Below are positions 1-64,000 of a stretch of 64,000 bases of DNA, one piece after another. Position 1 is the stretch's first letter. Each line of letters starts with the position of its first letter. The notes beneath the pieces are model-generated. The model had not been told where the DNA came from. It was given only the letters and a program-made list of their open reading frames with translations, and ran no database searches. Source of the stretch: Sphingobium baderi (GTDB taxonomy: Bacteria; Pseudomonadota; Alphaproteobacteria; Sphingomonadales; Sphingomonadaceae); contig NZ_CP013264.1 of NCBI RefSeq assembly GCF_001456115.1, forward strand, positions 1,506,501 through 1,570,500. Reading direction: 5' to 3'. Position numbers and translations under genes: made by a program.

Positions 1-215
1 AGCAGTTCGTCCAACGCTTTGGGATCGATCACCGCACCCGAGAGGATATGGGCGCCGATCTCGGAGCCTTTTTCGAGCACGCACACAGCCAGCTCCATAC
101 CCCCGTCATTGGCGAGCTGCTTGAGCCGGATTGCCGCTGACAGCCCGGCTGGCCCGCCGCCTACGATGACGACGTCGTAGGGCATCGATTCCCGATCGCT
201 TCCCGTCTCATTCAT
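1..215 (-). CDS. Electron transfer flavoprotein-ubiquinone oxidoreductase, N-terminal part
   Basis: The first 71 codons of a flavoprotein run off the left edge. Seen: an N-terminal FAD-binding Rossmann motif (VVIVGGGPAGLSAA) followed by an LEKGSEIGAHILSGAV segment, which I recognise as the conserved N-terminus of ETF-QO. The family passes electrons from reduced ETF to membrane ubiquinone and carries FAD plus a C-terminal 4Fe-4S cluster, which lies outside the window. I used the ATG at 215; a second in-frame ATG at 188 lies just before the PYDVV segment. Upstream on the same strand are a ferredoxin and etfA/etfB, so this is a local ETF-to-quinone chain serving the acyl-CoA dehydrogenase at 4.6-5.7 kb. 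Confidence 0.88.
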   Translation of the reverse strand, partial: MNETGSDRESMPYDVVIVGGGPAGLSAAIRLKQLANDGGMELAVCVLEKGSEIGAHILSGAVIDPKALDEL

Positions 216-269
216 TGCCCATGCCGTCCATTTAACTCAACGCAAGCGCGTCTTTGCATGATCTGGGTC

Positions 270-587
270 TCAATCTTCCGGGGCGATGGTGATCGTAAGT
301 CCGTCGAGCACGTCGGACCAGGGGATCTGGCACGAGAGGCGGGAGACGTGTCTGCGATGCTCGGAGCTGTCGAGAAGGTCGTCTTCGTCTGCGCTCATCG
401 CGGGAAGCTGATCGAACGAATCCTCCGCAATGAAGACATGGCACGTCGCGCAGGAGCAGCATCCGCCGCACAGCGCCATCAGTTCATCGATGCCATTCTC
501 GCGAATTATTTCCATCACCGAAAGACCCGGCTCTGGGGTGACCCGCACCGCGCTTCCGTCTCTCGTGACAATGTTCAGTGTCGACAT
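270..587 (-). CDS. 2Fe-2S ferredoxin, putidaredoxin/terpredoxin type
   Basis: This 105-residue ferredoxin is expected to carry single electrons from an FAD reductase to a cytochrome P450 or similar oxygenase. Cluster ligands are visible as C40-x5-C46-x2-C49 and C86, the spacing of vertebrate-type/putidaredoxin-like ferredoxins, with the typical CATCHV segment and the LSCQI context at the last cysteine. An extra cysteine pair (C43, C44) sits inside the first loop. It lies 9 bp downstream of etfA on the same strand and before the ETF-QO gene, so it is probably co-transcribed with etfBA. No ferredoxin reductase gene of this class is seen nearby. The P450 it serves is not certain; the CYP108-like enzyme at 34 kb is a candidate. 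Confidence 0.88.
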
Positions 588-596
588 GGTATACCC

Positions 597-1532
597 TCAG
601 CCCGAAAGCTTCTCTGTAAGTTCGGGCACGACCTTGAAGAGATCCCCCACAAGACCAATGTCGGCCACCTGGAAGATCGGCGCGTCCTCGTCCTTGTTGA
701 TGGCAATGATGGTCTTGGAGTCCTTCATGCCGGCCAGATGCTGGATGGCGCCGGAGATACCGACCGCGACATAGACTTCGGGCGCGACGATCTTGCCGGT
801 CTGTCCGACCTGATAATCGTTAGGAACATAGCCCGCATCGACCGCCGCGCGGCTGGCGCCTACGCCAGCGCCCAGCTTGTCGGCGAGGGGGAAGATCACT
901 TGCTCGAATGTCGGACCGTCCTTCAAGGCGCGGCCGCCCGATACGATGATCTTGGCCGACGTGAGTTCGGGGCGCTCGAGCTTGGCGATCTCGGCTCCGA
1001 CGAAGCTTGAAAGGCCCTTGTCGCCGGTCGAGGCAACGGCTTCGACTGTGCCCGATCCACCGTCCCTGGCGGCCTTTTCAAACGCCGTGCCGCGCACGGT
1101 GATGACCTTCCTGGCGTCGCTTGACTTGACCGTCGCGATTGCGTTTCCGGCATAGGTCGGGCGGGTGAAGGTGTCGTCGCTCTCGACCGATAGGATTTCG
1201 CTCACCTGCATGACATCGAGCAGCGCGGCAACGCGCGGCGCGATGTTTTTGCCGTTCGACGTGGCGGGCGCGACGAATGCGTCGTGGCTGCCCATCAACT
1301 CAACGATGAGCGGCGCGACATTCTCGGCCAGCGCATGATCGAATGCCGCGTCGTCGGCGACATGGACCTTGCCTACGCCGGCGATCCTGGCGGCTTCGGC
1401 GGCGACGCCGTCCACGCCCTTGCCGGCGACGATCAGGTGAACTTCGCCGAGCTTCGACGCGGCAGTGACGGCGGAGAGGGTGGCGTCCTTGACGGCGCCG
1501 GCCTCATGCTCAACCCATACGAGAGTTTTCAT
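597..1532 (-). CDS. etfA: Electron transfer flavoprotein subunit alpha
   Basis: The protein is 311 residues, the usual length for bacterial EtfA. The N-terminal half has the ETF fold ([11 protein letters not shown] start) and the C-terminal half is the FAD-binding domain, with the signature around [15 protein letters not shown] and [11 protein letters not shown] near residues 255-285. With EtfB it forms the soluble heterodimer that accepts electrons from acyl-CoA dehydrogenases and gives them to ETF-QO. It follows etfB after a 107-bp gap that holds a palindromic repeat. Its position next to a catabolic acyl-CoA dehydrogenase rather than fatty-acid genes suggests a dedicated second ETF copy; that is inference because the rest of the genome is not visible. 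Confidence 0.95.
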
Positions 1533-1550
1533 CTTTTCAATCCTCTATCC

Positions 1551-1625
1551 CCGTTCGGGCTGAGCCTTGTCGAAGCCCTGTTCTTCTTGAAAAGGACTGT
1601 CCTTCGACAAGCTCAGGACGAACGG
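1551..1625. repeat. Sphingomonad-type palindromic intergenic repeat
   Basis: Two imperfect inverted arms, 1551-1575 and 1602-1625, read CCGTTCGGGCTGAGCC... and ...GCTCAGGACGAACGG, each with the TTGTCGAAG/CTTCGACAA core next to the loop. I recognise this as the short dispersed repeat common between genes in sphingomonad genomes. It sits between etfB and etfA and would form a strong stem-loop in the etfBA transcript, possibly setting relative expression or mRNA stability. Confidence 0.7.
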
Positions 1626-1639
1626 AATTGAAACCTGCC

Positions 1640-2389
1640 TCAGGCGGCGACGCCCATGACCTTGAGCTTGGCGACCAGCTCGTCGACGTCGGCGATCTTG
1701 ATGCCGGCGGTGCGCTGGGGCGGTTCGACGACCTTGAGCGTGGTGAGGCGCGGGGCGACGTCGACGCCGAAGTCGGCGGGTGCCTTGGTCGCGAGCGGCT
1801 TCGATTTCGCCTTCATGATATTGGGCAGCGAGGCGTAGCGCGGCTCGTTGAGGCGCAGGTCGGTGGTGACGATGGCGGGGGTCTTCAGCTTGACCGTCTC
1901 CAGGCCGCCGTCGACTTCGCGCGTCACGTTGACGGTGTCGCCGTCGACTTCCACCTTGGAAGCGAAGGTGCCCTGCGCCCAGCCGAGCAGCGCGGCCAGC
2001 ATCTGGCCGGTCTGGTTGCTGTCGTCGTCGATCGCCTGCTTGCCCAGGATGACGAGGCCGGGGGCCTCTTCCGCGACGATCTTGGCGAGCAGCTTGGCGA
2101 CGCCGAGCGGCTCGACCTCATCGTCGGTCTGGACGAGGATCGCGCGGTCCGCGCCCATGGCGAGCGCGGTGCGCAGCGTTTCCTGCGCCTTGGCAACGCC
2201 GATGGAGACCGCGACGATCTCCGTCGCCTCGCCCTTTTCCTTGAGGCGGATGGCTTCCTCGACCGCGATTTCGTCGAACGGGTTCATCGACATCTTGACG
2301 TTGGCGAGGTCGACGCCTGTCCCGTCGGCCTTCACGCGGGGTTTCACATTGTAGTCAATCACCCGCTTAACGGGCACGAGGATTTTCAT
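1640..2389 (-). CDS. etfB: Electron transfer flavoprotein subunit beta
   Basis: The protein is 249 residues. It begins [16 protein letters not shown] and contains the EtfB signature region ([18 protein letters not shown] near residues 185-202), so it is the AMP-binding partner of EtfA. It is the first gene of the leftward etfB-etfA-ferredoxin-ETF-QO unit. The start is clear, with an AGGTTTCTTAT leader and no better upstream codon. A perfect palindrome (2408-2426) lies 19-37 bp upstream of the start and is a likely operator for the divergent GntR regulator. Confidence 0.95.
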
Positions 2390-2407
2390 AAGAAACCTCC
2401 AAAAGTG

Positions 2408-2426
2408 ATAATGGTCTAACCATTAT
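2408..2426. promoter_or_regulatory. Putative GntR/FadR-type operator, site A
   Basis: ATAATGGTCTAACCATTAT has perfect 8-bp arms around a 3-bp centre. The TGGTnnnACCA core matches the operator type of the FadR/PdhR branch of GntR regulators. It lies in the divergent region between etfB and the GntR gene, placed to control both. Related sites are at 3332, 5800, 14186, 20234 and 34182. Confidence 0.65.
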
Positions 2427-2498
2427 GTGTGACTATGGTAGAGGTCAAGAAGCTTTAGGCAGTTCGATGCCCGCTGTGGTAGCGGAAGGAGGCATCTC

Positions 2499-3308
2499 TT
2501 GGACATGAAACTGGACTCAGAACGGATGATATCGAAAATTTCGGCGGATGAGCTGGGCTTCGCTCCCATAAAAACGCAGCGCGCCTTCGAGGTCATCTGC
2601 GAGCAAATTCGGGCACGTCTCGCCAGCGGCCTGCTCAAATCCGGCGACAAGCTTCCGGCCGAACGCGAGCTTGCCGCCGAGTTTCAGGTGAGCCGCAGCG
2701 CGCTGCGCGAAGCGCTGCGCAGTCTTGAGGTGGCGGGCATCATCCGGAATGTCAAAGGGGTCAAGGGCGGCGCGTTCATCCAGTCGGCCGAGCCCGACCG
2801 CATCGTGCAGGCGATGCAGGACTATGTGCATCTGGGAAACGTCTCGCTCGATGAGCTTACCGAAGCCCGTCTCGCCATCCAGGACATCATCATAAGGCTT
2901 GTCTGCGAACGCGCCACAGAGGCTGATTTCATCGAGCTCGAGGCGGTGGCCGAGCGGACCCGTCGTGAAACGACGGTGGATGCGCGCTACGAGTGTGCCG
3001 TACAATATTATGCGGTGCTCGCCCGGGCCACGAAAAATCGCATGTTCGGGATCTTCGTCGATTCCCTCTCTGCCATTCTGCACGAATTTGTGCGCGGACC
3101 TGATTATGAGACGCTGCAGAAATCGCTGATCGAATCGCGATTCAGGCTTATCGGGTATCTGCGCAAACGTGACGCCGAGGCTGCTGCGAGCGAAATGCGG
3201 CGGCATCTTGAGCGGGTACATCGTCACGTACGAAAGAATCTCAAAGCTGCCGCGAAGCCCAATCAGGAAACCACCGAGGCGACCCGCGGCTCTCGCAAGG
3301 CGCGTTGA
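2499..3308 (+). CDS. GntR-family transcriptional regulator, FadR subfamily (FCD domain)
   Basis: This 269-residue regulator has an N-terminal winged HTH at about residues 25-90, with the typical GntR segments SGDKLPAERELA and VSRSALREALRSLE. An all-helical FCD ligand-binding domain follows from about residue 105 to 240, and a basic low-complexity tail closes the protein. FCD regulators usually bind organic acids or acyl-CoAs and repress catabolic operons. The start chosen is TTG at 2499, because GGAAGGA (2484-2490) lies 8 bp upstream; an in-frame ATG at 2505 would be about 14 bp away. It is divergent from etfB, with a palindromic operator between them, and directly precedes a CoA-transferase that has the same motif upstream. 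It is the best candidate regulator for the window-wide motif. Confidence 0.88.
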   Translation: MDMKLDSERMISKISADELGFAPIKTQRAFEVICEQIRARLASGLLKSGDKLPAERELAAEFQVSRSALREALRSLEVAGIIRNVKGVKGGAFIQSAEPDRIVQAMQDYVHLGNVSLDELTEARLAIQDIIIRLVCERATEADFIELEAVAERTRRETTVDARYECAVQYYAVLARATKNRMFGIFVDSLSAILHEFVRGPDYETLQKSLIESRFRLIGYLRKRDAEAAASEMRRHLERVHRHVRKNLKAAAKPNQETTEATRGSRKAR

Positions 3309-3331
3309 CCGGACGCCTACAATCCTTCAAT

Positions 3332-3344
3332 AGGTAGGACCATT
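3332..3344. promoter_or_regulatory. Putative GntR/FadR-type operator, site B
   Basis: On the minus strand this reads AATGGTCCTACCT, matching AATGGTnnnACC. It ends 24 bp before the CoA-transferase start and 24 bp after the GntR stop codon, a natural position for repression of the downstream gene. Confidence 0.5.
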
Positions 3345-3368
3345 CAATCTATCTATTCGACAGGTGAT

Positions 3369-4562
3369 GTGATGACCGACTCTGCTGGAAATGAGAGCCA
3401 CGGCGCACTCGACGAGGTCCGTGTACTGGATTTCACGAGCGTGATGGCGGGACCCTTCGCGACCCGGATGCTCGCAGATCTCGGCGCGGATGTCGTGAAG
3501 ATCGAATCGCTCGACGGCGATCAGGTGCGTTCCCGCCCTCCCGTTCGGGAAGGCTGCAGCGCCTATTTCGGTCATCTGAACGCAGGCAAACGCAGCATGG
3601 CCTGCAATCTCAAGTCGCCCAAGATTCGCTCCCTTATCCTTGACCTCGTCAAGCGCTTCGACGTTGTCGTCGAGAACTTCCGCCCTGGCGTCATGCAACG
3701 GTTCGGGCTTGATTATCAGGCGTTGTCCGCGATTAATCCACGGCTCATCTATTGTTCGATCTCGGGCTATGGGCAGCAGGGCCCCAAGGCGCACCATCCG
3801 GCTTATGCGCCGGTCATCCACGCGACCAGCGGGTTCGACATGGTCAACATGCACTATCAGGATGACGCATCGCGCCCGGCGGCCAGCGGCATCTTCATCG
3901 CCGACGTGCTGGGGGGCGTTCACGCTTTCGGCGCTATCCAGGCCGCGCTCTACCAACGAGAGAAGACCGGCAAGGGCCAGTATATCGACCTGTCCATGCT
4001 GGAGGCGATGGTCGGAATGCTGGTCTATGAGACGCAGGAGGCTCAATTCCCCGGTGGTGCGCGCCGGCCGCTGTACACGCCGCTCAAGACCCGGGACGGC
4101 TTCATCATGATCGCGCCAACCAGTCCTCGCAACTTCGAGCAGCTCAGCGATGCGGTGGGACATCCCGAATGGCGGGAGGATCCAAGATTTCGGACCGTTG
4201 CCGACCGCAATGCGAATTGGGCGACCCTGCTTGCTCTCGCCGAGGAATGGACCTGCCTGCGATCGTCTGAGGAGGCTGAGGAGATTCTGTCCGGGCACGG
4301 CGTACCATGTGGCCGCTACCGTGAAATGGCCGAGGTTCTCTCCGACCCACAGCTTGCCGCCCGCCAGGCTCTCACAACCATCAGCGATGCTGCGGGCCCC
4401 TATGCCGTTCCCAACCCGCCGTTCAGGATGAGCGGCTCGCGCGTGGAGGCTCGAAACCTCGTCGCGAGCCTGGGCCAGCATGGGCGCGCGCTTTTGACGG
4501 AGGAGCTTGGCGTGTCCCGGGACGACCTCGATGCCCTGCAAGCCGCAGGACAACTGATCTGA
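3369..4562 (+). CDS. CaiB/BaiF family (class III) CoA-transferase
   Basis: The protein is 397 residues, the usual length. Class III transferases move CoA between carboxylic acids through an enzyme-bound acyl anhydride on an aspartate. Seen: the N-terminal block LDFTSVMAGPFATRMLADLGADVVKIE, the ENFRPG motif near residue 100, and the FIADVLGG segment near residue 180, which should hold the catalytic aspartate. The GTG at 3369 overlaps a better ATG at 3372. The setting suggests it activates the pathway acid before the acyl-CoA dehydrogenase acts. A bidirectional terminator separates it from that convergent gene. The substrate cannot be read from sequence. Confidence 0.9.
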   Translation: MMTDSAGNESHGALDEVRVLDFTSVMAGPFATRMLADLGADVVKIESLDGDQVRSRPPVREGCSAYFGHLNAGKRSMACNLKSPKIRSLILDLVKRFDVVVENFRPGVMQRFGLDYQALSAINPRLIYCSISGYGQQGPKAHHPAYAPVIHATSGFDMVNMHYQDDASRPAASGIFIADVLGGVHAFGAIQAALYQREKTGKGQYIDLSMLEAMVGMLVYETQEAQFPGGARRPLYTPLKTRDGFIMIAPTSPRNFEQLSDAVGHPEWREDPRFRTVADRNANWATLLALAEEWTCLRSSEEAEEILSGHGVPCGRYREMAEVLSDPQLAARQALTTISDAAGPYAVPNPPFRMSGSRVEARNLVASLGQHGRALLTEELGVSRDDLDALQAAGQLI

Positions 4563-4565
4563 CAA

Positions 4566-4597
4566 AAAAGGGGGAGGCCATCGGCGCTCCCCCTTTT
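4566..4597. terminator. Bidirectional rho-independent terminator
   Basis: A perfect 11-bp stem (AAAAGGGGGAG at 4566-4576 and CTCCCCCTTTT at 4587-4597) with a 10-nt loop lies between two convergent genes. A-tracts and T-tracts flank it on both sides, so it can end transcription from the CoA-transferase and from the acyl-CoA dehydrogenase. Confidence 0.8.
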
Positions 4598-4600
4598 CCC

Positions 4601-5740
4601 TTAGCGAAGCAACTCGCGGGCGATGGTGTTGCGCTGGATCTCCGAAGAGCCCTCATAGATCCGGGTGATGCGGATATCGCGATAGAGCCGCTCGACTGCA
4701 AAGCCCCGACAATATCCGCTGCCGCCGAAAATCTGGACGGCGGTATCGACGGTGCGGCTGCCCGCTTCGGTCGCGAAAAGCTTTGCCATCGATGCCAGTT
4801 CGCGGCTCTTGTCTCCCTGATCGTAACGCCAGGCAGCGTCGAGCAGGATCAGGCGAGCAGCGCGCATGTCGGTGGCCATATTGGCGAGATAGTGGCGGAT
4901 CGCCTGGAATTCGGAGATGACGCCGCCAAAAGCGGGGCGGACTTTCGATTCATCGATCGCCAGCTCCAAGGCATATTCGCCCATACCGACGGCTGTTGCG
5001 CCGACGTTGATCCGCCCTTCATTGAGTCCCTCGAGGGCATAGCGGAAACCCTGTCCTTCTTCGCCGAGCAGCGCGTCGGCCGGAACTTGACATTCATCGA
5101 AGCTGAGTTCGAACACGCCGGGCGTCGCGGTGCCCATCAGCTCGATCGTGCCGGTAACGGCGAAGCCGGGCGTGTCGGCCGGCATCAGGAAGGCGGAGAT
5201 ACCGTTGCGGGCGCCCGCCGTCTTGTCCGTGTAGGCGTACACGATGATGTGTTTCGCCTTCTTGCCGTTGGAGATATAGGTTTTGCTGCCATTGATGCGC
5301 CAGCCATCGGCGTTGCGAACCGCGGTTGTACGCATGGAGCCCGGGTCGGAGCCGCTATTGGGTTCGGTCAGCGCAAACGCGATCGGAATTTCACCTGTCG
5401 CCATGCCGGGCAGCAGGGCAGCACGCTGTTCGTCGCTCGCATGATGGATGATGTTCTTGGCGCCTGGCCCCATGAGGGGTCTCAGTTCCGTCCAGAATTG
5501 AGGGGGGAGTCGGGCAAGCTCGATCTGCACCGCCGCCTGGGCCAGCGCACCGAGGCCCAGGCCGCCATATGCCTCCGGCAGCGCCATGCCGAAATAGCCG
5601 TTATCGACCAATGTCTGGCGAACGATCGGCGGAACTACCCCGGTGGCCTGGAACTCGGCTTCATAGGGAAGCAGATCGCGAACGATGGTTCGCGTAACAT
5701 CACAAAATTCCTTGATGTCATCGGGGAGTTCAAAATCCAT
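4601..5740 (-). CDS. Acyl-CoA dehydrogenase family protein
   Basis: About 379 residues with the full ACAD architecture: N-terminal helical domain, middle beta domain with the FALTEPNSGSDPGSM signature near residues 125-140, and a C-terminal helical domain ending in RIYEGSSEIQRNTIARELLR. The glutamate of YEGSSE is at the position of the catalytic base in many ACADs. The enzyme introduces an alpha,beta double bond in an acyl-CoA and gives electrons to ETF, here encoded 2 kb away. I chose the ATG at 5740 because a CCGGAG ribosome-binding site lies 8 bp upstream; an ATG 18 bp further out exists. Motif site C lies upstream, between this gene and the divergent LysR gene. Confidence 0.92.
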   Translation of the reverse strand: MDFELPDDIKEFCDVTRTIVRDLLPYEAEFQATGVVPPIVRQTLVDNGYFGMALPEAYGGLGLGALAQAAVQIELARLPPQFWTELRPLMGPGAKNIIHHASDEQRAALLPGMATGEIPIAFALTEPNSGSDPGSMRTTAVRNADGWRINGSKTYISNGKKAKHIIVYAYTDKTAGARNGISAFLMPADTPGFAVTGTIELMGTATPGVFELSFDECQVPADALLGEEGQGFRYALEGLNEGRINVGATAVGMGEYALELAIDESKVRPAFGGVISEFQAIRHYLANMATDMRAARLILLDAAWRYDQGDKSRELASMAKLFATEAGSRTVDTAVQIFGGSGYCRGFAVERLYRDIRITRIYEGSSEIQRNTIARELLR

Positions 5741-5799
5741 GACAATATCTCCGGTCATTGAGCGTTGATGGAAGGACCGGGCTTGGCTAGCATCTGTTT

Positions 5800-5813
5800 A
5801 ATGGTCCGTCCAT
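5800..5813. promoter_or_regulatory. Putative GntR/FadR-type operator, site C
   Basis: AATGGTCCGTCCATT (5799-5813) is an imperfect palindrome with one deviation from AATGGTnnnACC (T for A at the tenth position). It lies in the divergent region between the acyl-CoA dehydrogenase and the LysR-type gene. Confidence 0.45.
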
Positions 5814-5862
5814 TTAAAATTTGTTTGGCTAGAGGCGTCACCTGGGATAGGCCTGCGCTCTG

Positions 5863-7095
5863 ATGGCTGCCGACCCATTCGACATAAACCTGCGCCACCT
5901 GCGCGCTCTGATCGCCATCGAAGAGCATGGCAGCATCACGGCGGCCGCCGATGCCGTTAGTCTTTCGCAGCCTGCCTTGACGCAGGGCCTGGCGAAGCTC
6001 GAACGGCAATTCGGCTACACCTTCTTCGAACGGCGTTCCGGGGGGATGGTCGCCACGGCCATGGGGCGCATCGTTGTTGCACGGGCGCAAGCCGCGATCG
6101 AACATCTCTCGGCCGGAGCCAAGGGACTGTCAGCCGCATTCCTGCATCCGGATCGGCTGATGACCATGACCCAGCTTCGCGCGCTGCTGGCCGTCGCGGA
6201 AGCGGGTAGCTTTGCGGGCGCCGCGAATGTCACGGGGCTTTCGCAGACGGCCGTTCATCGAGCGGTCGGTGATCTGGAGCAGATCATCGGCGCGACGATC
6301 GTCGAGCGTCGTGGCCGTGTCGTCTGGCTCAACGCGGCGGGAAAGCGTCTCGCGCGAGGAACCCGCCTCGCGCTTGCGGAGATTTCGGCTGCGATCGTCG
6401 AGCTGGCGATCGATGGCGGTGGTGGAAGCGAACAAATCTCGTTCGGCGCGTTGCCGCTGTCCCGGCCACTGCTGGTCCCGGCCGCGATGGCGCAAATGGT
6501 GCGTGCCGAGCCGCGCGCCGCCTTCAAGATCCTTGAAGGCAGTTGGCGTGAACTGGTCGAACCGCTGCGCGACGGAGTTATCGACATGATCGTCGGCGCG
6601 CTTCGTCCCTATGAGATCGCAGATCTTTACCAGTTGCCGCTGGTTGAAGATCGACTGATCGTCGTTGCCGGCAGCCAGCATCCTCTTGTGGGGCAGGAGA
6701 ATCCTTCCATGGAGCAACTCGCGTCCTATCCCTGGGTCGTATCACCGCCCAGCACGCCCTCCCGGGAGCAATGGGAACGCGTTTTCAAAGGGGCTTCTAT
6801 GCCCGCAACGCCGATCGAGTGCAGTTCGGTGATGATCATAGGCCGACTGCTCTGGGAAACGAATTTCCTAACGCTGCTGTCGCCCGATCAGGTGGCACTC
6901 CAGATCCGAAGCGGACTTCTCGCGCAGATCGGCCAGCCTCTGGAAGGCACCAAGCGAACCGTCGGCATCACCACGCGTCGCAGTTGGCGGCCGACGGCAA
7001 CGCAGCGCCGCTTTCTCGACATGCTCCGGGAAGCCGCGACGCAAATGCGATCCGAGGAGAACCAGCCCGGTCTGCGAGACTCAGGCTGGCTGTGA
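5863..7095 (+). CDS. LysR-family regulator with two tandem HTH domains
   Basis: At 410 residues it is about 100 longer than a standard LysR protein, and the excess is a second DNA-binding domain. HTH 1 spans about residues 9-60 (LRHLRALIAIEEHGSITAAA ... FFERRSG) and HTH 2 about residues 103-156 (MTQLRALLAVAEAGSFAGAA ... IVERRGR). A LysR substrate-binding domain follows from about residue 180 to 380. Both HTH copies keep the hydrophobic and alanine positions of a functional LysR helix-turn-helix, so neither looks dead. It is divergent from the acyl-CoA dehydrogenase, which LysR regulators often control, and convergent with the aldehyde dehydrogenase. Confidence 0.87.
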   Translation: MAADPFDINLRHLRALIAIEEHGSITAAADAVSLSQPALTQGLAKLERQFGYTFFERRSGGMVATAMGRIVVARAQAAIEHLSAGAKGLSAAFLHPDRLMTMTQLRALLAVAEAGSFAGAANVTGLSQTAVHRAVGDLEQIIGATIVERRGRVVWLNAAGKRLARGTRLALAEISAAIVELAIDGGGGSEQISFGALPLSRPLLVPAAMAQMVRAEPRAAFKILEGSWRELVEPLRDGVIDMIVGALRPYEIADLYQLPLVEDRLIVVAGSQHPLVGQENPSMEQLASYPWVVSPPSTPSREQWERVFKGASMPATPIECSSVMIIGRLLWETNFLTLLSPDQVALQIRSGLLAQIGQPLEGTKRTVGITTRRSWRPTATQRRFLDMLREAATQMRSEENQPGLRDSGWL

Positions 7096-7106
7096 GAGGT
7101 TATGGT

Positions 7107-8594
7107 TTAGTCCAGCTTGATCCAGACGGCCTTGGTCTCGAGATACTCCTCGATATGATGCGGGCCTGACTCCCGGCCGAAGCCGCTCATGCCGTAGCCG
7201 CCAAAAGGTACGCCTGGATCAAGCACCTGATAGCAATTGACCCATACAGATCCGGCGCGAATGCCGCGAGCCATGCGATGCGCTGTGGCAAGGTCGCGCG
7301 TCCACACACCACTGCCAAGACCGAACTCGGTTGCATTGGCGCGCTCCAGAACTTCTTCGATCGTATCGAAGCTGAAGCTTGCAAGGACCGGACCGAAAAT
7401 CTCCTCGCGCGCGATCGTCATCGTGTCCGACACATTGTCGAAGATGGTAGGTTGGATGAAATACCCACCGTCATAGCCGGTGCCCGAAAGACGCGCGCCG
7501 CCGACCAAGGCACTTGCGCCTTCAGCTACAGCGCCTTCCATGAAGCCGAGGATCTTTTCCATCTGAGGGCCTGAGACAACCGGCCCGATCTGTGTCTGCG
7601 GGTCCAGAGGATCGCCGACCTTCATCGTCTTCGTGAACGCGGCGAGGCGCTCCATGAATTCTTCGCGGATCGAGGAGTGGACATAGAGGCGGGTGCCAGC
7701 CGAACATATCTGCCCTGAATTGGCGAACACGGCCATGGCCGCTGCCGGCACCGCCTTGTCGAGGTCCGCATCTGCGAAAACGATGTTGGGGGACTTGCCG
7801 CCCAGTTCCACGCTCACACGCTTCATGGTAGGCGCGGCCGCGAGCAGGATTTTCTCGCCCACGCCGGTCGAGCCGGTGAACGCGATCTTGTCGACACCAG
7901 GATGAGCGGAAAGGGCGGCGCCGGCGTCGCCCTTTCCCGTCACGATGTTAATGACGCCCTCGGGGACCCCCGCTTCAAGGCACAATTCGCCGAAGCGGAG
8001 CGCCGAAAGCGGCGTTTGCTCTGCCGGCTTCATGACCAGCGTACAGCCGGACGCCAACACCGGACCGGCTTTCCAAACCGACATGCCGATCGGACCATTC
8101 CAGGGATTGATTGCAGCGACCACGCCAATCGGCTCCTTGAGCGTATGTGAAAGCACGTCGCCCGGCGCCGAATTGTCCAGCGTTTCGCCTGAAATCAGCG
8201 TCGCCTGACCGGCATAGTAGCGCAGCAGCGCGCCAGCGCGCACCTTTCCGAGCACGGTACGGCTGTAGGGCGCACCCAGGTCCAGCGTGTCGAGCATGGC
8301 GAGCTCATCGTAATGCTGCTCGACGAGGTCGGCGAGCCGCAGCATGATGCGCTGACGCTCTGCGCCCTTCATGCGGGCCCACGGGCCAGTGAGTGCGGCG
8401 CGAGCGACCTTGACGGCGCGATCGACATCTTCCGCGCAACCGTGCGCCACCATCGCAAGCAGGTCACCGGTCGCAGGGTTGCGCGTCTCGAACCTCTTTC
8501 CCGAAAGGGCAGGGACGCGCTGGCCACCGATCAGCATATCCTGTTCGGGTGTGTCGAGCAGGGCGGGGCGGGGAGGAATGGTCATCATATGCAT
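7107..8594 (-). CDS. NAD(P)-dependent aldehyde dehydrogenase
   Basis: The protein is 495 residues with the full ALDH fold. Catalytic features seen: VELGGKSPN (active-site glutamate, about residue 265) and FANSGQICSAGTR (nucleophilic cysteine, about residue 297), plus the cofactor motif FTGSTGVG. It oxidises an aldehyde to the acid. It is the last gene of the leftward operon and follows the GMC alcohol oxidoreductase by 19 bp, so it probably takes the aldehyde made by that enzyme. An AGGAGAG ribosome-binding site precedes the ATG. Confidence 0.93.
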   Translation of the reverse strand: MHMMTIPPRPALLDTPEQDMLIGGQRVPALSGKRFETRNPATGDLLAMVAHGCAEDVDRAVKVARAALTGPWARMKGAERQRIMLRLADLVEQHYDELAMLDTLDLGAPYSRTVLGKVRAGALLRYYAGQATLISGETLDNSAPGDVLSHTLKEPIGVVAAINPWNGPIGMSVWKAGPVLASGCTLVMKPAEQTPLSALRFGELCLEAGVPEGVINIVTGKGDAGAALSAHPGVDKIAFTGSTGVGEKILLAAAPTMKRVSVELGGKSPNIVFADADLDKAVPAAAMAVFANSGQICSAGTRLYVHSSIREEFMERLAAFTKTMKVGDPLDPQTQIGPVVSGPQMEKILGFMEGAVAEGASALVGGARLSGTGYDGGYFIQPTIFDNVSDTMTIAREEIFGPVLASFSFDTIEEVLERANATEFGLGSGVWTRDLATAHRMARGIRAGSVWVNCYQVLDPGVPFGGYGMSGFGRESGPHHIEEYLETKAVWIKLD

Positions 8595-8613
8595 GGGGCT
8601 CTCCTGTTCTGGT

Positions 8614-10239
8614 TCAGGCGGCTATGTTCGATTGAACGGCATCTTCGAGGATGAAGCGGGCGGCGCGCTCAGCGATCATCATGGTCGGCGCACTGGTATT
8701 GCCGCTTATGATCTCGGGCATGACAGAGGCATCGACGACGCGCAGGCCGGCGACGCCGCGGACCCGTAGCCGGCCATCGACCACGGCCATTGGATCGCTG
8801 TCGGGGCCCATCTTGCACGTGCCCGTGGGATGATAGGCGGTATTGACGATCTTGCGCAGCGCCGCATCGATCTCTGCATCGCTTTGATGTTGCGCACCCG
8901 GCTCGATCTCATTGCCGGTCATGGCGGCGAGGGCGGGCTGGGCGAAGATGCGTCGCGCCTCGCGGAAGCCGGCGATCAGCGTTTTCATGTCATAGGGGTC
9001 GGCGAAGAAATTGGGGTCGATAACCGGTTTGTCCTCCGGCCTGTTGCTCGCCAGGCGGACAGATCCCGCACTTTTGGGGCGCAACAGCTGTATGAGGCCC
9101 ATATAGCCGTGCCGCCGCGGGACTGATCGCGCGTCGAGCTTCAGCCCGACCAGGAAGGTAATCTGGATGTCGGGGCGCCCGGATCCATCGGTGCAGAGGA
9201 AGCCGCCGCATTCCGCGACGTTGGAGGCCAACATGCCTTCCCGCTTCGCCAGATACCTGAAAGGGCTGGCAAGGATGCGGGGAAGAGCCTTGGGCGAAAC
9301 CGCATAGGATTCGCCCGAAGGATTTTCCATTGCGACATGAACGGTGGGATGATCCTGCAGATGCGCGCCCACCCCCGGAAGGTGATGAACAGGCTTGATC
9401 CCCATCTCGCGCAGATGCTCTTCGGGCCCGACGCCCGAGAGCAGGAGCAGCTGCGGCGAATTGATGGCGCCAGCGCACAGGACAATTTCACGGCGCGCTG
9501 AGATCGTGCTCCGCGTACCGCTCTGCTCGATCTCGAGGCCAGTTGCGCGGCCGCGGTCGAAGAGGATGCGGCGGACCAGCGTGTCGGCCATGACGGTCAG
9601 ATTGGGCCGGTGCAGGGCAGGATGAAGGAAAGCGCGCGCGCTGGAGAGACGCGTGCCGTTTCGCTGGTTGAGATCGTAGCGGCCAAAGCCGTCCTGTCTT
9701 TCGCCTGCAAAATCATCGTTGCGATGATGGCCGGCTTCAACCGCCGCGTCGACGATAGCGGCGGCGATTGGATTGAAGGAGCGCGGTTTCTCGACATCGA
9801 GTTCGCCGCCCTTGCCGTGCCAGGGCTTGTCACCTTCATGGTAATTCTCGACCGCCTTGAAGGCGGGCAGCACAGTGTCATAGGACCAACCGGTATTGCC
9901 GGCCTGTTCCCAGGCGTCATAATCCGCCTTCTGGCCCCGGATATAGACACCGCCATTGATCGCGCTGCAGCCTCCGAACAGCTTTCCGCGTGGAAAATTG
10001 ATCTGCCGGTTACCAATTGCAGCGTTGCCGCTGAGCTGCTGTTTCCAGTTATATTTCTCATGCGGCAGCAGGAAGATATTGCCGACGGGCATCGCGGTCT
10101 TCAGGTTCACCGGCCACTTCCTGTCCGATGGTCCCGCCTCGATCAGGGCGACGCGAATGGCTGGGTCGGCTGACAGGCGGTTCGCCATCAGGCTGCCGGC
10201 TGAACCTGAGCCGATTACGATATAGTCGAAGTCACTCAT
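8614..10239 (-). CDS. GMC-family FAD-dependent alcohol oxidoreductase
   Basis: The protein is 541 residues. Seen: N-terminal FAD motif [17 protein letters not shown], the GMC block [15 protein letters not shown] near residue 80, the second GMC signature [16 protein letters not shown] near residue 255, and the C-terminal catalytic histidine in [10 protein letters not shown]. The family includes choline, polyethylene glycol and aryl-alcohol dehydrogenases. The reading frame stays open upstream into the transporter gene, but the real start is the ATG at 10239: it overlaps the transporter stop codon as ATGA, which implies translational coupling. With the downstream aldehyde dehydrogenase it forms an alcohol-to-acid pair. 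Confidence 0.93.
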
Positions 10240-11546
10240 GCGTTTGCGTCCTGCCGGCCGAGACGGGGGACATGGCCCCGCACGGTGATGAAACCAATGG
10301 CGTTGACCAGCATCAGGCCGGAGAGGACGCCGAAGAAACCCAGATTGCCGCCGCCGATCAGGCTGGCGCCGGCCACCGCGCTGACGATCGCGCCTGCACG
10401 TCCCGCAGCACCCATCAGGCCCAGCCCCCGGGCACGCACGGCGGTGGGGAAGGCATGTGCTCCGACCGCGAACATGGCCGACTGTGCGGCGCTGGCGAAA
10501 AGGCCGAGAGCGCCGAGGCTGGCGAGGACGGCGGGCTCGTTCCGCCCGCCTTCGATGGGGAGCAGGGCGAGGACGGCGCAAACAACCGCGCCAATGACTG
10601 CCATGAAGATAAGCGTGGGACGCGAGCCGAGCCGGATGATTGCAAGAGAGGCAAACATCGCGCCGATTGTGCCGCCGACGTTGAAGCTGGTGAGGCCCAG
10701 GCTCGCGGTCTGGAGACCGAAGCCCGCGCTGAACAGCATCGTGGGTGCCCAGTTGAACATCAGGTAGATCATGAACATGCCCGAGAACATCGCCAGCGAG
10801 AGGGCAAGGCTGTCCCGCAGCAATGCACCCCTAAGAAGAGCGCTGAACGGAGCGTGCGGCGCCTGCCCGCCACGGCCGGGTGGCTGCACGGCCGCCGGGT
10901 CGGGATGCCGGATGCGACGCAGGATGGCGTCGAGCTCGACGCGGCGGTCCGGGCGCTGGGCGAGGTAACGCGGGGATTCCGGCAGGATGAACCAGAGAAG
11001 AGTGACGAAGGCGAGGGTGATGATGCCACCCAGATAAAACAGCCAGCGCCATCCCAGCACCGGCAATATCGCCGCTGCGGCGACACCGCCCAATATGCCG
11101 CCGATCGACACACAGACTACCCCGAAGGTAACGGCCACGCTGCGCCACCGCGCCGGCGTGAATTCAGCGATCATGGCGCTCGCCGTGCCGGGAACGCCTC
11201 CCAGGCCGACACCGGCTATCGTCTTGAGGAGGGCGACATGCCATAGTTCGATGGAAAAGCCCGTGGCGAGCGTCGCGACGCCGAAAATCGCGACGCCAAT
11301 CAGCAGGGCTCCGCGTCGCCCGAACCGATCACCAATCGCGCCGGAGGTCAGCGTGCCGATACCCATGCCAACAAATCCCAGGGCGAAGACAAAGCCAAGG
11401 GCATCGCGGCTGATGCCCCACTCCTTGAGCAATGAGGGGGCCGCAAGACCAAGCATTTGGTTGTCGAGACCGTCAAGTATGACGGTCGCAGCGATCATCA
11501 GGACCGCCCAAATCTGATATGAGGACAGGGGCAATGCATCGAGCAT
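10236..11546 (-). CDS. MFS transporter, aromatic acid:H+ symporter type
   Basis: About 436 residues with twelve hydrophobic segments in two six-helix halves, and the MFS motif GAIGDRFGRRGALLIG between helices 2 and 3. The first helix holds the LDGLDNQMLG pattern characteristic of the aromatic acid/H+ symporter (AAHS) group, which imports benzoate-like acids. I chose the ATG at 11546 because a strong AGGAGGGAG site precedes it; another start lies 60 bp upstream at 11606. It is third in the leftward operon after a Rieske oxygenase and its reductase, and its stop overlaps the GMC start. Confidence 0.88.
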   Translation of the reverse strand: MLDALPLSSYQIWAVLMIAATVILDGLDNQMLGLAAPSLLKEWGISRDALGFVFALGFVGMGIGTLTSGAIGDRFGRRGALLIGVAIFGVATLATGFSIELWHVALLKTIAGVGLGGVPGTASAMIAEFTPARWRSVAVTFGVVCVSIGGILGGVAAAAILPVLGWRWLFYLGGIITLAFVTLLWFILPESPRYLAQRPDRRVELDAILRRIRHPDPAAVQPPGRGGQAPHAPFSALLRGALLRDSLALSLAMFSGMFMIYLMFNWAPTMLFSAGFGLQTASLGLTSFNVGGTIGAMFASLAIIRLGSRPTLIFMAVIGAVVCAVLALLPIEGGRNEPAVLASLGALGLFASAAQSAMFAVGAHAFPTAVRARGLGLMGAAGRAGAIVSAVAGASLIGGGNLGFFGVLSGLMLVNAIGFITVRGHVPRLGRQDANA

Positions 11547-11657
11547 GCCCTCTCCCTCCTGTCTCATTGCGATACCTGCCAACGGCTTCTCCTCAGTGGG
11601 GATCATTGCCCCTTTTTATCATTCATCGGCCACCTATCCCTGGCCTCTTGCCGGATG

Positions 11658-12590
11658 CTAGATGTCGAGCACCAGGGTGGGCGTTTTCGATCCCGAGCAG
11701 CAGACCATGATCGACGTATTGGCCGCCTTCTCCTCGTCGGTCAGGAAATGATCACGATGATCTGGAATGCCATCCAGCACCTTGACCTGGCAGGTGCCGC
11801 AAACCCCCTCGGCGCAGGCAAAACCAATATCCACACCGGCACTTAGCAGTGCGTCGAGCATGGTCTCACCCTCCTCGACGGTGATGGTCTTGCCGCTTTT
11901 TGTCAGTTCCAACGTATAGCCGCCATCGGTCGCAACTTCCGTGTCGGCCGAGAAATACTCGATATGGGCGTGGCCCTTCGGCCGCGCTGCGTTCACCGCG
12001 ACGAACGCATCCAGCATGCCCGACGGACCGCAGCAGTAAAGATGGGCATCGGCGGGGGCAGCGTCGCAGATCGCGCGCAGATCGAGACGTTGCCCACCAG
12101 GGATCGAATCGAACACGATGTGCGCCTGCGGGAAATTCTCCACGCGATCGACATAGGCCGCCCGTTCGGGAACCGCGGCGACATAGTGCAGTTCCCAGCT
12201 GCGGCCCAGGGCCTCGAGGCGGGAGACCATCGACAACATCGGCGTTATGCCGATACCGCCACCGATCAGCACGGTGTGCGCTGCCGATTCCTCAAGCGGG
12301 AAGTTATTCTTGGGTTCCGAGATTTCCAGTATCTCGCCGACCCGCCATTTCTCATGAATGTGGCGAGATCCGCCGCGGCTGTCGATCGTATGATGCACCG
12401 CAATCTCGTAATAGCTATGGATGGCGGGATCGTTGACGAGCGAGTAGCTGCGCGCGAGGCCAGGGGCGAGCTGCAGATCGATATGTGCGCCCGCAGTGAA
12501 GGCGGGAAGCTTTTCGCCCGGCAAAGGCTCCAGGATGTAACTGTTGATACCTTCCGCTTCCCAGCGGATATTGCGAAGCTTTACGCGCAT
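11658..12590 (-). CDS. Rieske oxygenase reductase, VanB/phthalate dioxygenase reductase type
   Basis: The protein is 310 residues with three domains in order: flavin-binding barrel (RSYSLVNDP near residue 50), NAD-binding domain (LIGGGIGITPMLSM near residue 110), and a C-terminal plant-type 2Fe-2S ferredoxin with ligands in CAEGVCGTCQVKVLDG plus a final cysteine in VCCSGSK. This layout is typical of VanB and phthalate dioxygenase reductase, which move electrons from NADH to a Rieske oxygenase. It lies directly downstream of the Rieske oxygenase at 12.7-14.1 kb, its likely partner. It is the only such reductase in the window and may serve the other Rieske proteins too. Confidence 0.93.
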   Translation of the reverse strand: MRVKLRNIRWEAEGINSYILEPLPGEKLPAFTAGAHIDLQLAPGLARSYSLVNDPAIHSYYEIAVHHTIDSRGGSRHIHEKWRVGEILEISEPKNNFPLEESAAHTVLIGGGIGITPMLSMVSRLEALGRSWELHYVAAVPERAAYVDRVENFPQAHIVFDSIPGGQRLDLRAICDAAPADAHLYCCGPSGMLDAFVAVNAARPKGHAHIEYFSADTEVATDGGYTLELTKSGKTITVEEGETMLDALLSAGVDIGFACAEGVCGTCQVKVLDGIPDHRDHFLTDEEKAANTSIMVCCSGSKTPTLVLDI

Positions 12591-12743
12591 CTACCTCTCC
12601 TCTTGGTGCGTAGCGCGCAGTGGCAATAAGTCTGAGACGCCATTGATCGACGCGCAGACCTTGCCCAACTCGTACCGTCACCTGTTCCTGATATATTGAT
12701 GAAGGATTGGGACCGGTCATGGATAGCCGGTCCCGTTTAAAGC

Positions 12744-14060
12744 CTATTCCGCAGCCTCGATCTCATTGACCGGCCAACGCACGGCCTTGGCGAGCGCAGC
12801 CTGGTACGCTCCGGCGAGCGTATCGTTCGGATCGTGCAGGAAGGAGCCGGCGCGTGCCTTGTAGAAGACGTCGGGATTTTCGATACCCGGCGGCACCGTG
12901 CCCTTATTGGCAAACGCGCGGGCAGCCAGAAGAACCCGGCGGCGGACACGCGCGATCATCTGGTCGGTGGGCGCGAGGTTCTCGAAGCTGTGGTCGGTGA
13001 TCGGACCCATGCTTTCGGTCACGGCCTGATCCTGCATCGTGATATTGGGGATGCCGGTGAACTGATGGCCGTTGCGCTGCGATTCCCGATCGATCGCCCA
13101 GTCATTGGCTTCGCTGTCGGTCGAACGCCAGCGGCCGAACCAGTCGGTCGTGTTGGGCGCATAGCTGATCTGGTCGAAGAGCGGCGTGCCGTCCTTGAGC
13201 GTTGAGTTGTAGGCGGGGTTGCCGGCGTCCACGCCGCAGGTGATGTCGAAAAGCATCGAATGCTCATCGTCCATCGGCACCCATGCGCGGGCGATGGCGC
13301 GGCTGACGAAGCGGTTATTGGGCGTCTGCGTCCAGAAGGGGAACATATAATGGGCAATGCGCCAGCTCATCTGGCCATCATCGTTCGGACGGTAGCCGCC
13401 ATACATGACGCCCCAGTCGGACTGGGCGACTTCATATTCCGGTGCGCGGTTGAGCACAGTCGGGCGCATCGGATGGTCAGGTTCGAGATCGTCTGCTTCG
13501 ATGCCGCCGACGTGGAGGAAGCCGACATGGCTGGTGTCGATATCTCCCTCGAGCGCCTGAAGCCAGTTGCAGTCGCGCTGCAGACACCAGATCTCGGCTT
13601 CGGGGTGCATCGTCGCCTCGATTTCCGGGAGCGGCGGCGGGGCCGCCTGGTTCTCACCCATATAGACCCAGATCAGGCCATTGGCCTCATAGGTCTTGTA
13701 GGCCTTGGCGTGCACCTTCTCCTTGAAATCCATGCGCGCGGGAACGGACGGCATATCGACGCACTTGCCGTCGACGTCGAACTTCCAGCCATGATAAACG
13801 CAGCGGATGCCGTTTTCCTCATTGCGACCGATGAACAAGGAGGCACAGCGGTGAGGGCAGCGATGGTCCATGATGCCGACCCGACCCGAACTGTCGCGGA
13901 AAGCGATCAGCTTTTCGCACAGGATCATCAGGCGAACCGGATCGCCATCAGCCGTCACTTCCGACGAAAGGCATGCCGGCAACCAATATTGCCGCATGAA
14001 CGTCCCCATCACCGTTCCGGGACCTACCCGGGTCATATCTGCGCTGTCTGTCGATTGCAT
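12744..14060 (-). CDS. Rieske non-heme iron oxygenase, phthalate 4,5-dioxygenase-like
   Basis: The protein is 438 residues. The Rieske cluster ligands are C68-x-H70 and C87-x2-H90 (CPHRCAS and CVYHGW). The catalytic domain carries the mononuclear iron segment GDIDTSHVGFLH. The long single-subunit form without a beta subunit matches the phthalate dioxygenase/O-demethylase branch, which hydroxylates or O-demethylates substituted aromatic acids. It is first in the leftward operon with its reductase 153 bp downstream, followed by transporter, GMC and aldehyde dehydrogenase. Motif site D lies 126 bp upstream in the region shared with the TonB receptor. The exact substrate is unknown. Confidence 0.92.
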   Translation of the reverse strand: MQSTDSADMTRVGPGTVMGTFMRQYWLPACLSSEVTADGDPVRLMILCEKLIAFRDSSGRVGIMDHRCPHRCASLFIGRNEENGIRCVYHGWKFDVDGKCVDMPSVPARMDFKEKVHAKAYKTYEANGLIWVYMGENQAAPPPLPEIEATMHPEAEIWCLQRDCNWLQALEGDIDTSHVGFLHVGGIEADDLEPDHPMRPTVLNRAPEYEVAQSDWGVMYGGYRPNDDGQMSWRIAHYMFPFWTQTPNNRFVSRAIARAWVPMDDEHSMLFDITCGVDAGNPAYNSTLKDGTPLFDQISYAPNTTDWFGRWRSTDSEANDWAIDRESQRNGHQFTGIPNITMQDQAVTESMGPITDHSFENLAPTDQMIARVRRRVLLAARAFANKGTVPPGIENPDVFYKARAGSFLHDPNDTLAGAYQAALAKAVRWPVNEIEAAE

Positions 14061-14185
14061 GATTCAGGCTCTTCCTTGACGTTTTGATGAACGCTTGCGC
14101 AGTGACCTTATCTCAAGCCACAGCGAGGCGCGGAAATTCCAATCATCATCGGATAGCCCGCGTCTCTGGCTGCCTCTAATCGGAA

Positions 14186-14200
14186 CTTGGTCGTACCATT
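14186..14200. promoter_or_regulatory. Putative GntR/FadR-type operator, site D
   Basis: The site holds TGGTCGTACCA (14188-14198), a full match to TGGTnnnACCA; on the minus strand it extends to AATGGTACGACC. It lies in the 241-bp divergent region between the Rieske/reductase operon and the TonB-receptor operon, so one site could control both. Nothing else clear was seen in this region. Confidence 0.55.
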
Positions 14201-14301
14201 CAAAAACCGGGACGTAGCTATTGCCGCTTGCTTCAACTTGCTGTCTTACCCCGTGACCCAAGGCGAAAAATCGCCCACACACACAGGGGAGATGCTCGGC
14301 A

Positions 14302-16554
14302 ATGCCTTTCAATCACAAGCTTTATTCCGCGCTCGCAGGCGTCATGCTTGCTGGTATTTATGGACCTGCTGCGGCTCAAACGTCCGCAGATGATCAACAA
14401 CAGGACAATGCGCAGCAGGAGCAGGTGGCGGGCGACATCATCGTCACGGCGCAGCGGCGCGAATCGACCGTCCGGGAAGTGCCCTTTTCGATCGCGGCCT
14501 TCGGCGGCGAGGCGCTGCGCAATAGCCAGGTTTTCAGTCCGACGGCACTCACGCAGCAAATGCCGGGAATTACCATCAACACTTCAGACAAGTCGCTATC
14601 GATTGTCGCGATCCGTGGCAATGTCTCCACGTTCCGTACCGCCACACTGGACACGCCCGTCGCCTATTTCATGGACGACGTCTACTATGTCTTCAACAAC
14701 GACCTCAACGCCAACTTCTTCGATACCGACCGTGTCGAAGTGCTTCGCGGGCCGCAAGGAACATTGTTCGGGCGAAATGTCGTGGGCGGCGCAATTGCGG
14801 TCATCACCAACAATCCCGCCTTCAAGGATGACTATTTCTTCCAGGTCACAGGCGGAAATGGCGGCTTCATCCGCACAGAGGGCATGGTCAACGGCACACT
14901 GGTGGACGATAAGATTGCGGCGCGTTTCGCCTTCAGTACCGAGAGTTCCGATGGACTTATCGACACGCCCAATCAATCCGGCAGCTATGGGAAGACCGAT
15001 GGCTATGCCATGCGCGGCAAGCTTCTGTTCGAGCCGACAGACACGCTGAAGATCATTCTGTCGGGCGACTATAGCTTCACGAAGGGTAATGGTGGTGCCA
15101 TCAGCCTGGGGGTTGGCGGTGTCCAGCGGATTCCCGCCACCTTTGGAAGCTATGATGACAGCGAGTGGACGAACAACGACTATGCTCGATCGCCCTATCG
15201 GCAGCGACTGCGCGGTGGCTATTTACGCGGCGATCTTGACCTGCTGGGCGGGACGCTCACGTCCATAACCGGCTATCGCATGAATGACAGCCGCGCGATC
15301 AACGACGATGTGCCGGTCGCGACCGTCGTGCCCGTTTTCGACCGCAGACAGGTGGTCAAGAACCGAAGCTTCACGCAGGAAGTCCGCTTCGCGTCCGCGC
15401 CCGGCCGCTTTTCTTATGTGGTCGGCGCCTACTTCCTGTCGGCGGACGTTTCGACGACGAACATCTTCTACTATAGTCCGTTGCCGGGTTCGGCAGTGAA
15501 TGCCACTGTGCGGCGTAATCCCCAGGTGACCAACATCACACGCGTGCAGGATGGCAATATTCGAAGCATTGCGGTCTTCGGCGAGGGCACGTTCGAGATA
15601 ACGGATCGATTGTCCCTGGTCGCCGGTGGCCGCTATACGTCTGATCGCAAGAAGATCGACTATCATGCTTTCTCGACCACCGACGCAGGGTCGATTCCCG
15701 GTTTCGGCTTTCCTGGCGAGGTGTTTGCGTCGGGCGGCAAGACTTGGGACGCTTTTACGCCCCGTGTTACGCTGAAATATGCGCCGGTCGACAAGGTCAA
15801 TATTTACGCGACCTGGGCGAAGGGTTTCAAATCCGGCGGCTTTGTCGACAATGCCTACCTCAACCCGACGCTACCGCTCGAGCCGGAGAAGGCGCAAAAC
15901 TACGAGATCGGCGCCAAGACCCGGCTGTTCCACAACATGCTCGACTTCAACGTCGCACTGTTCCAGCAAAAGACCAAGAACCTCCAGAATTTTTCTGGCG
16001 CGGGCGGCATTGCCCACACCTATAATGGCACGCTCAAGATGAAGGGCTGGGAAATCGAGTCGGTCCTGCGTCCGGTCGACGGGCTGCGGCTCACCGGCAA
16101 TTACACCCATTTGATCGGCGAATACACGTCGTTGCGCGACCCGCTGGTCAATCTCGACTATTCGGGCAACCCGGCCAAGTTTGCGCCGCGCGACAGCTTC
16201 ACGATCGGCGCAAGCTATGACCTGTCGATGGGCAATGGTGCGAAGCTGACGCCTCAGGCAGACTTCAACTATTCCAGCCGCATATCCACGGACGACGCGA
16301 ACACTCTGCGCCTCTACGACAATCTCTACAACGACACGAAGGGGCGGACACTCAATGCCCGTCTCAACTATGAATCCGCCAATGGGCGCTGGACGCTTGG
16401 CATATGGGGAAAGAACCTCACCAACAACTATCAGATCGTCAACGCCGACGATATTACCGCCTTCCTTGCGATGCCTGGCAATGGCACCACCTATTGGAAG
16501 ATCTTCACCAACACACCGCGGACATACGGGGTCACTTTGTCCGTGCGACCGTAA
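14302..16554 (+). CDS. TonB-dependent outer-membrane receptor
   Basis: The protein is 750 residues. A signal peptide spans about residues 1-25 (cleavage near GPAAAQ), the plug domain starts at DIIVTAQRRESTVREVPF, and a beta-barrel with alternating aromatic strands ends in GVTLSVRP. The LRGPQGTLFGRNVVGGAI block is the standard plug signature of sphingomonad receptors that import hydrophobic or complex substrates rather than siderophores. It heads the rightward operon with an SDR, a Rieske oxygenase and an MFS carrier, so it probably takes up the substrate of those enzymes. Confidence 0.93.
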   Translation: MPFNHKLYSALAGVMLAGIYGPAAAQTSADDQQQDNAQQEQVAGDIIVTAQRRESTVREVPFSIAAFGGEALRNSQVFSPTALTQQMPGITINTSDKSLSIVAIRGNVSTFRTATLDTPVAYFMDDVYYVFNNDLNANFFDTDRVEVLRGPQGTLFGRNVVGGAIAVITNNPAFKDDYFFQVTGGNGGFIRTEGMVNGTLVDDKIAARFAFSTESSDGLIDTPNQSGSYGKTDGYAMRGKLLFEPTDTLKIILSGDYSFTKGNGGAISLGVGGVQRIPATFGSYDDSEWTNNDYARSPYRQRLRGGYLRGDLDLLGGTLTSITGYRMNDSRAINDDVPVATVVPVFDRRQVVKNRSFTQEVRFASAPGRFSYVVGAYFLSADVSTTNIFYYSPLPGSAVNATVRRNPQVTNITRVQDGNIRSIAVFGEGTFEITDRLSLVAGGRYTSDRKKIDYHAFSTTDAGSIPGFGFPGEVFASGGKTWDAFTPRVTLKYAPVDKVNIYATWAKGFKSGGFVDNAYLNPTLPLEPEKAQNYEIGAKTRLFHNMLDFNVALFQQKTKNLQNFSGAGGIAHTYNGTLKMKGWEIESVLRPVDGLRLTGNYTHLIGEYTSLRDPLVNLDYSGNPAKFAPRDSFTIGASYDLSMGNGAKLTPQADFNYSSRISTDDANTLRLYDNLYNDTKGRTLNARLNYESANGRWTLGIWGKNLTNNYQIVNADDITAFLAMPGNGTTYWKIFTNTPRTYGVTLSVRP

Positions 16555-16568
16555 GTCCACTTCGCCCC

Positions 16569-16592
16569 GGGGGAGGATGCGAGTCCTTCCCC
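16569..16592 (+). terminator. Intercistronic hairpin after the TonB receptor
   Basis: A 9-bp stem with one G-U pair (GGGGGAGGA and TCCTTCCCC) lies 15 bp after the receptor stop. There is only a weak T-run after it. It may attenuate transcription or protect the receptor mRNA 3' end rather than fully terminate. Confidence 0.35.
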
Positions 16593-16622
16593 AACTCTTT
16601 CATCCCTATTCAGGATCCACCA

Positions 16623-17402
16623 ATGGCCGACAGCTTCGATCTTCCCGCAAATGGCAGTTTCTCCTTCGATGGCCGTACGGCGCTCATCACCGGTGGCGGC
16701 CGAGGCGTTGGGGAAGCGATTGCTCGGGAGATCCATGCGGGTGGGGGCAGAGTGGCTGTGAGCGATGTCGATCTGGCGGTAGCCCAGGAAGTCGCGGACT
16801 CGCTCGATCCCAGCGGCGCAAGCGCCGTCGCTCTACAACTCGATGTCCGGGAGAAAGCAGATTTTCTTGCCGCCCGCGACCGTATCGCGTCGGAATGGGG
16901 GCGGATTGATATCGTTGTCAACAATGCAGGTTTCGCCAAGCGGACGCCCACCCAGGACATCACACCCGAAGAGTTCGACGCGATCGTCCAGGTCAATATG
17001 CGCAGCGTGTTCCTGAGCTGTCAGATCTTTTCCGAGCATATGCGGGAAAGCGGATATGGCCGGATCGTCAACATCACCTCACTCGCAGGGCAGAATGGAG
17101 GGACTGTCGCGTCGCCTCATTATGCCGCTTCAAAAGCCGGAGCGATCATGCTGACCAAATATTTCGCGCGATACCTGGCAGGAACCGGCGTAACCGTGAA
17201 CGCCATCGCACCTGGACCGATCGACACTGCGAAGGCGCGGTTGTCGCCTGAGCAGATCGCTCGGGTTGAAGAGGAGGTTCCGATCGGCCGGTTCATGACG
17301 GTGAGCGAGATCGCCGCGGCCGCGGCGTTGCTCGCGTCGGATCGCGGCGGTTTCTTCGTGGGAGCCACACTCGATATGAATGGGGGGCTGTATCTGCGCT
17401 AA
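16623..17402 (+). CDS. Short-chain dehydrogenase/reductase
   Basis: The protein is 259 residues, classical SDR length. Seen: NAD(P) motif TGGGRGVGEAIA near residue 22, NNAG near residue 100, catalytic serine in NITSLAG, and the Y-x3-K motif in HYAASKAG. The C-terminal APGPIDTAKA segment follows. I chose the ATG at 16623, with AGGA upstream, over an earlier in-frame start that would extend into the receptor gene. SDRs of this length oxidise a secondary alcohol or a dihydrodiol; the neighbouring Rieske oxygenase suggests an oxygenated ring or side-chain intermediate. Confidence 0.9.
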   Translation: MADSFDLPANGSFSFDGRTALITGGGRGVGEAIAREIHAGGGRVAVSDVDLAVAQEVADSLDPSGASAVALQLDVREKADFLAARDRIASEWGRIDIVVNNAGFAKRTPTQDITPEEFDAIVQVNMRSVFLSCQIFSEHMRESGYGRIVNITSLAGQNGGTVASPHYAASKAGAIMLTKYFARYLAGTGVTVNAIAPGPIDTAKARLSPEQIARVEEEVPIGRFMTVSEIAAAAALLASDRGGFFVGATLDMNGGLYLR

Positions 17403-17569
17403 CCCTGGGGGCGAAGCTATGTTCAAATCTCGTCCCTGTTTTCTTATGGCGATATTGGATTGCGATTGGCAAATCGATACCATGTGATCCTATCGTGCCG
17501 GAATAGTTTAATGGAGACGGCTGCGTGCGTGGATACGGGTAGTCGTTCGCCTGGCTGAGGAGAGGTCGG

Positions 17570-18613
17570 ATGTTCATCTACAATACCTGGTATGTCGCTG
17601 CATTCGCGCATGAAGTCGCCCCCGGCAAAGTGCTTGGGCGGCGCTTTCTGGACAGGCCGGTGGCCCTATTTCGTACCGAGGATGGTGAGATCGCTGCCCT
17701 CGAGGATCGGTGCAGCCACCGGGCTATGCCGCTGAGCGCGGGCCATGTCGATGGGCAGGTGATCCGCTGCTGCTATCATGGCGTAGAGTTCGACAAGCGC
17801 GGCGCCTGTACCCGTATTCCTAATCAGTCCCGCATCCCCGCAGCCGCCAATGTGCGCTCCTATCCAGTTGTCGAGAAGGATCATCTGATCTGGATCTGGA
17901 TGGGAGAAGCCGCGCTGGCCGATCCCGATATTATCATCGACAACCCCGAGCATAACGACCCAAGCTGGACGTGGCGGCCATACAACTTCCCGGTGAAGGC
18001 AAACTGGCAGCTGATCATCGATAACATCATGGACCTGACGCATGTTCCCTATATTCATGCGCGGACCATTGGCGGTAATCCCGAGCAGCATTATGGCGCC
18101 GATACGAAGGTCGAGTTCGACGGTCGCAAGGTGACCCTGCTACGCAAGATGCCCAATTCCGTCCCGCCTAAATCCTATATCGACGCAGGTGGCTTCAAGG
18201 GTCGCGTCGATCGCTGGCAGGAAGTGCGGTTCGAGCCTGGTATCGGCATGACCTGCCGGGTAAACGCGGGCGGCTGTGACGTTGGAACGGGCGCTTATGA
18301 AGGCAAGCGCGACAATGGTTTCATGCTTGCCAACAATCATTTCATCACGCCCGAGACTGAAACGACAAGCCATTATCTCTGGACGATCTGTACGACGGCG
18401 TCCAAGGAAAGCGGCGTCCCCGATGTGCTGTTCGACCAGTTTTTCGACACCATCACCGAGGACGAGGAAACACTCGCGGCGCAGCAGCTTCGGATCGATG
18501 ACGAGCCAGGCCGGGCCTTTGTGGGTATCGCGAGCGATGGCGCCGTCAATCAGGCACGGCGTGTGCTTGAAGCGCTCCAAAGCGCGGAGGATGTCGGCTC
18601 GATCGCAGCCTGA
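17570..18613 (+). CDS. Rieske oxygenase, vanillate O-demethylase VanA-like
   Basis: The protein is 347 residues, the length of VanA-type oxygenase components. It starts MFIYNTWYVAAFAHEV, a hallmark of this branch. Rieske ligands are C48-x-H50 and C67-x2-H70. The iron site lies in WQLIIDNIMDLTHVPYIH with the D/H residues in the expected positions. Such enzymes demethylate aryl methyl ethers or hydroxylate related rings. GAGGAGAGG precedes the ATG. No reductase is adjacent, so it may borrow the one at 11.7-12.6 kb. It could act on a substrate other than vanillate, as this branch is broad. Confidence 0.92.
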   Translation: MFIYNTWYVAAFAHEVAPGKVLGRRFLDRPVALFRTEDGEIAALEDRCSHRAMPLSAGHVDGQVIRCCYHGVEFDKRGACTRIPNQSRIPAAANVRSYPVVEKDHLIWIWMGEAALADPDIIIDNPEHNDPSWTWRPYNFPVKANWQLIIDNIMDLTHVPYIHARTIGGNPEQHYGADTKVEFDGRKVTLLRKMPNSVPPKSYIDAGGFKGRVDRWQEVRFEPGIGMTCRVNAGGCDVGTGAYEGKRDNGFMLANNHFITPETETTSHYLWTICTTASKESGVPDVLFDQFFDTITEDEETLAAQQLRIDDEPGRAFVGIASDGAVNQARRVLEALQSAEDVGSIAA

Positions 18614-18714
18614 TCGCCGCTGGCAACAAAGGGGTGGAGCGCTATCCTGGCTGTCGCCCGTAGTGGCGGGCAACGGATGGGATTGCGTCTCGGCGGCGAT
18701 TGACCCCGGATAAG

Positions 18715-19911
18715 ATGGTTACTTCATCGACTGCTGAAGGCGAGCAAAAGTCCCGCCCACCACTCTGGCTGCTCGGAACGATCACGCTGTGCGGGACGCT
18801 CGGTATCCATATCTTCGCGCCCGCGTTGGCTCTGGCGGTGGCGGATCTCAGGGCAACGCCCGTGCAGTTGCAGCTCAGTATCAGCGTCTATGTGTGGGCG
18901 CTTGCTGTAGGCCAGCTGGTCCATGGTCCCATGGCTGATCGTTTCGGCAGGCGGCCGGTACTGCTCGGGGGCATCTTTCTCTATACAGTATCTGGCGTGG
19001 CGGCGGCGATGGCCGGATCCTCCGATGTCCTGATCGCGGCGCGCCTTGCGCAGGCGCTTGGCGGATGCTCCGGCATGGTGATCGCTCGGGCCATCGTCCG
19101 CGATGTGAGCATGAATTCCCAGGCGGCTCGCGATCTGGCTCGCCTTAACCTCGCGATCCTTATCGGTCCAGGAATCGGTCCCCTGATCGGCGGCGTTGTG
19201 GCGACGGCCTTTGGATGGCGCGCCGTTCTTCTCGTGCTCGCGCTGTTGGGGATTGTCGCCTTTCTCTCCGTGCTTATCCTGCTACAGGAAACGAACAGGG
19301 CGGGCGCGCAGCGAGGGAATATCGTCCTACATTATGCGGCGCTCGCGCGATCGCGCGCTTTTCTGGGATATGCGCTGGGCGGTGGATGTGTGACGACGAG
19401 CTGGTATGCGTTCATAGCTGCCGCGCCTTTCCTCTATCAACATCAGTTTGGCCAGTCGGCACGGGTGACGGGTGCGTGCCTTGGGATCGTTGTCATGGGC
19501 GCCTGGGTCGGCAGCTTCCTCGCGTCCCGTCTGGCATCGGCATCGCCGACGCAGCGCCTCCTGGTCCTGGGCCACTCGCTCTGCGCGCTCTTTGCGAGCG
19601 CGCTGTGCATTGTGATGATGTTCGATCTGGCATCCGCAATTGTCGTTACGGCGCTCATGTTTTTCTACACGTGTGGCGTTGGGTTGGCTGGGCCCGCCGC
19701 GCTCGCCCAGGCTACCGCGATCAAGCCAGACATGGCCGGATCCGCCTCAGGACTTTATGGCTTCTTCCAGATGGTCGTGGGCGCCGCAGCTGCTGCGTCG
19801 GTCAGTTTGGGTTCCAATCCCGGGAGGGCGGCCGCGATAGCCCTGCTGGCGAGCGCAGCGCTTGCCCAGGGGTTTTTTCTTGTCGCGCGGCGTCAGGCTC
19901 TCCCCGGTTGA
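18715..19911 (+). CDS. MFS transporter, Bcr/CflA drug-resistance type
   Basis: About 398 residues with twelve predicted membrane segments. The motif GPMADRFGRRPVLLGG follows helix 2, and the sequence pattern of helix 1 (GIHIFAPALALAVADL) and helix 5 (GPGIGPLIGG) is that of the Bcr/CflA group of proton-driven efflux pumps. I chose the ATG at 18715; a TTG 15 bp upstream is also in frame. It closes the rightward operon after the Rieske oxygenase and may export toxic intermediates, although import cannot be excluded from sequence. Confidence 0.87.
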   Translation: MVTSSTAEGEQKSRPPLWLLGTITLCGTLGIHIFAPALALAVADLRATPVQLQLSISVYVWALAVGQLVHGPMADRFGRRPVLLGGIFLYTVSGVAAAMAGSSDVLIAARLAQALGGCSGMVIARAIVRDVSMNSQAARDLARLNLAILIGPGIGPLIGGVVATAFGWRAVLLVLALLGIVAFLSVLILLQETNRAGAQRGNIVLHYAALARSRAFLGYALGGGCVTTSWYAFIAAAPFLYQHQFGQSARVTGACLGIVVMGAWVGSFLASRLASASPTQRLLVLGHSLCALFASALCIVMMFDLASAIVVTALMFFYTCGVGLAGPAALAQATAIKPDMAGSASGLYGFFQMVVGAAAAASVSLGSNPGRAAAIALLASAALAQGFFLVARRQALPG

Positions 19912-20753
19912 TTAGGGAGCACGGGCTGTTGATTTCTCAGCGCGATGGACGATCTCTCGAACCGTCCAACGCTTGGAAGGCTACGAACTTGGTTGCGAGG
20001 TTATGAACGTCTCCGATGCGATCCAACACTCGCTTCGAGCCTGACTAAGGTGCTGCAGCATCACAGCCGCCTTTCCCGAAACCGTCTGCACTGTCAATTC
20101 CAACGCTGAGACTCGCGCGCACCCGTGTTCGGTGCCTATTCAAACATCAACTCGATATTCAGTTTCAGGGATGCGATGTAATTTATACATTAATATCAAT
20201 AAGTTAAAAACAATGAGGGTTCAGAAATCGTACAATGGTTAGACCGATTTATATTTGACGCTTTTTGCACGTCACGACTAAAGTAACTGCAACATCCAAT
20301 ACGTAATTGTCCGCAAGCGACAAGGCAGAGGGGGTAGTCTCATGGCGACGTTGTGACGACGGTCGGTTGGCGGGGTTTGCCGTCACCGAGCGCAATTCCC
20401 TCCCCATCGCAGATTGCTACGGTGGCTTGCTTCCATGTCGCGGCAATCTCCCGGCTGCAAGCAAAGCTCCGCTTGAGACCTTTCCGCCTCAAGCCGATGA
20501 TTGGGCAGGTGAAACGATATTGTCGGTCCGCATGGCCCAGCGGATCAGTTCATCCCAGAGCGAAAGCCTGGAAGCAATAGCGCAGGGGCACCTGCACTTC
20601 TCTGTCTTTAATCTAATGGATTGACGCCGTGCCGCGCCTTTTGGCGATCTGGCGCAGGTTAAAACGCGCCTGGTTCTCAAAAAATATAAGAGATGCAGAT
20701 ACCAGAGTGTTTAGACCCTAATAGAGAATAACAATATTAATTTGGAGGGGATC
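19912..20753. other. Long intergenic region, partly AT-rich, no convincing gene
   Basis: About 840 bp without a supportable gene. The stretch near 20150-20290 is distinctly AT-rich and holds the AATGGTTAGACC motif (site E). Short open frames at 20307-20624 and 20489-20680 have no recognisable domains and no good ribosome-binding site, so I do not call them. The last 40 bp are AT-rich and lead to GGAGGGG before the receptor start. Confidence 0.6.
20234..20247. promoter_or_regulatory. Putative GntR/FadR-type operator, site E
   Basis: AATGGTTAGACCGATT fits AATGGTnnnACC, with the second half diverging by one base from the palindrome. It lies about 510 bp before the TonB receptor start, so the transcript leader would be long, or the region has lost a gene. 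Confidence 0.4.
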
Positions 20754-23126
20754 ATGAAAACTAAATATAACGTGCTACTTGGATCGGCAAGTCTTGCCTG
20801 CCTGCTTGCGGCCTCACCTGCGCTTGCGCAACAGCCGCAGTCTGCTGCAACGCAAATCGATACCAGCGATGCTGCCGATATTGTCGTCACTGCCAACAAG
20901 CGGCAGGAAAACATCAATAAGGTGGGCCTTAGCATCACCGCCGTCTCAGGCGAAGCGTTGCAGGATCGCAAGGTCACCTCGCTCGAGGATATCGCGAGTG
21001 TGGTTCCCGGCCTTGCCTTCGCATCGAGTACCGCCAATACGCCGATTTTCACGCTGCGCGGCGTGGGCTTCAATGAGAGTTCGCTAGGCGTCTATCCGGC
21101 CGTCAGCGTCTATCTTGATCAAACGCCGCTGCCATTCCCGGTGATGGCCAGCCACACCGCTTTCGACCTCGAGCGGGTCGAAGTTCTCAAGGGGCCGCAG
21201 GGGACGTTGTTCGGCCAGAACAGCACGGGGGGCGCGATCAACTATATCGCGGCCAAGCCCACTAACAGCTTCGAGGCTGGCGGTGACATCAGCTATGGCC
21301 GTTTCAACCAGATCGAGGGTAATGCCTTCGTCAGCGGTCCGATCACGCCGAACCTGCGTTTCCGCCTGGCTGGAACGGCTTTGCATTCGGATGATTGGCA
21401 GAAAAGTTACACGCGCGACGACAAGCTCGGCGAGCAGAATTACTATGCTGGCCGCCTGCTGCTCGACTGGGATCCGACCGACACGATCCGCTTCGCGCTT
21501 AACGTTAATGGGTGGCGGGACAAGTCGGACCCGCAGGCACAGCAACTGGTGCTGAAATTTGGCCAAATCCCCGCCTATGCCTCGCCCGCTCTGCTGAATT
21601 ATCCCTTCCCGCGCGACAACGCCCGCACGGCGGATTGGTCGACGGGCGACCTGCGCCCGCGCGCAGACAGGAAATTCTTTCAAGCGGCGCTGCGCAGCGA
21701 CTTCGACCTGACCGACAATCTGACGCTGACGTCGATCACGTCCTATGACGACTATAAGCAGAATCAGGTAACCGACGGCGACGGTATGAACCTGATCATC
21801 TTCGATCTCGAGAAGAATGATGGGTATATCCGGTCTTTCAACCAGGAACTGCGCCTGGCCAACGACCAGACCGGTACATTCCGCTGGATATTGGGCGCAA
21901 ACTACGAAAAGAGCACGACCTTCGAAAATCAGATCCTGCGCTATATCGACAGCACCAATTACAATCCAAACAATCTGTACATCAATGCGAGCGGGGTCAC
22001 CAACAAACAAAAGATCGAGAATTACGCCTTCTTCGGCAATGCCGAGTACAAGCTGACCGAGGAATTGACGCTCAAAGCCGCAGCCCGCTATACGCAGAGC
22101 CGCAACAATGTGAACATCTGCGGCTATTCGCCTGGCGATGGGCATGTGGCAGACCTGTTCAACCTGCTGGGATCGTTGCTGAGTTCCGTGCCCTTTACGC
22201 CTATCGGGCAGACCGACTGTTATACGCTGAACGAGACCAACACGCCGGGCGAGCCCTATGTACGGACGCTGAAGGAAGACAATGTCTCCTGGCGCGCGGG
22301 CATCGACTATCAGGTGACGCCGCAGACCCTGATTTACGCTAATGCCTCGCGTGGCTATAAGGCGGGTTCGTTCCCGAGCCTGGCTGCGGCGACCTACGCG
22401 GCCCTGGCTCCAGTGACGCAGGAATCGGTTACGGCCTATGAAGCCGGGGTGAAGACGCAATTGTTCGATCGCAAGGTCGGGTTGAACTTCGCTGCTTTCT
22501 ACTATGACTATCGCGACAAGCAGATACGCGGCAAGACCACCGACCCGATCTTTGGCATTCTGGATGTTCTCGTCAATGTTCCCAAGTCCCGCATTCAGGG
22601 CGCCGAGGCAGATCTGACGCTGCGGCCGACAGACGGACTCACTATAACGGCCGCCGGCACCTTCCTGGATTCCAAGGTGCAGCGCTACGACGGCCTCAAC
22701 GTCATCGGTGCGACCGATAATTTCCGGGGGGATCCGCTGCCCTTCACGCCGAAATGGTCCGGTTCGCTTAATGTCGATTACAAGGTTCGCATGCCCAATG
22801 GCGGATCGCCGTTCATCGGCTTCACGGTAACCGGCCGCAGCGCGTCCGACGCGACGCTGGGCGGTCGCCGAATAACCTTCCCGGCTTCGCCCGCCACGAT
22901 CCTGAAGCCGGGTGTTGACTACATCTACAAGATCGATGGCTACGCGACCGTGGATGCACGCGTCGGCTATGTTTCCGACGGCGATCGCTGGCGCGTGAGC
23001 CTGTGGGGCAAGAATATCTTCAATGAATATTACTGGACGAACGTAATTCCCGCCAACGACAGCTCTGCACGCTTCGCGGGACGGCCGGCGACCTACGGCA
23101 TAACGTTTGGCTTCAATTTCAACTGA
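20754..23126 (+). CDS. TonB-dependent outer-membrane receptor
   Basis: The protein is about 790 residues. A signal peptide (KTKYNVLLGSASLACLLAAS, cleaved near ALAQQ) is followed by the plug start ADIVVTANKRQENINKVGLS, the LKGPQGTLFGQNSTGGAINY block, and a barrel ending in YGITFGFNFN. The ATG at 20754 has GGAGGGG 4 bp upstream; an upstream in-frame TTG overlaps that site and is rejected. It is closely similar in layout to the receptor at 35.7 kb (shared DDKLGEQN/DDKLGDRN and NVPKSRIQGAE-type segments), which suggests duplication. It leads the duplicated kinase cassettes and probably imports their substrate. Confidence 0.93.
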   Translation: MKTKYNVLLGSASLACLLAASPALAQQPQSAATQIDTSDAADIVVTANKRQENINKVGLSITAVSGEALQDRKVTSLEDIASVVPGLAFASSTANTPIFTLRGVGFNESSLGVYPAVSVYLDQTPLPFPVMASHTAFDLERVEVLKGPQGTLFGQNSTGGAINYIAAKPTNSFEAGGDISYGRFNQIEGNAFVSGPITPNLRFRLAGTALHSDDWQKSYTRDDKLGEQNYYAGRLLLDWDPTDTIRFALNVNGWRDKSDPQAQQLVLKFGQIPAYASPALLNYPFPRDNARTADWSTGDLRPRADRKFFQAALRSDFDLTDNLTLTSITSYDDYKQNQVTDGDGMNLIIFDLEKNDGYIRSFNQELRLANDQTGTFRWILGANYEKSTTFENQILRYIDSTNYNPNNLYINASGVTNKQKIENYAFFGNAEYKLTEELTLKAAARYTQSRNNVNICGYSPGDGHVADLFNLLGSLLSSVPFTPIGQTDCYTLNETNTPGEPYVRTLKEDNVSWRAGIDYQVTPQTLIYANASRGYKAGSFPSLAAATYAALAPVTQESVTAYEAGVKTQLFDRKVGLNFAAFYYDYRDKQIRGKTTDPIFGILDVLVNVPKSRIQGAEADLTLRPTDGLTITAAGTFLDSKVQRYDGLNVIGATDNFRGDPLPFTPKWSGSLNVDYKVRMPNGGSPFIGFTVTGRSASDATLGGRRITFPASPATILKPGVDYIYKIDGYATVDARVGYVSDGDRWRVSLWGKNIFNEYYWTNVIPANDSSARFAGRPATYGITFGFNFN

Positions 23127-23180
23127 TCAGGGTGCGGCCGTCTTCATGGCGACCGCACCGTCCCGGCAAGAAATGAGGGT

Positions 23181-24113
23181 ATGATGACCGAACTGACCAC
23201 CGCATATATGACTGAAAACTGCGAACGTCACATACCGAATCCGGCGATCCCGAAGTGGAGCCAAAGCTATTATTTCAATTTCTACGATCGCAAGGCGAAG
23301 CTGGGCGGGTTCATCCGCTTCGGCTTCATGGAGAATATGGCTGAAACCAACGGTTTTGCTATATTCTTCAAAGATGGAAAGCCGCTTTTCACTCGGCTGA
23401 ACATGCACCTCCCTTATACGAGTGATCGTCCCGAGGGCGGAGTGACCGTTGCGGGTGTGCGGCTGGAAGCCGTCCAGCCTCTCCAGGCCTGCCGGATCAC
23501 GATAGACACCGAGGATTTCGGCGTCGACCTCTTGTGGGATCAGCGCTTCGCGATGGGCGATAGCATCGTGCCGAGCGAGGGCAGCGACGATGCGATCGCC
23601 CGCGAGCTGGCCTTTATCCACCTGGAGGGCCCCTGCGACGTGACCGGCACGGTTCGTGTGCGCGGCGGCGATATCATCGAGATCAATGATGCGGGTTTCC
23701 GCGACATCAGTTGCGGTCCGCGTAACTGGGCAGGCGTACAGCATTATCGCCTGGCTTGGCCGATCTTCGACAATGGCATGTCCTGCGTCGCTGTCCATGC
23801 CATCACCGAACATGGCGACAGCTATCAGAAGATCCTGCACGACGGCGAACGCTGGCATCATATCGGCAAGGTCGAGGAAGTTATCGAGTATGAGGCCGAC
23901 GAGATGGGCTTCCGGCATGTCCATTGGAAAGTATGGGACGAGGACGATCGTCTGTGGGAATTTACGGCCCAGCCGCTGTTTCGCTGGCAATTCCCCTTCG
24001 ACACCTTCGTGATGGTCGAACAGATGATGGAATACCGGCTGAGTGACGGGACCATTGGCTACGGGATGGGGGAGAGCGGTTTCCGTTTCCCCTGGGAAGG
24101 CAATGGCAACTGA
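23181..24113 (+). CDS. Uncharacterised protein, lipocalin/CrtC-like family, cassette copy 1
   Basis: A 310-residue soluble protein with no signal peptide or membrane segment, rich in predicted beta strands. Its relative at 25.9 kb has a DHSWGPR motif that I associate with hydroxyneurosporene-synthase (CrtC)/DUF7064-type proteins; here the matching segment (about residues 174-181) reads RDISCGPR, so the histidine and tryptophan are missing. The family has no assigned reaction known to me. The gene is first in cassette 1, and its end lies 1 bp before the kinase start, implying tight coupling. I infer a role in binding or processing the hydrophobic substrate. It could also be an isomerase or hydratase. 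Confidence 0.75.
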   Translation: MMTELTTAYMTENCERHIPNPAIPKWSQSYYFNFYDRKAKLGGFIRFGFMENMAETNGFAIFFKDGKPLFTRLNMHLPYTSDRPEGGVTVAGVRLEAVQPLQACRITIDTEDFGVDLLWDQRFAMGDSIVPSEGSDDAIARELAFIHLEGPCDVTGTVRVRGGDIIEINDAGFRDISCGPRNWAGVQHYRLAWPIFDNGMSCVAVHAITEHGDSYQKILHDGERWHHIGKVEEVIEYEADEMGFRHVHWKVWDEDDRLWEFTAQPLFRWQFPFDTFVMVEQMMEYRLSDGTIGYGMGESGFRFPWEGNGN

Positions 24114-24114
24114 C

Positions 24115-25293
24115 ATGAGCGACATTCTCCACTCGCCCGTCGTGGACGGCATCGACATCTGGAACCGCGACGACATGGAGCCGCGTATCCGGGAGATTCT
24201 CGACCGGACGGTGCGCAATCGCGCGAAAGGCCCCTATGCCGCGAAGACGGATGAAGAAGTGATCGCCATGCTCACACGCTACTTCACGGCCGAGGGACTG
24301 GAGGCGGTCGCCATCTCCGACGTGTTCCGCCTGGCTGGGGGGGCCTCGAAGGAGCAATTTGCTTTCACCTTGCGTCACGGCGAGGATGAGACGGGCGAAC
24401 GCCTTGTCCTGCGCATGGACCCGCTGGAGGCGATCTCGCAGACCTGCCGCGGCCGCGAGGCGCAAATCCACCAGGCATTCGTCGATATATTGCCGGTTGC
24501 GTCAGTACGCAGCGTTGATGCCGACGGAGAGATATTGGGCCAGCCCGCGATCATCCTGGGCTTCGTGCTCGGCGTCACCGAACCCACGCAGGGCACCGGC
24601 CATGGCTTTTCTGGCATCGGAACACGCTATGACGATTGGTCGGCGAAACTGACACCCCAGTTTATCGACGCACTGGCGCAGGTGCACCGCTTCGACTGGC
24701 GGGCGGCTGACCTTTCCTTCTATGCCGCGCCTCAACCCGGCACGCGGCAGGCGGCGATCTGGCAGGTCAACTGGTGGTCACAGGTCTGGTGGGATGGCGT
24801 GGTTCAGCCTGTGGCGTTGCTGACCTACGTCGAACGCTGGCTGCGCGAGAATGCGCCGGTGTGCGAACATCCCGTGATGACACATAGCGATCTGCGGCTG
24901 GGCAATTTCATGTTCGAGGAACCGAGCGGAAAATTCACCGCTGTCCTCGACTGGGAGCTCGCCCACATCGGCGATTTCCATGAAGATATCGCCTGGGCCA
25001 TTCAGCGGCTGTTCGGGACATGGACGGAGGATGGCGACTTCCTTGTCTGCGGCCTCATTCCGCGCGGGGACTTTTTTCGCGCCTATGAGGACGCTTCCGG
25101 CAATCGCATCGATCCGGTGAAGCTGCGCTATTATGAGGTGCTGAACGCTTACAAGTGCGCGGTCATCGACCTCGGCCAAGCGATGCGCGCCGCGACGCAG
25201 AGCAACAACCACCAGGATATTATCCTGACATGGCTCGGCTCGGCCGGGGCTGTCTTCCTCGAGCAACTCGTCACGCTGATCAGGGAGGCTTGA
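24115..25293 (+). CDS. APH-fold phosphotransferase (catabolic kinase type), cassette copy 1
   Basis: About 392 residues with the protein-kinase-like fold of the aminoglycoside/choline phosphotransferase group. The catalytic loop HSDLRLGN has H257 and D259, and the metal-binding LDWELAHIGD follows. A glycine-rich GGASKEQFAF segment near residue 78 precedes the ATP-site lysine region. An extra N-terminal stretch of about 70 residues precedes the fold. Relatives include LvaA and the APH domain of ACAD10/11, which phosphorylate hydroxyacyl-CoAs. The setting (no resistance genes, catabolic cluster) favours that role over drug resistance. I chose the ATG at 24115; an ATG at 24103 overlaps the previous gene. 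Confidence 0.85.
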   Translation: MSDILHSPVVDGIDIWNRDDMEPRIREILDRTVRNRAKGPYAAKTDEEVIAMLTRYFTAEGLEAVAISDVFRLAGGASKEQFAFTLRHGEDETGERLVLRMDPLEAISQTCRGREAQIHQAFVDILPVASVRSVDADGEILGQPAIILGFVLGVTEPTQGTGHGFSGIGTRYDDWSAKLTPQFIDALAQVHRFDWRAADLSFYAAPQPGTRQAAIWQVNWWSQVWWDGVVQPVALLTYVERWLRENAPVCEHPVMTHSDLRLGNFMFEEPSGKFTAVLDWELAHIGDFHEDIAWAIQRLFGTWTEDGDFLVCGLIPRGDFFRAYEDASGNRIDPVKLRYYEVLNAYKCAVIDLGQAMRAATQSNNHQDIILTWLGSAGAVFLEQLVTLIREA

Positions 25294-25296
25294 TCC

Positions 25297-25809
25297 ATGC
25301 TACCCAATATCGACCTGCGCATCGCCAACATGATCAAGGCACTGGAACAGGTGATCCTGCCTGCGTTGCCTCGCGAACAGCGGCAGGCGCGGGATCAGGC
25401 GATGCTGGTGGCCGGTCACCTGGGGATGATAGGCGAGCAGTGGAAATCCGCCCTGCGCTACGAACAGGTGAGCCTCGACGATCTGGCCGGGCTGGCGCGC
25501 CAACTTCTGCCCGATGCTCCTGAATTGCTCGGACCCCGGCTCGAGAACGCGCTGGCTGCTGCGGAGGCGTGTGACCGCGTCAATATCGCTGCGCTCGAAC
25601 AGGCCAATATCGATCTCGGAAACGCCGTCGATGCGGTCATTTTGGGGGGCGAGGATCATGCACCGCTCAGCCAGGCGGCGTCCGATGCGGTGCTCGCTTA
25701 TGGGCTGCGCCACGCACGGCGTGAGCGGACGTGGTTCAAAGCAAATCACCTCGATCCCGATCGGGACGAGCTGCCCGCCATTGCGGAGATTTTCGCAGGG
25801 GCGGACTGA
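25297..25809 (+). CDS. Small helical protein of unknown function, kinase partner candidate, copy 1
   Basis: A 170-residue, largely alpha-helical, alanine- and leucine-rich protein with no signal peptide or membrane helix. It begins LPNIDLRIANMIKALEQVIL and has the segment GHLGMIGEQW near residue 48. It starts 3 bp after the kinase stop. In levulinate catabolism the APH-type kinase LvaA needs the small protein LvaB encoded beside it; by analogy this may be a partner subunit. That is inference from context, as I cannot confirm homology. Its paralogue lies at 27973-28479. Confidence 0.75.
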   Translation: MLPNIDLRIANMIKALEQVILPALPREQRQARDQAMLVAGHLGMIGEQWKSALRYEQVSLDDLAGLARQLLPDAPELLGPRLENALAAAEACDRVNIAALEQANIDLGNAVDAVILGGEDHAPLSQAASDAVLAYGLRHARRERTWFKANHLDPDRDELPAIAEIFAGAD

Positions 25810-25852
25810 CGCCTGCGGCCGGGGAAAATGAAATAAGGAGAGGAACCCAGAG

Positions 25853-26782
25853 ATGCCGGAAATCACGAAAGAATTTGCCGCCTTCCCTGTCGAGCATGCT
25901 TATCGTCACAAGCTGGCGGACGATGGTCGGGAATCGGCGACGCACCAGTTCGTACTGCCGCAATATGGCATCGCCGGCTTCTACTATCCCACTGTACGCG
26001 CCAACGGCCATGCCAAGGGGCGTCTTCACCTGTTCGGCCCCGCCTTCGAGGCGCCGATCGAGGAAGAGGTGGAGCTGATGGTGCCACCGGACATGGACTT
26101 TGACGACTGGCGTTTCGGTCCGCTGCTCATGGCAGTGCGCGAGCCGTTCAAGACGATAGACCTGGGTTGGGTCGGGGACCGTATCCAGTTCGAAGGCCAG
26201 TGGAAGGCGATCCATCCCCCCTATGCGTTCAGTTCGCACCCCAAGGGCAACCCGCCCTACTACGGTGATGATCGCACCGAACAGCATGGCATCATTCAGG
26301 GCAATTTGCGCGTCGATGGGCGCGACTATCCACTCAACGACTTCATGATCCGGGACCATAGCTGGGGGCCGCGTGTCTGGGGGCTCAACCAGCACTACAA
26401 GTGGATTCATGCGACGACGCCGAGCGTGTCAGTCCATTTTTTCGAGATGATGTCCTTCGGCAAGGTTGAGACGCGGGGATATCTCTACAAGGACGGTGTT
26501 ATGCGCCATGTGGCGAGCGTCGATTACGACATCGATTTCGATGCCGATATGATGCACGATCGCCTCCGCGTGACCGTTACGGATACGGACGGGCGATCGG
26601 TCTTCGTCGATTGCAAGGCATTCGCCAAGTATCAGCTGGATCTCGACCCGGTCGTGCTGCTGAACGAGTCCGTCGTCATCGTGACAATTGATGGCGAGGA
26701 AGGCACCGGCTGGTGCGAGTTCTGCTGGAATCGCGACTATCTGAAATTCGCGACACCCTATGTCCAGCGCTTTGCATGGTGA
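25853..26782 (+). CDS. Uncharacterised protein, lipocalin/CrtC-like family, cassette copy 2
   Basis: A 309-residue paralogue of the protein at 23.2 kb, in the same position of the second cassette. It keeps the motif RDHSWGPRVWG near residues 166-176, a motif I associate with CrtC/DUF7064-type proteins. AAGGAGAGG precedes the ATG. The N-terminal third differs from copy 1 (here a PQYGIAGFYYPTVRANG region), so the two copies have diverged, probably in substrate. No catalytic function is assigned to the family as far as I know. Confidence 0.77.
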   Translation: MPEITKEFAAFPVEHAYRHKLADDGRESATHQFVLPQYGIAGFYYPTVRANGHAKGRLHLFGPAFEAPIEEEVELMVPPDMDFDDWRFGPLLMAVREPFKTIDLGWVGDRIQFEGQWKAIHPPYAFSSHPKGNPPYYGDDRTEQHGIIQGNLRVDGRDYPLNDFMIRDHSWGPRVWGLNQHYKWIHATTPSVSVHFFEMMSFGKVETRGYLYKDGVMRHVASVDYDIDFDADMMHDRLRVTVTDTDGRSVFVDCKAFAKYQLDLDPVVLLNESVVIVTIDGEEGTGWCEFCWNRDYLKFATPYVQRFAW

Positions 26783-26796
26783 AGGAGAACGCCACC

Positions 26797-27969
26797 ATGC
26801 GGACGCCGCTCGCAGCCCGCGATGACGTTGATATCTGGGACCGCTCCGAAATGGAGCCGCGGATCCGCCACGTACTGGAACGTACCGTTCGCCTCCGTGA
26901 CACCGGCCCCTATCGGCCGAAATCCGATGTCCAGGTCACGGCCATGCTGGAAGGGTTTTTTGCTGCGAAGAACCTGAGAGGCGTTGCCGTCACCGACGTC
27001 GAGCGCATGTCCGGAGGCGCGTCGAAAGAGCAGTTCGCCTTTACCCTCACGCATCGGGGCGACCGCACAGGTGAGCGACTGGTTCTGCGCATGGACCCGT
27101 TGGAGGCGATCGCCCAGACCTGTCGCGGTCGGGAGGGCGAGATCCAGATGGTCATGGGCGAGCATATGCCGGTGGCATCCGTGCGCTGGTTCGATGCCGA
27201 TGGAGACCTGTTGGGACAGCCTGCGGTGATCCTTGGTTTTGTCGGCGGAGTGACCCAACCCAGCGAGGGCGGTAGCGCCGGCGTGTCGGGCATGGGCGGT
27301 CGGTTGGGCGCGCTCATTGATCGGCTCGCGCCCCAATATGTCGATGCGCTGGCGACGACCCACCGGTTCGACTGGGCAAGCGCAAACCTGCGCTATTTCG
27401 ACGCACCGCGCCCCAACAGTAACCAGGCGGCGATCTGGCAGGTCAACTGGTGGTCGCAGGTATGGTGGGATTGCCTGGTGGAGCCGGTGCCCGTCGTAAC
27501 GCTGGCGGAGCGCTGGCTGCGTGAAAATGCACCCCCGTGCGATTCCCCGATGCTGGTCCATGGCGATCTGCGCATGGGAAACTTCCTGTTCGAGGAGCCG
27601 AGCGGACGGTTCACAGCCGTGCTGGACTGGGAACTGGCTCATATCGGTGACTTTCACGAGGATATCGCCTGGACCATGCAGAAGCTGTTCGGCGCCTGGG
27701 GAGATGACGGTGTCTTTCTGGTCAGTGGTCTGCTGCCGCGCGAAGATTTCATTACCCAGTATGAGGCAGCGTCCGGCAATGTCATCGATCCGACCAGGCT
27801 TCGCTACTACGAGGTACTCAACGCCTACAAATGCGCGGTCATGGACCTGGGACAGGCGATGCGGGCGGCTGCCGCCAGCAATAATCATCAGGAAGTGGTG
27901 CTGACCTGGCTGGGATCGGCTGGCGCTGTCTTCCTTCACCACATCGTCCAGCTGATCAGGAAGGACTGA
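26797..27969 (+). CDS. APH-fold phosphotransferase (catabolic kinase type), cassette copy 2
   Basis: About 390 residues, clearly paralogous to the kinase at 24.1 kb along its whole length (shared DIW-R-EMEPRIR start, GGASKEQFAFTL, QVNWWSQVWWD, VLDWELAHIGDFHEDIAW). The catalytic loop is HGDLRMGN with H255 and D257, so it looks active. I chose the ATG at 26797, with GAAGGAGA upstream; an in-frame ATG at 26776 overlaps the previous gene. The conservation between copies is higher here than in the flanking cassette members, which suggests the kinase step is the constrained one. Confidence 0.86.
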   Translation: MRTPLAARDDVDIWDRSEMEPRIRHVLERTVRLRDTGPYRPKSDVQVTAMLEGFFAAKNLRGVAVTDVERMSGGASKEQFAFTLTHRGDRTGERLVLRMDPLEAIAQTCRGREGEIQMVMGEHMPVASVRWFDADGDLLGQPAVILGFVGGVTQPSEGGSAGVSGMGGRLGALIDRLAPQYVDALATTHRFDWASANLRYFDAPRPNSNQAAIWQVNWWSQVWWDCLVEPVPVVTLAERWLRENAPPCDSPMLVHGDLRMGNFLFEEPSGRFTAVLDWELAHIGDFHEDIAWTMQKLFGAWGDDGVFLVSGLLPREDFITQYEAASGNVIDPTRLRYYEVLNAYKCAVMDLGQAMRAAAASNNHQEVVLTWLGSAGAVFLHHIVQLIRKD

Positions 27970-27972
27970 GCC

Positions 27973-28479
27973 ATGCTGCCAAGCATTGACCTGCGCATTG
28001 CCAACATCGTCAAGTCACTGGAACAAGTGGTCCTGCCGGCGCTCGGCCCGCGCGAACGGCTTGCGAAGGATCAGATCGGCCTTTGTATCGGCCATCTGCG
28101 TATGATTGGCGAGCAATGGCGCTGGGCGGCCGCATTCGAAGGGGGATCGTTCGATGCCATGGTGGCGCTGGCAGAGGCGATGCGGCCCTCGGTCGACCCT
28201 TTTTATGTGGAGGAACTGGGCGCGGCGATCGAGGCGGGGAAGGCGGTCGACAAGCGGGATTTGGCCGCGGTCGAGCATGGTATCCTGGTCCTTGGCGGCC
28301 TGATCGACCGGATTATCCTCGGCGAAGACGGCAAGGTCGAATTGGCGCCCGCCGCACGAGACGCTGTGCTGGCTTATGGTGCGGCACAATCGATACGTGA
28401 GCGAACATGGTTCGCGGCTACCGGCCTGGACCCGGACGGGCAGGATTTGCCCGACATCCCTGCGATGATGGCATCATGA
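27973..28479 (+). CDS. Small helical protein of unknown function, kinase partner candidate, copy 2
   Basis: A 168-residue paralogue of the protein at 25.3 kb: same start (LPSIDLRIANIVKSLEQVVL), same GHLRMIGEQW segment and same RERTWFAATGLDPD-type C-terminal block. It starts 3 bp after the kinase stop, as in copy 1. Its stop overlaps the start of the MmgE/PrpD gene as ATGA, so cassette 2 is translationally coupled to that enzyme. Confidence 0.75.
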   Translation: MLPSIDLRIANIVKSLEQVVLPALGPRERLAKDQIGLCIGHLRMIGEQWRWAAAFEGGSFDAMVALAEAMRPSVDPFYVEELGAAIEAGKAVDKRDLAAVEHGILVLGGLIDRIILGEDGKVELAPAARDAVLAYGAAQSIRERTWFAATGLDPDGQDLPDIPAMMAS

Positions 28480-29903
28480 AGCACGAGAATCCTGTCCTGC
28501 CCGAGCATGATCCCGCCGGACCTTTGGCGAAGATGGTGGCTGAGACACGCTATCAGGACATTCCCGCGCCGGTGATCGATCTTGCCAAGCGTGCGATCCT
28601 CGATACGCTGGCGGTCACTGTGGCGGGTTCCGGTTGGGAAGTCAGCCCCGCCATTGCCGATCAGGTCGCCGAGTGGGGCGGCGCGCCGCAAGCCACCGTC
28701 CTGATACACGGGCACCAGGTACCCGCTCCCATGGCTGCTTTTGGCAATGGCGTAATGGCGCGCGCGATCGATATGGGCGATGTGCATGAAACCGGCGGTC
28801 ATGTGACGGAATGGAATGTGCCCGCCATGCTGTCGGTGCTGGGCATTGCAGACGGGCCGGTCAGCGGAAAGGACTTTGTAACCGCCTATGTCACAGGCGC
28901 TGAAGTCGGCGTGCGCGCCAGCGCAGCGCTGAACCTTGTGCGCTACCACACGACATGGGGCATGCCCGGCGAATGGAACGGGCCGCTCTGCGCGACCGCT
29001 TCGGTGGCGCGTATCCTGGGCCTGGATGCCGACGAAACATGGAATGCGTTAGGTATGGCCTATACCGTCCATGGCATGTCGGAATATAATAAATATTCTG
29101 AAGGTACGCAGATGGCGCGCGTGCAGCACAGCTTTGCCGGGGATACGGCGGTAAAGGCGGTACTGCTGACCCGCCGCGGTGTGACGGCGCCGCGCGGCAT
29201 ATTCCAGGGTGTGCCGAGTGGCATATTGCGACATGTCGCGTGGGACGATGTGCGGCCCGAATTGCTGACCGAGGATCTGGGGACCCGCTGGCAGTTGGCC
29301 GAAGGGCTGTCGATGAAGCCCTATTCCGCGTGCAAATTTACCCACAGCTTCATAGCCAGCACGGTTGCTATCATGCAAGGCGAGGGACTGGACTGGCGCG
29401 ATATCGATCGCATCGACTGCGTCGGCAGTACGGGCGCACGCATGACATTCGAGCCGGCGGCGGTGAAATGGAACCCGCGCTCCGTGCCGGAGGCAATGTT
29501 CAGCGCACCTTATACGATTGCCGCTGCCGCGATGACCGGTGGCTTCTTCCTTGAGGATTTGCACCCCGACCGGATCATGAATGCGGAGCGGCGCGAACTG
29601 ATGCGACGGGTGCATATCGTCGCCGATCCCGATCATGCCGATCAGTTCGAGGGCTTCACGGTCGCAATCACACTCTCCGACGGACGCCGTTTCACCCATG
29701 TCACCCCTTATGTGAAGGGACATACGCGCAATCCGATGACCTGGGACGATTTGGCGGGCAAGCTGCGCCGCTGCGCCCCTTTCGCCGCCGTCCAGCTACC
29801 AGCGGACAACCTGGACATGCTTGTCGGGCTTTGCCGTGACATGGAACGGATCGATGACATGCGTCGCATCGTCGATTGCCTGACCCCCTCTCATCCCGCT
29901 TGA
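28476..29903 (+). CDS. MmgE/PrpD family protein
   Basis: About 475 residues, the normal size. The family includes 2-methylcitrate dehydratase (PrpD) and cis-aconitate decarboxylase, and its members eliminate water or CO2 from small carboxylates. Seen: the N-terminal helical domain with ILDTLAVTVAGSGWE and the region MARAIDMGDVHE where family members have active-site residues. The start at 28476 overlaps the preceding stop (ATGA). Placement after two kinase cassettes suggests it acts on a later intermediate, perhaps removing the activated group. The exact reaction is unknown. Confidence 0.87.
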   Translation: MKHENPVLPEHDPAGPLAKMVAETRYQDIPAPVIDLAKRAILDTLAVTVAGSGWEVSPAIADQVAEWGGAPQATVLIHGHQVPAPMAAFGNGVMARAIDMGDVHETGGHVTEWNVPAMLSVLGIADGPVSGKDFVTAYVTGAEVGVRASAALNLVRYHTTWGMPGEWNGPLCATASVARILGLDADETWNALGMAYTVHGMSEYNKYSEGTQMARVQHSFAGDTAVKAVLLTRRGVTAPRGIFQGVPSGILRHVAWDDVRPELLTEDLGTRWQLAEGLSMKPYSACKFTHSFIASTVAIMQGEGLDWRDIDRIDCVGSTGARMTFEPAAVKWNPRSVPEAMFSAPYTIAAAAMTGGFFLEDLHPDRIMNAERRELMRRVHIVADPDHADQFEGFTVAITLSDGRRFTHVTPYVKGHTRNPMTWDDLAGKLRRCAPFAAVQLPADNLDMLVGLCRDMERIDDMRRIVDCLTPSHPA

Positions 29904-29922
29904 ACCCGACCAGGAGAACATC

Positions 29923-31017
29923 ATGAAAGCAGCCATTCTCAACAGCCTCGATGGCACCTTCCAGATCGAGGAGATCGAGATCGACGCGCCGCGCGGGCGG
30001 GAAGTTCTGGTCGAGGTCAAGGCATCGGGCCTGTGCCATTCGGACCTGCATTTCGCCGAGCAGGATTTCGGTGTCCCGCTGCCCGCCGTGCTGGGGCATG
30101 AACTGGCTGGGATCGTCCTCGCCATCGGTCCGGAGGTGCGGGAATTCGCGGCTGGCGATCATGTCGTGGGGTCGTTGATCCAGTTTTGCGGCCATTGCCG
30201 CGCCTGTATCGGCGGCCGCACCTATCAATGCACCCATCCTGAAGAAACGCTCCGGGATGATCCTGACCATGCGCATCGACTGACTCGGGACGGAGATGGC
30301 GTCACGCAGGTGTTCGGAACCGGGGCCTTCGCCGAGCGGGCGCTGGTGCATGAGAACCAACTGGCTCTGGTACCCAGGGAACTACCCTTTGCGCAGGCAT
30401 CGCTGCTGGGTTGCGGCACCATCACGGGCGCCGGCGCCGCCATCAACACCGCAGCCGTGCGTCCCGGCGATACGGTGGCGGTAATCGGCATCGGCGGTGT
30501 GGGCCTTAACGTCATATCCGGAGCGAAGCTGGCCGGGGCGTCACGGATTGTCGCCATCGACATGCAACCGAAGAAGGAAGAACTGGCGCGTCGCTTCGGT
30601 GCGACCGACTTCATCGATGCATCGGCTGGTGACAGCGTGGAGGCGGTGCGCATGTTGATCGAAGGCGGGGTCGACCATGCGTTTGAGGTGGTCGGCATCA
30701 AGGCCACATCGGAACAGGCGATCAAGATGGCGTGCAAGGGCGGCGGCGCCTATCTGATCGGCGTACATTCGCCGGCGAAGACAATCGATGTCAATGTGAC
30801 GATTGATTTACTGACCAATCAGGTCGATCTGCGCGGCGTGTACATGGGATCATCGAACATCAAGCACGACATCCCCATGTACGCTCAGCTTTACCTACAG
30901 GGAAAGCTCAACCTGGACGATCTCATCTCACGCGAAATCAACATCTCTGAGATCAATGATGCTTACAAGCAACTCAAGGAAGGCGCTATCGCCCGGAGCG
31001 TGATCACATCCTTCTAG
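29923..31017 (+). CDS. Zinc-dependent alcohol dehydrogenase (MDR family)
   Basis: The protein is 364 residues. Catalytic zinc ligands lie in SGLCHSDLHF and the GHE-type LGHELAG segment; the structural zinc has the four-cysteine pattern in CGHCRACIGGRTYQC. The cofactor motif is GIGGVGLN near residue 190. It belongs to the class III-like/MDR alcohol dehydrogenases that oxidise primary or aryl alcohols with NAD. AGGAG precedes the ATG. It closes the rightward unit that starts with the TonB receptor at 20.75 kb. Confidence 0.92.
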   Translation: MKAAILNSLDGTFQIEEIEIDAPRGREVLVEVKASGLCHSDLHFAEQDFGVPLPAVLGHELAGIVLAIGPEVREFAAGDHVVGSLIQFCGHCRACIGGRTYQCTHPEETLRDDPDHAHRLTRDGDGVTQVFGTGAFAERALVHENQLALVPRELPFAQASLLGCGTITGAGAAINTAAVRPGDTVAVIGIGGVGLNVISGAKLAGASRIVAIDMQPKKEELARRFGATDFIDASAGDSVEAVRMLIEGGVDHAFEVVGIKATSEQAIKMACKGGGAYLIGVHSPAKTIDVNVTIDLLTNQVDLRGVYMGSSNIKHDIPMYAQLYLQGKLNLDDLISREINISEINDAYKQLKEGAIARSVITSF

Positions 31018-31054
31018 GATCGCATTGATCTGGCATGTGCCATTGGACTGATAG

Positions 31055-31084
31055 CGAAAGGGGGCGCGGACTGCGCCGCCTTTC
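31055..31084 (+). terminator. Probable transcription terminator hairpin
   Basis: A 12-bp stem with one mismatch (GAAAGGGGGCGC and GCGCCGCCTTTC) around a 5-nt loop lies 38 bp after the alcohol dehydrogenase stop. There is no strong T-run, so efficiency is uncertain. Confidence 0.45.
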
Positions 31085-31197
31085 ACACGAGGTTGCTGGT
31101 CAAGACGGAACGGCTTCCGGCCTAATGGGGAGGCCATGAACACTAAGCACGAAAGCTGATTCTCCAAACCCTGTGACGATTGGCGTCCTGCCGGTAG

Positions 31198-31938
31198 TCA
31201 GATCAACGCGTCGGTGATCCGATTCCGCTCAGCAGCGCTGAAACCATGGTGGGCGAGATAGCCGCTGACCGATCCAAACCGGTCGCCGAGGGTCGCGAAG
31301 AGGCACTCGAGATAGGCGGGCTTGGTGCCAAGTATGACGTCCCTGCACTCGGGCGGAAGGTCGGCATAGAGGTGCAACTTGGCATCGGAAAGCATATTCT
31401 TGAAATGCATGTCGCCGTTGAGCTCGGAACTGCTGCGAACATAGTCGTCGACAATGGTTGCGCGTTGGACGCCCAGGAAATCGAGGAGCAGCGCGGATGC
31501 CGCGCCGGTGCGATCCTTGCCGGCCGAGCAATGGATAAGGATCGGCAAATTTCCATCCGAAATGGCACGGAACATTGCGATGAACTCGGGCGCATATGCA
31601 TCGAGCATCAGACCGTAGAAGGTTGAGAATCCCGCGGCCCAGGCGGCGGCCGTCTTTTCCGATTCTGCGAAGATGCGATTGAAGATGAAGTCGGTGTCGG
31701 ACTTTGGAGATAGATAGTCGCCAGCCGTCCTGAGGACAGCAGGTGTCGGTTGCGCCATCCGCTCACGTTCCGAGCGAAGGTCGATGATGCTTTTCAGACC
31801 CATATGCCGCACCGACTCCAGGTCGCCATCGGTCAGATGAGAGAGTTGGCTTGACCTGTAGACTTTGCCCGTCCGGATGGTGCCGTCCCGCGCAGCGTGG
31901 CCACCTAGATCGCGGAAATTCGGAGCACCTACCAGCAT
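31198..31938 (-). CDS. Tyrosine/dual-specificity-type protein phosphatase
   Basis: About 246 residues with the P-loop phosphatase motif HCSAGKDRTG (C-x5-R) and the N-terminal NFRDLGG block found in bacterial tyrosine phosphatases of the DSP/PTP-like group that also act on phospholipids. I chose the ATG at 31938, 9 bp after AGGAGA; a GTG lies 24 bp upstream. The ribosome-binding site is inside an 11-bp perfect hairpin. It stands alone between two operons and near APH-type kinases; a link with a phosphorylated intermediate is possible but only inferred. Confidence 0.88.
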   Translation of the reverse strand: MLVGAPNFRDLGGHAARDGTIRTGKVYRSSQLSHLTDGDLESVRHMGLKSIIDLRSERERMAQPTPAVLRTAGDYLSPKSDTDFIFNRIFAESEKTAAAWAAGFSTFYGLMLDAYAPEFIAMFRAISDGNLPILIHCSAGKDRTGAASALLLDFLGVQRATIVDDYVRSSSELNGDMHFKNMLSDAKLHLYADLPPECRDVILGTKPAYLECLFATLGDRFGSVSGYLAHHGFSAAERNRITDALI

Positions 31939-31947
31939 CTCATGTTC

Positions 31948-31976
31948 TCTCCTGCAAACCACGATTTTGCAGGAGA
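31948..31976 (-). promoter_or_regulatory. Perfect inverted repeat covering the phosphatase ribosome-binding site
   Basis: Arms TCTCCTGCAAA (31948-31958) and TTTGCAGGAGA (31966-31976) pair perfectly with a 7-nt loop. On the leftward mRNA the AGGAGA Shine-Dalgarno is in the second arm, so the stem would hide it. It could equally be a dimer-regulator operator. Confidence 0.55.
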
Positions 31977-32250
31977 GGCTAGGATATCAACCTTGGTCTT
32001 CCCTAATTCAAATTACGAAAAGCGATTGGAAATTCTGCAGGTTCTGTTGGCTCGTCGCCCGCGCGGATATCGAACGCGAGAAGAATATGGTCCAGCGTTC
32101 CCGTATAGAATGTAAGGCCGGAATACGTGCTGATCGGCCCGCCAGCGTGGACAGGCTGTCCAATGCGTCGATTCGCTGCGGTAGCCCACATTGCCGGAGG
32201 GTTAAGAGCGCGTGTTGCTCGCCCTGCTCTCCCATGCTTTAGAGAACTCT

Positions 32251-32982
32251 ATGAAGATGCGCGAACTTGAGCAACGGACCGGGGTCCATAGGGAGGTGAT
32301 TCGCGTCTATTTGCGAGACGGGTTGATCCCCGAGCCCGCGCGACCTCGCCGGACAATTGCGATCTATGGCGAGGAGCATGTCCAGGCCATCGCGGCTATA
32401 CGCCGCCTTCAGCGAGAAAATCGTCTCACCCTTTCCCAGATTCGTGCGCTTATGGACGGCGAGGCGGCCGAGGCTCGGCTTGATGCCGCGGCATTCGATC
32501 AGCTCGAGCAATTAGTTGATCACCGCACGGGTGGGGATGGGCAACCGGTGCTGATCACCACGCTAGAGCGGGAGTATCCGCAAGCGCTGGAGGATGCCCA
32601 TATCCTTGCCAGGATCGGTATATTGGAGATTATTGAGACATCGGATGGTGAAGCACTTTCCATCTCCGCGGTGCATCTCGTCCGTATCTGGGGCCAGATG
32701 CGCAAGGCCGGCTTCGACCAGCGACTGACTTACTCACCTGATATATTGGGCTTCTACACAAAGGCTGCGGAGTTTGTCGGCAACTGGGAGGCCCAAACGT
32801 TCTTCGAGCGGACGAACGAGCGTGTCACAACGCGCGAAGCGGCGGATCTTATCGAGCAGGCCTTGCCTCTTATGCTCGATTTCTTTGGATTGCTTCGACA
32901 GCGTGCATTTTTCCGGCATCTGGAGAAACTGCATGCGGGCGGCAGCGATCGGCCGCCCGACGAACTCCCGGCTACATCGTGA
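32251..32982 (+). CDS. MerR-family transcriptional regulator
   Basis: About 243 residues with the MerR winged HTH at the N-terminus (MRELEQRTGVHREVIRVYLRDGLIP, then a PRRTIAIYGEEHV wing and the second helix pair). The C-terminal half is helical with no cysteine metal site, so it probably senses an organic ligand. I chose the ATG at 32251; an upstream GTG at 32212 adds 13 residues without HTH homology. The gene is convergent with the alcohol dehydrogenase (11-bp overlap of the 3' ends) and divergent from the phosphatase, which it may regulate. Confidence 0.85.
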   Translation: MKMRELEQRTGVHREVIRVYLRDGLIPEPARPRRTIAIYGEEHVQAIAAIRRLQRENRLTLSQIRALMDGEAAEARLDAAAFDQLEQLVDHRTGGDGQPVLITTLEREYPQALEDAHILARIGILEIIETSDGEALSISAVHLVRIWGQMRKAGFDQRLTYSPDILGFYTKAAEFVGNWEAQTFFERTNERVTTREAADLIEQALPLMLDFFGLLRQRAFFRHLEKLHAGGSDRPPDELPATS

Positions 32983-34072
32983 GAATGGCCTTTACGCACC
33001 GGCCGGCATGCTGATCGGCGATGGCTTCGTTGATCTGATCCAGGCGATATGAGCTGATCATGCGATCGATCGGAAACTTGCCTGCCAGGAAAAGGTCGAC
33101 AAGCTGCGGAAGAAAGGTCTGGGGATCGGCGTTTCCTTCGGTGACGCCGCTAATTTGAATGCCCAGCGAGAGCATCTGCAGGATATTGAGCGAAACTGCA
33201 GCATCGGCAGACCTGGGTACGCCAACCGTCGCCAGCCTGCCACGCACGGCCAGAGTACCAACGGCGGCTTCGATGACCGGGGCTATGCCGGAGGTGTCGA
33301 GTACGTTCTCGACGCCGGCTGGCACAATGGCACGAACCTGCTCTGCGAGTTCCCCTGCGGCTGGATCGATCACGTGGGTGGCGCCGAGATCGATAGCCAT
33401 TGCGCGGCGGGAGGGAAGAGGGTCAGACACCAGGATCATATCCGCCCCTCTTACCACTCCTGCCATCACCGCGCTTAGTCCGACGGGACCGCCTCCAGTG
33501 ACAAGCAGGCTTTCACCCTGCTTCAGTTGCAAGGCGTGGAAAACGGCACCGGCGCCGGTCATGATACCGCAGCCAAGCGGGCCAAGGAGCTCGATCGGAG
33601 CATCCTTGGTCACTTTCACGGCGTTTTTGGCCGCTACAATGGCATGTGTCGCGAATGACGACTGGCCGAAGAAGTGACTGCTTACCTCACCATTTTGATC
33701 GTGCAGACATGAGGTTCCGTCCCGTCGCCGTCCGCTGAAATTCAATGGTGTGAACTCGCGGCAATAGGCCGGCTGCCCGGTGATGCATTGTGGGCATTGC
33801 CGACAGGCCGCGAATCCCAGCACGACGTGGTCGCCGACGCTGAGGCCTTGAACGTCTGCTCCGATCGCCTCTACGAGGCCGGCTCCTTCATGGCCAAGGA
33901 CGGCCGGCAAGGGAACCGGCAGTATCTGATCGCGCACCGCGATATCGGTATGGCAGAGGCCGGTAGCGACTACGCGCACCAGTATTTCATCGGCTTGGAT
34001 ATCTAGCATATCGAGGGTCTCGACGCTGAAATCCGCACCTGCATTCCTGGAAACTGCCGCGCGTATCTGCAT
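32972..34072 (-). CDS. Zinc-dependent alcohol dehydrogenase, aryl-alcohol type
   Basis: The protein is 366 residues. Catalytic zinc ligands lie in TGLCHTDIAVRD and LGHEGAG, structural zinc ligands in CRQCPQCITGQPAYC, and the NAD motif is GGGPVGLS near residue 190. The DQILPVPLPAVLGHEGAG pattern is typical of benzyl/aryl-alcohol dehydrogenases of catabolic plasmids. GGGAGAG precedes the start by 5 bp. It is divergent from the P450 at 34.3 kb, with motif site F between them, so it may oxidise the alcohol made by that P450. Confidence 0.92.
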   Translation of the reverse strand: MQIRAAVSRNAGADFSVETLDMLDIQADEILVRVVATGLCHTDIAVRDQILPVPLPAVLGHEGAGLVEAIGADVQGLSVGDHVVLGFAACRQCPQCITGQPAYCREFTPLNFSGRRRDGTSCLHDQNGEVSSHFFGQSSFATHAIVAAKNAVKVTKDAPIELLGPLGCGIMTGAGAVFHALQLKQGESLLVTGGGPVGLSAVMAGVVRGADMILVSDPLPSRRAMAIDLGATHVIDPAAGELAEQVRAIVPAGVENVLDTSGIAPVIEAAVGTLAVRGRLATVGVPRSADAAVSLNILQMLSLGIQISGVTEGNADPQTFLPQLVDLFLAGKFPIDRMISSYRLDQINEAIADQHAGRCVKAILTM

Positions 34073-34181
34073 ATGTCTCTCCCATTCAAACTCGGTTCCG
34101 CTATTCAGATTGCGGAGGGTGAATGCTCTGCAGCCGCTGATAAATACCTGATTATACGTATATTTATCTGAGGTGCGGTTA

Positions 34182-34195
34182 AATGGTCCGACCGC
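34182..34195. promoter_or_regulatory. Putative GntR/FadR-type operator, site F
   Basis: AATGGTCCGACC fits AATGGTnnnACC. It lies in the 215-bp divergent region, 110 bp upstream of the alcohol dehydrogenase and 94 bp upstream of the P450. Confidence 0.5.
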
Positions 34196-34287
34196 CCTAT
34201 AAGATTGACGGTGATCAAAGTCCAGTGTTACGTCTGCGGAACACGCAACGCAGCAGGGCTTATTAAGCCGCTGGAGAGGGTATATGC

Positions 34288-35589
34288 ATGGCCACTACGT
34301 TTGAACCCGACACCCGTCCCATGATTCCGGACGACATCGCCAGGATCGTGGTTTCACCCAAATCCTACACTAATGACGAGGTTGTCTATGGCGCCTTCAA
34401 GTGGCTGCGCGAGAATATGCCGCTCGGCGTAGCCGAAGTACCCGGCTACGATCCGCTTTGGATCGTGACGAAGCACGCGGACATCCGCGAAGTTGAAAAA
34501 AACGCGAAGCTGTTTCACAACGCCGATCACAATCCGGTGCTGAACGACCAGGCCTCCGATGCGTTTACGCGCGAGATCAACAACGGATCACTGCGGATCC
34601 TCTCGTCGCTGACTTATATGGATCCGCCCGAGCATGGCAGCTTCCGCTCCGTGACCTCGAACTGGTTTCTCCCCGGTAAGATCAGCAAGCTCGAGGACCA
34701 GGTGCGGGTTCTTGCACGACAGTCGGTCGAAAATCTGCTGAGCTTCGATGGCGAGTGCGACTTCGTGAAGGATTTTGCGCTGCACTATCCGTTGCGCGTG
34801 ATCATGACGCTGTTCGGCGTTCCCCCCGAAGATGAACCCCGCATGCTGAAGCTGACGCAGGAGTTCTTCGGCGTCCATGATCCTGAGGAACAGCGCCCCG
34901 AAATTGCGGCTGATCCGGTTGTCGGTGCTAAAATGTGGGCTGCGACGCTGGAAGACTTTTACGGATATTTCGACAAGCTCAGCGCGGCGCGCCGGGAGCA
35001 GCCCAACGACGATCTGCTCTCACTGATCGCGAACTCCCGCGTCAATGGCCTGCCGATCCCGCGGGCGGAGGCAAATGGCTATTATGTCGCCATCGCGACC
35101 GCAGGACACGATACGACCTCTTCGTCGACTGCAGGCGGCCTGCACGGCATGCTCCTATATCCCGAGAATTGGGACAAGGTGAAAGCCGACCCGGCGATGA
35201 TACCCAAGCTTGTCGACGAAGCCATTCGCTGGACCGCGCCGGTCAAGCATTTCATGCGTAACGCGACCGAGGATACCGAGCTGCGCGGACAGACTATCCG
35301 CGCGATGGACCGTCTGATGATCTGCTACCCGTCCGGCTGTCGCGACGAGGAAGTGTTCGCAGACGCCGATCGATTCGACATAACGCGATCGCCCAACCAG
35401 CATATCGCCTTCGGTTTTGGTCCCCACATGTGTCTTGGCCAGCATCTCGCCAAGCTCGAGATGAGGGTGCTTTACGAAGAACTGCTTCCGCATCTTAAGT
35501 CTGTCGAACTGGCCGGTGAGCCGCGGCTGGTCGAAACCAACTTCGTGGGCGGTTACAAGAGCTTGCCGATCCGCTTCACCAAAAACTGA
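34288..35589 (+). CDS. Cytochrome P450, CYP108 (P450terp)-like
   Basis: The protein is 433 residues. I-helix motif AGHDTTSSS (about residues 272-280), K-helix EAIRW, and heme loop FGFGPHMCLGQHLAKLEM with cysteine near 382. From memory of P450terp (CYP108A1) the match runs along the whole length, for example DDEV-Y-AFKWLR, LTQEFFGVH, YYVAIATAGHDTTSSS and VETNFVGG. CYP108A1 hydroxylates a methyl group of alpha-terpineol, so a terpenoid or an alkyl-branched cyclic substrate is a fair guess. It needs a ferredoxin; none is adjacent. GGAGAGGG precedes the ATG. Confidence 0.93.
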   Translation: MATTFEPDTRPMIPDDIARIVVSPKSYTNDEVVYGAFKWLRENMPLGVAEVPGYDPLWIVTKHADIREVEKNAKLFHNADHNPVLNDQASDAFTREINNGSLRILSSLTYMDPPEHGSFRSVTSNWFLPGKISKLEDQVRVLARQSVENLLSFDGECDFVKDFALHYPLRVIMTLFGVPPEDEPRMLKLTQEFFGVHDPEEQRPEIAADPVVGAKMWAATLEDFYGYFDKLSAARREQPNDDLLSLIANSRVNGLPIPRAEANGYYVAIATAGHDTTSSSTAGGLHGMLLYPENWDKVKADPAMIPKLVDEAIRWTAPVKHFMRNATEDTELRGQTIRAMDRLMICYPSGCRDEEVFADADRFDITRSPNQHIAFGFGPHMCLGQHLAKLEMRVLYEELLPHLKSVELAGEPRLVETNFVGGYKSLPIRFTKN

Positions 35590-35708
35590 CTTACGATATC
35601 CGACGAGGCGGTTCGTGCCCGCCCCGTCGGCAATAGCCAATAGACCGGTCAATCAAGTCCGGGAAACAAGCCTGTAAGATATGGGCGATCTTGAGGGAGG
35701 ATAATGCT

Positions 35709-38066
35709 ATGAGAGGAAGGAATCTATTTGTTGCCGGCTGTTCCATATTTGCGATGCAATCGCCGGCGATTGCCCAGACCGCGAGCGCAGAGCCGCAAGC
35801 GGAATCCGGAATCGGCGACATTATCGTGACCGCGCAGAAGCGAGAACAGGCGCTCAATGATGTCCCGCTGTCTATTACGGCGGCTTCAGGCGAGAAATTG
35901 CAGGACCAGGGTATCACCGACGTTGCCGATCTTGGGAAGATCGTGCCGGGTTTCAACTATACCGAGAGCGCCTTTGCGACGCCGGTTTACACCCTTCGTG
36001 GTATCGGCTTCTACGATACTTCGCTCGCCGCCAAGCCTACGGTCAGCATTTACCAGGATCAGGTCGCGATACCCTTTTCAATCATGACGCGCGGCGCGAC
36101 GCTCGATCTGGAGCGCGTCGAGGTGCTCAAGGGACCGCAAGGCACGCTTTTCGGGTCAAATGCGACCGGTGGCGCGATCAACTATATCGCAGCCAAGCCA
36201 ACGACGACTTTTAAGGCTGGCCTCGACGCGAGTATCGCCCGCTTTGGCGAGGTGACAGCCGGCGGTTTCGTGAGCGGCCCGATCAGCGACACTATCTCCG
36301 CGCGCGTGGCCGTCCGCACCGAGCAGGGCGGTGCATGGCAGCGCAGTTACACACGCGATGACAAGCTTGGCGATCGGAATTTCACGACCGGCCGTCTGCT
36401 CGTCGACTTCGAGCCTTCCGACGCGTTGCGCTTCGAGCTCAACCTCAATGGCTTCATCGACAAAAGTGATGGGCAGGCAGCCCAGCTCATAGGCGTGGTG
36501 CCGCTGGGCAACCCGGCGCGCGCGGGAGAGTTTTACAGCTACCCGATCGCGCCTCTCAATAACCGGGCGGCCGACTGGACACCGGGCCAGGATCCCAAAC
36601 GCGACGATTGGTATTATCAGGCGTCCTTGCGTGGCGATCTCGATCTCAGCGACGACATCACTCTGACCTCGATCACAAGCTGGTCGAAATACGACATCGA
36701 CGCGGATATCGATCCGGACGGCGTTGCCCTCCAGGGCTATTTCTACAACACGACCGGCCGTATCACCGCGCTTTCGCAAGAGCTTCGTCTGGGCGGGAAG
36801 ACCGGCGACCTGAGCTGGATCATCGGTGGCAACTATTCTCGCGAAAAGACCTATCAGCATGACGAAGCAGCGTACCCCGATTCAACCTCGGCGTACCAGT
36901 TGGTCGATGCCGGCGTGGGCGTTCCGTTCTTTCGTTACTACCAATATTCCCAGCAGAAGTTCGTGAACAAAGCTGTTTTCGCCAATCTCGACTATGACAT
37001 CGGCGAATTCTTCACGCTGCATGGCGGCATCCGTTACACGAAGATCAATATCGACTTCGCGGGATGCACGGCCGATCGTGGTGACGCGCTGGGCGTGGGA
37101 ATAGAAAATCTGCTGAACTTCATCAGGGGTGGCGCGGGTCTCAGCCCAATTGACATTCAACCTGACGCTTGCGTTACTATCGATGCTGCAACCTTGACTG
37201 CTGGTGAAGTTCGTCGATCGCTCGATGAAGACAATGTGTCCTGGCGGGCTGGTCTGGATTTCAAGCCGAACAGGGACATCCTGCTCTACGCGTCGGTCAG
37301 CAAAGGATACAAGTCGGGCAGTTTCCCGTTGCTCTCGGCGAGCGACGCCAACCAGTTCAATCCGGTCACTCAGGAATCGGTCACCGCCTACGAGTTGGGC
37401 GCAAAGCTGACGTTGCTCGATCGTACCGCGCAAATCAATGGGGCTGTTTTCTATTACGATTATAGCGACAAACAGTTGAAGGGTCGGGTCGTTGCAAATC
37501 CCGACATTTTCGGTCCGCTTGAGGCGCTCGTCAACGTTCCCAAGTCACGTGTGCAGGGCGCCGAAATCCAACTCGATCTCGCGCCAACCGATGGCCTACG
37601 CTTTAGCATCGGCGGGACCTACCTCGACACCAAGATCAAGGGGAGCTTCGTCAACTATGACAGCTACGGGAACCAGGCCGATTTCGGCGGTTCTGCTTTC
37701 CCCTACACACCGAAGTACCAGATCGTCATAGACGGCCAGTATGATTGGGCTCTGAGTGATAATGTCGGCGCATTCATTGGCGCAAACATGAGTTTCCAGA
37801 GCGACACCAAGGCGGTTCTCGGCGATGCGAGGCAGACGCCCTCGCCGACGCTCACCGCGCAAGGCGGCCTGACGATCGCAGACTATACGCTGATCGATTT
37901 GCGTGCGGGTATCAACCTTGACGACAAACGCTACAAGATCAGCGCGTTCGTGCGAAACCTGACGAACGAGTATTACTGGTCGAACGCAACAAGGATCACC
38001 GACACGACCGTCAGGTTCGCCGGACGGCCGCGCACTTTCGGAGTCAGCCTCTCGGCCCGCTTATAG
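35709..38066 (+). CDS. TonB-dependent outer-membrane receptor
   Basis: About 785 residues. Signal peptide (RGRNLFVAGCSIFAMQSPA, cleaved near AIAQT), plug start DIIVTAQKREQALNDVPLS, the LKGPQGTLFGSNATGGAINY block, and a barrel ending GVSLSARL. I chose the ATG at 35709; the earlier TTG at 35691 overlaps the GAGGGAGG ribosome-binding site. It closely parallels the receptor at 20.75 kb and lies downstream of the P450 in the same direction, so it probably imports that enzyme's substrate. A strong terminator follows. Confidence 0.93.
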   Translation: MRGRNLFVAGCSIFAMQSPAIAQTASAEPQAESGIGDIIVTAQKREQALNDVPLSITAASGEKLQDQGITDVADLGKIVPGFNYTESAFATPVYTLRGIGFYDTSLAAKPTVSIYQDQVAIPFSIMTRGATLDLERVEVLKGPQGTLFGSNATGGAINYIAAKPTTTFKAGLDASIARFGEVTAGGFVSGPISDTISARVAVRTEQGGAWQRSYTRDDKLGDRNFTTGRLLVDFEPSDALRFELNLNGFIDKSDGQAAQLIGVVPLGNPARAGEFYSYPIAPLNNRAADWTPGQDPKRDDWYYQASLRGDLDLSDDITLTSITSWSKYDIDADIDPDGVALQGYFYNTTGRITALSQELRLGGKTGDLSWIIGGNYSREKTYQHDEAAYPDSTSAYQLVDAGVGVPFFRYYQYSQQKFVNKAVFANLDYDIGEFFTLHGGIRYTKINIDFAGCTADRGDALGVGIENLLNFIRGGAGLSPIDIQPDACVTIDAATLTAGEVRRSLDEDNVSWRAGLDFKPNRDILLYASVSKGYKSGSFPLLSASDANQFNPVTQESVTAYELGAKLTLLDRTAQINGAVFYYDYSDKQLKGRVVANPDIFGPLEALVNVPKSRVQGAEIQLDLAPTDGLRFSIGGTYLDTKIKGSFVNYDSYGNQADFGGSAFPYTPKYQIVIDGQYDWALSDNVGAFIGANMSFQSDTKAVLGDARQTPSPTLTAQGGLTIADYTLIDLRAGINLDDKRYKISAFVRNLTNEYYWSNATRITDTTVRFAGRPRTFGVSLSARL

Positions 38067-38076
38067 ACTCTCCCCT

Positions 38077-38121
38077 GGGTCGTGCTCACGAAAGGCGAGC
38101 GCGACCCTTTCTTTTTCTTTT
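38077..38121 (+). terminator. Rho-independent terminator after the TonB receptor
   Basis: An 11-bp stem with one G-U pair (38077-38087 and 38097-38107) and a 9-nt loop is followed by a T-rich run (TTTCTTTTTCTTTT). It lies between the receptor and the aldehyde dehydrogenase, so the latter needs read-through or its own promoter. Confidence 0.75.
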
Positions 38122-38133
38122 CGGAGACCTGAC

Positions 38134-39642
38134 ATGAACACGCTTATGACGATCGATCCACAATTGCATGGTGAACCTGGATTTGAGGTTAGGCTTCCCG
38201 ATACGAGGATGCTGATCGGCGGGGAGCGGCAAGAAGCAGGCGCTGGAAAGCGGATCGAGATCGAAGATCCGGCGACGGGTAAGGTTTTTGCAAGTGTTCC
38301 GGCCGGGACGGCAGAGGATGTGGACAAGGCAGTCCGCCGCGCGCGGACAGCCTTCGAATCCCACTCTTGGTCGCGGATGCGTCCGCTTGACCGTGCCAAG
38401 ATCATCGAGGCAATCGCCCGCAAGATCGAGGACAATGCAGGCGAACTCGCGCTCCTCGAAAGCTATGATAACGGCAAAACGGTCCATCACGCGATGGCGG
38501 TCGACGTCCCGGCCGCCGCCGACATCTTTCGCTACATGGCCGGCTGGGCTTCCAAGATTGGCGGGCAGGTGAACCCGATCTCCGGCGATGGGCGGCAGTA
38601 TCACAGCTACTCGGTCCACGAACCGATAGGTGTCGTCGGACAGATCGTTCCGTGGAATTATCCTCTCGCCATGGCGGCCTGGAAGATTGCGCCAGCTCTG
38701 GCGGCCGGCTGCACCATTGTGCTCAAGCCGTCGGAAGTCACTCCGCTTACAGCACTGCGCCTTGCCGAACTGGCGCTCGAGGCAGGCCTGCCCGAAGGCG
38801 TTCTCAACGTCGTCACAGGCTATGGCCATGAGGCGGGACAGGCTCTGGTAGAGCATCCCGGTATCGACAAGATCGCTTTCACCGGTTCCACGCGCGTGGG
38901 TAAACAGATCGTGCAAACCGCTGCCAAGGATCTAAAGCGCGTGACGCTTGAACTGGGCGGTAAATCTCCCTCGCTGATCTTCGCGGACGCCGATCTGGAA
39001 AAAGCGAGCATTGGCGCCGCGCTCGCGATCTTTTTCAACTCAGGCCAGGTGTGTCTCGCCGCGTCCCGACTTTATGTCGAGCGCTCGGTCTATGATCGTG
39101 TGGTCGAAGGGGTGGTGCAAGCTGCGCGGAGCTTCAAACTGGGTCATGGCCGCGACCCGGACGCGATGCTTGGGCCTCTCGTCTCGCGGGCGCAGCAACA
39201 GCGCGTCCTCGACTATATCGAGCAGGGGCGATCAAGCGGCGCCGAAATCGTCACGGGCGGTGGAACAGGGGGCGAGGGCGGCTATTTCGTCGAGCCGACA
39301 ATCTTCTCCAATCCAGGACCGGATTCCAGCATCGTGCGTGAGGAGATATTCGGACCGGTACTGGTCGCTACGCCATTCGATGATGTCGACGAAGCTGTCG
39401 CGGCCGCCAATGATACGCGCTACGGCCTTGCAGCGAACATCTGGACCCGCGATCTATCGCGCGCGCACCTGACCGCGCGTCGTCTTCAGGCGGGCACCGT
39501 CTGGATCAACACGCATGGGATGAATGATCCGTCCGCGCCGTTTGGCGGTGTCAAGGAATCGGGCTGGGGCCGCGAGGTCGGCGAAGAGGGTGTTCTGCAC
39601 TACACCGAGACCAAGACGGTTACAGCCCTTCTCGCCGACTGA
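38134..39642 (+). CDS. NAD(P)-dependent aldehyde dehydrogenase
   Basis: The protein is 502 residues. Active-site glutamate in LELGGKSPSL and nucleophilic cysteine in FFNSGQVCLAASR; the cofactor motif is FTGSTRVG. The sequence resembles the phenylacetaldehyde/betaine-aldehyde branch (MAAWKIAPALAAGCT). CGGAGACC precedes the ATG. With the CYP108-like P450 and the divergent alcohol dehydrogenase it completes a hydroxylation, alcohol and aldehyde oxidation series. Confidence 0.93.
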   Translation: MNTLMTIDPQLHGEPGFEVRLPDTRMLIGGERQEAGAGKRIEIEDPATGKVFASVPAGTAEDVDKAVRRARTAFESHSWSRMRPLDRAKIIEAIARKIEDNAGELALLESYDNGKTVHHAMAVDVPAAADIFRYMAGWASKIGGQVNPISGDGRQYHSYSVHEPIGVVGQIVPWNYPLAMAAWKIAPALAAGCTIVLKPSEVTPLTALRLAELALEAGLPEGVLNVVTGYGHEAGQALVEHPGIDKIAFTGSTRVGKQIVQTAAKDLKRVTLELGGKSPSLIFADADLEKASIGAALAIFFNSGQVCLAASRLYVERSVYDRVVEGVVQAARSFKLGHGRDPDAMLGPLVSRAQQQRVLDYIEQGRSSGAEIVTGGGTGGEGGYFVEPTIFSNPGPDSSIVREEIFGPVLVATPFDDVDEAVAAANDTRYGLAANIWTRDLSRAHLTARRLQAGTVWINTHGMNDPSAPFGGVKESGWGREVGEEGVLHYTETKTVTALLAD

Positions 39643-39969
39643 GGCAGGCAGACCCCGCCGACGGCCGACGGCCCTTATGGCAAGAACCGCATCGAGCATA
39701 TATCTTGACCCGGTTCTTGCCATCAAACTCAAAGCGCGGTTGTAATGACGAAGCAGCAATTCCCGCGTGTCGGTAATTATGACTCAGTCGCGCAGTGCGA
39801 TTCGCCAAGAGGCAGCAGATAGCGTAATTATCATGACATGTTCCGCCGTCACACGAACAATCAGGCTCGATGCGAGACGGAGTTGACGGAAGATCGTTAA
39901 AGGTTGGCAGCTCGCCATCGACAGGAGAACCGGGGCTGCCTCTCTGAGCCTGCCCCCAAGGCATTGCTC
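39643..39969. other. Convergent intergenic region with a perfect inverted repeat
   Basis: A 327-bp gap between the aldehyde dehydrogenase and pcaF. It holds a 13-bp perfect inverted repeat (39677-39689 and 39711-39723, ATGGCAAGAACCG arms, 21-nt loop) that could act as a transcription end for the rightward gene. The remainder shows no gene or clear signal. Confidence 0.5.
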
Positions 39970-41175
39970 CTAGACGCGCTCTACGGCGAGCGCCAAGCCC
40001 ATGCCGACGCCGATGCATAAAGTGGCAATGCCGCGCTTTCCACCCGTCCGCTCCAGTTGATGTACGAGCGACATTACGATGCGCGCGCCCGACATGCCGA
40101 GCGGATGACCGAGCGCGATAGCACCGCCATTGGGGTTCACATGAGGCGCATCGTCGCGCAGGCCCAAGCCCCGCATGACCGCGATGCCCTGGCTGGCGAA
40201 CGCTTCATTCAGCTCGATGATATCGAAATCGCCGATGGCAAGGCCAAGACGCGTAAGCAGCTTCTGAGTGGCGGGAAGCGGCCCGATACCCATCACGCGC
40301 GGCTCCACCCCAACCGACGCCATCCCCAATATGCGTGCGCGGGGCGTCAGGCCGTTGGCTTTCGCCGCCTTTTCGCTCGCAACGATCATCGCTGCCGCAC
40401 CGTCGTTGATGCCCGACGCATTCCCAGCTGTCACGCTGCCGTTGGGGAAAAGAGGCTTCAGTTTGGCAAGCGTCTCGATCGTCGTGTCGGCGCGAGGGTG
40501 TTCGTCCACGCTGACCTCGACCGTTTCGCCACGCTTCCGGCCTGGTACGGTGACGGGGATGATTTCCTGTGCGAAGAAACCGCTGGCCTGCGCGGCCGCG
40601 GCGCGCTGCTGGCTGCGAAGCGCGAAGCCATCCTGATCCTCCCGGCTGATACCGTGATCCTGCGCCACATTCTCGCCCGTTCGGGGCATCGTTTCGGTGC
40701 CGTAGAGCGCATCCAGGGTCGAATTGACGAAGCGCCAGCCCATCGTCGTATCCTCCAGCTTCTGGTTGCGGCCGAAGGCGCCGTCGGCCTTGCCCATCAC
40801 GAAGGGCGCGCGCGTCATGCTCTCGACGCCACCTGCGATGGCTATCGCCATCTCGCCGCAGCCGATCGCGCGTGCCGCCGCGCCGACGGCCTCCAGACCC
40901 GAGGCGCACAGTCGGTTGAGCGTCACCCCCGGTACCGTGTGCGGCAGGCCGGCAAGGAGCAGGCTCATGCGCGCGACGTTCCGGTTGTCCTCGCCCGACT
41001 GGTTGGCGCAGCCATAGAAAACTTCCTCGATCGAGCTGGGGTCGAGGTCCGGATTACGCGCCAGCAGCGCCTTCATCGGCACTGCACCCAGATCATCGGC
41101 GCGGATATTGGCCAGGATGCCGCCATAGCGGCCAATTGGCGTGCGCACGGCGTCGCAGATGAAGGCGTCGATCAT
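39970..41175 (-). CDS. pcaF: 3-oxoadipyl-CoA thiolase (beta-ketoadipyl-CoA thiolase)
   Basis: A 401-residue thiolase. Seen: nucleophilic cysteine in [13 protein letters not shown] (about residue 90), the [18 protein letters not shown] block with the active-site histidine, and C-terminal [13 protein letters not shown] with the second cysteine. The MGWRFVN segment and the overall pattern are those of PcaF rather than acetoacetyl-CoA thiolases. It cleaves 3-oxoadipyl-CoA to succinyl-CoA and acetyl-CoA. It lies 31 bp after pcaJ in the order pcaI-pcaJ-pcaF, giving the last two steps of the beta-ketoadipate pathway. Confidence 0.93.
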
Positions 41176-41206
41176 GGATTATCCTTTTGGCTTATACTTG
41201 CGGGTG

Positions 41207-41857
41207 TCAGGCCGCCTGCGCTTCGTTGCCGAGGGGCACGCCGGTCATTCGGCGCAGTTCGTCAAGCGATAGCCCTTCCACCATCTCGACCACGCTCGCG
41301 CCGCGTGGCCCAACATCGAATACGGCGAGGTCGGTATAAACGCGCGATACGCAGGCAAGGCCGGTCAAAGGATAGGTGCAGGCCTCCACCAGTTTGCTTG
41401 TCCCCTGCTTGGTCAGCAATTCCATCATCACGAAAGTCTGTTTGGCGCCAATGGCCAGATCCATCGCGCCGCCCACCGCCGGGATCGCTCCGGGCTCTCC
41501 GGTATGCCAGTTGGCAAGGTCGCCGTTCACGGCCACCTGGAATGCGCCCAGCACGCAGATATCGATATGCCCGCCCCGCATCATCGCGAAACTGTCTGCA
41601 TGGTGAAAAAAGCAGCCGCCCGTCAGCAAGGTCACCGCCTGCTTGCCTGCATTGATCAGTTCCCAATCCTCCTCGCCCGGCGCGGGGGCGGGGCCCATGC
41701 CCAGCAGGCCGTTCTCGCTCTGGAGGAAAATGTCGCGGTCTTGCGGCAGATAATTGGCGACTTTGGTCGGCAGGCCGATGCCGAGATTCACATAGGCGCC
41801 TTCGGGAATGTCGCGCGCGACGCGTGCGGCCATCTCGTCGCGGTTCATGCGGTTCAT
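41207..41857 (-). CDS. pcaJ: 3-oxoadipate CoA-transferase subunit B
   Basis: A 216-residue class I CoA-transferase beta subunit. The catalytic glutamate lies in the SENGLLGMG motif near residue 50, the hallmark of this family. With PcaI it moves CoA from succinyl-CoA to 3-oxoadipate. I chose the ATG at 41857; the reading frame stays open far upstream over pcaI in another frame, but that extension is not coding. It begins 14 bp after the pcaI stop. Confidence 0.93.
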   Translation of the reverse strand: MNRMNRDEMAARVARDIPEGAYVNLGIGLPTKVANYLPQDRDIFLQSENGLLGMGPAPAPGEEDWELINAGKQAVTLLTGGCFFHHADSFAMMRGGHIDICVLGAFQVAVNGDLANWHTGEPGAIPAVGGAMDLAIGAKQTFVMMELLTKQGTSKLVEACTYPLTGLACVSRVYTDLAVFDVGPRGASVVEMVEGLSLDELRRMTGVPLGNEAQAA

Positions 41858-41871
41858 GGGGGTTCTCCCGA

Positions 41872-42561
41872 TTAGGCAGCGAGCGCGTGGTTGGTGGGGG
41901 ACGCGATCTCGACGACGCGCTGCACGAAAATGCCGGGCGTCACCACGATCTCCGGATCGATGGCGCCAAGCTCCACGATCTCGCTGACTTGTGCGATGGT
42001 CGTGGTCGCGGCCATAGCCATGATCGGGCCGAAATTGCGGGCGGTCTTGCGATAGATGAGGTTGCCCCACCGATCGCCCTTGTACGCCTTGATCAGCGCG
42101 AAGTCGGCCTTGATCGGATATTCGAGCACATGGTGCACGCCGTCGATCTGGCGCGTTTCCTTCCCTTCGGCAAGCTGCGTGCCATAGCCGGTGGGCGTGA
42201 AAATGGCGCCCAGCCCCGCGCCGGCCGCCTGGATGCGGGCGGCCAGATTTCCTTGCGGCACAAGCTCCAGCTCGATCTGGCCTGCCCGGTAGGCGGCGTC
42301 GAAATGATGGGAATCGGACTGGCGCGGAAAGGAGCAGATGATCTTTTTCACTCGGCCCGCCTCGATGAGGGCGGCGACGCCAGCCTCGCCGTTGCCGGCA
42401 TTGTTGTTGATGATCGTAAGGTCGCCTGCGCCGTGCGCGATCAGCGCGTCGATCAGCTGGTCGGGCATACCGGCCGTACCGAAGCCGCCGATCATCACCG
42501 ACGCTCCGTCCAGGATATCCGCGACTGCCTCTTCGGCCGATGTGATGCTCTTGTCGATCAT
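41872..42561 (-). CDS. pcaI: 3-oxoadipate CoA-transferase subunit A
   Basis: A 229-residue class I CoA-transferase alpha subunit. Seen: GASVMIGGFGTAGMPDQL near residue 20, the conserved coenzyme-A transferase signature 1 region, and LIEAGRVKKIICSFPR. It starts the pcaIJF operon and is divergent from an IclR-type regulator, with a tandem operator-like repeat between them. A linked protocatechuate dioxygenase is not in the window, so earlier steps must be encoded elsewhere. Confidence 0.93.
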   Translation of the reverse strand: MIDKSITSAEEAVADILDGASVMIGGFGTAGMPDQLIDALIAHGAGDLTIINNNAGNGEAGVAALIEAGRVKKIICSFPRQSDSHHFDAAYRAGQIELELVPQGNLAARIQAAGAGLGAIFTPTGYGTQLAEGKETRQIDGVHHVLEYPIKADFALIKAYKGDRWGNLIYRKTARNFGPIMAMAATTTIAQVSEIVELGAIDPEIVVTPGIFVQRVVEIASPTNHALAA

Positions 42562-42617
42562 GGGCGACGCTGCTCCTTTGATATGGGTCCCTTCTTCGAT
42601 CGTGGGTTTCTTGCGTC

Positions 42618-42650
42618 AACCGATAATCGAAGTATGAACCGATTATCGAA
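42618..42650. promoter_or_regulatory. Putative PcaR/IclR operator, paired repeats
   Basis: Two 14-bp boxes, AACCGATAATCGAA (42618-42631) and AACCGATTATCGAA (42637-42650), are repeated with a 19-bp period; their CGATAATCG and CGATTATCG cores are inverse complements. They lie just upstream of the IclR gene and opposite pcaI, a usual arrangement for IclR-family operators. Confidence 0.65.
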
Positions 42651-42670
42651 CAATAATCTGGGGTGCGGCG

Positions 42671-43441
42671 ATGGATGGTCGGAACGAACTGGAACGACCG
42701 GGCGACCCGGAATTCATGAGTTCGCTCGCGCGGGGGCTGGCGGTGATGCGGTGTGTCGCCGAGTCGTCCCGGCCGGTGACGATTGCCGACGTCAGCCGTC
42801 GCATCGGCCTCAGCCGCGCGGCGGTGCGGCGTTGCCTGCATACGCTCAATCTGCTGGGTTATGTCGGGCAGGATGCGCGCGGTTATGTCGTGCGGCGGCA
42901 GGCCCTGGCGCTGGGCCACCCCTATCTATCGCTCAATGCGCTGGCAGCACGCGCCCAGCCGCTCCTGAACCAGCTGCGCGACGCCATTTCGGAATCCTGT
43001 TCGCTCGGGGTTATGGAGGAAGACCAGCTACTATATGTCGCCCGATCGGAAGCATCGCGTATCATGTCGATCGGGCTGCGCGTGGGGAGCAGGTTGCCGC
43101 TTTATCCTACCTCGATGGGACGCGTGCTGCTTGCTGCCTGCGATCGCGAAGTGCAGGAGGCTTATCTCGATCGCGTCGACCTCAAAGCGCTCACGGACAA
43201 AACGGTGACCGGTCGCGGACAGCTGATGCAGATATTCCAGCGCGTTGCTACCGAGGGCTACGCTATCCTCGATGAGGAACTGGAGATAGGCGTGCGTTCA
43301 GTGGCCGTTCCGGTTAAAGGAAAGGCCGGGGTCGTCGCGGCGCTCAATGTCGGCATGTCCACCGCCCGCGTTTCTCTTGAGGACCTGCGTAAACGCATCC
43401 TGCCGGCTTTGCGCGAGACGGCAGCGGACCTCAGCCTCTAA
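42671..43441 (+). CDS. IclR-family regulator of beta-ketoadipate genes, PcaR/PobR-like
   Basis: A 256-residue IclR protein. The winged HTH is at about residues 15-75 (SLARGLAVMRCVAESSRPVT and the recognition helix LSRAAVRRCLHTL), and a GAF-like effector domain follows (SCSLGVMEEDQLLYVARSE, then ILDEELEIGVRSVAVPV). This is the PcaR/PcaU/PobR branch, which responds to beta-ketoadipate, protocatechuate or 4-hydroxybenzoate. It is divergent from pcaIJF and convergent with pcaC (4-bp overlap), so it probably activates both. Confidence 0.9.
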   Translation: MDGRNELERPGDPEFMSSLARGLAVMRCVAESSRPVTIADVSRRIGLSRAAVRRCLHTLNLLGYVGQDARGYVVRRQALALGHPYLSLNALAARAQPLLNQLRDAISESCSLGVMEEDQLLYVARSEASRIMSIGLRVGSRLPLYPTSMGRVLLAACDREVQEAYLDRVDLKALTDKTVTGRGQLMQIFQRVATEGYAILDEELEIGVRSVAVPVKGKAGVVAALNVGMSTARVSLEDLRKRILPALRETAADLSL

Positions 43442-43755
43442 CCGTCGATTTCGGCTATGATCCTGGCCGCCTCGGCAAAGGCCGTGTTGGCGGCTGGAAC
43501 ACCGGCATAGATGGCCGTCTGCATCAGGACTTCCTTCATCTCCTCGCGCGTGAAGCCGTCGCGCGTGAGGCCAGCACGAACATGCAGCGCAAATTCCTCC
43601 CACCGGCCGAGGCTGGCGGTGATTGCCAGTACGATCAACCGCCGCGTGCGATCATCTAGACCTGCCCGACCCCATATCTCGTTCCAGGCGATCCGAGTGA
43701 TCATTGCCTGGAAATCGCTGTTGAGGGCGGTACGCCCTGCCAGCGACCGGCCCAC
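43438..43755 (-). pseudogene. pcaC: 4-carboxymuconolactone decarboxylase, 5'-truncated
   Basis: A 105-residue carboxymuconolactone decarboxylase domain with the family segments FQAMITRIAWNEIWGR, RRLIVLAITASLG and KEVLMQTAIYAGVPAAN. PcaC is normally about 130 residues and starts about 25 residues earlier, with a conserved VRR-VLGDAHVDRSL-type segment. Here only GRSLAGR of that remains, behind a GTG, and a stop codon lies in frame 33 bp further up. The 5' end therefore seems replaced by foreign sequence at about 43755-43790, where the mobile region begins. It may still be made from the GTG but probably has lost its promoter. Confidence 0.7.
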
Positions 43756-44023
43756 CTTATCAAAGTGCGGGCCCTGGCAGGCGATTTAGAGGGCAACGAC
43801 AACCTGTTCGGCTCCGCATACAAGGCTTCCGATTCCCGAATGCCTCTTTGTCGTCGCTGGCCAAGTGATTTTGCTGTTGAGAATCACTTTCAATAAGGAT
43901 AATCTGCGCCAGATTAATGCCCTCATGAGCGTTTGGTGTCTTTCCTGAACGCTCACGAGCTCGACCACCTCTAGGTCTGGCGCTGAGTGTCTGACACGGT
44001 CAGCGGAAACAGGAGTCTAACCA

Positions 44024-44440
44024 ATGTATCTGACGACCCACCGCCCTCTTTCCAGCGATATCCGTCTGCTCAATAGGCCTATCGACATCTATCCTCACGC
44101 CTTCGAGCCTTCTCGGCTGGCAGCTGCAGCCGTCCGGTGCTGGGTTACGGCAAGGAGAGAATCGCTCGCGACGAGGGCACCGTTATATGAGCTGCTAGCC
44201 CCCTTTCGCTGTGAAGCCATGACCGCATATTTCGACAAACTCATGACACTCTTTCAAGAGTGCCTGGGAAGACCGATCCAGTTGGGCGATGCGTTTCTTT
44301 CAGCTGACGAAGAGATGCTGGTAGATCTGATAAAACTTGGGAGGTCGGCGGAGGCATATGCAGAATTATCGCATCTTGTAGATGCTGGACTCGAATGCAA
44401 AGACCTCCTGGCCAATCCAAGGTGTCAATTGCAACAATAA
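44024..44440 (+). CDS. Hypothetical protein
   Basis: A 138-residue protein with a well-placed AGGAG (44011-44015, 8 bp before the ATG), which is the main reason to call it. It is helical, with no signal peptide, membrane segment or motif that I recognise. It lies between truncated pcaC and IS remnants. Its GC content is lower than the catabolic genes, consistent with separate origin. The 268 bp before it (43756-44023) hold nothing else I can identify. Confidence 0.5.
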   Translation: MYLTTHRPLSSDIRLLNRPIDIYPHAFEPSRLAAAAVRCWVTARRESLATRAPLYELLAPFRCEAMTAYFDKLMTLFQECLGRPIQLGDAFLSADEEMLVDLIKLGRSAEAYAELSHLVDAGLECKDLLANPRCQLQQ

Positions 44441-44575
44441 TGTTCTACCTTAAGATGCCTACCATAAATCTAACCCGTAAAATTCACCAGGGACCGGTGG
44501 ATGTGGCTTAACTTTCTGACGTATGATTTGGTTGCCTACACCGACCATCGTCATTTCTGGAGAGCCACACCCACC

Positions 44576-45890
44576 ATGGATTATCCTACGCTGCCCCTGA
44601 CTGGTTTGTCACCCGTTTCTGGCAAGCGTTTGAACGCCCAATTTGACAACGGCATGCTCTCTTCCGATGGCGGTCTGGTGCTGCTGCGCGAGGTCGAGCA
44701 GCGGTTTGCCGTAGCCGATCGCCTTCCGGCCTGCATCAAGGATCCGCGCGCGCCCGACCGTATCACCCACAGCCTGGCCGACATGATCCGGTTTTGTCTG
44801 ATGATGATCGCGGCGGGCTATGAGGATGGCAATGACGCTTCCAGCCTGCGCATCGATCCGGCGTTCAAGATGGCGCTTGGCCTAGCTCCATCGGACCGTG
44901 CACTTTGCTCGCAGCCGACAATATCGCGACTGGAAAACCTGCCTGATACGCGTGCGCTCCTGCACATAGGCCGGTCGATGGTGGATCTGTACTGCGAGAG
45001 TTTCCGCAACGTGCCCAAGCGCATTGTCCTCAACATCGATGATACCTTCGATGCCGTGCGTGGTGGCCAGCAGGTGCGATTGTTCAACGCTCATCATGAC
45101 GAATGTGAGTTCCAGCCCATCGTCGTGTTCGATGGCGAGGGCCGGTTCATCACAGCCGTTCTGCGCCCGGCCAAACGACCCGGCGGCAAGGAGATCAGGG
45201 CTTTCCTGCGTCGCTTGATGCGTGCAATCCGCGCCAACTGGCCAAAGACGGAGATCCTGCTTCGCGGGGACAGTCACTATTGCTGCCCTGAAGTCGTCGA
45301 CTGGCGCCGGGCCGGCGGACATGAATTTATCCTGGGCGTCGCGCCCACATCGACATTGCGCCGTCACATTGCCGATCTCGAGGTAAGCATCGAAGCGCGC
45401 TTCGATGCCGCGCCCCAAGTCGGCAAAGCGCGTCGCTTCAAGTCCTTCCACGATGGCGCCAAAGCTGGAGCCGCGTCGAGCGGATTATCGCCCGTGTCGA
45501 GGTCGGCGATCACGGTGCGGACACCCACTTCATCGTCACCAATCTCAAGAAGGGCTCGCCCCGCCGGCTCTACGAGCAGGTCTACTGCCGCCGAGGTCAG
45601 GCCGAAAATTACATCAAGTCCTGGAAAACCCACCTCGCTGCCAATCGCACATCCTGCACAAGGGCCACCGCCAACCAGTTGCGCCTATTTCTTCATGCCG
45701 GGGCCTACTGGCTCATGTGGGACCTGCGTAGCCCCATGCCCAAACGTTCAGCCTGGCGTACCGTCCAGTTCGATACCTTGCGCCTGCGCCTCATCAAGGT
45801 CGCTGCCCGCGTCACCGAGTTGAAGACCCTGATCCGCATCCAATTGCCCAACGCATGTCCGGACAAGAAAATCTTCCGCCTGGCCCTCCC
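44576..45890 (+). pseudogene. IS1380-family transposase, frameshifted and 3'-truncated
   Basis: The N-terminal 300 codons read as an IS1380 transposase (GLSPVSGKRLNAQFDNGMLSS region, LNIDDTFDAVRGGQQ with catalytic aspartates, LLRGDSHYCCPEV). At about 45461-45464 (GCCAAAGCTGG) one base appears lost from an A-run, and the family sequence continues in the next frame (GQAENYIKSWKTHLAANRTS, LRLFLHAGAYWLMWDLR) to about 45890. The normal C-terminus is missing: the sequence runs directly into istB. It can therefore no longer make an intact transposase. Confidence 0.82.
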
Positions 45891-45899
45891 CCGCGACGA

Positions 45900-46610
45900 A
45901 TGGCTCGGGCTCTCGCCGAACGCGATCGTCGCCGGATCGGGCGTCATCTGGCTGAAGCCCACCTGCCGGCGGGCAAGACGTTGGACTGCTTCGCCTTCGA
46001 GGCCGTGCCGATGATCTCCAAGGCACAGGTCATGGCCCTGTGCGCCGGCGATGGCTGGCTCGACCAGGGTTCCAATCTCATCCTGTTCGGCCCGCCAGGC
46101 GGCGGCAAAAGCCATCTGGCGGCGGCGATCGGCCTGGCATTGGTGGAAAATGGCTGGCGAGCACTGTTCACCCGCACCTCTGACCTCGTCCAACGTCTGC
46201 AGGTTGCTCGCCGCGAACTGACGCTGGAATCCGCAATCGCCAAGCTCGACAAGTATCATCTGCTCATTCTCGACGACTTCGCCTACGTCTCACGCGACCA
46301 AGTGGAAACCTCCGTTCTCTTCGAACTGATCAGTGCCCGATACGAGCGTAAATCCCTGCTCATCACCGCCAACCAGCCCTTCGGCGAAGGGAGCCGCGTC
46401 TTCCCGGACCCGGCAACGACGCTCGCTGCGGTCGACAGGCTCGTGCATCATGCCACGATCTTCGAGATGAACGTCGAAAGTTATCGCCGGCGCACGGCTC
46501 AGGCCCGCCGCACCGGGGCTGGACGTCCCGCCGCCTACACCACTCCGAAAGTCCTCGAGACCATCCGCGACAATCAGGATGAGAACGAGGTCCTTGCCAG
46601 CGACAATTAA
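45900..46610 (+). pseudogene. IS21-family helper ATPase IstB, N-terminally truncated
   Basis: About 236 residues of an IstB ATPase with Walker A GPPGGGKSHLAAAIG near residue 65, Walker B LLILDDFAYV and the SLLITANQPF sensor segment. IstB helps the DDE transposase IstA choose insertion sites. The usual N-terminal helical region is mostly absent, the fusion to IS1380 sequence lies at about 45890, and no istA is present. The remaining frame is open, so a fragment could be made. Confidence 0.82.
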
Positions 46611-46650
46611 AATCGGCACTGAATGACGCGCCGCGACAATCACATTCTCA

Positions 46651-46968
46651 TCCTGTTTGTCGCGCTACATCGCAGAACGCTTCGGCATCCGCCGCATCGG
46701 TCTTCCCGCGCTTCACGTATGGCTTAACATAGGCCGGCGGCATGAGGCGAACCACATGGCCGATCGCGATGAGTTCGCGCGCCCAGTGATGCGCCGATGC
46801 GCAGGCTTCTATACCGATCAGGCAAGGCGGCAACTCCGCGAAGAACCGGATGACCTCGGACCGGCGCAGCTTGCGCCGGATCAGCACCTTGCCTTCGGCA
46901 GCGATGGCGTGCACCTGAAGCACATTGTTCGCCAGATCCAATCCGACGGTGACAACCTCCTGCTCCAT
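46651..46968 (-). pseudogene. IS110-family transposase, N-terminal fragment
   Basis: The first 100 residues of a DEDD transposase: VGLDLANNVLQVHA with the first catalytic aspartate, GIEACASAHHWARELIAIG with the conserved glutamate, and PPAYVKPYVKRGKTDAADAEA. The rest, including the C-terminal serine domain, is missing where the frame meets the end of the IS21 fragment. Confidence 0.85.
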
Positions 46969-47031
46969 GTAACGACTCCTAGACGTGGGCCTACAACGAC
47001 CACATCATCGCACAGCTACGCTGGTGCGGAG

Positions 47032-47184
47032 GTCGTCCACCACATCACGTCACATCTCAAGCGAACGATGGGCATCCGAAGGCTGAAGTTGGAAGGACTG
47101 AGCGGCAAGGCAAAGGAATTCCTGATGGCTGCGGCGGGCCAAAACCTCCTCGTGCTCACCAAGCCCGCAACCATGGCAGGATGA
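47032..47184 (+). pseudogene. IS1182/IS5-type transposase, C-terminal remnant
   Basis: About 48 codons that match the end of an IS1182-type transposase (LKRTMGIRRLKLEGLSGKAK, then MAAAGQNLL). Only this tail is present. It lies in the 406-bp gap between the IS110 fragment and the transfer genes. Confidence 0.6.
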
Positions 47185-47224
47185 TAGGGCTGCTGGCCGC
47201 GCCGATCATCGTCCCTGCGCCTCG

Positions 47225-47374
47225 CCGTATCGCCGTCAGCCCAACGACTTTTTCAACAGTCTCTTCTGATTACGGCTGTCCGTATCGCAGCGACTTGCGC
47301 GACGAATACGGATTCGGTAATATGAAGCCGCTTCATGACATCTGCGAAGGTATCCGACAACGGAGTTCCTTCGC
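47225..47374. other. Leader of the transfer operon, candidate oriT region
   Basis: The gap before the transfer genes holds an inverted repeat TCCGTAT (47279-47285) and ATACGGA (47306-47312) with a 20-nt spacer, and a 15-bp palindrome ATGAAGCCGCTTCAT (47322-47336). In MobF plasmids such as R388 the origin of transfer lies beside the small RHH gene. No known nic sequence could be assigned, so this is a candidate only. Confidence 0.35.
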
Positions 47375-47674
47375 TTGCCCAAGCTCAATTTTCGTCTCGA
47401 TGAGGCGCTCCATCTTGCTTTGATCCGCCGCGCTCGCGGCGCGAACCTGCCCTTGTCGGTCTTCATCCGACAGGTGCTCGAGCAGGCCGTCGATCAGCGC
47501 AAGCGCTATGTCTTTTCCTCTCAGGACGAGATACTCGCCACCTCGATCCAAATCCTCTCGATCGTCGCCACATCCGTTGGTCAACAATCCCCCGCAGCAC
47601 TTGAGCAGGGCATGACGCAGGCGCGCGCCATCCTCGCCGAGCGCGGGCTGCTGGGCGGGGAGGATGTCCGGTGA
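47375..47674 (+). CDS. Small conjugal-transfer accessory protein, ribbon-helix-helix-like (TrwA/TraD-like)
   Basis: A 99-residue protein starting MPKLNFRLDEALHLALIRRA, a pattern like a ribbon-helix-helix domain (beta strand then two helices, residues about 2-45). The C-terminal half is helical. Proteins of this size and place bind oriT and help the relaxase. It starts the operon, and its stop overlaps the coupling-protein GTG as GTGA. The start could be TTG at 47375 or a nearby codon; no strong ribosome-binding site decides. Confidence 0.65.
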   Translation: MPKLNFRLDEALHLALIRRARGANLPLSVFIRQVLEQAVDQRKRYVFSSQDEILATSIQILSIVATSVGQQSPAALEQGMTQARAILAERGLLGGEDVR

Positions 47675-49770
47675 GTATTTTCCGCAACGACACGCTGGGT
47701 TCATGGACCCGCGGCGGACAGGCTATCGTCCATAACGTCCGAATGACGACGCAGGTCTTCTACCAGACCCTGTTGGCCAGCTTCATAATCTGGATCATCG
47801 GCACATTCTGGTACGCCTTCGAGAAATCGACAGAGTATGAACGCTTCGTCCTGCTCAAACTCGCCGAGGCGATGATCAAGGTCGACGCGGCAGCCGGTAC
47901 CAACGATCCCGTTCAGTTCCGCACGCCCGAAGGCCAGGCCTACCGGACTTCGGCGGACTGGCTCGTTGCGTCCAGCCTAGCCAGGAAGACCTTGCATGCG
48001 TTTGAGGTCTATCTGCTCCATGGAGCGCTGATCTCGGGTGTGTTCAGCCTCGTCATGCTGGCTTGGGCCTGGTTCTATTTCACCCGAACGGGCAGGGGGC
48101 TTGGCTCCAACGAATATCTGCGCGGTGCCCGCTTCGGCACGATCCGGCAGGTCAAGCGCGCACTCTGGCGCCAGACCAAGGGACCGCTCCTGATAGGCAA
48201 AGTGCCTGTGCCGCAAGCCTATGAGCCCGAACATATCCTTTTGTGCGGCGCGCCTGGCACGGGAAAGACCAACCTCATCGTCGGCATGCTCGAGGGCATC
48301 CGCAAATCGCGCCGGCGCGCCATCGTCTATGACACCGCCGGCACCTTCGTCGAGAAATTCTACCGGCAGGGCACCGATATGCTGCTCAACCCGCTCGATC
48401 AGCGTACGGCGCGCTGGTCACCCTGGGTCGATGTGCCGCGCGACTATCACTATGATCAGATCGCCGAATCCACCATTCCCGACAAGCATGGCGATCCCTT
48501 CTGGGCGAAGGCGGCTAGAGGCACGCTGGTAGCGGTGATGCGCAAGCTCGCCCGCCAGAAGCACACCTATGTCTCAGTCCTGCTCGACAGGCTGCTCCGC
48601 TCGAAGCTCAAGGACCTTGCAGCCTTTGTCAGTGGTACCGATGCCGCCGCCTTCATCAGCACTGAGGGCGAGCGCACATCCGCGGGAATCCAGGCCGAAC
48701 TCGCCTCGGTGATGCGCAGTTTCGGCTATCTTGACGATACCGACGACGGCTTCTCCATCCGCGATTGGGTCGAGAAGGGCGAGGAGGGAAGCTGGCTCTT
48801 CATTACGGTGAAAGCCGATCAGCTTCCCTCGCTGCGCCCGCTCATCACCGTCTGGCTGGATATCGCGATCAGCGCGATTATGAGCCTGACCCCCGATCGT
48901 GACCGCCGCCTCTATTGCGTGATCGATGAATTGCCGACGCTGCAGAAGCTGCCATCGCTCTCGGACTTCCTCGCCCGTGCCCGTAAATATGGCGGGTGCG
49001 GCATATTGGGCTTTCAGTCCTACCCGCAACTCGAAGCGACCTATGGCATCCAGGATGCCGCCGCCATCACCGGCTACTGCTCGACTTGGGTCGCGCTGCG
49101 AGCCAACGACACAGCGACAGCAAAACATGTCTCGGAAAATCTCGGCCAGGTTGAACAGGTCGAGGCGAACGAGGGCATGTCCTATGGCGTCAACGACATG
49201 CGGGACGGCGTCAACCTGTCACGCATGCAGGTGACCCGGCCGCTGGTCATTCCGACCGAGGTCACCAACCTTCCCAATCTTGTCGGCTTCCTTCGCTTTG
49301 GCCGCAATCTTCCGGTGGTGCGTTTCGACAGCGCCTTCAACGCTATCGCGTCGCTGGGACCGGCCTTTCTCGAACGCACCGATCCACCGGTGCTGGTCGA
49401 CAAGGCCAAAGATCTGGTTCGTATCGCCCATGCCGAAGCCCGGGTGAGGGAAGCCATCGAGCGAGAAAGCGCACAGAATCTGCCCCCTCCGACACCTCCG
49501 CAAGCGGCTGCAGACGTGCCGGAGAAGTCGGCGCCGTCGTCGAAAGCTCCCCGTACGTCACCACGGCAACCCGACCTGTTCAATCCGCCGCAGGCGAAGG
49601 TCGATCCGAAGCTCGTGGAAGACATCCTGCACGCCAGGGAAGGCGACGACCTGCCCGTCCCGCCACGCGAGGCCTGGACCATCCTCGCCGGTAAACAGGG
49701 GGAGATTCGCTCCGATCTTGTCCAGCATGGCCGCGATGATGGGCCACGTGAACCCGCGAAGCCGGCATGA
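47671..49770 (+). CDS. Type IV coupling protein, TraD/TrwB family
   Basis: A 699-residue inner-membrane ATPase that delivers the relaxase-DNA complex to the type IV secretion channel. Two N-terminal membrane helices are at about residues 26-47 and 112-134. Walker A is GAPGTGKTNL (about 193-202) and Walker B is YCVIDELPTL (about 413-422). A proline- and alanine-rich C-terminal tail (about residues 600-699) follows, as in TraD. The GTG start overlaps the preceding stop, and its stop overlaps the relaxase start (ATGA), so the three genes are coupled. Confidence 0.92.
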   Translation: MSIFRNDTLGSWTRGGQAIVHNVRMTTQVFYQTLLASFIIWIIGTFWYAFEKSTEYERFVLLKLAEAMIKVDAAAGTNDPVQFRTPEGQAYRTSADWLVASSLARKTLHAFEVYLLHGALISGVFSLVMLAWAWFYFTRTGRGLGSNEYLRGARFGTIRQVKRALWRQTKGPLLIGKVPVPQAYEPEHILLCGAPGTGKTNLIVGMLEGIRKSRRRAIVYDTAGTFVEKFYRQGTDMLLNPLDQRTARWSPWVDVPRDYHYDQIAESTIPDKHGDPFWAKAARGTLVAVMRKLARQKHTYVSVLLDRLLRSKLKDLAAFVSGTDAAAFISTEGERTSAGIQAELASVMRSFGYLDDTDDGFSIRDWVEKGEEGSWLFITVKADQLPSLRPLITVWLDIAISAIMSLTPDRDRRLYCVIDELPTLQKLPSLSDFLARARKYGGCGILGFQSYPQLEATYGIQDAAAITGYCSTWVALRANDTATAKHVSENLGQVEQVEANEGMSYGVNDMRDGVNLSRMQVTRPLVIPTEVTNLPNLVGFLRFGRNLPVVRFDSAFNAIASLGPAFLERTDPPVLVDKAKDLVRIAHAEARVREAIERESAQNLPPPTPPQAAADVPEKSAPSSKAPRTSPRQPDLFNPPQAKVDPKLVEDILHAREGDDLPVPPREAWTILAGKQGEIRSDLVQHGRDDGPREPAKPA

Positions 49771-52733
49771 TCCAGCCTCGGCGCCTGTACGGCAAGCCTG
49801 CCAATATCGCCCGCTACTATACGATCGGGGACTATTACACCAAGGGCGGTGATGAGCCTTCCGAATGGGGCGGAAAACTCGCCGCAGATGTCGGTCTCTC
49901 CGGGCCGGTCGATCCTAAAATGTTCCGCGAGCTCCTGGCCGGCAAGGTCGGCGACCAACAACTGGGCCGTTACCGCGCCGACGGAACAATCCAGCATCAC
50001 CCAGGCTGGGACTTCGCGGTCAATGCGCCCAAGTCCGTTTCTATCATGGCACTGGTCGCTGGCGATGAGCGTGTGCTGGCAGCTCATGAACAGGCGGTGA
50101 CGGCAGCAATCGGCTATCTGGAGGAACAGGCGCAACTGCGCCGCCGTGACGAGGGCAAGATCGTCCATGAAACGACCGGGCGCATTCTCGTCGCCCGGTT
50201 CACCGAACATGGCAGCCGCGAACTCGACCCACATCTCCACACCCATGTCGTCGTCCTCAACATGACCAACCGCCAGGATGGCGATCCGATGGCGAGCCTG
50301 GAAAGCAGGGTCATGTATGGCGAGCAGCGCGTTGCCGGACAGATCTACCGCAATGCGCTGGCCTTCGCCTTGCGCGAAGCAGGGCACCAGATCGATTTTG
50401 ATCCGCGCTCCGGCCTGTTCGAGATACGCGGCGTTCCCCAATCCCTGATCGAAAAATTCTCACAGCGCGCCGAGGAGATCGAGGATCATGCGCGCGAGCA
50501 CGGGCTGGTCGGCCAGAAGGCGCAGCGCGCCTCCTTCTATGCGACACGCAAGGCCAAGGTGAAGATCGGCCATGAAGAACTCCTTGTCCAGTGGCTCCAG
50601 CGCACCGGGGCATTGCTCGAGGTGCTGGAGAAGATCGTCGCCGCCGGCAGGGAGCGGGAAGGCGAGCACCTGTCTCCCACGGACAGGGAAGCGTCCCGCG
50701 CAGCGCTCTTCGGACTCCGGCAACTGGAAACCACCGAAGCGGTCAACAACCTGGGCGATATCTTGCGCACCGGTCTTGCCGCCCATGTCGGAGAGGTTCG
50801 GCTGGAGGATGTGCGACCGCGGCTCGAAAACCACGAAGCGATCCGCAAACTGCTGCCGACGCACGAGCAAACCGGTGACAAGATTCTGACGCGCGGGCGG
50901 ACCAGCCGTAAGTCCTGGCGGCTTGAACTGGCCCTGACCCAGCATATCGCCCTTGGCCTTGGCGATGCCCGGCCCATCGCATCGAGCGACCGTGTTCTGC
51001 GTGCCCTCGAGGACACCATATTGAACCAGGAACAGCAACGCGCGCTTGTCGAAACGGCGCTGACGCGTGACCGGATCACTGGTATCCACGGCGTCGCGGG
51101 CTCCGGCAAATCGACCCTGGTGAAGATCCTCGGCGAGGTGGCCGAACCCGGCACGACCCTGATCGCGCTCGCGCCCACATCCTCAGCGGCGGCGGAACTG
51201 GGGACCAAGGCGAACATCGCTTCCCATACCGCCGCGAGTTTCGTTGCCCGTGGCGGGCAGGGGATCACCGACAGTCATGTGCTGGTGCTCGACGAGGCGG
51301 GTCAATTGGGTAACCGTCAGGCCCGCCGTCTGCTGGAGATCAGCAGGTCGACAGGCGCTCGGCTGTTGCTGCTGGGAGACGAGAAGCAGACCGGAGCTAT
51401 CGAGCAGGGCAAACCCTTCTGGCTGATGCGTCGCCTCGGTCTCCCGACCGTCGAACTGACGGAGGCGGTGCGACAGGAAACCAGGACCATCAAATCGGCC
51501 GTGACGGCGGCTCGCGCAGGCAATTTCGCAGCCGCCCTGGGCAAACTCGACAGCGTCAACACGGCCGGCGACAACGAAGAGATGGCCACCCAGGTCGTTA
51601 GCGCCTGGGTCCGCCTCAAGGCGGAAACACGGACCGGAACGAACATCCTGGTTCTCGACAACGCCACCCGGCTGATCGTCAACAGCAAGATCCGCGAGGC
51701 GCTGAGAAATGAAAACGCGCTCGCTGCCGACGATAGCCGGCTCTCCATCCTCGCCCCTGCCGGCCTTACCGACATCGAGAAGCATATGGCCCGCTTCTAC
51801 GGAGCAGGGCAGGTTGTACGGTTCGACCGCGACATTGCCAGCCTGGGTGTAGCGCGCAGCGCGGACTATCGCGTGGTCGGACTGGGACGGGACGGCAACG
51901 GCCGCCAGGTCGTCCGTCTTGTCGATGAGCAGCGACGCACCATCAAATGGGATCCGCAGACCACCAAGGCGCGGCATATCAATGTGTTCAATCCCGAAGA
52001 ACGGGAACTGGCACAAGGCGACCGCATCCAATGGCGTCTCGTCAATCGCGATCTCGATCTGCGCAACGCCGAGCGCGGCACGGTGGAGAAGCTGGACGGA
52101 GACATGGCCACAGTCCGCTGGGATCGCGGCGGGCGTGTCCAGCAAGTCAATCTGTCCGAACACCGAACCTGGGATCATGGCTATGCCGAGACCGTCTATT
52201 CCTCCCAGTCGAAGACCTATCCGCGCGTTTTCGTTCTGGCACCCGTCGAGTCGCCGCTGGTCAACGCCCAGAACTTCTACACCGCCATAACCCGGGCGAT
52301 GTACGGCGTGCGGCTATGGACCAATGACGTCAAGGAACTGATCGCCAAGCTGGAACGCCAGTCCGGGGAGAAAACCTCTTCCGCCGAAGGGCTGGGGCGG
52401 ATGAAGCAAAATCAGGTCGTTGCCTTCGGCACGCGCCATGAAGGACGCCTCGCAACGCTCAAGACCGAACAGGAACAAATGCGCACGCAGCGTCGCGATC
52501 ATGCGCTCGAACATTATCTCAACCGGCGGGATGCGCCGCCGCGAGGGGCAGCTGAACATCTTGCCGAAGGCGCCCGAAGTATCGCGCAGGTACTTGACCG
52601 GTTTCTGGGCGGCATCCTCGATCATGCACGTGCGCAGCGCGATGCCCATCACATCGAGGCGTCGGCCCCGGTGCCAGAGCAGCCGCGATTGCCACAGCCT
52701 CATTCCGAACCTGCCCATGGGCCCGAACGATAA
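49767..52733 (+). CDS. MobF-family conjugative relaxase-helicase (TraI/TrwC-like)
   Basis: A 988-residue protein. The relaxase domain (about residues 1-290) has candidate catalytic tyrosines Y17, Y18, Y23 and Y24 and the metal-binding HLHTH at 156-160. The helicase domain has Walker A GVAGSGKST (about 442-450), VLDEAGQLG (motif II) and a C-terminal motif VI region TAITRAMYGVRLW. It nicks oriT and unwinds the transferred strand. The protein is close in size to TrwC (about 966 residues). All motifs are intact, so the element could be mobilisable, although no mating-pair formation genes are in the window. Confidence 0.93.
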   Translation: MIQPRRLYGKPANIARYYTIGDYYTKGGDEPSEWGGKLAADVGLSGPVDPKMFRELLAGKVGDQQLGRYRADGTIQHHPGWDFAVNAPKSVSIMALVAGDERVLAAHEQAVTAAIGYLEEQAQLRRRDEGKIVHETTGRILVARFTEHGSRELDPHLHTHVVVLNMTNRQDGDPMASLESRVMYGEQRVAGQIYRNALAFALREAGHQIDFDPRSGLFEIRGVPQSLIEKFSQRAEEIEDHAREHGLVGQKAQRASFYATRKAKVKIGHEELLVQWLQRTGALLEVLEKIVAAGREREGEHLSPTDREASRAALFGLRQLETTEAVNNLGDILRTGLAAHVGEVRLEDVRPRLENHEAIRKLLPTHEQTGDKILTRGRTSRKSWRLELALTQHIALGLGDARPIASSDRVLRALEDTILNQEQQRALVETALTRDRITGIHGVAGSGKSTLVKILGEVAEPGTTLIALAPTSSAAAELGTKANIASHTAASFVARGGQGITDSHVLVLDEAGQLGNRQARRLLEISRSTGARLLLLGDEKQTGAIEQGKPFWLMRRLGLPTVELTEAVRQETRTIKSAVTAARAGNFAAALGKLDSVNTAGDNEEMATQVVSAWVRLKAETRTGTNILVLDNATRLIVNSKIREALRNENALAADDSRLSILAPAGLTDIEKHMARFYGAGQVVRFDRDIASLGVARSADYRVVGLGRDGNGRQVVRLVDEQRRTIKWDPQTTKARHINVFNPEERELAQGDRIQWRLVNRDLDLRNAERGTVEKLDGDMATVRWDRGGRVQQVNLSEHRTWDHGYAETVYSSQSKTYPRVFVLAPVESPLVNAQNFYTAITRAMYGVRLWTNDVKELIAKLERQSGEKTSSAEGLGRMKQNQVVAFGTRHEGRLATLKTEQEQMRTQRRDHALEHYLNRRDAPPRGAAEHLAEGARSIAQVLDRFLGGILDHARAQRDAHHIEASAPVPEQPRLPQPHSEPAHGPER

Positions 52734-52743
52734 GGTCGCCGCC

Positions 52744-53853
52744 ATGCTGCTTGCTCTTTCCGCTATTCTCGTCGCGCTGCTGGCGCTGTTGCCCCATCGC
52801 GCCCGCGTGCCGATACGCCATCGCTGGCGCCGTCGACAGGCGAGGACCATGGCGCTTCAACTGAGCGGGAGAGACCGTCTGCAGCCACCCCAGCTTCTCT
52901 ATGCGCGCCTGCGTGCCATGGATCCCTTGGCATTCGAGGAACTGCTGCTCGAATGTTTCGAGCGGCGCGGGCATGGGGTTGTTCAAGGCCGCCGCTACAC
53001 TGGTGATGGCGGAATTGATGGGCAGGTCATGATCGACAGCGAGATCTGGTTGATCCAGGCGAAGCGCTATGCTGGCGCTATCCGTCCGGAACATGTCGCA
53101 GCCTTCGAAGCACTGTGCCGTGCAAAAGGACGACGGGGCCTGTTCATCCATACCGGCCGTACAGGTCCGCAAAGCCGCGTCATGGTGACGGGGAACGCCC
53201 GTGTCGCAATCGTTTCCGGTCGCGCGCTGCTGTCCCTTGTGACCGGCGGTCCGCTGCCTGAACTGGCAGCCCCTTGCCAACTACGCCGACCAATATCGCA
53301 GAGTGGGGGGACGGACATGATGTGGGGCATAACCAAACTCTTGTGGCCGGCCATAGTTATAGGGACGCTTGTACCGCAACTCGCTTGGGCGAAATCTGGA
53401 AGCGCGCAGGCCGAACGTATCATCGCTGACTGCATCCATCGTGCATCACTGGGAAGACCCTGGCTGGAAAAGACACTTTGGGGATTGCGGGACCAGGAGG
53501 CTGGCTGGATCGGCGCAGAGGTCGCAAACACCAACGGGAGCCACGATCTCGGGCCGATGCAGGTCAATAGCTGGTGGATACCCAGAATAGCAACGTTGCT
53601 AGGGCGCACCGAAGTTGATGTCCGCCGATGGTTGCAATTCGATGCCTGCTTCAACGCAGACGCCGCCCGGTGGATATTTCTTTCAGCGCTGCGATCAACG
53701 CGTAATTATTGGAAAGCGGTTGGCATCTACCATAGCCCAACGCCGTGGCGACAGGAGCATTATCGAAATTCGGTGGTTGCGCACATGCGGGTCAGGTACG
53801 GAAATAGTATCTTTCGCGCACGTGGAGCAAGGACGTCCAATGTGGTTCCATGA
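52744..53853 (+). CDS. Mrr-like restriction endonuclease fused in frame to a lytic transglycosylase
   Basis: One open frame of 369 residues joins two proteins. Residues 1-20 are a membrane helix. Residues about 60-150 form an Mrr/VRR-like nuclease domain with catalytic GDGGIDG (about 87-93) and IQAKRY (about 105-110, the QxK motif). A second module starts at residue 192 with a signal peptide and continues as a lytic transglycosylase. The start at 52744 has AAGG upstream; an ATG at 52717 overlaps the relaxase end without a ribosome-binding site. Since the junction has its own ribosome-binding site, the original genes were probably separate. A TGA in another frame lies exactly at the junction (53318-53320). 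Confidence 0.75.
   Translation: MLLALSAILVALLALLPHRARVPIRHRWRRRQARTMALQLSGRDRLQPPQLLYARLRAMDPLAFEELLLECFERRGHGVVQGRRYTGDGGIDGQVMIDSEIWLIQAKRYAGAIRPEHVAAFEALCRAKGRRGLFIHTGRTGPQSRVMVTGNARVAIVSGRALLSLVTGGPLPELAAPCQLRRPISQSGGTDMMWGITKLLWPAIVIGTLVPQLAWAKSGSAQAERIIADCIHRASLGRPWLEKTLWGLRDQEAGWIGAEVANTNGSHDLGPMQVNSWWIPRIATLLGRTEVDVRRWLQFDACFNADAARWIFLSALRSTRNYWKAVGIYHSPTPWRQEHYRNSVVAHMRVRYGNSIFRARGARTSNVVP
53317..53853 (+). CDS. Lytic transglycosylase (VirB1-like), internal start of the fused frame
   Basis: A 178-residue protein if translated from the ATG at 53317 (or 53320). The G-rich site GTGGGGGG is directly upstream. A signal peptide spans residues 1-26 (cleavage near LAWAKS). The SLT fold shows the catalytic glutamate in RDQEAGW and the NTNGSHDLGPMQVNSWW block. 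Such enzymes locally open the peptidoglycan for conjugation machinery. A signal peptide in the middle of a longer protein would not work normally, which favours translation from here. Confidence 0.75.
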   Translation: MMWGITKLLWPAIVIGTLVPQLAWAKSGSAQAERIIADCIHRASLGRPWLEKTLWGLRDQEAGWIGAEVANTNGSHDLGPMQVNSWWIPRIATLLGRTEVDVRRWLQFDACFNADAARWIFLSALRSTRNYWKAVGIYHSPTPWRQEHYRNSVVAHMRVRYGNSIFRARGARTSNVVP

Positions 53854-54030
53854 CGGCGGCTCCGAGCCCATGTCTCGGAGGCTATCGCCTGAGGTGATCG
53901 CGCGGCACTAATCCACCGTGGTGGAAGAAGAGCGATCTTCCCCGCGACTCAATGTGCGGAATGATCAATGCCGAAACACGCCCGCCCGGCATCTTTCTGA
54001 ACGATCTTCGGGACATGCTGAGTTCGTGCC

Positions 54031-54612
54031 TCATCGATGACGATGTACCCTCCTCGCAGAGCCGACGCGAGTTCCCTTGGCGCAGCGTGGTTCCGTCCAA
54101 CTAGCGGGCAGTGTTCGAGCCGGGCTTCTGGACACTTCTGTGGACCTCGATCTTTTCGGCCCGGACAACATGCGGCCACCTAAATGCAAATTTCGCCGTG
54201 GGTGCCGGTCGACCTGTGCGATGGTCTTGAGCGTCACGGCGACGGCTTCGAAGAGAATGCCATAGAGCAGCCGCTTGTTCTGGTAGGCGATCGCAGCGAC
54301 CTCGCCGGGCACGGTAAATACGACATGGAAATAGGGAACGGGCAGAAGGTCAGCTTCACGATCGGCAAGCCACTGGTCGCGGGCAATACCTTGGCACTTC
54401 GGACAATGCCGGTTGCGGCAGGAGTTATAGGCGACACGCGAGTGCGCGCAGTCATCGCAGGTCTCGACATGCCCACCGAGCGCCGCCGTCCGGCACAACT
54501 CGATCGCGGACATGACGCGGCGTTCCACCCGGCCGAGGTGGCCGTCGTGAACGCGGGCATAGGCATGGCCATGACGGCGGAATATATCCGCCACCTCCAA
54601 CTCGGAGCGCAC
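54031..54612 (-). pseudogene. IS91-family transposase, 3'-truncated
   Basis: The first 130 residues match the N-terminal zinc-binding region of IS91/ISCR-type transposases (VADIFRRHG, CDDCAHSRVAYNSCRNRHCP, then YFHVVFTVPGEVAAIAY). After about 54215 the similarity stops, and the remaining frame is unrelated. The catalytic tyrosine part is missing. It lies 9 bp downstream of a tyrosine recombinase, an arrangement seen in some IS91-type elements. The 177 bp between 53854 and 54030 show nothing else. Confidence 0.82.
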
Positions 54613-54621
54613 GGTGGCGCG

Positions 54622-55494
54622 TCAGGCGGGTGGCACCACCTCGAGGGTCAAGCAATCAAGCGGGCTCTGCGCCGCAGCGATCGTGGTCGTGGCAACCTGC
54701 GTGTAGCGCGCCGTCGTCGACAGGCTGTTGTGCCCCAGCAAAACCTGAATGATGCGGATATCGACACCGCTCTCCAGAAGGTGGGTGGCAAAGCTGTGCC
54801 GCAACGTGTGCACGCTGACCTTCTTGGTCAAACCTGCCGCCTTTGCGGCGGACCGGCACGCCGAATGCAGAACGGTAACGTTGATCGGCCCGTCTTCCCG
54901 TCCTGGAAAGAGCCAGTCGGTTGGCCGCGTCAGGCGCCAATAGGTGCGCAGGATATCGAGCAGTTGGGCCGACAGCATCACCGTGCGATCCTTGGCGCCT
55001 TTGCCATGCCGGACCTGGAGCAGCATCCGGTCGCTGTCGATATCGCCGACCTTGAGGCTCACGACCTCTGATACGCGAAGTCCGGCGGCATAGGCTGTGG
55101 TCAATGCCGCCCGCGTCTTCAGGGACGGAACCGCTTCGAGAAAGCGCACCACTTCGTCAGCGCTCAAAATCGCCGGCAACTTGCGGGGCATCCGCGCATA
55201 GGCAATCCGCTCGGGTATCTCGCCCCGGTTCAGCGTCACACCGTAGAAGAACCGCAACGCGCAAACGGTCTGGTTCAGCGACGGCCAGGATATGCCCTGA
55301 GACACGAGATAGACCTGAAATGCCCGGACATCCTCGAGCCCAAGCCGATCTGGCGAGCGCCCGAAATGGCGGCTGAACTTCGTGACGGCGTGCAAGTACG
55401 ATCGTTGTGTCGCCGGCGACAGGTTGCGCAGCATCATGTCGTCGATCATACGGCGGCGCAGCGGGCTCACCGCTGGCGTGGTGGTATCAGCCAT
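54622..55494 (-). CDS. Tyrosine recombinase/integrase associated with an IS91-type element
   Basis: A 290-residue phage-integrase family protein. An N-terminal SAM-like DNA-binding domain (residues about 10-95) is followed by the catalytic domain with arginine in AAGLRVSEVVSL, HTLRHSFATHLLE, LLGHNS and tyrosine in TARYTQV. All residues of the R-H-R-H-Y set are visible, so it is probably active. It ends just before the truncated IS91 transposase on the same strand. A hairpin CTCCTGAT/ATCAGGAG (55503-55550) lies directly upstream and may belong to the element's end. Confidence 0.9.
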   Translation of the reverse strand: MADTTTPAVSPLRRRMIDDMMLRNLSPATQRSYLHAVTKFSRHFGRSPDRLGLEDVRAFQVYLVSQGISWPSLNQTVCALRFFYGVTLNRGEIPERIAYARMPRKLPAILSADEVVRFLEAVPSLKTRAALTTAYAAGLRVSEVVSLKVGDIDSDRMLLQVRHGKGAKDRTVMLSAQLLDILRTYWRLTRPTDWLFPGREDGPINVTVLHSACRSAAKAAGLTKKVSVHTLRHSFATHLLESGVDIRIIQVLLGHNSLSTTARYTQVATTTIAAAQSPLDCLTLEVVPPA

Positions 55495-55636
55495 GGGATG
55501 GTCTCCTGATCAGGGGTTGGTCTTCAGCAACCAAACCTTCCCATCAGGAGGCCATTCCAGCCAATACGCACGCCTCTCCCGCGTCAGCGGGTTCGTTCAA
55601 TCCCAATGAGTCAGCCTCAACGGGATTTGGTATCAG

Positions 55637-56742
55637 GGAGACCTGTGCGCGGGTGGGTGTAGACAGGCGCCTCAAATGCTGATTCTATGGGCTTTCCAGG
55701 GAGGAGAGCGGCAGTGGCGCAGCGTTCAATTGGTCAGGACCGGTTTGGGTTTTCAGGGTCCGAGCGCACGACGTCATCGTTGGACGCGCTTGTATCGCTG
55801 GTTGATTGGCACGCGGTCGCGGTTCTTCTTGATCCGCTTTATCCGGCCTCCAAAGGTGAGCCCGCCTAGCCGCCTCTGGCAATGTTCAAAGCCCTCCTGT
55901 TGTCGATCTGGTATGATCTGTCCGATGTGAAGCTGGCTGAGGCCCTTGACGATCGGGCCTCGTTTCGCCGCTTCTGCGGGTTTTCCGCGAATGAGGCGAC
56001 GCCAGAGCGTACCGCGTTTGTCAGGTTCCGTCGGCTGCTGGTCGCGCACCAACTTGACCGATCGCTGTTTGAAACCGTGACCATGCAGCTCAAGGCCAAG
56101 GCAGTGACTGTCAAGACCGGAACCCTGGTCGATGCCACCATCATAGCCTCAGCAAGTGAAGGCGATGATGATGCGCGCAGGGTAAAACACAAGGGAAAGC
56201 GGGCCGTTCACGGCTTCAAGGCCCATGTTGGCGCCGATGCCGATACCGCGTTGGTCGAGGAAGTGTCGATCACATCGGCCAATATCAATGACGGCAAAGC
56301 GGGACCCGATGCCTTGCCCGACAATCCCGGTGAGGTGTTTGCCGACAGCGCCTATCGCGGCAATCACTTTTGTAATGCGGTGCTGGCAAAGGGCGGCATT
56401 CCCCGGATCGTCGCCACCGGCATGTGGGGCCGCGACGAAGCTGAAACGCTCCGCAAGCTCCATGAATGGAATCAACCGATCCATCGCGTGCGCGCCCGCA
56501 TCGAGAAGATCTTCGGTACATGGAAACGATCCTACGGCTTGCGCCGAATGCGATGGCGAGGTCTCGCCAAAGCCGCCGTCCAAGTCCGCCTCACAGCCAT
56601 TGCCTACAACCTCGAGCGCACGATGAATATTCTCTTCGTTCCAGCATGATATCGCCTCCGACCGCAAAGCGCAGGCCGGATCGATAACCCATCGAATAGC
56701 TGCGCGATTTCATAGCTCTACGCCCACCCGCGCACAGGTCTC
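55637..56742. mobile_element. IS5-family insertion sequence with terminal inverted repeats
   Basis: A 1106-bp element bounded by 26-bp inverted repeats at 55637-55662 and 56717-56742 that differ at one position (GAGACCTGTGCGCGGGTGGG at the outer end). It contains one transposase gene that is broken by a stop codon. I could not identify a target duplication at the flanks. Confidence 0.85.
55687..56649 (+). pseudogene. IS5-family transposase interrupted by an in-frame TAG
   Basis: About 320 codons. The N-terminal part (SLVDWHAVAVLLDPLYPA) is separated from the main part by a TAG at 55867-55869, in the same frame. The next residues PPLAMFKALLLSIWYDLSD continue the usual family sequence, where a tyrosine normally precedes PPL, so one base change of a TAY codon explains it. 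The DDE domain shows VDATIIASAS and DSAYRG. The rest is intact, so a recent nonsense mutation is likely. Confidence 0.82.
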
Positions 56743-56801
56743 ATCAGATCGCCACGCGTAGTATATGTTGGTGTCGGTTGTTGCGAGCCCCCGCAACCAC
56801 C

Positions 56802-56841
56802 GAGACCGACAAACCAGATTTTTCATGTGTTTGTCGGTCTC
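56802..56841. repeat. Inverted repeat with flanking direct repeats
   Basis: GAGACCGACAAA (56802-56813) and TTTGTCGGTCTC (56830-56841) pair perfectly over 12 bp. CCGCAACCAC occurs on both sides (near 56791 and 56854). It lies in the 456-bp gap between two IS5-type elements. Confidence 0.5.
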
Positions 56842-56849
56842 TGTTAGAT

Positions 56850-57045
56850 CGCCCTCCCGCAACCACATAAAAACCACCACCCCCAAACCCGCCCGCAAGG
56901 CGGGCTTTTTGCGTTCAAAGGCCAAGGCCATCGACAGAATGCCAGCCAGATCGCCGCGCACGTCGATCTCCCGTGCGCCACCCACCACCAGCACAATCGC
57001 CTCGACAAAACCCCGCAAAGCCGTGCCCGGCCCCGCCTGAAACAA
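56850..57045 (-). pseudogene. Possible serine-recombinase C-terminal remnant
   Basis: On the minus strand, VEAIVLVVGGAREIDVRGDL followed by AGILSMA resembles the C-terminal end of large serine recombinases from sphingomonads, but no catalytic domain is present and the downstream residues (about 56710-56850) look non-coding. Codon 1 at 57045 is arbitrary. The adjoining 57046-57198 shows no gene. Confidence 0.35.
56888..56910 (+). terminator. Rho-independent terminator
   Basis: A CCCGCC/GGCGGG stem with a CGCAA loop is followed by CTTTTT. It is a compact, classical terminator on the plus strand. What it terminates is unclear; the preceding inverted repeat may be part of a short transcript. Confidence 0.65.
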
Positions 57046-57198
57046 GAATTGCGCGAGCGCGACATCCCGCTTCGCCTACACCCCCCCGCATCCCACCAGC
57101 TATCCCGCCGATCAATCCCATGATCGGATACAAAGGCAGCAGTACCCGTCTACGGTAGCCAATCTTTCTTGGGCGCCTTCATCCTGATGATGCTGGCG

Positions 57199-57947
57199 TC
57201 ACCAGAAAGTAAGTATGGCAGCGAGGAAGACGCCTGCCATATAGTTGGCTGCGAGCTTGTCGTAGCGGGCGGCGATGCATCGCCAGTCCTTCAGGCGGCA
57301 CCAGAGGCGTTCGACGAGGTTGCGGGTTCGATAGGCGTCACGATCATAGGGGATCGGTTCTTTGCGGCTGCGGGTAGCGGGGATGACGACCTCGGCACCC
57401 TGGGCCTGGATAGAGGTGCGGATGGTATTGCTGTCATAGCCACGGTCGGCAATGAGCCGGTCGAAGCGGCCATGTGCAGCTTCGATCAGGGCGGGCGCGA
57501 TGGTCATGTCGGAGAAGCTGCCGGGCGAGATCAGCAGGACGCGTGGCCGTCCGGCAGCATCGGTCAGTCCGTGGATTTTGCTGGTGCGTCCGCCGCGCGA
57601 GGTTCCGATGCCTTGAGCGAATCTCCCCTTTTGCGCCGGCTGCCGAACGATGAACCTTGATGCTGGTGGAACCGATCGCGGACGAGCCCCACATCCCGCT
57701 ATATCCGGTCAACGCCTCGAAGACGGCGAACCAGACGCCTTGCCCGCTCCAGCGGTGGAAACGGTTGTAGATCGTTGTGCAAGGTCCGTGTCCCGCGCCA
57801 CCGCGCACCGATCTTGAGCATGTGAATGATGTCCGAGATCACCCGCCGGTCATCGACACGCCGCGCACCCTTGCGTCCCTGCGGCAGCAAAGGCTCGATC
57901 TTAGCCCACTCCGCATCGCTCAACCACGTCAACTGCCGCGCCATCAA
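57199..57947 (-). pseudogene. IS5/IS427-type transposase with two frameshifts
   Basis: Three adjacent frames together make one transposase: an N-terminal part with ARQLTWLSDAEWAKIEPLLP, a middle part with CTTIYNRFHRWSGQGVWFAV and a C-terminal part with LIADRGYDSNTIRTSIQAQG and NLVERLWCRLKDWRCIAARY. The first shift (near 57790) looks like a short deletion after RWR. The second (near 57625) is at a CAAAAGGGG run and could be the programmed frameshift seen in this group. The left-hand inverted repeat sequence GGGTCTGTACTC (near 58008-58019 on the minus strand) has no partner at the other end. Confidence 0.78.
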
Positions 57948-58044
57948 TGTCTCCTGCTTCTCACAGAAAGCATTGAACCCGCCGAAACGGTCTCGCGCAA
58001 CCTTATTGAGTACAGACCCTAGATTGGCCCGCTAAGGATGTCGG

Positions 58045-59286
58045 TCACCAGCTGACATTCAGGCAGCGTAGCGTGGGCATCATTAACTGCGGCGTGTACA
58101 AACGGCCGCCGTCGCCGACGAGTTCGAGGTCTGGAACATGATCCAGCAGTATGTCGAGGGCGATCTCCCCTTCAAGATGGGCAAGCAGGCGACCGACGCA
58201 CATATGAATACCTCGCCCCCAGGCCGGTGCAATTTTCAGGTCGTTACGAAAAATATCAAATCTGTCGGCGTGATCAAACACGGTTTCGTCATGATCTGCC
58301 GCCATCGTGCAGAGCTGAATTAATGACCCCTTAGGGATTGGTATTCCCCGGATTTCTACATCCTGTGTCGCAACCCTGATCGGCCCGCGTCCGGGATCCC
58401 TGAAGCGTACGCTTTCTTCGAAAGCTTTGGCGAGCAGGCTACGGTCGGCTCGAACGGCCTCCCACTGATCACGATGGTGGAGAAGATTCCACACCATATT
58501 GCCTATGGCCGTGCTGGTTGTATCCGTCCCGCCGAGAAGCATCGAGCTGACAAGGCCGAGAATCTCTTCCTCGCCCAGCGCATCCCCTTCATCGGCTGCG
58601 GCCAGCATCTTCGAGATCGCATCCTCGCCGGGCCGTTCGCGCCGGTCATGGATCAGCTTGCGGATGAAGCTGTCGAAATCCTGAAGCGTCTCGGCAAGGC
58701 ACTCTAGCCGTTCTGGCGAGGGGTTGGTGGTGATGAGTTCGAGCGAGGCATCGACCCATAGCCGATAGCGATCATAATCTTCTACAGGAGCGTCGAGCAA
58801 CGCGGCAATCGCCATCATCGGAATGCGATCGGCGTAGCTGGTCACGAGATTTGCCTGGCGATCTGGACTGCGTAGCATCTCATCGACGAGTTGACGCGCA
58901 ATCTGGCGAATCTGATCGGCGTGTGCAGCTATGATGCGGGGCGAAAGGGCGGCTTGCATGTAGCGCTTCAATCGCCCGTGGGCCGGCGGATCGGCGGCTG
59001 CGAGCTGAACCTTCATCGGAAACCCCAGCGGCAGACGCGTGCGGAATCCCGCAGGGACTTCGGGAACGGTAACGAACATCCGGTTCGAGAAGGTTTCTGG
59101 ATCATTCGCGATACGCGTAATGTCATCCAGTCGGGTCACGACATACCAGCCATATTTAGGCATGAAGAAAACGGGATGGTTACGGCGTGCCTGCGCCAGC
59201 AAGAAATGAGGATCAGCGACCTGATCAGGATCGAGCGGGTCCAGCTCGGCGAAAACGGGAACGTCGGATGATATTGCCATATTCAC
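58045..59286 (-). CDS. Cytochrome P450
   Basis: The protein is 413 residues with I-helix GGTDTTSTA (252-260), K-helix ESVRF (291-295), and heme loop AWGRGIHMCVGR with cysteine 363. The phenylalanine that normally starts the heme loop is tryptophan 356, an unusual but tolerated change. I cannot assign a CYP family. AGGAGAG lies 5 bp before the GTG at 59286; an ATG 6 bp later is an alternative. It lies upstream of nothing else on its strand except the SnoaL-like gene, which precedes it by 64 bp, so the two probably form an operon. Confidence 0.9.
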   Translation of the reverse strand: MNMAISSDVPVFAELDPLDPDQVADPHFLLAQARRNHPVFFMPKYGWYVVTRLDDITRIANDPETFSNRMFVTVPEVPAGFRTRLPLGFPMKVQLAAADPPAHGRLKRYMQAALSPRIIAAHADQIRQIARQLVDEMLRSPDRQANLVTSYADRIPMMAIAALLDAPVEDYDRYRLWVDASLELITTNPSPERLECLAETLQDFDSFIRKLIHDRRERPGEDAISKMLAAADEGDALGEEEILGLVSSMLLGGTDTTSTAIGNMVWNLLHHRDQWEAVRADRSLLAKAFEESVRFRDPGRGPIRVATQDVEIRGIPIPKGSLIQLCTMAADHDETVFDHADRFDIFRNDLKIAPAWGRGIHMCVGRLLAHLEGEIALDILLDHVPDLELVGDGGRLYTPQLMMPTLRCLNVSW

Positions 59287-59350
59287 CTAGGCTCTCCTTG
59301 TTTGATCTTCTCTCTTTAATAAAGGCGGACGCGAATTGTGCGGAGGACTT

Positions 59351-59740
59351 CTAACTAGGCGTCGCTCCGAACGCCTTTTCTGCCGCTCCAGTGTCGAAAA
59401 AGGCATGAACTTTATAGACCAGCCCGTCTTTCAGCGTCATCAATTCGCAATAATTATTGTCATAGATGCGCCCATCTTCATATTCGAAATGTCCCACCAT
59501 CTCGACGGCGACGCGATCCGCATCGGCAGTCGAGGTGATGACGGTGAACCCGCCCGTTTTTGCACTGTGCAACATGTGCAACGAGGCAAGGAATGCATCA
59601 TGATCGAGATGGCCCATGCCGTTCAGCCACCAGTCGAGATCTGGGTGGATCAGTTTTTTTACGGTTGCCATGTCGCCAGATCCAACAGCTTTCACCAGCC
59701 GGAGCGCGACGTCGCGATTCTTCTCAATGTCCTGATTCAT
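59351..59740 (-). CDS. SnoaL-like/NTF2-fold protein
   Basis: A 129-residue protein with the cone-shaped NTF2 fold pattern: N-terminal helix (NRDVALRLVKAVGSGDMATV), LIHPDLDWWLNG, then strands with DGRIYDNNYCELMTLKDGLV. Relatives include ketosteroid isomerases and polyketide cyclases, but also many of unknown function. It heads the leftward pair with a P450 and is divergent from the ferredoxin. It may isomerise or hydrate a P450 product; no catalytic pair can be assigned with confidence. Confidence 0.82.
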   Translation of the reverse strand: MNQDIEKNRDVALRLVKAVGSGDMATVKKLIHPDLDWWLNGMGHLDHDAFLASLHMLHSAKTGGFTVITSTADADRVAVEMVGHFEYEDGRIYDNNYCELMTLKDGLVYKVHAFFDTGAAEKAFGATPS

Positions 59741-59865
59741 CGGCTATCCTCATCCTTTCCCGCTTTTGTCAGCGGTATTCTGTGGTAAGATAGTTATCCC
59801 CCAGCTGTCGACAATGAAATAGGCGGCTGGTCGTTAAAGTTCGATACGAATAGAGCGGGAGAGGA

Positions 59866-60189
59866 ATGCAGATCATCTTTCGAAACGCCGAAGCCGGCGA
59901 GCGCATTGTAATGGCGAGTGAGGGCGACACGCTGATGCATGTCGCGCTGGCCAACGATATAATCGGTATCCCAGGAGACTGCGGCGGCCAATGCGCCTGC
60001 GGCACATGCCATGTCTATGTAGATCCGGCATGGGTTGAGCGAGTTGGCCGCGTCGAACCCGGCTCGACGGAGGAAACCATGATCTTTGGAGCGCCTGTCG
60101 ATGCCCGCCCGAACTCGCGGCTCGCATGCCAGGTTAATCTGATTGCAATTCACGACGGGTTGATTGTGGAAATCCCGGAAGGCCAATAG
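59866..60189 (+). CDS. 2Fe-2S ferredoxin, terpredoxin/putidaredoxin type
   Basis: A 107-residue ferredoxin with ligands in CGGQCACGTCHVYV (C39-x5-C45-x2-C48) and a last cysteine in RLACQVN (about residue 87). The AWVERVGRVEPGS segment resembles terpredoxin. GGGAGAGG precedes the ATG. It is followed 34 bp later by a P450 on the same strand, its probable electron acceptor, and may also serve the divergent P450. No matching reductase is in the window. Confidence 0.92.
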   Translation: MQIIFRNAEAGERIVMASEGDTLMHVALANDIIGIPGDCGGQCACGTCHVYVDPAWVERVGRVEPGSTEETMIFGAPVDARPNSRLACQVNLIAIHDGLIVEIPEGQ

Positions 60190-60222
60190 ACAAAATTATA
60201 AAAAAACGACGAGGAGGGTATC

Positions 60223-61434
60223 TTGCAACAGATCATGGAAGCCGCAGATGCGCTGGATGTCAGTCATCCGCAGATTTATCGCGACGATAGCTGGCGCCCG
60301 CTATTCGCTCAGCTTCGCGCGGAGCATCCGGTATATTACTGCCCACGGAGCCGTAGTGGGCCCTATTGGTCGATCACGCGTTTTGCCGATATTGTTCGCG
60401 TCGATACCGATCCACTGTCATTTTCTTCTTCTTATCTTCATGGGGGGGTCACGATAGAAGATCGCGTCGCAGCTTCATTCATGCAAATGGACCCACCAGT
60501 ACATACGGAAAAGCGAAAGAATGTAACGGCGGTGGTTGCGCCCAGGAGCCTCGCGCAAATGGAGAGTCTGATCCGTGAGCGCGCCGGCAGGGTGCTGGAT
60601 GCGTTGCCGCGCAACGAAGAGTTTGATTGGGTTCAGCGGGTTTCGATCGAGTTGACATCGATGATGTTGGCTACATTGTTCGCCTATCCCGTCGAACAGC
60701 GGCACAAGTTGGTGCACTGGTCCGATGTGCTGACCGCCGATCTCGACGATCCCGAAAGCCCCGTCCGGACCGAGGCGGAGCGCCAGGCTGGCCTCCAGGA
60801 CTTCTACATGACGATGATGGAGCTTTGGCAGCAGCGTCAGAAAGAGGAACAGAGCTACGATATCATTTCGCTTCTCGCACATGATGAGGGTGTGCGCTCC
60901 GCCTCCTTCGACGAAATCTGCGCGTTGTTCGGTTTGTTTCTCGTGGGAGGAAATGACACAACCCGCAACTCGATGTCAGGCGGCGCATGGGGCTTCAGCG
61001 AGTTTCCTGATGAATGGCGGAAATTGAAGGCCAATCCAGGGTTGGCCGGAAATGCTGCAGCGGAAATAATCCGTTACCAGACCCCGGTCATCTATCAGCG
61101 CCGCACGGCGACATGCGATGTTGAATTGGGTGATCAGACGATTGCCGCAGGTGACAAGGTCGTGATGTGGTACATTTCCGGCAATCGCGATGAGAGCGTC
61201 TTTAAAGACGCCGACAGACTCCAGATCGATCGCCCCAATGCCCGGCAGCATACCGCCTTCGGAATGGGGCCTCATCGCTGCCTCGGCGCGCGGCTTGCCG
61301 AGATGCAATTGCGTATCCTTTGGGAGGAGGCCCTTATACGCGATCTCGACATCGAGATTCTCGGGCCGCCGACCTACGCCTTTTCGAATCTTGTCCGTAG
61401 CCCGCTTAGCCTGCGCGCCCGCATCAAGGGTTGA
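60223..61434 (+). CDS. Cytochrome P450
   Basis: The protein is 403 residues with I-helix GGNDTTRNS (about 243-251), K-helix AAEIIRY, and heme loop FGMGPHRCLGARLAEMQL with cysteine near 352. The I-helix asparagine (GGNDTT) and the general pattern are those of CYP125/CYP142-type P450s that act on sterol side chains and of related terpenoid hydroxylases; I do not assign a family. The TTG at 60223 is preferred because GGAGGG lies 5 bp upstream; an ATG at 60235 is in frame. It pairs with the ferredoxin just upstream. Confidence 0.9.
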   Translation: MQQIMEAADALDVSHPQIYRDDSWRPLFAQLRAEHPVYYCPRSRSGPYWSITRFADIVRVDTDPLSFSSSYLHGGVTIEDRVAASFMQMDPPVHTEKRKNVTAVVAPRSLAQMESLIRERAGRVLDALPRNEEFDWVQRVSIELTSMMLATLFAYPVEQRHKLVHWSDVLTADLDDPESPVRTEAERQAGLQDFYMTMMELWQQRQKEEQSYDIISLLAHDEGVRSASFDEICALFGLFLVGGNDTTRNSMSGGAWGFSEFPDEWRKLKANPGLAGNAAAEIIRYQTPVIYQRRTATCDVELGDQTIAAGDKVVMWYISGNRDESVFKDADRLQIDRPNARQHTAFGMGPHRCLGARLAEMQLRILWEEALIRDLDIEILGPPTYAFSNLVRSPLSLRARIKG

Positions 61435-61564
61435 TTCTGCTCGCCGTTGCGGATCGATCGTTGCTATCGGCGGATTGGCGATAATGAGACTATATGGGTG
61501 ATTGCGGCAAGATTTCTGTCATTTACGGATGAGCTGGGGCAGAAATGCCCCACTCCAGCATCGC

Positions 61565-62782
61565 TCACTCCGCCGGGTGATCTTCATCGCCGAATGCTGC
61601 CGTCATTACCGGCACTACACGCAAGTGAGAGGGTATGTTATCGCGTCCGATTTTCTGGTCGATATGCTCATTATACCACTGCAAATACTGCTCTTGATAG
61701 CTCAGGGTCAGAGTGGAAAGATCACCTTCACGCATGGAGCGCTGAATTGTGGTGAACAGGCCAAGATCTTCGTCAAGGATCTTTACTTGATAGGCGCTGA
61801 ATTCATCCCAATATGCGCGGTCGGCATCGGAATCTTTCAATGTCTCGCCGAATATAGTGGAAACGACAGCCATCCGGTCATGTCCTATCGGCCAGAAGTT
61901 CATCCAGTTGAAGCCTGATGGGTCCAGTGCCGTGAAGCCGTTAGGAAAGCGGGGCAGGGCGACGGTCAGGCTCCTGAACCTCTCATCCAATCCCTTGATG
62001 TCGCTGGCGCCGTAGAGATTTTCTATGCGTTTACGGGTTGTGAAACGGGCGTGCCCGTTTTCCAGCGGTGTGACGACGAAGCTCTTTGAATCGAGGAACG
62101 GCGCTATGGTTTTCTGATGGACAGTCGCGACATGATAGATTTCCAGAAAATTGTCATAAGCTGTCTTCCAGTTGCACGCGATCTCCGTCCGCAATGTGCG
62201 CTTGACCACCATGCGCTCGAACGGGAAGCTCTCCGCTTGTGCGGCGAGCGGGGCGATGAAGTCGGCCAAAGGCTCCGCCGCTTCGTCGAAATTGATGAAG
62301 ATGAAACCGCGCCATAGCTCGCAGCGCACCTGGAGCAGCGGCTTTTCCGCCTTGTTCAAACAGGCGAAGTTATGTGCTTCCGGTACGGACCTGAGTTCGC
62401 CGTCGCTGGCATAACCCCAGGCATGATAGGGGCAGATGAAGCGCTTTGCGATGCCCGCCGGTTCAGTCACCAACGCCGCGCCGCGATGGCGACAGGCGTT
62501 CTTGAATGCGCGGATGGTCCGGTCCTTGCCTCGGCTGAGAATGACAGAGCGATCCATCTCGGTGAACAGCTTGTAAGCGCCGGGTTCAAGCAATTCGCTT
62601 TCATGACCGGCATAGAGCCATGTCTTGTTGAAAACATACTGCATTTCCAGAGCAAAGAAGGCCGGATCGCAGTAGCGGGCGGTTGGCAAATCGGGCAGCG
62701 CGGGGAAATCCGCCGGATAAGTGATGCGCTTTGCTTCCCGTTCGACGCGCTCAATGAGCGTTGCGGCCGCTTGGCTGTCCAT
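61565..62782 (-). CDS. Aromatic ring-hydroxylating oxygenase, alpha subunit (Rieske)
   Basis: The protein is 405 residues with Rieske ligands C97-x-H99 and C117-x2-H120 (NACRHRG and CPYHAWGYA). The catalytic iron site lies in NWKTAYDNFLEIYHVATVH, with the conserved N..D..E..H....H pattern of ring-hydroxylating dioxygenases. It belongs to the GbcA/carnitine-oxygenase-like branch, which includes N-demethylases as well as ring oxygenases. AGGAGTGGAG precedes the ATG. No beta subunit or reductase is adjacent. It is convergent with the P450 at 61.4 kb, separated by 130 bp holding a GGGGCA/TGCCCC hairpin at 61536-61551. Confidence 0.92.
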   Translation of the reverse strand: MDSQAAATLIERVEREAKRITYPADFPALPDLPTARYCDPAFFALEMQYVFNKTWLYAGHESELLEPGAYKLFTEMDRSVILSRGKDRTIRAFKNACRHRGAALVTEPAGIAKRFICPYHAWGYASDGELRSVPEAHNFACLNKAEKPLLQVRCELWRGFIFINFDEAAEPLADFIAPLAAQAESFPFERMVVKRTLRTEIACNWKTAYDNFLEIYHVATVHQKTIAPFLDSKSFVVTPLENGHARFTTRKRIENLYGASDIKGLDERFRSLTVALPRFPNGFTALDPSGFNWMNFWPIGHDRMAVVSTIFGETLKDSDADRAYWDEFSAYQVKILDEDLGLFTTIQRSMREGDLSTLTLSYQEQYLQWYNEHIDQKIGRDNIPSHLRVVPVMTAAFGDEDHPAE

Positions 62783-62950
62783 GTCACTCCACTCCTGAAT
62801 TCAACGGCACTATCCCTGCGTGCTTTCCGGCATCTTACCAGTGGGGGCGATAGGGTAACAGCGCCGAAGATTGACGCACCGTCCGTCTTGCGCGGCGCTG
62901 GGCGAGTTATTGCGATTGCTCGTCTTGAATAGTCATACGTGGCTTGAGTT

Positions 62951-62987
62951 GCGAGGGAAGGGCGCGGCAACGGCGTCCTTCCCTCGC
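62951..62987 (-). terminator. Probable terminator of the TonB receptor gene
   Basis: An 11-bp perfect inverted repeat (GCGAGGGAAGG and CCTTCCCTCGC, 15-nt loop) lies 18 bp beyond the receptor stop codon. There is no T-run, so termination strength is uncertain. The remaining 62783-63005 gap holds no gene. Confidence 0.45.
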
Positions 62988-63005
62988 CATCGCTGACGAA
63001 AGACT

Positions 63006-64000
63006 TCAGCGTTCCGCCGAGCGACCGAACCGTGCCCGAAGCTGCACACCGTACACGCGCGGATCGCCATAGACATAAGGTGTCGTACCGAGCTGGGAGC
63101 TGACGAGGTTGCCCGCGCCGGTCCTGTATGTCTCGTTGAACAAGTTCTTCACGAAAATGCTGAGGTCGACTGCATTGTCCATGATATTGTTCCAGTCGAG
63201 ACGCAGATTGACGATGGCGTAGGGAGATTGCTCCTCTGGCGTGAGCGAGAAAAGAGCATCGTCCGAGACGCTCGTACGAGACTGATACGACACATTGCCA
63301 GCCAATATGAAGTCACCCGTGTCACCTGCATCATATTGATATCGCGCCGCGACGTCCAACTTGTGCTTTGGCGCACCCGTTATGGGGGTACGAGATCGTT
63401 CTATGATCGCTCCGTCTGACGGACGGACGATCACGCCCGGAAAACTCCTGAACTTGGCATCGAGATAGGCGTAATTGACATTGACCGTGAAGGCGGGGGT
63501 GAAACGGATGACTTGTTCGAGTTCAAGGCCGCGCGATCGCAATTTTGCGGCATTCTCGATCTGGTTCGATGCGGTCTGGCCGTTGAAGAAGGAAGTGGCG
63601 CGATGCAGGCCGGAGAAATCCGCCTGGAACAGCGCCAGATTGGTCCGCATGCGGATGCCGCCCAGATTATAATCTGCCTTGATGCCCAATTCATAGTCAG
63701 TGACTGTTTCAGGCTTGAACGTCGGCAAAGCCGCTGCCACCCCGTTCTGGGCCGGCAGGATCGACTGGATGTTGATGCCTCCCTGCTTGAAGCCCTTGCG
63801 CGTGGTGCCATAAACCATGACATCCGGCGAGAATTTATAGTCGAGCGAAAAAGTATAGCTGTCCGCCGTTTGCTTGAGGGAAGCGGGGATCGGATCGTCC
63901 GTCGTGATAGCCGGGTTGTCCGGTGCGACGATCACGCCCGTGGGGGGGAGAAGCGCGTTCACCGCCAGAAGCGATTGTTTGACAACGCTGTACCGATAGC
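63006..64000 (-). CDS. TonB-dependent receptor, C-terminal part
   Basis: At least 331 codons of a receptor beta-barrel continue off the right edge. The last strands are visible: SIFVKNLFNETYRTGAG and GDPRVYGVQLRARFG. The frame is open to 64000 without a start, so the N-terminus, plug and signal peptide lie outside. The ending (GRSAER after the last strand) is longer than usual, since receptors normally end in an aromatic residue. It is transcribed toward the Rieske gene and likely belongs to the same uptake-and-oxidation unit. Confidence 0.9.
   Translation of the reverse strand, partial: YRYSVVKQSLLAVNALLPPTGVIVAPDNPAITTDDPIPASLKQTADSYTFSLDYKFSPDVMVYGTTRKGFKQGGINIQSILPAQNGVAAALPTFKPETVTDYELGIKADYNLGGIRMRTNLALFQADFSGLHRATSFFNGQTASNQIENAAKLRSRGLELEQVIRFTPAFTVNVNYAYLDAKFRSFPGVIVRPSDGAIIERSRTPITGAPKHKLDVAARYQYDAGDTGDFILAGNVSYQSRTSVSDDALFSLTPEEQSPYAIVNLRLDWNNIMDNAVDLSIFVKNLFNETYRTGAGNLVSSQLGTTPYVYGDPRVYGVQLRARFGRSAER

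What the first reader, a model, noticed from the sequence alone, without database searches (positions are those of the whole stretch)
23181..28479. Tandem duplication of a three-gene kinase cassette of unknown pathway
Seen: two consecutive sets of three genes in the same order and spacing (CrtC/lipocalin-like protein 310/309 aa, APH-fold kinase 392/390 aa, small helical protein 170/168 aa), each member clearly paralogous to its counterpart. They sit between a TonB receptor and an MmgE/PrpD gene coupled by ATGA. Known: the APH-type kinase LvaA acts on 4-hydroxyacyl-CoA and needs the small neighbour LvaB. Inference: this is a phosphorylation-based degradation route in which each cassette handles a different stereoisomer, ring or side chain, with the kinase making a leaving group for a later elimination. 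The beta-rich protein may bind the substrate. I know of no described pathway with this triad duplicated.
Basis: partly seen in the sequence, partly recalled or inferred. Interest (0 to 1): 0.82.

Follow-up and report, generated by a model that had tools for sequence, protein, structure and literature searches.

The report
Kinase–lyase cassette removing tertiary hydroxyls
Two neighbouring gene sets in a Sphingobium look like an ATP-powered machine that phosphorylates a stubborn hydroxyl group on a terpene-like molecule and then expels the phosphate to leave a double bond, so that the compound can be eaten.

The parts
20754..23126 (+). TonB-dependent receptor (TonB1) directly upstream of the cassettes; uptake role inferred
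   Evidence: PF00593 and PF07715; start codon
23181..24113 (+). DUF1: DUF7065+DUF7064 protein, 310 aa, putative phosphate lyase, subfamily 1
   Evidence: Pfam above cut-off; motif RDISCGPR with the invariant Asp; the profile of this subfamily alone does not reach 25-PSL
24115..25293 (+). K1: APH-fold kinase, 392 aa, motif HSDLRLGN
   Evidence: PF01636 6e-21; 66% to K2; motif
25297..25809 (+). S1: small partner, 170 aa
   Evidence: no Pfam or NCBIfam family; 47% to S2; 4 bp after K1
25853..26782 (+). DUF2: DUF7065+DUF7064 protein, 309 aa, putative phosphate lyase, subfamily 2; Asp168 in RDHSWGPR
   Evidence: AF2 model best matches 25-PSL; profiles reach 25-PSL
26797..27969 (+). K2: APH-fold kinase, 390 aa, motif HGDLRMGN
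   Evidence: PF01636 1e-24; best PDB sequence hit 3ats/3att, 3att being Rv3168
27973..28479 (+). S2: small all-helical partner, 168 aa
   Evidence: AF2 pLDDT 88, helical; no PDB fold with E <= 0.001
28476..29903 (+). MmgE/PrpD family protein, overlaps S2 by ATGA
   Evidence: PF03972 and PF19305; also in L020-L028 and L086
29923..31017 (+). Zn-dependent alcohol dehydrogenase (ADH1)
   Evidence: also in L020-L028 and L086
31198..31962 (-). Y_phosphatase3 phosphatase, recurrent optional companion
   Evidence: PF13350; 62% to the L086 copy; near-S enrichment 3 of 22 genes, 0.135 expected
32212..32982 (+). MerR-type regulator
   Evidence: PF13411
32972..34072 (-). second Zn-dependent alcohol dehydrogenase (ADH2)
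34288..35589 (+). Cytochrome P450, CYP108-like, 57.7% identical to P450terp
35709..38066 (+). TonB-dependent receptor (TonB2); uptake role inferred
   Evidence: 76-79% identical to the annotated TonB-dependent receptors of L107 and L108
38134..39642 (+). Aldehyde dehydrogenase
   Evidence: PF00171

Best explanation
Each cassette is an ATP-dependent dehydration module for a tertiary alcohol. The APH-fold kinase, with its small helical partner, phosphorylates a hydroxyl that cannot be removed by ordinary oxidation (inferred from relatives). The CrtC-fold DUF7065/DUF7064 protein then expels phosphate, probably with the Asp of its RDxSxGxR motif, leaving an alkene (inferred from 25-phosphosteroid lyase). 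The P450terp-like P450, alcohol dehydrogenases and aldehyde dehydrogenase would oxidise a methyl group of the same or a related molecule to a carboxylate. The likely substrate is a p-menthane-type tertiary alcohol such as alpha-terpineol (inferred). Two lyases of different subfamilies with two kinase/partner pairs suggest two different tertiary alcohols or isomers (speculative). Shown: homology, fold match, Asp conservation, gene linkage, phylogeny. Inferred: both chemical steps, the substrate, the role of the small protein.
Against: No activity is shown. The DUF2 model is moderate (pLDDT 70) and poor at residues 172-179 beside the motif. The DUF1 subfamily profile alone does not find 25-PSL. 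The fold is shared with hydratases and pericyclases, and whether the Asp is special to lyases was not tested. P450s 76-82% identical occur in three plasmid regions without a K, S or DUF match, so the P450 link is not obligatory; for 15 of 50 S genes no lyase-like gene is near, some of them at contig ends. The S. denitrificans kinase gene has no lyase candidate beside it. PF23212 matched only 1 of 299 genomes of the phylum.
Confidence: 0.6

Rival explanations
1. Transient phosphate handle: the kinase tags a hydroxyl so that the compound is held for oxidation, and a phosphatase (Y_phosphatase3) later removes the tag; the DUF protein only binds or presents the substrate.
For: A Y_phosphatase3 gene lies at 31198-31962 and in some other clusters (L068, L070; L086, L090); 3 of 22 such genes in 15 genomes lie within 5 kb of an S gene against 0.135 expected. 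Kinase-first catabolism is known for hydroxyphenylethanones, with an unrelated kinase (abstract); the cresol system CreHI-CreD is recalled.
Against: No match to the phosphatase in most K-S loci read: 2 of the 28 loci L058-L085; none in L021-L026 and L028 (loci partly cut). It does not explain the match of the DUF protein to a phosphate lyase.
Confidence: 0.13
2. LvaA/ACAD10/11-type route: the kinase with an LvaB-like partner phosphorylates a 4-hydroxyacyl-CoA and an acyl-CoA dehydrogenase-type enzyme eliminates phosphate.
For: The kinases share the APH fold with ACAD11 (E about 1e-8); LvaB is a 12-kDa protein that interacts with LvaA (passages), a precedent for S; some other K-S loci contain acyl-CoA dehydrogenase-like genes.
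Against: No acyl-CoA dehydrogenase or CoA ligase was recognised among the genes scanned at 23181-39642; S shows no match to DUF6285 and the genome has no DUF6285 gene at E <= 0.01; motif D-x-R-x-G-N instead of D-x-x-L-D/N-N.
Confidence: 0.1
3. The DUF protein is a cofactor-free hydratase, isomerase or cyclase of the CrtC type that acts independently of the kinase on a terpenoid.
For: The fold is shared with kievitone hydratase, CghA, Fsa2 and AttH. A 2025 paper is titled on regioselective hydration of terpenes by carotenoid 1,2-hydratase (search listing and start of abstract).
Against: Sequence similarity in the PDB is to 25-PSL, AttH coming only at 0.42, and the kinase is a frequent operon partner.
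Confidence: 0.12
4. Aminoglycoside or macrolide resistance kinases.
For: APH fold and weak NCBIfam matches.
Against: The resistance models listed score far below their cut-offs (best 38 against 205 bits); the context is catabolic.
Confidence: 0.02

Closest known systems
25-hydroxysteroid kinase and 25-phosphosteroid lyase of Sterolibacterium denitrificans (PMC8449060, abstract and passages; PDB 9fzn, 9g2i, 9g4c)
   Same: ATP-dependent dehydration by a phosphotransferase-type kinase and a separate lyase; lyase fold, sequence and Asp shared with DUF7065/DUF7064
   Different: There the substrate is a steroid side chain and no lyase candidate lies beside the kinase gene; here the genes form one operon-like run with a third small protein, near a P450, with two lyase subfamilies. 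That the PDB lyase comes from this organism is inferred from its name
Rv3168-Rv3169 operon of Mycobacterium tuberculosis (PMC5340868, passages)
   Same: Adjacent kinase and Rv3169-family protein; Rv3168 is the closest PDB kinase by sequence
   Different: Function unknown to me; the NCBIfam Rv3169_fam match is below its cut-off (45-48 against 150 bits); a small S gene was not looked for there
LvaA-LvaB-LvaC and ACAD10/ACAD11 (PMC12440821, PMC6692424, passages)
   Same: Kinase makes a phosphate leaving group; LvaB is a small partner
   Different: CoA esters, elimination by an acyl-CoA dehydrogenase fold, other kinase motif, small partner of about 12 kDa against 168-170 aa here
P450terp, CYP108A1 (PDB 1cpt, 8euh)
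   Same: 57.7% identity of the window P450
   Different: Whether the characterised terp operon holds a kinase-lyase module was not seen here

Membership tests
Kinase plus phosphate lyase (25-HSK/25-PSL type) | Lyase homologous to 25-PSL in sequence | tested here: met
   Mixed family profile E 1.8e-10, DUF2 subfamily E 1.3e-4; DUF1 subfamily alone none at E <= 1, single DUF2 sequence none at E <= 1
Kinase plus phosphate lyase (25-HSK/25-PSL type) | Lyase fold | tested here: met
Kinase plus phosphate lyase (25-HSK/25-PSL type) | Catalytic Asp of the RDxSxGxR motif (role inferred from the Asn in 9g4c) | tested here: met
   43 of 43 full-length rows, both window copies included
Kinase plus phosphate lyase (25-HSK/25-PSL type) | APH-fold kinase with intact catalytic loop | tested here: met
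   PF01636, HSDLRLGN and HGDLRMGN
Kinase plus phosphate lyase (25-HSK/25-PSL type) | Kinase specifically related to 25-HSK | tested here: inconclusive
   9fsg matched at 2.5e-8 but is not named as 25-HSK
Kinase plus phosphate lyase (25-HSK/25-PSL type) | Phosphorylation of a tertiary alcohol and phosphate elimination | not testable with these tools
   Needs an enzyme assay
LvaAB/ACAD10/11 | Small partner of the DUF6285 kind (the finding's suggestion; that LvaB is DUF6285 was not checked) | tested here: not met
   hhalign probability 1.2%; no Pfam hit
LvaAB/ACAD10/11 | Acyl-CoA dehydrogenase-type elimination partner in the gene cluster | tested here: not met
   None among the genes scanned at 23181-39642
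Pfam DUF7065/DUF7064 | Score above curated cut-off | tested here: met
   Both proteins, both models
Aminoglycoside or macrolide phosphotransferases | NCBIfam cut-offs | tested here: not met
   38 of 205 bits at best for APH(3')
CYP108 | More than 40% identity to a family member (rule recalled) | tested here: met
   57.7% (244 of 423 aligned residues) to P450terp

The most novel reading that the evidence does not exclude
DUF7065/DUF7064 proteins are a family of phosphate lyases that work with dedicated APH-fold kinases and a previously undescribed small helical subunit. Together they form a mobile, ATP-driven 'tertiary-alcohol remover' that bacteria of two phyla plug into terpenoid pathways; the Sphingobium version is a composite with two lyase subfamilies for two different tertiary hydroxyls. 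The same logic may explain the mycobacterial Rv3168-Rv3169 operon.
Probability: 0.4. Interest if true: 0.85.

Novelty: new variant of a known kind. Interest (0 to 1): 0.77.

Why it matters
Tertiary alcohols block ordinary oxidation. A kinase-lyase solution has been described for anaerobic sterol degradation, where the lyase was still called putative in the 2024 paper seen here (passages). Finding lyase-like and kinase genes side by side in sphingomonads and Rhodococcus would give a function to two Pfam domains of unknown function, add a new subunit, offer enzymes for terpene chemistry, and suggest a function for a conserved mycobacterial operon.

Tried and rejected
Whole-triad tandem duplication: rejected for the lyase-like genes. 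The origin of the composite is unresolved: either the K-S pair was copied next to a second lyase gene, or two cassettes met and their K-S pairs stayed or became alike. The K tree joins the L060/L063 kinases only weakly with K2 (84/60), so it does not decide.

DUF6285 identity of the small protein: no support. Fold of the small protein: no PDB match with E <= 0.001; not listed is not the same as a new fold. Defence role: no PADLOC match with E <= 0.01 for DUF2, K2 and S2. A survey of DUF7064 in the phylum found only the window's own genome (1 of 299), so generality outside the family rests on three actinobacterial plasmid regions (Pfam) and one genome of another family of the class (G169, L058). 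Literature: no held paper contains DUF7064, DUF7065, PF23212 or PF23213; '25-phosphosteroid lyase' occurs in two held papers, of 2021 and 2024; the rows listed by the searches show no paper on a kinase-lyase module for terpenoids.

Rows dropped: L027 and L071 were left out of trees and counts as near copies of the window and of L021; 5 of the 43 S genes of the genome searches (four of G532, one of G761) were not put into the neighbourhood count, and two more (G683) are the dropped L071. G532 was not in the phosphatase search.

A slip: alignment A4 held one 23-residue row read in a wrong frame from L071. It fed the profile and the family model used to list lyase-like genes. The PDB search was repeated without it: E 1.8e-10 instead of 1.6e-10, and the third hit changed to AttH at 0.42. 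The listing was not repeated.
Full report
The observation. The window lies on contig 1 of a 4.58 Mb genome. Proteins of Sphingobium sp. TCM1 locus L027 are 98-100% identical to the window's, so the organism is a Sphingobium (inferred). At 23181-28479 six genes run in the order DUF1-K1-S1-DUF2-K2-S2, followed by an MmgE/PrpD gene that overlaps S2 by ATGA and by a zinc alcohol dehydrogenase. K1 and K2 are APH-fold kinases; S1 and S2 have no Pfam family; the beta-rich proteins carry Pfam DUF7065 and DUF7064.

It is not a triad duplication. K1/K2 are 65-66% and S1/S2 47% identical, but DUF1/DUF2 only 28%. Orthologue identities of the lyase-like genes and the kinases are alike (DUF 84-98%, K 83-99%, five loci), so the lyase-like genes are not simply faster. 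In the tree of 37 rows DUF1 groups with proteins of G470, G583 and G169, and DUF2 with proteins of G532 and G583. Holding the 16 cassette rows together costs 366 log-likelihood units (AU p 0.000145), while the same test does not reject one clade for kinases (p 0.313) or small proteins (p 0.63). The two lyase-like genes are therefore of old, separate descent, and only the kinase/small pair is a close duplicate. The Novosphingobium rosa locus (L026) shows the second cassette alone, and Novosphingobium sp. B1 (L028) an intact first and a decayed second cassette, so one cassette can apparently suffice.

How common it is. The small-protein profile matched 2 of 385 genomes of the class and 15 of 397 of the family, in 11 of 96 genera, the window's own genome included; three genomes hold six to eight copies. 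Of 50 small genes examined in context, 47 lie directly next to a kinase gene and 35 have a lyase-like gene within 2.5 kb on the same strand; of the three without an adjacent kinase, two (L064, L084) lie at contig ends. In the plasmid collection, matches to DUF2 were found in 7 records and to S2 in 6. Two Rhodococcus plasmids carry a hypothetical protein, a phosphotransferase, a hypothetical protein and a second phosphotransferase in a row; the first protein matches both DUF7064 and DUF7065 above cut-off in both plasmids, and the third is the S match. In R. ruber the kinase is 45% and the small protein 37% identical to the window's, and a divergent run holds a P450 52% identical to the window's P450, with 2Fe-2S protein, FAD oxidoreductase, aldehyde and alcohol dehydrogenases.

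What the module does. In Sterolibacterium denitrificans a kinase phosphorylates the tertiary C25 hydroxyl of steroids and a separate lyase expels phosphate; in 2021 the lyase gene was unknown, with no candidate near the kinase gene (abstract and passages, PMC8449060), and in 2024 the lyase was still called putative (passages, PMC11061730). The PDB copy used here holds a 25-PSL. The kinase, small and lyase-like genes of the window suggest the same logic in one gene run. The kinase motif H[GS]D-x-R-x-G-N resembles that of 3ats (the Rv3168 sequence) and of 9fsg, and differs from ACAD11, 3dxp and 9o56. Rv3168 and Rv3169 are one operon (passages, PMC5340868); the kinase's best PDB match and the DUF proteins' only shared NCBIfam match both point to this pair, although the NCBIfam score is below cut-off.

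Likely substrate. The P450 at 34288-35589 is 57.7% identical to P450terp, which hydroxylates alpha-terpineol to 7-hydroxyterpineol (passage, PMC7794910); CYP108N14 of Rhodococcus globerulus also acts on alpha-terpineol and 4-terpineol (passage, PMC11279926). Both have a tertiary hydroxyl (recalled chemistry). The N. rosa locus has lyase, kinase, small protein, MmgE, alcohol dehydrogenase, MerR, P450 and TonB receptors within 15 kb, with an aldehyde-dehydrogenase-like ORF between (by eye). Against this, close P450 relatives in Croceibacterium, Croceicoccus and Novosphingobium sp. KACC 22771 show no K, S or DUF match in the 25-31 kb read; the first two have next to it another module that the window also has at 5.8-14 kb, the third parts of it. 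I read the cassette as a feeder that lets such a pathway accept a tertiary alcohol (inference).

Phosphatase. A Y_phosphatase3 gene lies in the window, in the Sphingomonas sp. MM-1 plasmid cluster (62% identical) and in Sphingopyxis macrogoltabida. In 15 genomes, 3 of 22 such genes lie within 5 kb of a small gene against 0.135 expected, Poisson P 0.0004. The 15 genomes were chosen because they hold the small gene, and the window's own case, seen beforehand, is one of the three. The phosphatase may repair wrongly phosphorylated alcohols (25-HSK also phosphorylates a primary alcohol), or be part of a tag-and-release rival.

Verdict. New variant of a known kind.

Noticed in passing
window 47671-52733 (+): Conjugation genes: a TraD/TrwB-type coupling protein and a TrwC relaxase with helicase lie 8-13 kb beyond the aldehyde dehydrogenase gene, so the cluster may sit in or beside a mobile element.
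   Followed up: no
window 5863-14060: LysR, aldehyde dehydrogenase, MFS, VanB-like reductase and LigXa-type Rieske oxygenase genes are 69-87% identical to a module on Croceibacterium and Croceicoccus plasmids that also holds a P450terp-like P450 and a MerR gene.
   Followed up: partly
L012 9601-11327 (G000 C1 about 187.6-189.3 kb): A third kinase/small-protein pair (kinase about 40% identical) in the same genome, without a DUF7064 gene nearby, beside a luciferase-like oxidoreductase and acyl-CoA dehydrogenase-like genes (the last two by eye).
   Followed up: partly
   Followed up: partly
L074 7348-10977; L090 9953-13482; L086 11742-14927: Other clusters also hold two DUF7064 genes around or beside one kinase/small pair, in L074 of different subfamilies: two lyases per kinase may be a rule with a meaning.
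   Followed up: partly
L087 12649-13737; L088 12647-13732: Rhodococcus cassettes add a second, very different phosphotransferase behind the small gene.
   Followed up: no
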